Below are positions 1 to 32,177 of a stretch of DNA of 32,177 bases, piece after piece; position 1 is the first letter of the stretch, and every line of letters begins with the position of its first letter. The stretch is from Coriobacteriia bacterium (GTDB taxonomy: Bacteria > Actinomycetota > Coriobacteriia > Anaerosomatales > PALSA-660), in contig JAHEXP010000014.1 in NCBI GenBank assembly GCA_023252055.1, positions 1-32,177 of the forward strand, read 5' to 3'. The position numbers were made by a program, and so were the translations under genes. The notes beneath the pieces were generated by a model. It was not told the DNA's origin and searched no databases. It was given only the letters and a program-made list of their open reading frames with translations.

Positions 1-1224
1 AAGCTGATCCCCGCGGACCACGTCGCGGGCTATGCGGGCAAGCCGCACGCGGTCGACTCCGCCGCGGACGCGAATCGCTGCCTCATGTGCCACACGGCGC
101 AGAGCTGCGACGACTGCCACCTGCGGCAGAAAGTGAACACGCCCGCCACGCAGCCCGCCTACAGACCACTGCTCCCGAACAAGCCGCGAGACCCGGTCAT
201 CAAGGTGATGCCGACCGGCATCGTGACGATGGGCCAGTGCGTCCAGTGCCACCCGGACCTCGACCGCTACGTCCCGGGCCGGGTGATCTTCGCGCACGCG
301 ACGCACCTCCAGAAGGCGTTCGCCTGCAAGGACTGCCACCGGGCGTTCCCGCACGGTCCCGACACCACGACGCGGCCGGACATGCCCGCGTGCTACCAGT
401 GCCACGGCCTCACGCATGCGAAGCTCGGCCTGGTCGCATCCGAGGCGTGTGCCTCGTGCCATCCGAAGGACTTCGTACTCAGGCCGGTGGATCACACAGC
501 CGCCTTCGTCGCCAAAACGCACAAAGACGCGGCGAACACTTCGCCCGAGCAGTGCGCGATGTGCCACGCCTCGGACTTCTGCGTCGCATGCCACCAGGGC
601 CAGCCGAAGGTGCCGGGCGGTCCGGCTCGCCAGCAGGTCATCCCGTCCGGTCACCGCCTTCCGAAGTTCCGGGCGACGCACGGCAAGGAGTTCCTCGGGC
701 AGAAGGGCGTGTGCGGTTCCTGCCACGTCTCTGCGTTCTGTGAGGGGTGCCACAAGACGCCGATGCCGCATCCCGCGGACTGGACGTCGTCGCACCCGCT
801 CGCCAAGGGCCTCGACGCCCAGGACTGCAAGGTCTGCCACGTGAACCGGCAGACATGTGAGGAGTGCCACCACCGCAACCTGCGCGGCACCGAGCTCACG
901 CTCGCGAACTGCGTGAAGTGCCACCCGGTCATGGCGAACAAGCCAGCTACTGCGATCAAGCCCTCGGGTCTGGCGGAGCACGCCGTGCATTTCGACGTGG
1001 CGCTGCCGTCAAAGAAGGGCAAGCCCTACAAGTGCGAGCAGTGCCACATCGGGTTCGGTTTCACCGCTGCCCGTGCGGCAGGCGTGAGCTCCCCTTTGAA
1101 CGGCGGGCATGATCTTCGCTCGTGCTACGAGTGCCATGGGGCGCTGGACATCAACAACACCCAGGTCGCCCCGTTCCCGGGCAACTCCTTGTGCCTGCGG
1201 TGCCACAGCGACCTTCACCTGTAG
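1..1224 (+). CDS. Multihaem c-type cytochrome, 5'-truncated by window edge
   Basis: The reading frame is open from base 1, so the start and any signal peptide lie outside the window; 407 residues are visible. Sixteen CXXCH haem-attachment motifs occur, the first (CLMCH) at visible residues 27-31 and the last (CLRCH) close to the C-terminus. Four are tight doublets with 4-5 residues between motifs (for example CAMCHASDFCVACH and CGSCHVSAFCEGCH), a spacing typical of closely stacked haem pairs. Many extra His residues could be distal ligands. By family knowledge such proteins carry electrons in the periplasm, cell wall or outside the cell. The next genes encode a TPR protein and an NHL propeller, fitting an electron-export or cytochrome-assembly locus. 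I cannot assign it to a named cytochrome such as OmcS or OmcE. The haem count is a minimum because the N-terminus is missing. Confidence 0.95.
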   Translation, partial: KLIPADHVAGYAGKPHAVDSAADANRCLMCHTAQSCDDCHLRQKVNTPATQPAYRPLLPNKPRDPVIKVMPTGIVTMGQCVQCHPDLDRYVPGRVIFAHATHLQKAFACKDCHRAFPHGPDTTTRPDMPACYQCHGLTHAKLGLVASEACASCHPKDFVLRPVDHTAAFVAKTHKDAANTSPEQCAMCHASDFCVACHQGQPKVPGGPARQQVIPSGHRLPKFRATHGKEFLGQKGVCGSCHVSAFCEGCHKTPMPHPADWTSSHPLAKGLDAQDCKVCHVNRQTCEECHHRNLRGTELTLANCVKCHPVMANKPATAIKPSGLAEHAVHFDVALPSKKGKPYKCEQCHIGFGFTAARAAGVSSPLNGGHDLRSCYECHGALDINNTQVAPFPGNSLCLRCHSDLHL

Positions 1225-1279
1225 ACCGGCTCCTGGCGCAAGCCCGGCCACGATCTTTCGAGACGATGGATGGGAACCG

Positions 1280-2389
1280 ATGCAAGACACTGACGACAAC
1301 ACGGACATGAACGTGGAAGCCGCGCCCGACGACGCCGAGGCCCACGAGCCCTCCGCCCCGCAGTCGCCCGCGTTCGGGCCGCGCTCGGCTCCGGGCGACC
1401 GCTGGATCAAAGTCGCCATCTACCTCGTGCTCGTCGCGATCGTCGCGGTCGCGGGCTACCTCGGGTGGACGTACTACGGCGACTACAAGATCGCGAGCAC
1501 GCAGTCGGTGGCCGCGCGCGCCGTCGCGAACCTCGAGAAGGTCGTGGCCAAGGCCCCGTCCGACCCGCAGGCGCGCGTGCAGCTGGCAGAGGCGCTGATG
1601 GCCAACAACCAGTCCGACGACGCGATCGCGCAGCTCGAGGCGGCGCTCAAGCTCAGCAAGGACAACATCACGGCGCTCACGGACCTCGGCCTGATCGCCA
1701 TGGACCGACGCGAGTGGAAGAAGGCCGAGACGTATTGGCTCCAGCTCGTGCAGCTCCTGAGCGGCGCCGAGATGTCGAACAAGGACCAGCGCCTCGCCGA
1801 CGTCTATTACTACCTGGGTACGACCTTGGTGGAGCAGCAGCGCTACGAGGAAGCGGTGGCGAACCTGAAGCAGTCGGTGCTCATCAAGCGCGACTCCTCG
1901 CCGGTCCACTACATGCTGTCCGTGGCCTACCAGCGCTTGGACCTGCCCGAGATGCAGCGTCAGGAGCTCGACACCGTTGTCGCCTTCGATCCGAAGCAGG
2001 CCCAGGCGAACTACGATCTCGGGCTTCTCGACCTGAGCGCAGGCGATACGGCCGAGGCGGCCGAACTGTTCCGGATCGCCGCGGACAACGCTCCGAGCGG
2101 CGTGACCGCACCCCAGGAGCAGCTCGCCAAGCTCGGCACAGCGAGCGATCGGCTTGCCGATGCCCAGAAGCTGGCGAGCAGCCAGCCGAAGAAGGCGCTG
2201 TCCGAGGCCCGCATCGCCGCGGCGCTGGATCCCGCCAACGCGGACGCCGTCAGCCTCGTGGCGAACCTGTGGGAGAAGAACGGCGACGCGAAGCGCGCGC
2301 AGAACGCCTGGGAGCGACTGCTGGAACTCGTCCCGGGCGACAGCACGGCGACCGCAGCGATCAAGCGACTGAGTGCGACGACCAAGTGA
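1280..2389 (+). CDS. Membrane-anchored TPR-repeat protein
   Basis: A 369-residue protein. I chose ATG 1280 (MQDTDDNTD) because the frame upstream of it overlaps the cytochrome and reads as a shadow; no strong ribosome binding site is visible. An acidic N-terminal tail of about 40 residues is followed by one hydrophobic helix (about residues 41-64, IYLVLVAIVAVAGYLGW). The rest, about 75-369, is helical with tetratricopeptide signatures: paired helices rich in Ala/Leu, phrases such as YYYLGTTLVEQQRYEEAV and ANYDLGLLDLSAGDTAEA, and a last repeat ending near residue 365. TPR domains are protein-interaction scaffolds. The likely topology is N-terminus inside, repeats outside. Sitting 55 bases after a multihaem cytochrome, it may help assemble or dock cytochromes, but no direct evidence for a partner is visible. 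Confidence 0.9.
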   Translation: MQDTDDNTDMNVEAAPDDAEAHEPSAPQSPAFGPRSAPGDRWIKVAIYLVLVAIVAVAGYLGWTYYGDYKIASTQSVAARAVANLEKVVAKAPSDPQARVQLAEALMANNQSDDAIAQLEAALKLSKDNITALTDLGLIAMDRREWKKAETYWLQLVQLLSGAEMSNKDQRLADVYYYLGTTLVEQQRYEEAVANLKQSVLIKRDSSPVHYMLSVAYQRLDLPEMQRQELDTVVAFDPKQAQANYDLGLLDLSAGDTAEAAELFRIAADNAPSGVTAPQEQLAKLGTASDRLADAQKLASSQPKKALSEARIAAALDPANADAVSLVANLWEKNGDAKRAQNAWERLLELVPGDSTATAAIKRLSATTK

Positions 2390-2399
2390 CGGAGCGCAG

Positions 2400-3908
2400 A
2401 TGACACCGAGCACCAGCCCCGAAGCCCCCATCTCGACGGGCGGCGCCATGGCCCGCGCGCGGACGCGCAGGCTCGTCCTGCTCGGCGTGCTGGCCCTCAT
2501 CCTGGCCGTGCTCAGCTACGCGGCCTACTACTACACGCAGAACCGCCGGCTCCCGATCCCCGAGGTCGTTGCCGGCGCTCAGAAGCTCGTGCCGCCGCAG
2601 TACCTCTATTCGTTCGCGGGCACCGGCGGCAACGCCATGACCAAGCCCACGGGCATCGCGGTCATCGGGCAGCGTGCGTACGTGACCGACTTCGCGTACC
2701 GCACGGTTCGCGCATACAGCCTGCAGGGCGACTTCCTCTTCGACTTCGGCGCCATCACGGATGGGGACCACACGCGGCTCGACAGCCCCGTCCACCTGGC
2801 GATCGGGCCTGACTCGACGGTGTGGGTCACCGACCGTAACCTTCGCGGCATCTACGTCTTCAACGAGGACGGCAAGTTCCTGCGCAAGTTCGTGCCGAAC
2901 GGAGACGCGGCCTTCTCGTGGTCACCGCTCGCGATCACGTTCGCGCCCAACGGCGACCTGTTCGTCACCGACGTCGGTGACTCGGACAACCACAGGGTCC
3001 TCGCGTTCTCGCCTGACGGGACACTGAAGGCGAAGTGGGGCAAGACCGCGCAGGTCACGAGCGTTTCCGACTCCCCGGGCGACTTCCTGTTCCCGAACGG
3101 GATCGCGGTCGCCGGCACGGGCCCGAGCGCACTCGTCTACGTCGCCGACGGCAACAACCGGCGCGTGCAGGTCTTCCGGCCGGACGGGACGTTCGTCCGT
3201 ATCATCAACACGTCCGGCACGCCGCGCGGTCTTGTCGTGGACGCGCAGCAGCGGCTCTACGTCGTGGACGCGCTCGCACACCGGGTGGACATCTACTCGG
3301 ACAAGGGCACCTCCCTCGCAACGTTCGGGGAGAACGGGACCGGCCCCGGCCAGTTCAACTTCCCGAACGACGTGACGCTCGACGCCAAGGGCCGCATCTT
3401 CATCTCGGACCGCGAGAACGACCAGGTCCAGGTGTGGGGCTTCGGCGTCGCGGAGATCCCCGGGGTCACGCAGGTGACGCCGGGCTCGGCGTGGTGGCTG
3501 TTGCTGCCGCTGCCGCTCCTCCTGCTCCCGCTGTTCCTGCGCCGCCGCCGCTTCGTCGCGACCCCTGACTTCATCGATGGGATGATCGCAGCGGACGTCG
3601 TACCGAAGATGGTGAACAAGCGCTGGCGCTGGGTCATGTCCGAGTCCGACGGGGCCCCCTACGCCGGCCGAGTCGCTGACGGCGTCGCCCTGAGCGACCT
3701 CCTGCATCCTGAGGCATATTCCACGACCGAGGCCGGACTCATCAAGACACGGCTGTCGACGACGCTCGAGACCGCCGGCCTCCTCGCGATGGCCAAGCGC
3801 TACCGGGTGCTGTGCACCGAGGACCCGACGCTGGCGCGCCTAGCGGCAGCACTCGGGATCGACGTCTACGACAGGGCGACCTGGCTGGAGCATTTCGGCA
3901 AGAAGTAG
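2400..3908 (+). CDS. NHL-repeat beta-propeller protein with two membrane helices and a cytoplasmic tail
   Basis: A 502-residue protein. ATG 2400 is preferred because GGAG at 2391-2394 lies five bases upstream and the frame further up only overlaps the TPR gene. Order of parts: a helix at about 21-44 (LVLLGVLALILAVLSYAAYY); about six NHL-type repeats at 60-355 with recurring phrases such as PTGIAV, VYVADGNNRRVQVF and RIFISDRENDQVQVWG; a second helix at about 362-383 (SAWWLLLPLPLLLLPLFL); an Arg-rich stop (RRRR); and about 119 residues predicted inside the cell. The propeller would therefore face outward. NHL propellers bind proteins or act as scaffolds. The tail ends with VLCTEDPTLARLAAALGIDV, which resembles the end of PIN-like domains, a weak similarity. 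Its position after the cytochrome and TPR genes suggests one operon. Confidence 0.9.
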   Translation: MTPSTSPEAPISTGGAMARARTRRLVLLGVLALILAVLSYAAYYYTQNRRLPIPEVVAGAQKLVPPQYLYSFAGTGGNAMTKPTGIAVIGQRAYVTDFAYRTVRAYSLQGDFLFDFGAITDGDHTRLDSPVHLAIGPDSTVWVTDRNLRGIYVFNEDGKFLRKFVPNGDAAFSWSPLAITFAPNGDLFVTDVGDSDNHRVLAFSPDGTLKAKWGKTAQVTSVSDSPGDFLFPNGIAVAGTGPSALVYVADGNNRRVQVFRPDGTFVRIINTSGTPRGLVVDAQQRLYVVDALAHRVDIYSDKGTSLATFGENGTGPGQFNFPNDVTLDAKGRIFISDRENDQVQVWGFGVAEIPGVTQVTPGSAWWLLLPLPLLLLPLFLRRRRFVATPDFIDGMIAADVVPKMVNKRWRWVMSESDGAPYAGRVADGVALSDLLHPEAYSTTEAGLIKTRLSTTLETAGLLAMAKRYRVLCTEDPTLARLAAALGIDVYDRATWLEHFGKK

Positions 3909-3956
3909 CCGTTCGCCGCCGCCCGGTTCCTTCGGTCGAGTCGGAACTGGTGGCGA

Positions 3957-3985
3957 TTGACAAGGTGACACCACGCGATTAGCGT
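3957..3985 (+). promoter_or_regulatory. Candidate promoter of the formate dehydrogenase leader
   Basis: A perfect -35 hexamer TTGACA (3957-3962) is followed after 17 bases by TAGCGT (3980-3985), a three-of-six match to the -10 consensus. Transcription would begin near 3992 and give a leader of about 460 bases before the formate dehydrogenase start. The spacing is ideal but the -10 is weak. A second TTGACA at 4062-4067 has no acceptable -10 and would cut into the putative riboswitch. Confidence 0.4.
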
Positions 3986-4069
3986 GATGGGCACGAATCG
4001 GCCGCTCCGTACTTTGGAGCGGGCGGCGCGCACCTCGGGACCGGCATCTCGCCGTGCGCGTTTGACAAC

Positions 4070-4215
4070 AGGAATACGCCTCCGAGCTCGGCGGACCTAC
4101 AGCGGTCGCGCCATGGACGTCGAGCCGGGGTGGCACGGGAAACCGTGTCGCCTCCCGACTTGGAAAGGTGGCGTACGCCGGAACCGGCCCCGACGGGGGT
4201 CTCGGTTGCGGCGTG
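4070..4215 (+). ncRNA. Candidate Moco (molybdenum/tungsten cofactor) RNA motif, putative riboswitch
   Basis: This part of the leader upstream of a molybdopterin enzyme gene resembles the Moco RNA motif as I remember it. It starts with a CCTCCGAGC...GGCGG element (4078-4093). A stem closed by a GNRA tetraloop follows, with CACGG, GAAA and CCGTG within 4134-4149 and flanking GG/CC pairs. Then comes a conserved-looking block TTGGAAAGGTGGCGTACGCC. The established role of the family is control of molybdenum cofactor synthesis, molybdate transport and molybdoenzyme genes according to cofactor supply. An intrinsic terminator starts 40 bases further on, a natural expression platform. I did not find a convincing antiterminator, and the boundaries are approximate. 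The call rests on remembered consensus; a covariance-model search would settle it. Confidence 0.6.
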
Positions 4216-4254
4216 CACAACCTCCAAGGGTAAGGGGGCTCCATATGTGACAGG

Positions 4255-4315
4255 AAGACCGTTGGTCAGGCAGGACGCTTTCGCGCGTCCGTGCGACCTC
4301 GGTCTTTTTTGTTTT
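4255..4315 (+). terminator. Strong Rho-independent terminator or attenuator in the fdh leader
   Basis: A long interrupted hairpin has AAGACCG (4255-4261) pairing with CGGTCTT (4300-4306), GGTC (4264-4267) with GACC (4295-4298), and GGACGC (4273-4278) with GCGTCC (4285-4290), with a six-base loop. The 3' arm runs into TTTTTTGTTTT (4305-4315). It lies inside the leader, about 140 bases before the formate dehydrogenase start and just after the candidate Moco RNA. It is therefore probably a regulated attenuator, though it could also stop read-through from the upstream NHL gene. The next 130 bases hold only the ribosome binding site as a recognisable signal. Confidence 0.85.
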
Positions 4316-4452
4316 CGCCCGTCGGTTGGGACCGAGAGCAGTCAAGAAGGGGGCAAGGGGCATCACAAACGGTCCACAAACGGGCCAGACCCGTCAGGCG
4401 GGACGTCGATCTTGGAACGGCCTCTTGATCCGGCAAAAGAGAGGGAAGAGGA

Positions 4453-7400
4453 ATGGGACAGCAGGATAAGGAAACAGGAAGGATGGAGCTTTCGCGGCGC
4501 GACTTTCTGAAAGTCAGCGCAGCGGGCGCAGCCGCGGTAGCGGCAATGGACTTCGCGCCTGCACCGGCGATGGCCCAGGTCACCTTCCATGGGGGCGACA
4601 CCGCCCTCGACAAGTTCCACACAACGTGTCCGTACTGCTCGGCGAGCTGCGGGCAGGTCATCGCGGTCGGTAACGTGACCAAGGACGTCTACGACGTCTA
4701 CGGCGACGTCGACTCCCCCGTGAACAACGGCGGCCTGTGCGCAAAGGGCGCCGGCGCGTTCCAGCTCGTGACGAACAAGCGCCGCATCGGCGCGTTCGCC
4801 GGCACGCACCCGGTCAACCCGCTCTTCGCATACGACCCCGCCTACGACAGCACCGGCGTCGCCTACAAGCGCACCGGCAACGGCGCGTGGAGCAAGATGC
4901 CGCTCCCGACCGCGCTGGACGAGATCGCGACCGGCCTTGTGACCGCCCGCGGGTCCATCACCCCGGGCCTTACCGCGACCAGCAACTCGCGTCACGTGCA
5001 GTTCTTCGGCTCGTCTCACATGAACAACGAGCAGAACTACACCTACCGCAAGCTGATCGCCCAGTTCGGCACGAGCCTGACGGAACATCAGGCCCGTATA
5101 TGACACTCGTCCACGGTGGCCGGTCTGGGCCGCGCATTCGGACGAGGATCGATGACGAACCACTGGAACGACATCGATAACTCATCGTTCATCCTGTGTT
5201 ACGGCGCCAACCCCGCCGAGAACCACCCGGCCTGCATGGCGCACATCAACGCCGCGCGCTTCGGGACGAAGAACGCCAAGCTCGTTGTCGTCGACCCGCG
5301 CCTGACCCGCACCGCTCGCCAGTGCGATCCGGCCCGTGGCGACTTCTTCGTGCGCATCCGCCCTGGCACGAACGTCGCGTTCACCAACGGTCTGCTCAAC
5401 TGGATCTTCAACAACATCGGTGCGTATGACGCGACCGCCGCGGCGAACATGCTCGCGTACCACAACGGCACCAACGCTGCGGCGCACCTGTCGGTGGCGC
5501 GCACGTTCATCGACGATGCAGGGACCACCCAGACGCTCAACGGCGCTGCTCTGGCGACTGCCAAGTACGATGGCGTCGCGACGGCGGACGCTGTCGGTCT
5601 GGTCGCCGGGTATCCGAAGTACTGTGACTCGCGCTTCAAGGTCAACGCCGCCGGCGACGACTACGAGCGTGCGATCCTCACCGGATCGGCGAACACGAAC
5701 TTCCTGACCGACCCTGCGTGGCGGTTCCCGGAGTTCCCCGTTATCGCCCCGAACGTGAACGACCCGGCGACGGTCTACCAGAAGCTCATCGCCCACGTTG
5801 CGCCGTACGACACCGCGACCGTGGCCGATATCTGCGGTTGCACCGAGACCGAGATCGCGAACGTCGCCAAGGTGATCGTGGATCACAGCCGCTTCAAGAG
5901 CAGCGACTTCGCAGCGACGACGGCGACCCCGCAGGCCACCACGTACAAGGCCACCACGATCCTGTATGCGATGGGCCAGACGCAGCACACGAACGGGTCC
6001 CAGAACATCAAGGACCTCGCCATCCTGCAGACGCTCATGGGCAACATGGGACGCGCCGGAGGCGGCATCAACGCGCTGCGCGGGATCCACAACGTCCAGG
6101 GCTCCACCGACTGGGGCCTGCTGTACGACTCCATCCCCGGCTACTCCGGGAACCCGGGCGTGAACGAGACCTACGCGCACTACTCCAACACGCTCTTCGG
6201 TAACCGGGTGCTCACGCTGCACAACACGCAGACCGGGTTCGACTCTGTTCCCAAGGCCTATACGACGCCGTCGAACCTCGGCCTCCAGCAGCGCGGCTTC
6301 CACAACATGACCGAGGAATGGTTCGCCAACGGCCAGGTCCCCGGCACGGATATCGACAAGCTGTACGACCTGTGGCCGAAGGGCAACGGCGTCCAGCACA
6401 TCCAGACCTTCCGTTACATGGCTCCCGGCACCGCCGCTGCGAACCTGATCAGCGCTGCCATGATCTGGGGCCAGAACCCGGCCGTTACCGAGCCGAACCA
6501 GTCCGCAGTCCGCCTCGGCCTCGCCAACCTCGACCTCATGGTCGTCGTCGACATGTTCGAGACCGAGACCGCGGCATGCGACCGCAAGGCCGGCGCGCCC
6601 ACGTACCTCATCCCGACCTGCTCGCACGTCGAGGAGGCCGGCAGCGTCACGAACTCGGGACGCTGGCTCCAGTGGCGCGAGCGCGCGACCACGCCGAAGG
6701 GCAACAGCAAGGCCGACATCGAGTTGATGCTCCGGTTCGCTTACGCCCTCGATAAGGCGAGCGCCTTCACCCACATCACGAACGTGCCGTACAACGGTCT
6801 CGGGACCGACGCGCCGTCCGCCGGCGTGTGGAGCACCCTGGCCACGCCCATCGCCGGGCCTGCGTACAAGGTGCTGTACGGCGACAAGTACGGCTGGACC
6901 CCCGGGGCCGACATCGAAGCAGTTTCGCTCACCAACGTCGACGTGTGGCACGCCGGTGCGTCGTCGCCGGTCATCGAGACGGTCACCGGTACCGAGGCTG
7001 TCTGCGAGACGATCTACCGCGAGTTCGCCCGTCCGCTGAACTACCTGGCTGACGGCACGGCCAGCGGCACGACCGGTGGCACGATGTGGATCTACTCCGG
7101 TTCGGGCACCGCGGGCGCGGGACCTGACGTCACGGGTGGATCCGGTTTCAACTTCGCCTACAACTTCAACCTCCTGCCGGCCGTCACAAGCGCGGGCAAC
7201 ACCGTGACGTGGCAGGTCAAGAACCGCGCCAAGAGCCGTAACAACGCCATCAAGGGCAACGACTCCAACGGCTCCAACAACTTCCCGCGTTGGGGATGGG
7301 CGTGGCTGCTCAACCGCCGCGTCTTCTACAACAACGGCGAGATCTCCGGCGACCAGGCGGACACGTTCGTGTCGCCGGGCGCAGTCAGCCTCATGTTCAC

Positions 7401-8133
7401 GGAGAAGGCCGCGCCGGACTCTGGTCTGACGGACTGGTCGGGGCTCTACCGCAAGTACAAGACGCTCAACGACATCCCGAGCGTGGTCCAGACGCCGGTG
7501 CCGACGAGCCCGCACTTCATCTCGCCCGGCGTGTCGCTGGCCGGTCGCTTCCCGGGCCACACGGAGCCGTACGAGTCTCCGCGCAACGACCTGGTCGCGA
7601 CATGGGGCCACAACAACACGGTCGTCGCCGGCAACAACAACCGTCTCGTGTGGGAGGGTGCGAACCCCTCTGCCGTCGGCACGGTCGCGAACTTCCCGTT
7701 GGTGCTGACCACCATCCGGTGCGTCGAGCACTTCCAGGGCGGCCCCATCACCCGCAACAACTCGTGGAACGTCGAAGCGGAGCCGGTGCCGTGGATCGAG
7801 ATCAACTCGGTCGACGCCCGTGCAGCAGTGCCGCCGATCAACGATGGTGACTGGGTCAACGTCATCACCGCTCGGTCGAACTCGACCAGCAATCAGGAGG
7901 CCGTTTCCCCGAACAGCGGTACCGGCTGGGCGCGCGGCTTCAAGGCCCGTGTCGGTGTCGGACTCCGGTCCAACCAGCGCGTCGCCCCCGGCGTCGTCGC
8001 GATCCCGTGGCACTGGGGTGACAAGGGGCTCTCGACCGGTTCGCGCGCGAACGACCTGTGCATCGACGCATGGGACGCGAACACGATGATCCCTGAGTAC
8101 AAGGCCTGTCTCTGCAAAATCGTGAAGCTGTAA
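4453..8133 (+). CDS. fdnG: Formate dehydrogenase catalytic subunit, selenocysteine-containing, Tat-exported
   Basis: Read through an in-frame TGA at 5101-5103, this is one protein of 1226 residues with selenocysteine at 217. ATG 4453 has GAGGGA six bases upstream. The N-terminus has a Tat signal (SRRDFLK, Arg15-Arg16) with likely cleavage after AMA41. The [4Fe-4S] ligands are Cys59, 62, 66 and 96, followed by Lys98 (CAKG), as in formate dehydrogenases. The residue encoded by TGA precedes HSSTVAGL and FGRGSMTNHWNDI, the FDH-N active-site neighbourhood. ALRGIHNVQGSTDWG and the C-terminal PEYKACL are also FDH-N signatures. The enzyme would oxidise formate (or reduce CO2) at a bis-molybdopterin Mo or W centre outside the membrane. 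It is about 200 residues longer than E. coli FdnG, partly from an Asn/Thr/Gly-rich insertion at about 880-960. The two genes downstream are the electron-transfer partners. The gene symbol is by homology. Confidence 0.95.
5101..5140 (+). promoter_or_regulatory. Selenocysteine UGA codon and bacterial-type SECIS hairpin
   Basis: The TGA at 5101-5103 is followed by a hairpin in the coding sequence. GTGGCC (5116-5121) pairs with GGGCCGC (within 5127-5133), allowing one G-U pair, around an apical loop containing GGTCT (5122-5126). A GGUCU loop placed about 18 bases after the UGA is the hallmark of the E. coli fdhF and fdnG SECIS elements bound by SelB. The reading frame before and after the TGA is in phase, and the flanking residues match the formate dehydrogenase active site. 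The selA, selB, selC and selD genes are not in the window. Confidence 0.88.
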
Positions 8134-8146
8134 GGGAGGTGGCATA

Positions 8147-9055
8147 GTGCCCAACGAAATGGCGATACTTCAACTGGTCGACAAGTGCGTGCGCTGCAAC
8201 GGCTGTGTCATCTCCTGCAAGCGGACGTGGCATATGAAGGGGATCGTCCCTTCGAACGATCTGCCGCATCAGAGGCTTGCGGAGAACCAGCGTGTGGTCA
8301 TCAAATCGCAGAAGCGAGTGGACATGGGCCCGTTCGTGAGGTTCAGCTGCTGGCACTGCGAGAACCCCCCGTGCGCCGGTCGCTGCCCGTTCAAGGCGAT
8401 CAAGAAGAACACGGTCACCGGCGCTGTCTGGATCGATCCGAACCTCTGCAATCCGGACGACCCGAAGTGCGTGCGGCAGTGCAAGATCGACTGCCAGCGT
8501 GGCGGCGTCCCGATGATCGGCGTGGGTTCGGACCTGTTCGCCACCGCCAAGGCGTGGAAGTGCACGCTGTGCACCGGCACGTACACCGGGGCCCCGTACG
8601 TGGGAGCCGGCGTCGGCGGCGACCTGCCCACCAAGTCCCCCGTGGTCGGCGGCAACTTCGTCTCGCCGCTGTACCCGGCCGACGCGACCAACATCCCCGA
8701 GCTGGAGCACCAGCCCAGCTGCGTCTACACATGCCCGGCAAAGGCGATGGTCTACGACACTCGCGAGAACGTCATCAAGTACATCCTGGACCCCGCCAAC
8801 GGCTTCAACACCTCGACGTCTTCCCGGTTCGGCGACGGTTCGATGTTCTGGGCGTCGGCGAAGTTCAACGTGGCGCCGCCGAAGGCGGACCCGTTCATGG
8901 AGGACCACATCTCGCCCATGGTCAGCAGCCTGCTGTCCAGCCCGTTCGCCAAGGCCGCACTCGCCCCGACGCTCGTCGTCGGCGGCCTGCTCGCTCTGGC
9001 GGCTCGTCGTGCGAAGATGGAAGAGGAAGCTTCAATGGCAGGGGGGGAGCGGTGA
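8147..9055 (+). CDS. fdnH: Formate dehydrogenase iron-sulfur (beta) subunit, FdnH-like
   Basis: A 302-residue ferredoxin-like protein starting at GTG 8147, with a strong AGGGAGGTGG site at 8133-8142; it begins 13 bases after the catalytic subunit stop. It has sixteen cysteines in the pattern expected for four [4Fe-4S] clusters: CVRCNGCVISC at 14-24, CWHCENPPCAGRC, CNPDDPKCVRQCKIDC, WKCTLC and SCVYTC. Near the C-terminus is a hydrophobic helix (ALAPTLVVGGLLALAA) followed by RR, matching the single membrane anchor of FdnH. There is no Tat signal; in the family the beta subunit is exported together with the signal-bearing alpha subunit. It passes electrons from the molybdenum or tungsten site to the next carrier, here most likely the hexahaem cytochrome encoded immediately downstream. 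The gene symbol is by homology. Confidence 0.93.
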   Translation: MPNEMAILQLVDKCVRCNGCVISCKRTWHMKGIVPSNDLPHQRLAENQRVVIKSQKRVDMGPFVRFSCWHCENPPCAGRCPFKAIKKNTVTGAVWIDPNLCNPDDPKCVRQCKIDCQRGGVPMIGVGSDLFATAKAWKCTLCTGTYTGAPYVGAGVGGDLPTKSPVVGGNFVSPLYPADATNIPELEHQPSCVYTCPAKAMVYDTRENVIKYILDPANGFNTSTSSRFGDGSMFWASAKFNVAPPKADPFMEDHISPMVSSLLSSPFAKAALAPTLVVGGLLALAARRAKMEEEASMAGGER

Positions 9056-9057
9056 CC

Positions 9058-10251
9058 GTGAAGAAGATCGCATGGATCCTTATCGCAGCGGCGATGATCG
9101 CGGTCGTGGTTGCCCCGGGCGTCGCACTCGCGAACATGGGGCCGCACGGCGGATACATCTCCGACACGGAGGCGTGTGCCGGGTGCCATCGCGCCCACAC
9201 CGCCCCGAGCTCGATCACGTGGGTGGACGGTAACAACGCGACCCAGTCCGCACTCCTGTTGTCCGACTCGAGCCAGGTGTACCTGTTCTGCCTGGCCTGC
9301 CACGACTCCACGAGCCAGGGCGCGAACACCAACGTTCTGGACGGCGTGTACGAAGGCACCGCGAACGGCACCCAGGGTGCGGACCTCATCTCCGGCGCAT
9401 TCGGCCGCGAGGACCGGGTCAACGATGTTCCGGGCCTGTACGACGGTCACAACAACCTCGTGACCTCGACGCACACGATGAACGGCCAGTCGTGGGGCGC
9501 ATGGGGCGGCGGCGCGTTCGGGTCGACCTCCACGGTCGACGCGACCGGCAACTACCCCACGCTGCTCGGTACCGGCAACAAGATCGTCATGGACTGCGGG
9601 ACCTGCCACGATCCTCATGGCTCGTCGAACTACCGCATCCTGAAGGACGTCGTGAACGGTGTCGCCGTGGGCGGGTACTCCGGCAGCGGTGCTGATCCGG
9701 ATCCGACCCCCTACGTGGTCTCTGCCGAGGTCGGCTACCCGGTCGGCGGCTTCCGCCTCCACACCGTGGCCACCGGCTACGTCCCGAACTACACCGAGGC
9801 CCAGTACGCCAAGGCGCCGGGCGGGGACACCAGCAAGGGCATGGTCGGCTGGTGCGTGGGGTGCCATACCACCTACGCCGAGTCGACGAGCACGTACAAC
9901 GCGGGCGACGGCTTCGGGTTCGTGGACCGTCACCGTCACCGCATGAACGTGCCGCTGTCGAACTTCGCAGGGCCGCGCGCCCTGGCGATCGCCAGCCTCA
10001 CGCTCCCGCTCGACAACGACACGTCCGAAGCCGGCAACGTCCACAACGACGCGTCCGACTGGATCGACTGCCTGACGTGCCACAACGCGCACGGCGCTTC
10101 CACGGTCATGACCGGCTTCGCGAACGTTGCGGACCCGGCGAACGACCTCCGCCCCAACACGGGACTCAGCGGCGGCGTTCCTCCGACCAACGACAGCGCA
10201 CTGCTCAAGATGGACAACCGCGGCGTGTGTGAGACCTGCCATAACAAGTAG
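9058..10251 (+). CDS. Secreted hexahaem c-type cytochrome, putative third formate dehydrogenase subunit
   Basis: A 397-residue protein. GTG 9058 is chosen because GGGGGAG ends eight bases upstream; GTG 9052, overlapping the beta-subunit stop as GTGA, is an alternative adding two residues. The N-terminus is a clear signal peptide (MKKIAWILIAAAMIAVVV, cleavage near ALA-NM). Six CXXCH motifs are present: CAGCH, CLACH, CGTCH, CVGCH, CLTCH and CETCH, the last three residues from the end. Phrases such as CGTCHDPHGS and CLTCHNAHGAS are typical of the doubled-CXXCH family. There is no membrane helix after the signal. The FDH-N cytochrome b subunit is absent, so this protein is the likely electron acceptor, comparable in position to the tetrahaem subunit of Desulfovibrio FdhABC3 but different in sequence. 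Confidence 0.92.
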   Translation: MKKIAWILIAAAMIAVVVAPGVALANMGPHGGYISDTEACAGCHRAHTAPSSITWVDGNNATQSALLLSDSSQVYLFCLACHDSTSQGANTNVLDGVYEGTANGTQGADLISGAFGREDRVNDVPGLYDGHNNLVTSTHTMNGQSWGAWGGGAFGSTSTVDATGNYPTLLGTGNKIVMDCGTCHDPHGSSNYRILKDVVNGVAVGGYSGSGADPDPTPYVVSAEVGYPVGGFRLHTVATGYVPNYTEAQYAKAPGGDTSKGMVGWCVGCHTTYAESTSTYNAGDGFGFVDRHRHRMNVPLSNFAGPRALAIASLTLPLDNDTSEAGNVHNDASDWIDCLTCHNAHGASTVMTGFANVADPANDLRPNTGLSGGVPPTNDSALLKMDNRGVCETCHNK

Positions 10252-10301
10252 GCCCACGCCACGTGCCCGACGTTCACGCGTTGGCACACGCGGTGCGTGA
10301 C

Positions 10302-10339
10302 GAGGAAGGGCCGGGGGGCGTTTCTCCCGGCCCTTCCTC
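10302..10339 (+). terminator. Perfect GC-rich hairpin closing the fdh operon
   Basis: GAGGAAGGGCCGGG (10302-10315) and CCCGGCCCTTCCTC (10326-10339) form a perfect 14-base-pair stem with a 10-base loop, 50 bases after the cytochrome stop codon. No T-run follows, so it would be a U-poor terminator of the kind often proposed in high-GC Gram-positives, or an mRNA 3'-end stabiliser. Confidence 0.7.
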
Positions 10340-10426
10340 CATGCATGCGGTACGGTTCGAAGTGAACAGGCCAGAAGCCGCGCCGGACGCGGGGCCGATG
10401 ACGACGTGAAGGGCGGTGGGAGCGAT

Positions 10427-11845
10427 ATGACGAACGGCTTCTCGCGAGCCGCCTGGCCCGCATCGCTCGCACTCGGCTTCGCACTGTTCATCGGCATGTC
10501 GGTATCGTTGGCGGGCCGCCTGCCCGCCGCCGCGCTCGCGACCGCGCAGGTACTCGGGACCCTGGGATGCGCCCTGATCCTGGCGGGCCGCCCCATCGCG
10601 GCGGTCCGAGCGCTCGACAGCCGTTCGCGGGTGTGGGCGTGCGGCGCGGGGCTCCTCGGCGTGTTCGGTCCTGTTGCCGTGATCTCGAGCGCCCGGATGT
10701 CTGACGCGCCCGCCGGATCGGTGGTCGTCTTCTGGATCGCGGGAGGTTGGGCGCTCGCCGCGGCGGTTCTCGGAGCATGGATCTTGTGGCGAGACCGCCG
10801 GGGCACACGCGCGGGACTCACCCTCGCCGGTGGCCTGGTGGCCATCACAGGCGTCGCAGGCGTCGTCGCGAACTGGGAACGACCGTCGTCGTTCTCTCCG
10901 CTCGTGCAGTTCCCGGCACGCGAGGTGGCCATCCTTGCGGCCGGCGCGTTGCTGTTGGCCGGGGCTGTCGCGCTTGCGAAGGCGGCCGGCACCCGCGGAC
11001 GCGACGGTGCGCTCGTCTGCGCGGCTGCCGCAGCGGTGGTGGCCGGCGCAGTCTGGTGGGCCGTCGACGCTCCGGCGCGTGGCCTGTCGTCGTTGACGGA
11101 ACAAGCGGTGCCGGTCGCACTTCTGGCGATCGCGTGGGGCGTCGTGTGGGTATGCCTGCCGCGCGTTCTCGAGGCGGGCGGACCCCCGCGTCTGGCGGCG
11201 ATCCTCGCCGCGGCACCTGTTGCGCTGTCCACTCTCACGTGGCTCGAGCTGACCGTCGGTGTCGCCGGTCCGCAGCCGCTGATCGCGAGCGGAGTGCTGG
11301 CGGGGGCGGTCACGGTCGCCGCCGGTTCCGTGGTGCTGTGGTGGTCCGTGGACGCGGAGTCCGCCTCCCCCGGGAACGCGGCTCTTCGCATCGTCCGTTG
11401 GTTGCCGGCTGTGGCTGCCGTCATCGCCTTGGCGATGCCGGCCGTCGTTGCTCAGGCGGACGTGAACGGGGTGGCGGGATCCTTCGCCGGATCGTGGACC
11501 CTGCTGGGATGGGAGTCGGTCGCCGGCCTGACCGCTGCGGCCCTATGCACGCTGCTGGTCGCAGCGGCCGTCGTGCGCCGCCCCATGCTGCCTGCGCTCG
11601 CCGGCCTCGTGGCGTGCGCCGCGTGGACGTGGTCCCTCGGCGTGCCGATGCACGTTCTGACCGGCTGGCTGCCCGCCGGCATCGAGCAGTACTACGGGAC
11701 GGAGTATGGTTCGATCGACTTCACGACGGTCTTTTCGCCACTCATGGTCGCAGCGGTCGTCGGCTGCGCCGTGGGGCTGATGGTTGTCATCGTCTCGCAC
11801 GCCCGGCAGCGCCTCGTGGCGTCCGCCGATCAGTCAGGAAAGTGA
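10427..11845 (+). CDS. Polytopic membrane protein of unknown function
   Basis: A 472-residue, very hydrophobic protein with roughly 12 predicted membrane helices joined by short loops. ATG 10427 has GGTGGGAG just upstream; a GTG at 10406 is less likely. I do not recognise a family with confidence. The N-terminal third (LLGVFGPVAVISSARMSDAP, then an alternating helix pattern) faintly recalls EamA/DMT transporters. The loop before the last helix (GIEQYYGTEYGSIDFTT) is the longest and most polar part. There are no haem, metal or ATP motifs. It is followed nine bases later by a lipoprotein and then an NHL propeller, so it probably forms the membrane base of that module. It lies between cytochrome genes, so a role in membrane electron transfer or cytochrome export is possible but not shown. 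Confidence 0.8.
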   Translation: MTNGFSRAAWPASLALGFALFIGMSVSLAGRLPAAALATAQVLGTLGCALILAGRPIAAVRALDSRSRVWACGAGLLGVFGPVAVISSARMSDAPAGSVVVFWIAGGWALAAAVLGAWILWRDRRGTRAGLTLAGGLVAITGVAGVVANWERPSSFSPLVQFPAREVAILAAGALLLAGAVALAKAAGTRGRDGALVCAAAAAVVAGAVWWAVDAPARGLSSLTEQAVPVALLAIAWGVVWVCLPRVLEAGGPPRLAAILAAAPVALSTLTWLELTVGVAGPQPLIASGVLAGAVTVAAGSVVLWWSVDAESASPGNAALRIVRWLPAVAAVIALAMPAVVAQADVNGVAGSFAGSWTLLGWESVAGLTAAALCTLLVAAAVVRRPMLPALAGLVACAAWTWSLGVPMHVLTGWLPAGIEQYYGTEYGSIDFTTVFSPLMVAAVVGCAVGLMVVIVSHARQRLVASADQSGK

Positions 11846-11854
11846 CGGTCACAC

Positions 11855-12694
11855 ATGACCCGACGCATCAACGCCATCCTCGTCCTTCTCGTACTCGCGG
11901 GCAGTCTCGCTCTCGGCGGCTGCGCCCGGACCGTTCGCGTCGAGACCGGCGAACTGGTCACCTGCACCTACGGCGAGGTCGTCACCGACACGGTCAAGGT
12001 CGTCGAAGTGCCCGCCGACAAGGCCGCTTCGTACCACGTCGTCAAGAAGACCGTCACGTGCGACCGGCACAAGCACCTCGAGGACCTCTACGCTCAGGCC
12101 CAAGCCGCGATATTGGCGGCCGATCTCGACGCTGCCAAGGCGAAGCTGGCCGAGATCGTGAAGCAGGACGCCGCGTTCAAGCGCGCTCAGGCGCAGCTGG
12201 ACGCGATCCAGGCGGGCAAGGCCCCTGTTCCCGACAACGGGGCGTCCACCGGCGGTGCGAACACGGGAACCGGTGGCACGGGCGACAAGCAGCCGGTCGG
12301 TCCGATAGCGAACCTGAGCGACAGGCTCCCGGACTCGCTGCCCGGGTACACCGCCGCACCGATCTCCTCCGACGTGTTCAACCTCTCGCGGCAGTACACG
12401 CCGTCCGATGGCTCGCCCACCGACTCGCTCGTGGTGGTCGTCGAGCAGTACAAGGACGCGACTGCAGCGAAGAAGGCGATCTCGGCGGAGGTCACGAGCG
12501 GCTACCGCGAGGACGTCTCCACCGCCAAGGTGGCGGGGCGCACGGTGCGCTTCGGGACCGACGGACGACGGTTCGCGACGCTCGTCTGGAACGAAGGCGG
12601 CGTGCTGATCGCCATCGAAGCGTCCTCTGCATCGCGCAAACCCGAGAATCTCAAGAGTCACCTGGTCTCGCTCGCAGCCGAGATCGTGAAGTGA
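11855..12694 (+). CDS. Lipoprotein with helical middle and C-terminal alpha/beta domain
   Basis: A 279-residue protein with a lipoprotein signal: MTRR, a hydrophobic core, and the lipobox LALGGC, with the lipidated Cys near residue 24. A strand-rich part (about 30-65) with CTYGEVVTDTVKVVEV and a further CDRHKH is followed by an Ala/Lys-rich helical hairpin (about 68-120, QAAILAADLDAAKAKLAEIV) that looks like a TPR or coiled-coil unit. A Gly/Thr linker (about 130-145) leads to a compact C-terminal domain of about 130 residues ending at SLAAEIVK. No catalytic motif is visible. The start is nine bases after the membrane protein, and its stop is one base before the next start, so the three genes are co-transcribed. 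It would sit on the outer face of the membrane. Function unknown. Confidence 0.85.
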   Translation: MTRRINAILVLLVLAGSLALGGCARTVRVETGELVTCTYGEVVTDTVKVVEVPADKAASYHVVKKTVTCDRHKHLEDLYAQAQAAILAADLDAAKAKLAEIVKQDAAFKRAQAQLDAIQAGKAPVPDNGASTGGANTGTGGTGDKQPVGPIANLSDRLPDSLPGYTAAPISSDVFNLSRQYTPSDGSPTDSLVVVVEQYKDATAAKKAISAEVTSGYREDVSTAKVAGRTVRFGTDGRRFATLVWNEGGVLIAIEASSASRKPENLKSHLVSLAAEIVK

Positions 12695-12695
12695 C

Positions 12696-13907
12696 GTGAC
12701 GTCCCCGACCGAGGACGGCGATCTGTTCCAGGCAGCGGAGGCCTCGGCCGAAGATCGCCGCGAAGCGCAGCGCCAAGGGATGCGCGCGGCGCGGCGGGCG
12801 CGGGCCGTTGCGGTCGCCCCGTGGGCAGGCGCCGTCGTGTTGGCCGCCGCTGCGGTGGCCTGCGCCGTGGCCGCATCAGCCCCTCTCGCGGTGCCGGGAG
12901 CACCAGGCTCGGCGGGGACCGCGAGCCCGGTCCTGAAGGTGGACCGTGTTCTGGCGTCCGCCGAGGCGACGCAGGGGGCACCCACGGGGGTGGCGGTCTC
13001 GGGAGACCGGGTGTACGTGGCGGACCCCACCCGCGGTTCGGTAAGCGTGCTCGATAGGGACGGCAACAGGCTGGCCACCATCGGCGCCGGGTTCCTGCGC
13101 ACTCCGGTCTACGTCGCAGTGGGACCGGTCGATGGGCGCATCTATGTCAGCGACCGGGGCCGCGGACAGGTCGTGGTGTTCGCTCAGGACGGCACACGGT
13201 TCGGCACTCTGTCGCCGATGGGGCTGCGCCCCGGAAACTCGCGCGGCGGGGCGTGGCGGCCACTCGCTATCGCATTCGCCCCCGACGGCACCCTGTACGT
13301 GGCCGACTCGGGCCCCCGCCAGGTGATCGATGTGTTCTCACCTGCCGGTAGCCGCATCGCGACGATCGGCGCCGACGCCCCGATCGGCAGGACGGGGCAG
13401 CGTCTGGCCTTCGTGAACGGCATCGTGGCATCCGCCGACAGGGTGGTGGTCGCGGACAGCAACAACGGACGCCTGCTGGTCTTCGGCCGTGACGGGTCGT
13501 TCCGCAGCGCGATCCCACGCGACGGCCTGCCGCGCGGGCTTGCGGTGACCGACGCCGGCCGCATCCTGGTGACCGGCGTCGGCAGCCCGGCGGTCACGGT
13601 CTTGAGCGCTTCGGGCGCACCGATGCAGCAGCTCGCCGGCGGTGTGGGCGAGCGCGAGAGGTTCGCTTCGCCGGCGGGGATGGCCACAGCACGTGACGGT
13701 TCGGTCTACGTCGCGGACTCCGGGTCCGGCCGGGTCTTCGTCCTGCGGACGGGGGATGGCGCCATCGGCGGGCGTGCCGCTGCGGCGATGTCCCGGACGC
13801 TTGAGATCGTGTTCTCGATCATCGCCGCGGTGGGAGCAGCCGCGCTCGCCGCGTTCGGCGTGGTCCGTGCACGCGCGCGTGTACGCGAGGCCGGGGTCAC
13901 GCTATAA
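12696..13907 (+). CDS. Second NHL-repeat beta-propeller protein, membrane-anchored
   Basis: A 403-residue protein with a GTG start at 12696, one base after the lipoprotein stop; the tight coupling supports this start although no clear ribosome binding site is visible. A charged N-terminal tail of about 40 residues precedes a helix (about 44-65, VVLAAAAVACAVAASAPLAV). NHL repeats fill about 80-350, with the recurring pattern VYVADPTRGSVSVLDRDG, LYVADSGPRQVIDVFSPAG, VVVADSNNGRLLVFGRDG and VYVADSGSGRVFVL. A second helix (about 370-390, IVFSIIAAVGAAALAAFGVV) is followed by a short Arg-rich tail. The layout matches the NHL protein of 2400-3908, but the cytoplasmic tail is only about 12 residues. 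It is likely an outward-facing scaffold or binding platform associated with the cytochromes. Confidence 0.9.
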   Translation: MTSPTEDGDLFQAAEASAEDRREAQRQGMRAARRARAVAVAPWAGAVVLAAAAVACAVAASAPLAVPGAPGSAGTASPVLKVDRVLASAEATQGAPTGVAVSGDRVYVADPTRGSVSVLDRDGNRLATIGAGFLRTPVYVAVGPVDGRIYVSDRGRGQVVVFAQDGTRFGTLSPMGLRPGNSRGGAWRPLAIAFAPDGTLYVADSGPRQVIDVFSPAGSRIATIGADAPIGRTGQRLAFVNGIVASADRVVVADSNNGRLLVFGRDGSFRSAIPRDGLPRGLAVTDAGRILVTGVGSPAVTVLSASGAPMQQLAGGVGERERFASPAGMATARDGSVYVADSGSGRVFVLRTGDGAIGGRAAAAMSRTLEIVFSIIAAVGAAALAAFGVVRARARVREAGVTL

Positions 13908-13908
13908 T
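13903..13908 (+). promoter_or_regulatory. Candidate -10 element upstream of the FG-GAP cytochrome
   Basis: A perfect TATAAT overlaps the stop codon of the preceding NHL gene. In a region this GC-rich a consensus -10 is unlikely by chance, but no good -35 lies 16-18 bases upstream. If used, transcription would start near 13915 and give a leader of about 190 bases. Confidence 0.45.
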
Positions 13909-13914
13909 CGCGGA

Positions 13915-14102
13915 CGAAGGGTCAGGGTCGGTCGGTGTGAGGGAACGATGGTCGTCGGGGGTCGCGTTCATCTCTTCGGGGGAAGCGAACGCCCGGCAGG
14001 CGCCCCGGTAGGCGTCCGGTACCTTCGTCAGGGAGTCTGCTTCGGCGTACTCCACTTCGCGGCGACCGTCCAAGGGGTCAAGAGGACGGACCGAAGCTCC
14101 GC
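13915..14102 (+). ncRNA. Structured 5' leader of unknown type
   Basis: The non-coding stretch before the FG-GAP cytochrome holds at least two strong hairpins. In the first, GCGTTC (13964-13969) pairs with GAACGC (13987-13992), with an inner CTTC/GAAG stem. In the second, GGAGT (14032-14036) pairs with ACTCC (14049-14053), with a C(TTCG)G tetraloop at 14040-14045. No terminator or T-run follows. I do not recognise it as a known riboswitch; the conserved features of c-di-GMP and cobalamin riboswitches are absent. It may be a regulatory or stabilising leader. Confidence 0.35.
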
Positions 14103-17100
14103 GTGCAGGTGAAGCGCACCATACGCACCGCGGCACACGCCGCCGTGGCTTTGATAGCCGCGGCTTTCGTCGTGGGTACCGTGAGCACGGCCTTCGCGGT
14201 CGCGCCGCATGTCCCGACGTCCGGATCCACCGACTCCTGCGCCATGTGCCATCGCGCCCACACGGCCGACACTCCGGTGCCGTACCGCACCGTCGAGACG
14301 ACCGAGACGACGGGAACCTCGCTCATCCTCTCGACCGATCCCGCCCGGGGCGATGTGGAGCTCTGTCTTGCGTGTCACGGCGTCGCCCAACTGGGGAGCA
14401 ACAAAGATGTCCAAACGGCGTTCCTGAAGCCCTCGATCCATTCGCTGGCCCCGACGTCGTCACCCTACGGTCCCGACCCGAAGATGTGTTCCAGCTGCCA
14501 CGATCCCCACGGGACCGACCGCACGAGTGGCGGCTCCACGTGGCCGGCGCTCCTGCGTTCGTACTCCGACGAATCGACGACCCCGGTGTTCACGGGCGAG
14601 GCGTACTGCGCCACCTGCCACACCGTGCAGCCCGGCGAGCGCTGGGCCGGGCTCGACGTCTACCTCCGCACCGGCCACTACAGCGGCATACCGATGCCCG
14701 GTAGCGGCACGGGCATCAGGTGCGACATCTGCCACGCACCTCACGGCAGCGACGTGGCTCCGCTGTTGGCGCCCTCGCTTGTTCCGACGTCGGTCGTGAG
14801 CACGTTCACGGTGACGGCCGACGACCGGACGATGTGCGAAGCGTGTCATGCGGGTGCGAGTGCGACGTGGCAGAACGCCGCGACGTATGCGACATCGGGC
14901 CATGCCCTTTCTTCCAAGACGGTGACGATCACCGCCAAGTGGGTGCCGGCAGGCCAGCGCAAGGTGGGCGAGTGTCAGGTCTGCCACGCGCCGATGGGCC
15001 GCAGCGACGGCAGCGGCGGCACGATCCCCAAGCTGCTCGACGCGAAGGGCCGGGTGCTGTGCGACCGCTGCCATGTCGCCGGACCTGACGCTGTCGCTTC
15101 CACGGACACTTCGTCCCAAGGCAGGCCCGTCGTCGGCGCGTTGACGCTTGCGGCGGTGTACGCGCCCGAGAGCGGTGCCGCCGCGCGCGTGGAGCTCTAC
15201 GGTCGCGCCGCTTCGGGAGCCGGTGCCTTGTCCGGGCCGCGCCAGTACCAGCCGTCGGTCGGAGCAGGCCCCTCGGCTGCGGGTGACATCGACGGGGACG
15301 GGACGGCCGAGCTCGTGGTCGCCTCGCTCACGCAACCCACGATCACCATCTACCGCGTCGACCCGCTCACCGGACTCGGCCTCGATCCCACCGTGTGTGC
15401 GATCCCGGGCGTGTCGCCGGTCCCGGCGGCCGCCATCGCCGTCTCGAACGTCGTCGACGCTCTGTTCCAAGGATCTCGCCGTGAGATCTCGGTGCTGGGC
15501 AGCGACGGCTCACTGTCCCTGTACGATCTGTCGGGTGCTTCTCTGCTTCCGGTCGCTGGACCGTTCGCCATGGGCGCCGGTCCGTGGGGCATGGCGAGCG
15601 GGGACTTCACCGGGACCGCTCTCGCGGATCTCGTCGTCACCGACGCCGTCGGCGGGACCGCGTACGCCGTGTCCGACGATGGGGCGCACGGCGCTTCTTC
15701 GGTCGCCTGGGCAGTCGGCGGTGCGCCCGTGGCTCCCGCTGTGGGCGACGTTTGGGACGCCGCTCCGTCCACCAACGAGGTCGTGATCTGCGACACGGTG
15801 TCGGTGCTCAGCACCGTCCGGATCTTCGACGGTTCCGGCGTGCAACTCGCCGCGTATCCCCTGACCGCCACCGGCGCCGGCTCACCGACGGCGTCTGCGA
15901 TCGGTGATCTCCTTCCGGCGGTTCCCGCGGCCGACAGGGACGAACTCGCTGTCGCCTTCTCGAACATCGTGACGGGCTCGTCCAGCGTGTTCGTCGTCCC
16001 GCAGCTCTCGGCGGGTACCGGTCTCGACATCGCCGCGGCCACGGAGTTCACGTCCGGCGCCGGCACGCACACCGGGTCGCTGATCATCGGCGATGTGGAC
16101 GGCAACGGAAGAGCCGATCTGGTCGCCGGCGACGGCGGCACGTGGGCACCCGTGGGCTCATCCTCGGCGCCGGCGGTTCGCATCTGGCGCTCGAACGGCG
16201 CCGGTACCGCGCTCGTCTCCTCGCCGGAGACTCTGGGCGGCGGCGGCACCGAGATCGCCGGGTCGGCACCGTCGCTCGCGCTCGCCGATCTCGGGCCGGT
16301 GTTCCCCTCGCGTCATCCGGTCGACGAGGTGACCGCGCCGGGCTCGCAGCACGTTTCGACCGAGACCGCATCGGCCGGGCGGCACGTGACCTGCTCGGAC
16401 TGCCACGATAGTCACGAAGCGGCCGCCGCCGTCACCGTCGCGCCGGCCGTCCAGGGCGTGCTGCGAGGCGCGTGGGGCGTCGTCGGGGCCACCACCGGCC
16501 GCTCGAGCACGAGCTACGGGATCTGCTACAAGTGCCACTCCGCTTTCACCGATCTCGGCGGGCGTCCCGACGCAGCGGTGCAGTTCGACCCGTCGAACGC
16601 TTCGGTGCACGCGATCACACAGGCATCGACCTCGACGGTCCCGGCCGCCACGTTCGTCACCGGTTCGGGTTGGGCTGCGGACTCGGTGCTCTACTGCACC
16701 GACTGCCACGCGGACGATGGCCGCAACGGCGCTCAGGCAAAGGGGCTGCACGAGTCCGCATCCGCACCCATCCTGGCCGCGCCCTACCTGACAGCGGCTC
16801 CCGATGCCACGGGTTCGTTGTGCTATCGCTGTCACCGGTTCGACGTGTACGGCGACGGTTCCACAGACGGTCCGGGCATGAGCTTGTTCCGCACCACCGG
16901 CGCCACCCCGAAACTGCTGCATTCGGAGCACGGTGCGGCAGTGGCCGGCGGCCGCGGGATCGCATGCTCGGCGTGCCATGTGTCACACGGGTCGGTCACC
17001 GAGCCGCACCTGCTGCGCGACGACATCGGCTTCGTGAGTACCGCTGCGGACGCCGGGACCTGCACGAACACCTGTCACAGCGGGACTCCGAGGTCCTGGC

Positions 17101-17111
17101 CTCTGCCGTAG
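14103..17111 (+). CDS. Large secreted multihaem cytochrome with internal FG-GAP/VCBS beta-propeller
   Basis: A protein of 1002 residues from GTG 14103, or 1000 from GTG 14109; neither has a good ribosome binding site. A signal peptide (TAAHAAVALIAAAFVVGTVS, cleavage near AFA-VA) is followed by eight CXXCH motifs up to about residue 323 (CAMCH, CLACH, CSSCH, CATCH, CDICH, CEACH, CQVCH, CDRCH). Residues of about 370-735 carry FG-GAP/VCBS repeats with calcium-loop-like phrases: GDIDGDGTAELVVA, GDFTGTALADLVVTD and GDVDGNGRADLVAGDGG. Five more CXXCH motifs follow from about 763 (CSDCH, CYKCH, CTDCH, CYRCH, CSACH). The chain ends with CTNTCH, a CX3CH variant. CSSCHDPHGT and CDICHAPHGS are doubled-CXXCH-type signatures. 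There is no membrane anchor or sorting signal at the C-terminus. It probably works outside the cell as an electron carrier, with the propeller mediating protein or surface contact. Confidence 0.93.
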   Translation: MQVKRTIRTAAHAAVALIAAAFVVGTVSTAFAVAPHVPTSGSTDSCAMCHRAHTADTPVPYRTVETTETTGTSLILSTDPARGDVELCLACHGVAQLGSNKDVQTAFLKPSIHSLAPTSSPYGPDPKMCSSCHDPHGTDRTSGGSTWPALLRSYSDESTTPVFTGEAYCATCHTVQPGERWAGLDVYLRTGHYSGIPMPGSGTGIRCDICHAPHGSDVAPLLAPSLVPTSVVSTFTVTADDRTMCEACHAGASATWQNAATYATSGHALSSKTVTITAKWVPAGQRKVGECQVCHAPMGRSDGSGGTIPKLLDAKGRVLCDRCHVAGPDAVASTDTSSQGRPVVGALTLAAVYAPESGAAARVELYGRAASGAGALSGPRQYQPSVGAGPSAAGDIDGDGTAELVVASLTQPTITIYRVDPLTGLGLDPTVCAIPGVSPVPAAAIAVSNVVDALFQGSRREISVLGSDGSLSLYDLSGASLLPVAGPFAMGAGPWGMASGDFTGTALADLVVTDAVGGTAYAVSDDGAHGASSVAWAVGGAPVAPAVGDVWDAAPSTNEVVICDTVSVLSTVRIFDGSGVQLAAYPLTATGAGSPTASAIGDLLPAVPAADRDELAVAFSNIVTGSSSVFVVPQLSAGTGLDIAAATEFTSGAGTHTGSLIIGDVDGNGRADLVAGDGGTWAPVGSSSAPAVRIWRSNGAGTALVSSPETLGGGGTEIAGSAPSLALADLGPVFPSRHPVDEVTAPGSQHVSTETASAGRHVTCSDCHDSHEAAAAVTVAPAVQGVLRGAWGVVGATTGRSSTSYGICYKCHSAFTDLGGRPDAAVQFDPSNASVHAITQASTSTVPAATFVTGSGWAADSVLYCTDCHADDGRNGAQAKGLHESASAPILAAPYLTAAPDATGSLCYRCHRFDVYGDGSTDGPGMSLFRTTGATPKLLHSEHGAAVAGGRGIACSACHVSHGSVTEPHLLRDDIGFVSTAADAGTCTNTCHSGTPRSWPLP

Positions 17112-17173
17112 GCCCGGGCAGCGCCTCTACCGCGGCCCATCGCTCAGTTCGTCTGCCCATCGCCTTCGGGCCG

Positions 17174-17187
17174 CCACGCGCGCGTGG
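17174..17187. repeat. 14-base perfect palindrome between the cytochrome and che operons
   Basis: CCACGCGCGCGTGG is a perfect inverted repeat in the gap of about 150 bases between the FG-GAP cytochrome and cheR. No T-run follows, so it is not an obvious terminator. It could be a binding site for a dimeric regulator near the start of the chemotaxis operon, but CG-alternating palindromes also arise by chance in high-GC DNA. Besides this, the gap holds only a weak -10-like TAGACT at 17203-17208. Confidence 0.3.
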
Positions 17188-17263
17188 AGCATGCGCGTAG
17201 CGTAGACTCTTATGCGGTAGCCGAGTCACGCCATGCATGGTCGTTCGAAGCGAGGGGGAGCGG

Positions 17264-18094
17264 ATGGAGGGCCAGGCCCCACAGGGCACGGCGGGGGATG
17301 CAACGCGCCTCATCGCCCAGGTCGAGCGGGATCGCGGCATCGATCTCTCCCAGTACCGGCTCTCCTATGTCGAGCGCAGGCTGGCGACCCGTCTGAGGGC
17401 ACTCGACCTCGTCACATACCGCCAGTATGGTCAGTACCTCCTCGACCACACCGAGGAGTACACGCGGCTGCTGGATACGCTCACCGTGAACGTGACCGAC
17501 TTCTTCCGCGACCCTCCCGTGTGGAAGATCATCCGCGGCGAGGTCATCCCCGCGCTCATCACCGCGAAGACCGCCAACGGGCAGCGTACGATCCGTGTGT
17601 GGTCCGCGGGATGTGCCACCGGCGAGGAGCCGTACTCGCTCACGATGGCGTTCCTGACCGAGCTCGGAGACGCCGCCAAGTCGTTCATCGTGAGCGTCGC
17701 CGCCACCGACCTCGACCCGGTCGCTCTCCAGACCGCCCAGCGGGCCGAATACGACGTCGCGAAGCTCGAGCACCTGCCCGGTCCCGACCGCGTGCGGTTC
17801 ACCGTCAACGACGGCCGCCGTTTCACGATCAAGCCCGAGGTCACCGAACATGTCCGGTTCCGGAAGATGAACCTGTTCAGCGACGCGCCGCCGCTCGCGA
17901 TCGATCTCATCCTGTGCCGCAACGTGTTCATCTATTTCACGCGCGAGCAGCAGGAACGGATCATCAACGTCTTCCACAAGTCGCTCGCCCGCGGCGGGTA
18001 CCTCGTCCTCGGACGGACCGAGAAGATGCCGAACGGAGCGGCCGCGGGCTTCGAACCGATCTCGTCCAAAGAGCGCATATACCGGAAGATCTGA
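17264..18094 (+). CDS. cheR: Chemotaxis protein methyltransferase CheR
   Basis: A 276-residue protein, the usual CheR length. ATG 17264 is chosen over ATG 17237 because GAGGGGGAG (17252-17260) lies just before it. The N-terminal helical domain (about 1-75) includes [13 protein letters not shown]. The methyltransferase domain contains [11 protein letters not shown], the SAM-binding motif [14 protein letters not shown] (about 113-126) and [11 protein letters not shown], ending with [11 protein letters not shown]. It methylates receptor glutamates using S-adenosylmethionine in the cytoplasm and works against CheB. It is the first gene of the che operon. No pentapeptide-binding TPR extension is present, and the adjacent receptor lacks an obvious C-terminal tether, consistent with direct binding to methylation helices. 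Confidence 0.96.
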
Positions 18095-18236
18095 AGGCCC
18101 CAGGCCGGGCCGGCACAGTATCTTGTGTAGAAGAGGTGCCGTTCGGCCGATGGATAGTCGTAGAATCCCTTATGGGGTGTGCATGTGGCGGGCCGCGCGG
18201 AAACGGGTGCGGTCCCTGGCGAGGAGGGGTCTTAAG

Positions 18237-19562
18237 GTGGCGCAGCGCAGCACCATCAAGGTCGAGGAGAGTCTCGCCCGTACGTTCATGATCAAGACGT
18301 GGCTCTCGATCGGCCCGGCGGTAGGAGCCGGCCTCGTGGTCACGGCTGTCGTCGGCGTGGTCATGCTGAAGCCGGAGGTCGGTCAGGTCCTGCTCCTCAT
18401 CGGGCTCGGCGGCGTCATCATGGCGATCGCGGCGTACTTCGGTCAGAGGGCGTACATGGCAGCCTTCACGGAGCGAATCCTCGGGCCGCTGTCCGAGGTC
18501 GGCGCCGTGATGTCGAAGGCGGGCGACGGTGACCTCACCGCCGCAGGCGCCATCCACCATCCCGACGAGATCGGCCTGCTGGCCGACGAATGCAACCGCC
18601 TGATCGAGTCGCTGGCCTTCATCGCTTCCGGCGTCAGGCACTCCGCAGAGTCCGTCGCGGCTGCCGCCACTGAGCTCTCGGCTTCCTCCGAGGAGATCAG
18701 CGCTTCGACGATGGAGATCTCGAACTCCGTGCAGCACATCGCGCACGGCGCGGAGCTTCAGTCCCGCAAGGTCGAAGAGACCACCGCGGCCGTCGAGGCG
18801 ATCGCGCAGACGATCAACAGCGTCTCCGATCAGGCGATCGAGACCCAGCGCATCAGCCAGGAGGCGGCGCGCCAGGCCGACCACGGCCGCGCCGCCACCG
18901 ACGAGGCGTGCACGAAGATCGGCGAGGTCCAGCAATCGATCGAGACGCTGGCAGCCTCGGTCGAGCTCTTGGGCCGTCGCAGCGACGAGATCGGCAAGAT
19001 CGTCGACGTGATCACGTCCATCGCCGATCAGACGAACCTGCTCTCCCTCAACGCCGCCATCGAGGCGGCGCGGGCCGGAGAGTCCGGGCGCGGCTTCGCG
19101 GTCGTCGCCGAAGAGGTCCGCAAGCTCGCCGAGGGTTCCGGCAAGGCCGCCGAGCAGATCGGCGAGCTCATCAAGGAAGTCCAGCACGAGACCGCCAAGG
19201 CGGTCCGCCTCATGGAGATCGGCCAGCGCGAGATGGCGATGGGGACCGAGGTCGTCGGGCGCACCGGCGCCGCCCTCATCGAGATCGACGAGGCCGTCGC
19301 CCGCACGGCCGAGCTCGCCGACCGCATCGCACAGGCGATGACCGACCAGCGCGAGCGCGCAGCTTCCGTCGACCGCGCGATGCACGATATCGCGTCGGTC
19401 GTCGAGGAGAACGCCGCGGCCGTCGAGGAGACAGCGGCCGCCGCCGAGGAGCAGACCGCCTGCATGGAGGAGATCTCGTCTTCCGCAGCCGACCTCGCCG
19501 ACATGTCGCACCAGCTTGAGGAGTCGGTCCGGCAGCTTCGCCTGCAGGGCGATGTCGCGTGA
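18237..19562 (+). CDS. Methyl-accepting chemotaxis protein with almost no extracellular domain
   Basis: A 441-residue protein. GTG 18237 is preferred because GAGGAGGGG (18221-18229) lies seven bases upstream; the longer upstream frame is Arg-rich and lacks such a site. Two membrane helices at about 22-43 and 51-68 are separated by only some seven residues, so there is no sensory domain outside. A HAMP-like region (about 72-125) leads to a long coiled-coil signalling domain. Its hairpin tip is intact: [20 protein letters not shown] then [20 protein letters not shown] and RKLAEGS. Gln/Glu pairs in the helices could be methylated. It couples to CheA through CheW, encoded next with a GTGA overlap. 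With no ligand domain it may sense membrane state or redox conditions, or work through a partner protein. The 142-base gap before it has a TAGAAT at 18161-18166 with no clear -35. Confidence 0.95.
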
Positions 19563-20035
19563 ACGACCCCAACCGCCAGTACGTGCTGTTCCGGGCGGGG
19601 AGCGAGGAGTACGGACTCCCCATCTCGCGCGTCAGCAGCATCATCCGCTTCGAGACGGTGACCCCGGTGCCTCGGGCTCCGCGCGGCGTGCTCGGTGTGA
19701 TCGACCTGCGCGGTCGCGTCATCCCGGTTGTCGACCTCGGGCGCAAGCTGTTCGGGACAGCGTTCGAGCCGGTCCCGCGCTCGCGCATCATCGTCACCGA
19801 GGGCGAGCAGGGCCCCGTGGGCCTCGCGGTCGACGGCGCCAGCGAGGTTGCCACGTTCCAGCCCGACGATCTGATGCCGGCCCCGACCGCTGCCGTGGCG
19901 CCGGACATCGCCGATGCGTTCGAGGCGGTAGTCCACTTGGGCGAGCGTCTCATCATCTTGCTGGACCTTGATCGGATACTGCCGCGGGCCGAGTTCGAAG
20001 TGCCCGCAGCCGACCTGCCGGAGGTGGAGGGCTAG
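19559..20035 (+). CDS. cheW: Chemotaxis coupling protein CheW
   Basis: A 158-residue protein with GTG 19559 overlapping the receptor stop as GTGA, which suggests translational coupling. It is one CheW/SH3-like domain with the signatures [38 protein letters not shown] and VDLGRKLF, followed by [11 protein letters not shown] and [13 protein letters not shown]. CheW links receptors to the P5 domain of CheA in the membrane-associated array. A short Glu-rich C-terminal tail extends beyond the domain. The next gene, cheY, begins at the base after its stop codon. Confidence 0.96.
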
Positions 20036-20407
20036 ATGTCGAGGACGATCCTTGTCGTGGATGACGCGGCGTTCATGCGGATGATGATCCGCGACATCCT
20101 CGCGAAAGAGGGTTACCGCATCGAGGAAGCGGTCAATGGCCGCGACGCCGTCGAGAAGTACGACGCCGTTGCGCCCGACCTCGTCACGCTCGACATCACC
20201 ATGCCGGAGATGAACGGGATCGACGCGCTCAAAGCGATCCGCGCCAAGGACCCGATGGCCCGCGTGCTCATGGTGAGCGCGATGGGGCAGCAGCAGATGA
20301 TCGTCGAGGCGCTCGAGTCGGGTGCGATGGACTTCCTTGTGAAGCCCTTCCAGCCCACCAAGGTCCTCGAAACGGTCAAGAAATGCCTCGCCGCCGACCC
20401 TCGCTGA
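20036..20407 (+). CDS. cheY: Chemotaxis response regulator CheY
   Basis: A 123-residue single receiver domain with no output domain. ATG 20036 directly follows the cheW stop. The acidic pocket is Asp9 and Asp10 (ILVVDDAAF), the phosphorylation site is Asp53 (LDITMPEMNG), the switch Ser is at 81 (MVSAMGQ) and the conserved Lys is 103 (LVKPF). All key residues are intact. It takes phosphate from CheA and acts on the motility motor. No flagellar switch genes are nearby, so its target could be a type IV pilus system (a pilT gene lies about 10 kb downstream) or a flagellum encoded elsewhere. Confidence 0.96.
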   Translation: MSRTILVVDDAAFMRMMIRDILAKEGYRIEEAVNGRDAVEKYDAVAPDLVTLDITMPEMNGIDALKAIRAKDPMARVLMVSAMGQQQMIVEALESGAMDFLVKPFQPTKVLETVKKCLAADPR

Positions 20408-20423
20408 ACGGCTGACACACCAC

Positions 20424-21488
20424 ATGCCTCCGATACGAGTGCTCGTCGTCGATGACTCCGCGCTCGTGCGTCAGATCGTGACGCACGTGCTCGCCGAGGC
20501 CCCTCGCATGGAGGTCGTCGGCACGGCGCGCAACGGAGTCGAGGCCGTGGCGGCGGTGCGGAAGCTCAAGCCCGACGTGGTCACTCTCGACATCCAGATG
20601 CCGGAGATGGACGGGCTCGAGGCGCTCAAGCACATCATCCGGGACTCGAACGCCCGCGTGGTGATGCTGTCGTCGCTCGACGACCCCGAGACCACGTACA
20701 AGGCGCTCGAGACCGGAGCGGTCGAGTTCGTCGTCAAGCCCCGCGAGGGGCTTGCGAGCTCCATGGAGCGGCTCTCCACCGAGCTGGTCCGTGCGGTGCG
20801 CACCGCTGCGGGGATCGCTCCTGAGAAGCGTGTCGCCCCGGTCGTGCCCGATGCGACCGTCCCCGCGCAGCCTCCGCTGGAACGCGGCCCCAACGATCCG
20901 AGCCAGCTCGTGGTCATCGCGTCGTCCACCGGCGGTCCGCTCGCGCTGGAACGTGTCTTCGCCGGGCTGCGCAGCGAGGCGCCGGCCGCCTACCTGGTCG
21001 TCCAGCACCTGCCGGCCGGCTTCTCTCAGTCGTTCGCGTCTCGCCTCGCGCGCGTCGCCGGGTTCAGCGTCCTGGAGGCGGAGAACGGCATGCGCGTGCG
21101 TGGCGGCGTGGGGTACATCGCGCCCTACGGCACGCACATGCGTGTGACCGGCGCCCCGGGGCACCCGACCACGATCGAGCTCGTCGACGGACCGACCCTG
21201 CACGGATTGCGGCCATCGGCCGATCCGCTCTTCGAAAGCGCGGCTGAAGCGTACGGCGCCGCCGTCACTGGCGTCGTACTGACGGGCATGGGTTCCGACG
21301 GCGCTCTCGGCATGGTCGCCGTCCGCGAGGCCGGCGGCGTCACCGTGGCCCAGGACGAGGACAGCTCAGTGGTCTGGGGCATGCCCGGCGCCGCTGTGCG
21401 GCTCGGCGCGGCGCAGTACGTCGTGCCCATCGATCGCGTGGCCGTCGAGGTCCGGCGGTCACTTCGGGGGTCGGAGGCGTCATCGTGA
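20424..21488 (+). CDS. cheB: Chemotaxis methylesterase/deamidase CheB
   Basis: A 354-residue protein with the standard two-domain layout. ATG 20424 is 16 bases after cheY. The receiver domain (about 1-122) has Asp10-Asp11, the phosphorylation site Asp56 (LDIQMPEMDG) and a conserved Lys in VVKPREG. A linker (about 125-160) leads to the CheB catalytic domain with SSTGGP (nucleophile Ser near 170), QHLPAGF (His near 195) and GMGSDGALGM (Asp near 292), the complete catalytic triad. It removes methyl groups from the receptor when phosphorylated by CheA, giving adaptation together with CheR. Its stop overlaps the cheA GTG start. Confidence 0.96.
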   Translation: MPPIRVLVVDDSALVRQIVTHVLAEAPRMEVVGTARNGVEAVAAVRKLKPDVVTLDIQMPEMDGLEALKHIIRDSNARVVMLSSLDDPETTYKALETGAVEFVVKPREGLASSMERLSTELVRAVRTAAGIAPEKRVAPVVPDATVPAQPPLERGPNDPSQLVVIASSTGGPLALERVFAGLRSEAPAAYLVVQHLPAGFSQSFASRLARVAGFSVLEAENGMRVRGGVGYIAPYGTHMRVTGAPGHPTTIELVDGPTLHGLRPSADPLFESAAEAYGAAVTGVVLTGMGSDGALGMVAVREAGGVTVAQDEDSSVVWGMPGAAVRLGAAQYVVPIDRVAVEVRRSLRGSEASS

Positions 21489-23551
21489 GCGACGGCCTGG
21501 ACATGGCGGTCTATCGGGAGGCGTTCCTCTCGGAGTCGGCCGAATACCTGCAAGGGATCGTCGACGCGCTGCTCACCCTGGAATCCGATCCGGAGGACCT
21601 CGAGCCGGTCGAGGCGGTCTTCCGGGCCGCGCACAGCCTCAAGGGCATGTCGGCGACGATGGGCTACGAACGCACCGCGAGCCTCACGCACACCATGGAG
21701 AGCCTCATGGACACCGTGCGCAAGCGCGAGCAGCCCGTCACCGGCGATCTCATAGACTTGGTGCTGCGTGCGACCGACACCCTGCGCGAACTCATCAACG
21801 ATGAAGCGTCGGGCGGCTGCGAGATCGATCCCGAGCTCATGGTCCAGGAGCTTCGTGAGCATACCGATATCGCTCGTTCAGCGGCGGCGGCCGCAGCTGC
21901 CGCACCGCCGGTCGAAGTCGCGGCGCCGGCGGGCGGCGTCACGCTGAAGGTCACGATCGAGCCCTCGTGCCAGCTCGCTTCGGTGCGGGCGTACATGGTC
22001 CTCAAGCGCCTGCGCCAGCTCGGCGAGGTCCTCTCCACATCCCCGTCCGAGGTCGACATCGATGAGGGCCAGTTCGACGGCTCTTTCACGGTGACCGTGG
22101 GCACGGACCGTCCGGGAGCGAAGCTCGTGGACGCCGTCACGCAGATCACCGACGTTGCATCCGCCGAGGTCGTTGGAGAAGGCGGGACTGCGGCGGCGGC
22201 CTCGACACCTCAAGCGGCCGCAGTCGACGTCGCTCCGGAGCCCGACGGTTCCGCAGCCGTCGATGTGGACGTGGCCGCCGCGCCGGAACCCGCTGCGGTG
22301 CCCGCGTCGCCGGCCCGCCCGGCCCCTGACCGGGACGCCGCGTTCGGCCGTGCCGAGAAGGCGGTTCCGAAGCTCGCCGACACCCAGACCGTGCGCATCG
22401 CGCTCACGCATCTCGACACGATGGTCGACGTGATGGGCGAGCTGGTCATCGCTCGCAGCCGACTCGAGAACATCGCCGAACGCCTCGACCTCCGCGACCT
22501 CAACGACGCCGTGAGCGAGGTCCACCGGATCTCCGCAGAACTGCAGCGCGAGGTCATGGCGACCCGCATGGTCCCCGTGGGCAACATCTTCAACCGCTTC
22601 CCCCGCATGGTGCGCGACCTGGCCCGCGATCTGGGCAAGGACGTTTCCTTCGAGGTCGACGGCCTCGACATCGAGCTCGACCGCACCGTGCTCGACGAGA
22701 TCGTCGAACCGCTCGTGCACCTGCTGCGCAACTCGATCGACCACGGGCTCGAGCCGGCGGCGGACCGGGTCGCGGCCGGCAAGCCCGAGCGGGGGATCGT
22801 ACGGCTCTCCGCGGCTCGCGAACGCGACCGCGCGCTCGTGACCGTTGCCGACGACGGGCGCGGAATGGACGTGGAGCGCATCTGGAGCGCGGCGTGCGAC
22901 CGCGGTATGGTCGCCGCCTCCCAGCGCAGCGAGTTCACCGACGACGAGGTGCTGCTGCTCACGTGCACGCCCGGCTTCTCCACGGCCGCGCAGGCGACGA
23001 AGGTGTCGGGGCGCGGAGTGGGCATGGACGTCGTCCGGGCCAAAGTCGAGCAGCTCGGCGGAGTCCTGACGATACGCTCGCGCCCCGGTTCCGGGACGGA
23101 GTTCGTGCTCGCGCTCCCGCTCACACTGGCGATCATCCAAGCTCTGCTGGTGCGTAGCTCCGGGCAGATCTACGCGATCCCGCTCGGCGCCGTGACGGAA
23201 GTACTCGCCTACGACGATCTGCCGATCGAGACCGTCGACCTGCATCCGGTGCTGACGCTGCGCGATGGCCGCGTCGTGCAGCTCGACACGCTGGACGCGG
23301 TCGTGGGCGTCGGCGAGGAAGCGACGTCGCCGCTCCGGAGCCGCAACGTCGTACTGCTCGAGTGGGGAGAGTCGGCGCGTGCCATAGGCGTCGACGAGCT
23401 TGTAGGGCGTCAGGAGATCGTCATCAAGCCGCTCGCCGGGATGTTCGCGGGCGTCACAGGACTGTCCGGAGCCACGGTGCTCGGCGACGGGAGCGTGGCC
23501 TTGATCCTCGACCCACGGGCCCTGTTCGCGAGCGTGGAGGGACCGAGATGA
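21485..23551 (+). CDS. cheA: Chemotaxis histidine kinase CheA
   Basis: A 688-residue protein, typical for CheA. GTG 21485 overlaps the cheB stop (GTGA). P1 (about 1-130) has the phosphorylated His50 in AAHSLKGMSATMGY. A P2-like domain occupies about 154-235, bounded by Ala-rich linkers; the second linker (about 238-290) is rich in Ala, Pro and Asp. P3 begins at VRIALTHLDTMVDVMGELVI. P4 has the N box (HLLRNSIDHGLE), the G1 box (DDGRGMD) and the G2 box (GRGVGMDVV). P5 follows with a CheW-like fold (SGQIYAIPLGAVTEVL). It autophosphorylates under control of the receptor and CheW and passes phosphate to CheY and CheB. All catalytic motifs look intact. Confidence 0.97.
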   Translation: MSDGLDMAVYREAFLSESAEYLQGIVDALLTLESDPEDLEPVEAVFRAAHSLKGMSATMGYERTASLTHTMESLMDTVRKREQPVTGDLIDLVLRATDTLRELINDEASGGCEIDPELMVQELREHTDIARSAAAAAAAAPPVEVAAPAGGVTLKVTIEPSCQLASVRAYMVLKRLRQLGEVLSTSPSEVDIDEGQFDGSFTVTVGTDRPGAKLVDAVTQITDVASAEVVGEGGTAAAASTPQAAAVDVAPEPDGSAAVDVDVAAAPEPAAVPASPARPAPDRDAAFGRAEKAVPKLADTQTVRIALTHLDTMVDVMGELVIARSRLENIAERLDLRDLNDAVSEVHRISAELQREVMATRMVPVGNIFNRFPRMVRDLARDLGKDVSFEVDGLDIELDRTVLDEIVEPLVHLLRNSIDHGLEPAADRVAAGKPERGIVRLSAARERDRALVTVADDGRGMDVERIWSAACDRGMVAASQRSEFTDDEVLLLTCTPGFSTAAQATKVSGRGVGMDVVRAKVEQLGGVLTIRSRPGSGTEFVLALPLTLAIIQALLVRSSGQIYAIPLGAVTEVLAYDDLPIETVDLHPVLTLRDGRVVQLDTLDAVVGVGEEATSPLRSRNVVLLEWGESARAIGVDELVGRQEIVIKPLAGMFAGVTGLSGATVLGDGSVALILDPRALFASVEGPR

Positions 23552-24159
23552 GACTCGACAAACTCACTGAGATGCAGATCGACGCCCTGCGCGAGATCGG
23601 GAGCATCGGCGCGGGGCACGCCGCCACCGCGCTCTCCCAACTCGTTGGACATCCGATCTCGATCGATGTGCCGACCCTGGAGATCGTCGGCATCGGAGAT
23701 GTGCCCGAACTCTTCGGGGGGCCCGAGGTGTTGGTGGCTGCCGTCCACGTGAGGCTGCTGGGCGACATCGGCGGGAGCATGCTCTTCATGGCCGAGCGCA
23801 CATCGGCATTGGCGCTCGTGGACCTCATGCACGCCAGGGCAGTGGGCTCGGCCCGGTCCTACGGTGCGGATGAGGAGGCGCTGCTCACGCACGTCGCCTC
23901 CATCCTCATGTCCGCCTACCTTGCCGCCGTCGGTCGTCTCGCCGACGTGAGCATGCTGCCGGCCCGCCCGTCCTCAGCACTCGACATGGCGGGAGCGCTC
24001 ATGGAGGCGGTAACGTCCGCCGCCGCGCTCCATGCCGATGTGGCCCTCCTGCTGCGCACCCGCTTCCACGACGCCGACACGTCGGTGGACGCCTACCTGT
24101 TCTTCCTGCCCGACCCTGAGGCGCTCGACCTGCTCCTCGGACGCTTGGGCGTCGCGTGA
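23548..24159 (+). CDS. cheC: CheC-family protein with altered phosphatase motifs
   Basis: A 203-residue protein with ATG 23548 overlapping the cheA stop (ATGA) and GGAGG upstream; the same frame is open further up but only inside cheA. The family motif ExxN-x22-P occurs twice in active CheC. Here the first copy reads E16-IG-S19 with Pro42 exactly 22 residues on, and the second reads H115-VA-S118 with Pro141 at the same spacing. Both catalytic Asn positions are therefore Ser and the second Glu is His. Overall similarity (LREIGSIGAGHAATALSQL) is clear. In B. subtilis and Thermotoga, CheC dephosphorylates CheY-P and binds CheD. This copy may be weak or inactive as a phosphatase and act mainly as a CheD partner; that is inference. 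It overlaps cheD by four bases. Confidence 0.9.
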   Translation: MRLDKLTEMQIDALREIGSIGAGHAATALSQLVGHPISIDVPTLEIVGIGDVPELFGGPEVLVAAVHVRLLGDIGGSMLFMAERTSALALVDLMHARAVGSARSYGADEEALLTHVASILMSAYLAAVGRLADVSMLPARPSSALDMAGALMEAVTSAAALHADVALLLRTRFHDADTSVDAYLFFLPDPEALDLLLGRLGVA

Positions 24160-24680
24160 TCGGGAACCGTATGGACACCTCGGCCCTCGAGATGGGCGCC
24201 GATCCGCTCCACGTCATCGTCGGCGTGGGCGAGATCGCGTGCGCACACGAGCCGGAGGTCCTCGTCACGCAGGCGCTCGGTTCCTGCATCGGCCTCACGC
24301 TATGGGATCCTCGCCTCTGCATCGGTGGAATGGCCCACGTGATGCTCCCGGCATCGCCCGCGGGCGACTTCACCGGCAGGCGTCACCGCTTCGCCGATCT
24401 CGCCGTGCCCGAACTCGTCGAGGAGATGCTGCGCCTCGGCGCCGGCCGCCACCGGATGATCGCCAAGATCGCCGGCGGCGCGGCGATGTTCAAGGGCGAC
24501 TCGGGCATGGACACGATCGGCAAACGGAACGCGACGGCGGTCATCGAGCAGCTTGAGAAGTGCGGGTTGACCGTCCGGGCAGCCGACACCGGCGGGTCAC
24601 ATGCACGGACGATCGAGCTGCACATGAACTCCGGCGTCCTGCTCGTCCGCAGCTATACGTTCGGGATGCGCGAGATCTAG
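24156..24680 (+). CDS. cheD: Chemoreceptor glutamine deamidase CheD
   Basis: A protein of 174 residues from GTG 24156, which overlaps the cheC stop as GTGA; ATG 24171 would give a form five residues shorter. The catalytic elements are TQALGSCIGLTLWD (nucleophile Cys, preceding Thr) and GGMAHVMLP (His). KIAGGAAMF and GGSHARTIELHMNSG are further family signatures. CheD deamidates receptor glutamines and binds CheC, linking CheY-P levels to receptor state in Bacillus-type chemotaxis. It is the last gene of the che operon; 39 bases separate it from the diguanylate cyclase gene, which could still be read from the same transcript. Confidence 0.95.
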   Translation: MIGNRMDTSALEMGADPLHVIVGVGEIACAHEPEVLVTQALGSCIGLTLWDPRLCIGGMAHVMLPASPAGDFTGRRHRFADLAVPELVEEMLRLGAGRHRMIAKIAGGAAMFKGDSGMDTIGKRNATAVIEQLEKCGLTVRAADTGGSHARTIELHMNSGVLLVRSYTFGMREI

Positions 24681-24719
24681 ACTTCCAAGTACCGAGTACC
24701 CACGGGGGAGAGAAGAAGC

Positions 24720-26213
24720 GTGGCAGACGAGATGCAGGAACCGGGCTTGGGCCAGCACGGCGAACACCGCCGGCTGGTCGTGGGGATCGCCGGCGGCGAC
24801 CTGCGCGCGGCCTCGATGCTCCGCCTGCTGTCGGAGGTCGACAGCATCACGGTCGCCGCTCTCGCCGAGCCGCGCTCGGGTGCGGCCGCCGCCGTTGCGG
24901 CGCGCGAGCTCGGCATCTTCACGTCGACCGACGTCGCCGACCTGTCGCGCGTCGAGGGCCTCGACGTGATCCTCGACCTCACCGACGACCCGGTGATCCG
25001 GGCGCGTCTCGTCGCGTTCCGGCCCGCAGCGGTGGAGATCGTGGGCGCCCGCGGCGCAGACCTCATCCGCGACCTTTTGATGGCCAAGAAACGCGGCGAG
25101 GAGCAGGAGAAGCTGCTCGGCGAGCTCAAGGTCGCCTACGACAAGATCCGTGGTCACGAACAGAAGCTCCAGGTGGGCACGCAGGCGCTCGAGAAGGCGA
25201 ACGAGGAGCTCGAGACCAGGCTCTCGGAGATCTTCTTCACGCATGAGTTCTTCAAGGCACTCACGTCCTTCACCTCCGTCGACGACGTGACCTCTCTTGT
25301 GGTCGACGGCGCGAACGGGATCCTGGGCGCGGAGATATCGTGTGTCTACCTCCTGGACACCTCGCACTGGGTGCTGCGCTTCGCTGCAGCCCAGGGGCGG
25401 CCGCGCGAGTACTTCGTCGACGAGGTGCCGCTGGACACCACGATCATGGGTCGGGCGCACCGCGACGGCGTGGCGGTCGAGACCGATGCGCACGCGATCC
25501 CTGGCTCGGTGGCCTGGACGACCGAGCCGGACGACGTCGTCAGTCAAGCCGCGGTGTCCTTGCGCAGCGGCGAGCACGTCGTGGGCGTCATGGTGATCGG
25601 GTCGGCGACGCCCCGCCAGCTGACGCCGGCCGAGCTCGACCGGCTCCAGGTCATCGGGAACCAGAGCTCGCTGTCGCTTCAGAACGCTCTGCTGCACGGA
25701 GAGTTGGAGCGGCTGTCCGTCACCGACCGCCTGACAGAGCTCTACAACCACGGGTATTTCGAGCAGCGCCTCGACGAGGAGATCGGCCGCGCGGAGCGGT
25801 TCGGTCACGTCCTGTCGCTCATCATGATCGACATCGACGACTTCAAGCAGTTCAACGACACGTACGGACACCCCCGCGGCGACCGCGTTCTGCGTTCGGT
25901 GTCGGATACGATCACCTCCACGCTGCGCGAGATCGACTTCGCTGCCCGCTACGGCGGCGAGGAGTTCGTGGTCGTCCTGCCCGAGACGGACGCCGCGGGC
26001 GCCCGCGCGGTGGCCGAGCGCATCCGCGAAGGCGTCGCGAGGTTGTCCTACGACGGGATCGGTGTGGACGAGTCGGTGCACAAGACGATCTCCGTGGGCG
26101 TCGCCACCTTCCCGACCCATGCGCGGTCCGGCGGACCGCTCATAGTCGCAGCGGACCAAGCGATGTATGTTGCTAAGAGGAACGGGAAGAACGCGGTGGT
26201 GGTCGCTGGCTGA
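24720..26213 (+). CDS. Diguanylate cyclase with Rossmann-like N-terminus, coiled coil and GAF domain
   Basis: A 497-residue protein. GTG 24720 has GGGGGAG (24704-24710) nine bases upstream. Residues of about 18-115 look like a Rossmann fold: a beta strand and Gly turn in LVVGIAGGDLRAASML, then VAALAEPRSGAAAAVAAREL and LDVILDLTDDPVIRARL, like the NAD-binding half of dehydrogenases. A coiled coil (about 120-172) precedes a GAF-like domain (about 175-330), then a GGEEF domain (about 337-497). The active-site motif GGEEF is at 412-416. An inhibitory I-site RxxD (R403-D406) lies exactly five residues before it, so product inhibition is expected. It makes c-di-GMP from two GTP, probably under control of a nucleotide or small ligand. 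No membrane helix is present. Its place after the che operon suggests a link between chemosensing and c-di-GMP. Confidence 0.94.
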   Translation: MADEMQEPGLGQHGEHRRLVVGIAGGDLRAASMLRLLSEVDSITVAALAEPRSGAAAAVAARELGIFTSTDVADLSRVEGLDVILDLTDDPVIRARLVAFRPAAVEIVGARGADLIRDLLMAKKRGEEQEKLLGELKVAYDKIRGHEQKLQVGTQALEKANEELETRLSEIFFTHEFFKALTSFTSVDDVTSLVVDGANGILGAEISCVYLLDTSHWVLRFAAAQGRPREYFVDEVPLDTTIMGRAHRDGVAVETDAHAIPGSVAWTTEPDDVVSQAAVSLRSGEHVVGVMVIGSATPRQLTPAELDRLQVIGNQSSLSLQNALLHGELERLSVTDRLTELYNHGYFEQRLDEEIGRAERFGHVLSLIMIDIDDFKQFNDTYGHPRGDRVLRSVSDTITSTLREIDFAARYGGEEFVVVLPETDAAGARAVAERIREGVARLSYDGIGVDESVHKTISVGVATFPTHARSGGPLIVAADQAMYVAKRNGKNAVVVAG

Positions 26214-26305
26214 CGAACGGCGTTCGGCACCTGACTTGCAGCCGGAACGGGTATTCGCAATGTGACCGGCGTCATGCAGCGTGTGGATGCGAGAGCGCGG
26301 AGACG

Positions 26306-26641
26306 ATGGGACTCGACAGGGCCCTGCATGCACTTCCCGACGATCGCGGGACCGAGAATGCGGTCCGCGACGTGCTCCAGCTCATGTCACGCCACGCCGG
26401 CGAGTGGATGCGCACCACCGACGTCTCCCGATCCGTCGAACAACCTGAGCACCGGGTGGCCGTGATACTATCCACGCTGGTCGACGGCCTGGTGCTCCGA
26501 AGCGAAGGCGACCGGTTCCGCTACGACCGCGATTCGATCGTCGATATGGACATCAGGCGCTTCCTGAACCGCTCGGAGGCGCACAACCGGCTCGCGCAGA
26601 ACAACCTGGCCCGGTATCGCGACCGCTTCGGGCAGCGATAG
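26306..26641 (+). CDS. Small winged-helix-like protein
   Basis: A 111-residue protein from ATG 26306 with GGAG at 26299-26302, rather close to the start. The middle (about 22-75) has the pattern of a winged helix: helix VRDVLQLMSRHAGEWM, a second helix TTDVSRSVEQPEHRV, a recognition-like helix AVILSTLVDGLVLR and a strand wing GDRFRYDR. The C-terminal 30 residues are helical and rich in Arg and Asn. It may be a DNA-binding regulator or an adaptor; no close family is recognised. It stands between the diguanylate cyclase and a peptidoglycan-binding protein. The 90 bases before it hold a small hairpin (CGAAC, 26214-26218, with GTTCG, 26222-26226) but no good promoter. Confidence 0.75.
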   Translation: MGLDRALHALPDDRGTENAVRDVLQLMSRHAGEWMRTTDVSRSVEQPEHRVAVILSTLVDGLVLRSEGDRFRYDRDSIVDMDIRRFLNRSEAHNRLAQNNLARYRDRFGQR

Positions 26642-26690
26642 AGGGCCTCACCCCCTCGCGCGGCTGAGATCCAACGACCGTGAGGGGCGC

Positions 26691-27578
26691 GTGCTTTCCG
26701 TGAGACCGATCCGCAAAGGCGATCGTGGTGCCGCCGTCGAAGACGTGCAGCGCCGCCTCATCTCGCTCGGGGCCGACCTTGGCCTCACCGGGGTCGACGG
26801 CGTGTTCTTCGGCGCAACATACGCCGCGGTCCTCTCCTTCCAGCACGAGCGCGCCCTCGACGAGGACGGCGAGGTCGGGCCGCTGACGTGGGCCGCGCTC
26901 GTCGACGCCACCTTCTCGTTGGGCGACCGCCTCATCTACCTTCGCTATCCGTACCTGCACGGCGAGGACGTCCGCTCGGTGCAAGTCGCGTTGAACGCGC
27001 TCGGGTTCGCCACGGGAGAGGTGGACGGGATCTTCGGCGCATTCACCGAACGGGCCGTCCGCGACTTCCAGGTCAACACCGGCATCGCAGTCGACGGTGT
27101 GGTCGGGCCGGACACGGTCAGGGCCATCGACGGCCTCCGACATGCATGGGCGGGCCGGTCCTACCCGCCGCCGACCGAGCTGCGCGCTTCCGCTGCGCGG
27201 GCGGCCAGCGTGCTGCGCGGACGAACGGTCATCATCGCCTGCGACGGGTGCACGCTCCGTCTGGCGGAGAGGGTCGCCAACCTGGCCCAGGCGAGCGAGG
27301 CGGAGGCCGATGTGCGCGTTACCGTGGAGTTCCCCGAAGCGCCGACGTCGCTGGTGATCACGCTGGTCGCGAGCCCGCCGGCGGGCGCGGATCTGCTCCT
27401 GCACGGGCGCAGCGGGGAGGACTTCACCCGTGAGGTGGCGGCGGCCGTCGACGGCAGTGCCGGCGCACGAAAGTGGGCCGTCGTGGTCACCGAGGGAACC
27501 GCAGCCGACGACCGGTCGGAGCAGGCGCTGGCAGCCTCCTTGCTTGACGGTCTGTGCCTGGGCCTGTCACGGCCCTAG
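26691..27578 (+). CDS. Peptidoglycan-binding domain protein with two PG_binding_1 repeats
   Basis: A 295-residue protein from GTG 26691, with GAGGGG at 26682-26687; GTG 26700 is an alternative. Two repeats of the peptidoglycan-binding type are clear. The first (about 4-70) has GDRGAAVEDVQRRLISLG, GVDGVFFGATYAAVLSFQ and DGEVGPLTWAAL. The second (about 86-145) has GEDVRSVQVALNALGF, GEVDGIFGAFTERAVRDFQ and DGVVGPDTVRAI. The remaining 145 residues form an alpha/beta domain (RGRTVIIACDGCTLRLAERV, then SLVITLVASPPAGADLLLHG) that I do not recognise. No signal peptide is visible, which is odd for a wall-binding protein. The next gene encodes an NlpC/P60 hydrolase, so a shared role in cell-wall remodelling is likely. 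Confidence 0.88.
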   Translation: MLSVRPIRKGDRGAAVEDVQRRLISLGADLGLTGVDGVFFGATYAAVLSFQHERALDEDGEVGPLTWAALVDATFSLGDRLIYLRYPYLHGEDVRSVQVALNALGFATGEVDGIFGAFTERAVRDFQVNTGIAVDGVVGPDTVRAIDGLRHAWAGRSYPPPTELRASAARAASVLRGRTVIIACDGCTLRLAERVANLAQASEAEADVRVTVEFPEAPTSLVITLVASPPAGADLLLHGRSGEDFTREVAAAVDGSAGARKWAVVVTEGTAADDRSEQALAASLLDGLCLGLSRP

Positions 27579-27648
27579 GCCCGCCTGTGCTACCATCATC
27601 GGGTTTGTTGCGTATCCGTCGACACCCGCCGAAGAGGGAGGGATCGAC

Positions 27649-28674
27649 CTGAAGGTCTCCATACGCGCCATTGCGGCGCTGATCACACTCACGCTCACCG
27701 TTGGCACCGTTCCGGCGGTGGCTTCGCCTATCAGCGACAAGCTCGCGAAGGCGCGCCAGATCCAGACGCAGGTGGATGCTCTCGACACCAAGGCCGAGGT
27801 GGCGACTGAGGACTGGAACCAGGCGAAGATCTCGTACGACGCCCTCCATGCCAAGGTCGTCAAGGTGCAGGGCCAGATGGCGCGCATCGACGCGCAGACC
27901 AACGTACTCCAGACGTCGCTCGACGCCCGTGCGGACAGCATGTACCGCTCCGGTCCCCTTGGGATCCTGGACGTGCTGCTCGGTACCGCGAGCTTCGAGG
28001 ACTTCGCGGCTACTTGGGACTTCCTGAACGAGCAGAACAAGCAGGAGTCCGCCAACGTCTCGAAGCTCAAGGTCCTGCGCGTCGAGAAGGTAGCGGCAGA
28101 GGCCGACCTCAAGGTCGCTCAGGCCGAGGCGAAGAAGGTCTACGACACGATGTCCGCCCGGCGCGCGACGATCATCGCCTCCGAGAACAAAGCCAAGTCG
28201 CTCCTGTCCAGCGTCAAGTCGCAGATCCGGGTGCTCCAGGCCGCCGACCGCGCCCGCAGACGCGCCGACGCTGCCGCGAGCGGGGGCAACGGTGGAGGCA
28301 CCGGCTGGAACTGGGGAGACCCCGCACGGGCACCGCGCAGCGGTGTCGTCGACATCGCGCTCAAGTACCTGGGCCGGCCCTACCAGTGGGCGGCTTCCGG
28401 CCCCAACCGGTTCGATTGCTCCGGCTTCACGATGTTCGTGTACGCCCAGGTGGGCGTTCACCTGCCGCACTCCTCGCGCGCCCAGATCAACTGCGGCCCG
28501 CGCGTCAGCCGCGCCAACCTGCAGCCGGGCGATCTCGTCTTCTACGGCAGCCCGATCCACCACGTCGCCATCTACATCGGCAACGGCAAGATGGTCAACG
28601 CGCCGCACACGGGGGACGTTGTGAGCATCGACCCGGCGTTCCGCAGCGACTACGCTGGGGCGTGCCGACCGTAG
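27649..28674 (+). CDS. Secreted NlpC/P60 peptidoglycan endopeptidase with coiled-coil N-terminus, apparent CTG start
   Basis: A 341-residue protein if it starts at CTG 27649. The frame is open further upstream, but that part overlaps the previous gene and contains no ATG, GTG or TTG close to the signal peptide. CTG 27649 lies six bases after a strong GGGAGGG (27636-27642) and directly opens a good signal peptide (KVSIRAIAALITLTLTVGTV, cleavage near AVA-SP). Residues of about 28-210 form a long coiled coil. A Gly-rich linker leads to the NlpC/P60 domain with the catalytic Cys257 in FDCSGF, His305 in HHVAIYIG and a later His in APHTGD. Such enzymes cut cell-wall peptides, often D-Glu-diaminopimelate bonds, and the coiled coil can control activity as in RipC or CwlO-type proteins. 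Confidence 0.9.
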   Translation: MKVSIRAIAALITLTLTVGTVPAVASPISDKLAKARQIQTQVDALDTKAEVATEDWNQAKISYDALHAKVVKVQGQMARIDAQTNVLQTSLDARADSMYRSGPLGILDVLLGTASFEDFAATWDFLNEQNKQESANVSKLKVLRVEKVAAEADLKVAQAEAKKVYDTMSARRATIIASENKAKSLLSSVKSQIRVLQAADRARRRADAAASGGNGGGTGWNWGDPARAPRSGVVDIALKYLGRPYQWAASGPNRFDCSGFTMFVYAQVGVHLPHSSRAQINCGPRVSRANLQPGDLVFYGSPIHHVAIYIGNGKMVNAPHTGDVVSIDPAFRSDYAGACRP

Positions 28675-28788
28675 CAGGCCGGCTCTCCACGGCACGTCGC
28701 GCCCTCTGAGGCGCCGACGGCCGCGGTATCGGCGATGACAGGAATGCGAGCGCGCTTCCGCGCCCTCGCCGGCACTTGGAGGGGGCGG

Positions 28789-30024
28789 ATGTCGGGCGGT
28801 TCCGTGCTGTCGCCGCTCAAGCGCGCCGACTTCAGGTGGCTGTGGATCGCGCAGACGGTCTCGATCGTCGGCGATAAGATCAACCAGGTCGCCCTCAGCA
28901 TCATGGTGTTCCAGCTCACGCATTCGGCGGCGCAGATGGGCATCGTGTTCGCGATCACCTTCCTCCCCGCGGCTCTTTTCGGGCTGATCGCGGGGCCGTT
29001 GGTCGATCGGTGGGACCGCCGCCGCACGATGATCTGCGCCGACGTCCTGCGCTCCCTGATCGTCGCCGGGATCGCGCTGCTTGCCTCCGGCTCGATAGCC
29101 CCGGGGCCGATGGTCGCCATCGCATACGTGCTCGCGTTCGCGAGTTCCACCGTCGCATTGTTCTTCGAGCCCTCGCGCATGGCGCTGGTCCCCTCGATCG
29201 TCACCGAGGAGGAGCTGATGGCCGCCAACGCGCTCGACATGACGACGATGTCTGTGTCAGAGCTGCTCGGAATCGGGTTCGGCGGAGCGCTCGTGGCCAC
29301 GATCGGCTACGCTGCCGCGTTCTGGATCGATGCGGGGACCTTCCTCGTGTCCGCCGCGTGCGTTCTGCTGGTGGGCCACCGCGTGGCGAAGCGGATGCTC
29401 CCGAAGCTTCAGCTGGCCGTCATCTGGAACGATCTCAAGTTCGGGCTCGAACGCATCCGGCGCGACGGCGTCCTGCGTGGGATCGCGATCACCTACGCGG
29501 CGGTCGCCCTCGGAGGCGGTGCGTCGATCACGCTCACGATCCTGCTCGCGCTCGATGTCTACACGGGCAACGGCCTTCCGCCCGCGCTGCGCATCACAAC
29601 GGTCGACCTGGCGACCACCGTCGGCGTGCTGGTGGGCAGCGTGGCGATAGGCATGGGCGGCCCGAATGGCGCGGGGCGCAAGTACCTGCGCGGGATCATC
29701 GCGTTCGGCGTTCTCTTCATCGGCTTCCTCTTCGTTCACGACCTCTGGGTGGCCGCGATCGTGTTGTTCGCAGCGGGCGTGGCGAACCAGTATTTCGGCA
29801 TCCCGATGATCACGTTGCTGCAGACGTACACCGAGGCCGAGACGCGCGGACGTGTCTTCGCTGTCCGGACGACGATCGCGCGCACCGCCACCGTGGCCGG
29901 TCTGGCTGGGGCGGGTGTTGCCGCGCAGGTGTGGGGCATCGTTCCGGTCACCGTCGCCGTGGGCGTGCTGTTCGTCCTCATCGGTGTGCTCGGCTATTCG
30001 ATGCCCCGGCTGCGCCAGGCCTAG
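28789..30024 (+). CDS. MFS exporter, MFS_3/EntS-like
   Basis: A 411-residue protein. ATG 28789 is chosen because GGAGG (28778-28782) lies six bases upstream; ATGs at 28735 and 28744 would add an Arg-rich stretch without a good site. Twelve membrane helices are expected. The MFS motif between helices 2 and 3 is clear (GPLVDRWDRRRTM), followed by SRMALVPSIVTEEELMAANA, a phrase typical of the MFS_3 group that includes the enterobactin exporter EntS and macrolide exporters. A related element in the second half is ETRGRVFAVRTTIARTA. It likely exports a small molecule by proton antiport; the substrate cannot be told. No siderophore or antibiotic synthesis genes are next to it. Confidence 0.9.
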   Translation: MSGGSVLSPLKRADFRWLWIAQTVSIVGDKINQVALSIMVFQLTHSAAQMGIVFAITFLPAALFGLIAGPLVDRWDRRRTMICADVLRSLIVAGIALLASGSIAPGPMVAIAYVLAFASSTVALFFEPSRMALVPSIVTEEELMAANALDMTTMSVSELLGIGFGGALVATIGYAAAFWIDAGTFLVSAACVLLVGHRVAKRMLPKLQLAVIWNDLKFGLERIRRDGVLRGIAITYAAVALGGGASITLTILLALDVYTGNGLPPALRITTVDLATTVGVLVGSVAIGMGGPNGAGRKYLRGIIAFGVLFIGFLFVHDLWVAAIVLFAAGVANQYFGIPMITLLQTYTEAETRGRVFAVRTTIARTATVAGLAGAGVAAQVWGIVPVTVAVGVLFVLIGVLGYSMPRLRQA

Positions 30025-30137
30025 AAGGCGCTCAGCTCCGCGTCGAGCGTCGCGGTACCATGTGGGGGTCCGGGAACCGGTCGCCCACGCTGCGACCTTC
30101 CAGCGGCTCACCTTCTGAAGTAGGGCGGTCAGCGACG

Positions 30138-31235
30138 ATGGCGAGAGTAGACGCGCTTCTGGCGATGATGGCGGAGCGGGGCGCCTCGGACCTGCACCTG
30201 AAGGCGGGCAGCCCGCCCGCCGTGCGCACCGACGGTCGCCTCGTCATCCTGCGCGACATGCCGGCGCTCACCGCGGACGACACGGAGGTCTTCGCCCGCG
30301 AGATGCTCGAGGAGCGCAGTCTCCCGGGCTTCGACGCAGGCGACGACGTCGACTTCGCCTACGAGCTTCCGGCGGTCGGACGCTTCCGCGTCAACGTGTT
30401 CCGCCAGCGCGGAACGGTGTCGATGACGGCGCGCCGCGTGTCCTCGCTGAAGCTCAGTTTCGAGGATCTCGGCCTGCCGCCCGTGGTCAAACAGCTCGCG
30501 GACGAGAAGCGCGGCCTGGTGCTGGTCACCGGTACCGCCGGGTCCGGCAAGACCACGACGCTCGCGACGATGATCGACTACATCAACCGCAACCGCGACG
30601 GTCACATCATCACTATCGAGGACCCGATCGAGGTCGTGCACAGGGACATCGGCTGCGTCATCGACCAGCGCGAGATCGGCATCGACACGCCGGACTACGG
30701 CGATGCACTGCGCCATGTGGTGCGCCAGGACCCGAACGTCATCCTCATCGGCGAGATGCGCGACCCCGAGACCGTCTCCACCGCTCTCACAGCCGCCGAG
30801 ATCGGGAACCTCGTCCTCTCGACGCTGCATACGATCGACGCCACGGAGACGATCAACCGCATCATCGACTTCTACCCGACCTACCAGCAGCGTCAGGCGC
30901 GCCTCATGCTCGGCGCGACGTTGCGCGGGATCGTCTCCATGCGGCTCATCCCGGCGGTGGGGGGAGGTCTGGTGCCGGCTGTCGAGGCGCTCGTGATGAC
31001 CGGCACGATCCGCGAATACATCCTGGATCCGGAGCAGACCTACAAGATCCGGGACGCGATGAGCGAGGGCGCCTACTACGGCATGCAGAACTTCGACCAG
31101 TCGCTCATCGGCCTGCTGCAGGCCGGGAGGGTCACCGTTGAGGACGCCATGGCGACGTCGGCCAACGCACATGACTTCCGCATCAAGCTGCGCCAGATCG
31201 GGATGTCGGTACCACCCGTTGGCGAGGTGTCGTAG
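30138..31235 (+). CDS. pilT: Type IV pilus retraction ATPase, PilT family
   Basis: A 365-residue protein, the usual PilT length. ATG 30138 opens the PilT-like sequence; the same frame is open far upstream but overlaps the MFS gene. The N-terminal PAS-like domain has RGASDLHLKAGSPPAVRTDG. Walker A is GTAGSGKTTT (about 132-141), the Asp box includes IITIEDPIE, Walker B is VILIGEMRDPET, and the His box is TLHTIDATETINRIIDFY. The C-terminus has GTIREYI in place of the common AIRNLIRE. The hexamer powers pilus retraction for twitching and DNA uptake. Pilus assembly genes (pilB, pilC, pilin) are not in the window. Before it, a 113-base gap contains a small hairpin (GGTCGC/GCGACC near 30080-30100). 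Confidence 0.95.
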   Translation: MARVDALLAMMAERGASDLHLKAGSPPAVRTDGRLVILRDMPALTADDTEVFAREMLEERSLPGFDAGDDVDFAYELPAVGRFRVNVFRQRGTVSMTARRVSSLKLSFEDLGLPPVVKQLADEKRGLVLVTGTAGSGKTTTLATMIDYINRNRDGHIITIEDPIEVVHRDIGCVIDQREIGIDTPDYGDALRHVVRQDPNVILIGEMRDPETVSTALTAAEIGNLVLSTLHTIDATETINRIIDFYPTYQQRQARLMLGATLRGIVSMRLIPAVGGGLVPAVEALVMTGTIREYILDPEQTYKIRDAMSEGAYYGMQNFDQSLIGLLQAGRVTVEDAMATSANAHDFRIKLRQIGMSVPPVGEVS

Positions 31236-31240
31236 CAGTC

Positions 31241-32155
31241 GTGCCGACCGGACGCCGCGCAGCGGTCTTCGCCGTCATCGCCTCGGCGGCGTGTTTCGCC
31301 ACCCTCGGCATCCTGCAGCGGTGGGCGTACCAACACGGCGCCGAGCCGATGTCGCTGCTCGCGGTGCGCTTCGCCCTCGCCGCCGCCGTGATGGCGATCG
31401 CGCAGGCCCTGCGCGACCCCTCCTCGCTCCGCGTGACCCGCGGGGACCTCGGGCGGTTCCTCGCGATGTCTGTGACCGGGTACGGCGCCGCGAGCCTCTG
31501 CTATGCATTCGCCGTGCGCATGATCGGCCCGTCGGTGACGACCGTGCTTCTGTACACGTATCCGGCGCTCGTGTCGGTGATCGGTTGGCTCTTCCTGTCC
31601 GAGGCGTTCCCGCCCCGCCGGATCGCAGCCGTGGCCCTCACGTTCGCGGGATGCGCCCTGGCCGCGGGCGTGTTCGCGCCCGGCAGCCGGATCGCCGCGT
31701 TGGGCATCGTACTCGGCCTCTCGGCGGGACTCGGCTACGCGGTCTTCAACGTGCTGTCGTTCCGCACGATGCGGCGCACTCCGCGGCTTACGTTGATGGC
31801 ATACACGTTCGCGATGTCCGCCGTGGAGATGGCGGTCGCCGCGGCCGTGTCGCACACGCTGCCCTCGGTGGCGGGCTGGGACTGGATGGCGTGGGGGAGC
31901 GTGGGCCTGATGGTGGCCATCCCCACGACCGCCGCGATCCTTCTCTACCTCGGCGGCGTCCAGCGCATGGGCGCGCCGCAGGCCGCGATCGTGTCCACCC
32001 TCGAGCTCCCGTTCGCGGTCCTGTTCGCGTCGATGGCGTTCCCGGCCGAGCGTCTCACGGCGCTGCAGCTGCTGGGTGCGGCCGTCGTGCTCGGCGGAGT
32101 CGTTCTAGCGGAATGGGGCGCCCCTGCGGGTGAAGTGGACGCAGCGGCCGTCTGA
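31241..32155 (+). CDS. EamA/DMT-family transporter
   Basis: A 304-residue protein from GTG 31241, five bases after the pilT stop. It has ten predicted membrane helices in two EamA repeats. The first (about 5-135) includes ATLGILQRWAYQHGAEPMSL and GPSVTTVLLYTYPALVSVIG. The second (about 150-290) includes LGIVLGLSAGLGYAVFNVLS and the closing GAPQAAIVSTLELPFAVLFA and LQLLGAAVVLGGVVLAEWG. Family members carry amino acids, nucleotides or metabolites across the membrane, usually outward; the substrate cannot be inferred. Co-transcription with pilT is likely from the spacing, without an evident functional link. The final 22 bases of the window after it hold no feature. Confidence 0.92.
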   Translation: MPTGRRAAVFAVIASAACFATLGILQRWAYQHGAEPMSLLAVRFALAAAVMAIAQALRDPSSLRVTRGDLGRFLAMSVTGYGAASLCYAFAVRMIGPSVTTVLLYTYPALVSVIGWLFLSEAFPPRRIAAVALTFAGCALAAGVFAPGSRIAALGIVLGLSAGLGYAVFNVLSFRTMRRTPRLTLMAYTFAMSAVEMAVAAAVSHTLPSVAGWDWMAWGSVGLMVAIPTTAAILLYLGGVQRMGAPQAAIVSTLELPFAVLFASMAFPAERLTALQLLGAAVVLGGVVLAEWGAPAGEVDAAAV

Positions 32156-32177
32156 GGGCGCCCACGATGCATTCGTG

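Follow-up and report, generated by a model that had tools for sequence, protein, structure and literature searches.

The gene at positions 4453-8133 of the 32,177-nucleotide stretch of DNA analyzed here (the window), which comes from a subsurface-type actinobacterium of the Coriobacteriia, very probably encodes a selenocysteine (Sec)-containing formate dehydrogenase (FDH), in which an in-frame UGA is decoded as Sec. The features that carry this reading are:

4453 to 8133, plus strand: fdhA/fdnG-like formate dehydrogenase alpha subunit, 1226 aa, predicted Sec217
5101 to 5103, plus strand: UGA codon predicted to be read as selenocysteine, residue 217 (aligned with FdnG U196; TGA in the clade orthologs spanning the site)
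5098 to 5156, plus strand: bacterial SECIS, SECIS_3-like, with a 7-bp lower stem (CUCGUCC/GGACGAG), an upper stem and an apical GGUCUG loop

The frame opens at ATG 4453, with the ribosome-binding-like stretch GAGGGAAGAGGA 5' of it, and closes with a TAA ending at 8133. Its sole interruption is TGA 5101-5103, and the product has 1226 residues with the UGA residue counted. Reading of the open frames thus returned the coordinates, the frame, the TGA and the length of the joined protein exactly as an earlier note on this DNA had given them. As that note also anticipated, a standard gene caller breaks the gene in two at TGA 5101, which is what would be expected if this TGA were a genuine stop or a mutation that disables the gene, leaving a pseudogene or two separate genes. 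We regard this as extremely improbable. The coding statistics carry on past the TGA, the GC3 values on its two sides (0.87 and 0.90) revealing a shared codon-position bias, and the 1009 codons 3' of it would remain open by chance with p of approximately 10^-9.3 at the given base composition. Moreover, the second half by itself would have neither the Tat signal nor the Fe-S domain, every clade ortholog spanning the site has a single TGA at the same active-site codon, and both a SECIS and a full Sec machinery are present.

To place the UGA codon in the protein, we aligned the product with Escherichia coli FdnG (from NC_000913) and some 90 other FDHs. The residues around it (HQARI-U-HSSTVAGL) correspond to the Sec site of FDH-N and the tungsten enzyme W-FDH, and U217 and H218 fall on U196 and H197 of FdnG, in agreement with the active-site match and the conserved following His proposed earlier. 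R543 and K98 are likewise equivalent to R446 and K94 of FdnG, and the [4Fe-4S] Cys ligands C59 and C66, equivalent to FdnG C50 and C57, are conserved in both groups aligned. A class-wide search found the gene in 40 of 149 genomes, every carrier belonging to the order of the window (Anaerosomatales/OPB41), and each match spanning the site contained a single TGA, located at the Sec codon. This TGA is shared by all independent MAGs from the genus and order of the window (L022, L029, L030, L023-L027, L032 and many more), and the UGA gene is also carried by the relative G029. Among the relatives read, TGC was limited to three distant homologs (L072, L088 and L093).

These comparisons bear on the possibility of a sequencing or assembly error masking a real TGC or TGT (Cys) codon, which the earlier note had named as one of the observations that would speak against its reading. 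The window does come from a single draft genome that is about 75% complete, and Cys forms do occur in the three distant homologs. However, TGA is found in every independent MAG of this genus and order, and the GGUCU loop of the SECIS is retained here whereas it is lost in 2 of the 3 Cys-type homologs, which leaves an error with next to no likelihood. Sequencing error, pseudogene and a change of the genetic code were all considered and rejected.

Two side observations were made on other FDH genes. In another clade, 2 closely related Coriobacteriia FDHs (L088:9604 and L097:9604) have TGC and TGA, respectively, at the Sec codon, a pair that appears to represent a recent Sec/Cys exchange; its Cys-type member retains a SECIS-like loop. 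In addition, L027 has tandem FDH copies at 4425 and 10710 (G010 C316); the two copies share the UGA and are each preceded by a Moco riboswitch.

The RNA immediately downstream of the UGA forms a 7-bp and a 6-bp stem, separated by an internal loop and capped by the GGUCUG loop, with a z-score of approximately -2.4 (3 of 200 shuffled sequences folded equally well). Its match to Rfam SECIS_3 (RF01989) scores 32.4 bits (E = 2e-4), short of the gathering score of 63, and its GGUCU loop has the same spacing from the UGA as the AGUCU loop of E. coli fdnG. Base-pair covariation, judged from pair counts, was modest, because the stem overlaps conserved coding sequence and the upper stem shifts in register. 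Codon usage offers the clearest sign of selection at the RNA level: the glycine in the loop (G224) is encoded by GGT in 29 of 29 orthologs, and 14 other conserved glycines used as a control are mostly GGC or have mixed codons. In the window genes, GGT accounts for 70 of 441 glycine codons. One of the 14 control glycines, the leading Gly of FGRG, is encoded by GGA in 22 of 24 sequences; its codon belongs to the 3' side of the lower stem of the SECIS, and this preference is compatible with selection on the stem.

The organism's own draft genome (G000, 1.44 Mb) also contains the Sec system that the earlier note had predicted for it, distributed over the contigs C44 and C95:

C95, 22394 to 22486: tRNA-Sec, 71.6 bits (above the gathering score), anticodon tca (UCA) by ARAGORN
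C44, 986 to 2344: selA, 609.8 bits
C44, 2920 to 3873 (L018): selD, 374.7 bits
C44 end and C95 end: N-terminal and C-terminal pieces, respectively, of selB

No exact contig-end overlap between C44 and C95 joins the 2 selB pieces, which are consistent with a single gene spanning the contig gap. The selD gene carries an in-frame TGA of its own (LSSKAG-U-AAKYG), falling on the known Sec position of SelD. The UxxK motif supports this position (PMC13188914), and the genome therefore encodes at least 2 selenoproteins. The tRNA-Sec was found in 32 of 41 relatives, several of them without this FDH, and 4 relatives carrying the UGA gene gave weak tRNA-Sec matches, which we put down to incomplete assemblies. 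Because of these FDH-less genomes and weak-match carriers, co-occurrence of tRNA-Sec and FDH is not a clean test. Decoding of the UGA as a different residue (Trp or Cys, for example), whether through a suppressor or near-cognate tRNA or under a changed genetic code, would be compatible with the frame taken alone. It is nevertheless very improbable, since UGA terminates other genes of the window (for instance the beta subunit, TGA 9053-9055), and the UGA in question occupies a known Sec position, is followed by a SECIS and is accompanied by a tRNA-Sec with the UCA anticodon and by SelA, SelB and SelD.

As to the kind of FDH, the predicted alpha subunit has a Tat signal (SRRDFLK), a molybdopterin Fe4S4 domain with the N-terminal [4Fe-4S] motif, and molybdopterin oxidoreductase and dinucleotide-binding domains, which are the domains of a bis-PGD Mo/W enzyme. 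It scores 437.7 bits against TIGR01553 (FDH-N), missing the equivalog cut-off of 814. The earlier identification as a Sec-containing formate dehydrogenase is supported, and its likeness to FDH-N holds only in a divergent form: the protein is a divergent relative, FDH-N-like and not to be filed as FDH-N. In the alignment, its 1226 residues exceed the approximately 1015 of FdnG through many insertions of 8 to 23 residues, with no single added domain. The closest solved structures by sequence are Desulfovibrio gigas/Desulfovibrio vulgaris W-FDH and E. coli FDH-N, and a fold search with an AF2 model of moderate confidence (mean pLDDT 60) returned the same relatives, so that the model seems to contribute no more than an FDH-like fold. 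A plasmid search gave nothing beyond distant FdnG matches.

The gene is embedded in a cluster of predicted electron-transfer genes:

85 to 1224, plus strand: multiheme cytochrome truncated at the start of the contig, with 15 CxxCH remaining (20 in full-length relatives)
1109 to 2389, plus strand: TPR protein, true start probably inside the ORF
2373 to 3908, plus strand: NHL-repeat membrane protein, upstream of FDH
4068 to 4186, plus strand: Mo/W cofactor (Moco) riboswitch in the FDH leader, RF01055, 69.5 bits against a gathering score of 36
8147 to 9055, plus strand: electron-transfer beta subunit, 302 aa, with 16 Cys, four [4Fe-4S] motifs and a C-terminal TM helix
9052 to 10251, plus strand: secreted c-type cytochrome with 6 CxxCH, about 399 aa
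10406 to 11845, plus strand: polytopic membrane protein, cluster-conserved, motif WERPSSFS
11855 to 12694, plus strand: putative lipoprotein, cluster-conserved
12696 to 13907, plus strand: NHL-repeat protein
14103 to 17111, plus strand: multiheme cytochrome with 13 CxxCH and FG-GAP repeats

The riboswitch was present upstream of FDH in 9 of 9 relatives searched, and an ortholog of the beta subunit (45% to 80% identity) adjoins FDH in the relatives. The GTG start of the hexaheme cytochrome overlaps the stop of the beta-subunit gene (GTGA, 9052-9055), and no Pfam family matched the membrane protein at 10406-11845. Across the order the genes follow each other as 20-heme cytochrome, TPR, NHL, riboswitch, FDH, Fe-S subunit, hexaheme cytochrome, membrane protein, lipoprotein, NHL and FG-GAP multiheme cytochrome. 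In the relatives the cluster is headed, about 8 kb upstream, by a cytochrome b561 of the FdnI family (PF01292), and 2 more multiheme cytochromes lie upstream as well. A cut ortholog of this b561 is found at the start of C95 (C95:5-322, minus strand). C95 therefore probably adjoins the window on its upstream side, which would place the tRNA-Sec approximately 30 kb from FDH; in G011 and G033 the two are 34 kb and 31 kb apart, respectively, on one contig. The SECIS, the Moco riboswitch and the cytochrome cluster, all of them absent from the earlier note, support the reading of the gene as a Sec-FDH. Elsewhere in the window, an apparent chemotaxis operon (17237-24680, plus strand; cheR, MCP, cheW, cheY, cheB, cheA, cheC and cheD, named by eye from the translations) follows directly on the cytochrome cluster, and near 30100-31235 there is a PilT-like gene.

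We propose that SelA, SelB, SelD and the tRNA-Sec of the host would insert Sec at the UGA (residue 217), directed by the SECIS hairpin immediately downstream. The alpha subunit, with a Mo- or W-bis-PGD cofactor, would be exported via Tat and pair with the four-cluster Fe-S subunit (8147-9055), and the riboswitch would tune expression to the Mo/W cofactor. Most likely, formate would be oxidized outside the membrane, and electrons would travel through the [4Fe-4S] clusters of the alpha and beta subunits to the c-type cytochromes of the cluster and on to an external acceptor, for instance Fe(III). The frame, the Sec site, the catalytic residues, the export signal, the SECIS, the sel genes, the riboswitch and the conservation of the cluster are read directly from sequence, whereas Sec incorporation, the catalytic direction, the choice between Mo and W and the electron path are what we infer.

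A Sec molybdoenzyme with another substrate or direction, such as a CO2 reductase serving the reductive glycine pathway, is an unlikely but appreciable alternative to a respiratory formate oxidase. A Mo-FDH of Anaerosomatales has been assigned to CO2 reduction in that pathway (PMC9686372), and only one FDH was found in the organism's own draft genome. The Tat signal, however, would put the enzyme outside the cytoplasm, away from formate-THF ligase, and its neighbors are secreted cytochromes, both of which speak for the respiratory oxidase. Cultured Anaerosomatales grow on or oxidize formate with Fe(III) or sulfur compounds as acceptors (PMC9686372).

For the electrons released by such an oxidase, the path may lead directly to the cytochromes, or via cytochrome b561 and quinone. 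The failure to detect quinones in the isolates (PMC9686372) prompted us to consider a quinone-free route. MqnA-type genes are present in 25 of 41 relatives and UbiA-type genes in 37 of 41, and therefore the quinone-free route stays one of two options; the Mqn gene is mostly absent from the window's own genus. Taken alone, the cytochrome route is the one towards which we lean slightly. The broader proposal, that an order-wide clade of outsized Sec-FDHs passes electrons directly to surface multihemes without a dedicated FdnI/quinone step, is tentative and less likely than not. If true, the direct route would give the Gram-positive Anaerosomatales a formate-to-mineral respiratory module controlled by a Moco riboswitch.

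In the phylogenetic tree, the window protein groups with 23 order-mates in a single clade that has a support of 100 and a long stem (1.37 changes per site), and a second Sec-FDH clade of Coriobacteriia stands apart from it. The clade of the window protein is restricted to the order. No bacterial selenoprotein is more widespread than the FDH alpha subunit (PMC5029168, PMC13188914). The use of UGA for Sec in an FDH is ordinary and well known; the cytochrome neighborhood is uncommon. The window FDH would accordingly be a divergent, order-specific addition to the known Sec-FDHs. For annotation, this means that a caller stopping at UGA severs the catalytic half from the Tat signal and Fe-S domain throughout the clade. 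For physiology, it would tie formate respiration in Anaerosomatales to the supply of selenium, and the conserved FDH-multiheme cluster identified here is testable in cultured species.

Among known systems, the predicted enzyme resembles E. coli FDH-N (FdnGHI; PDB 1kqf) in its Sec-His site, the equivalents of Arg446 and Lys94, the N-terminal [4Fe-4S] motif and Tat export, as well as in its four-cluster beta subunit with a C-terminal TM helix and in the register of the SECIS apical loop. It differs from FdnGHI in the size of the alpha subunit and in missing the TIGR01553 cut-off, and the cluster differs from the fdnGHI operon in having no fdnI beside the beta gene, where the hexaheme cytochrome is found instead, b561 being far upstream in the relatives. 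Formate dehydrogenases with a cytochrome c3 subunit exist in Desulfovibrio. The Desulfovibrio W-FDH (FdhAB; PDB 1h0h, 6sdr) is the top match by both sequence and fold, and shares the Sec site and the extracytoplasmic alpha/beta pair; unlike FdhAB, to which it is approximately 24% identical in the fold alignment, the window protein has multiheme cytochromes together with NHL and TPR proteins as neighbors. Parvivirga hydrogeniphila, of the same order, is a formate-oxidizing Fe(III) reducer, described without mention of selenocysteine, whose authors link a cluster of multiheme cytochrome and molybdopterin oxidoreductase genes to Fe(III) reduction (PMC9686372). That cluster (MCL4079376-90) is like the one in the window in that a molybdopterin oxidoreductase lies amid multiheme cytochromes.
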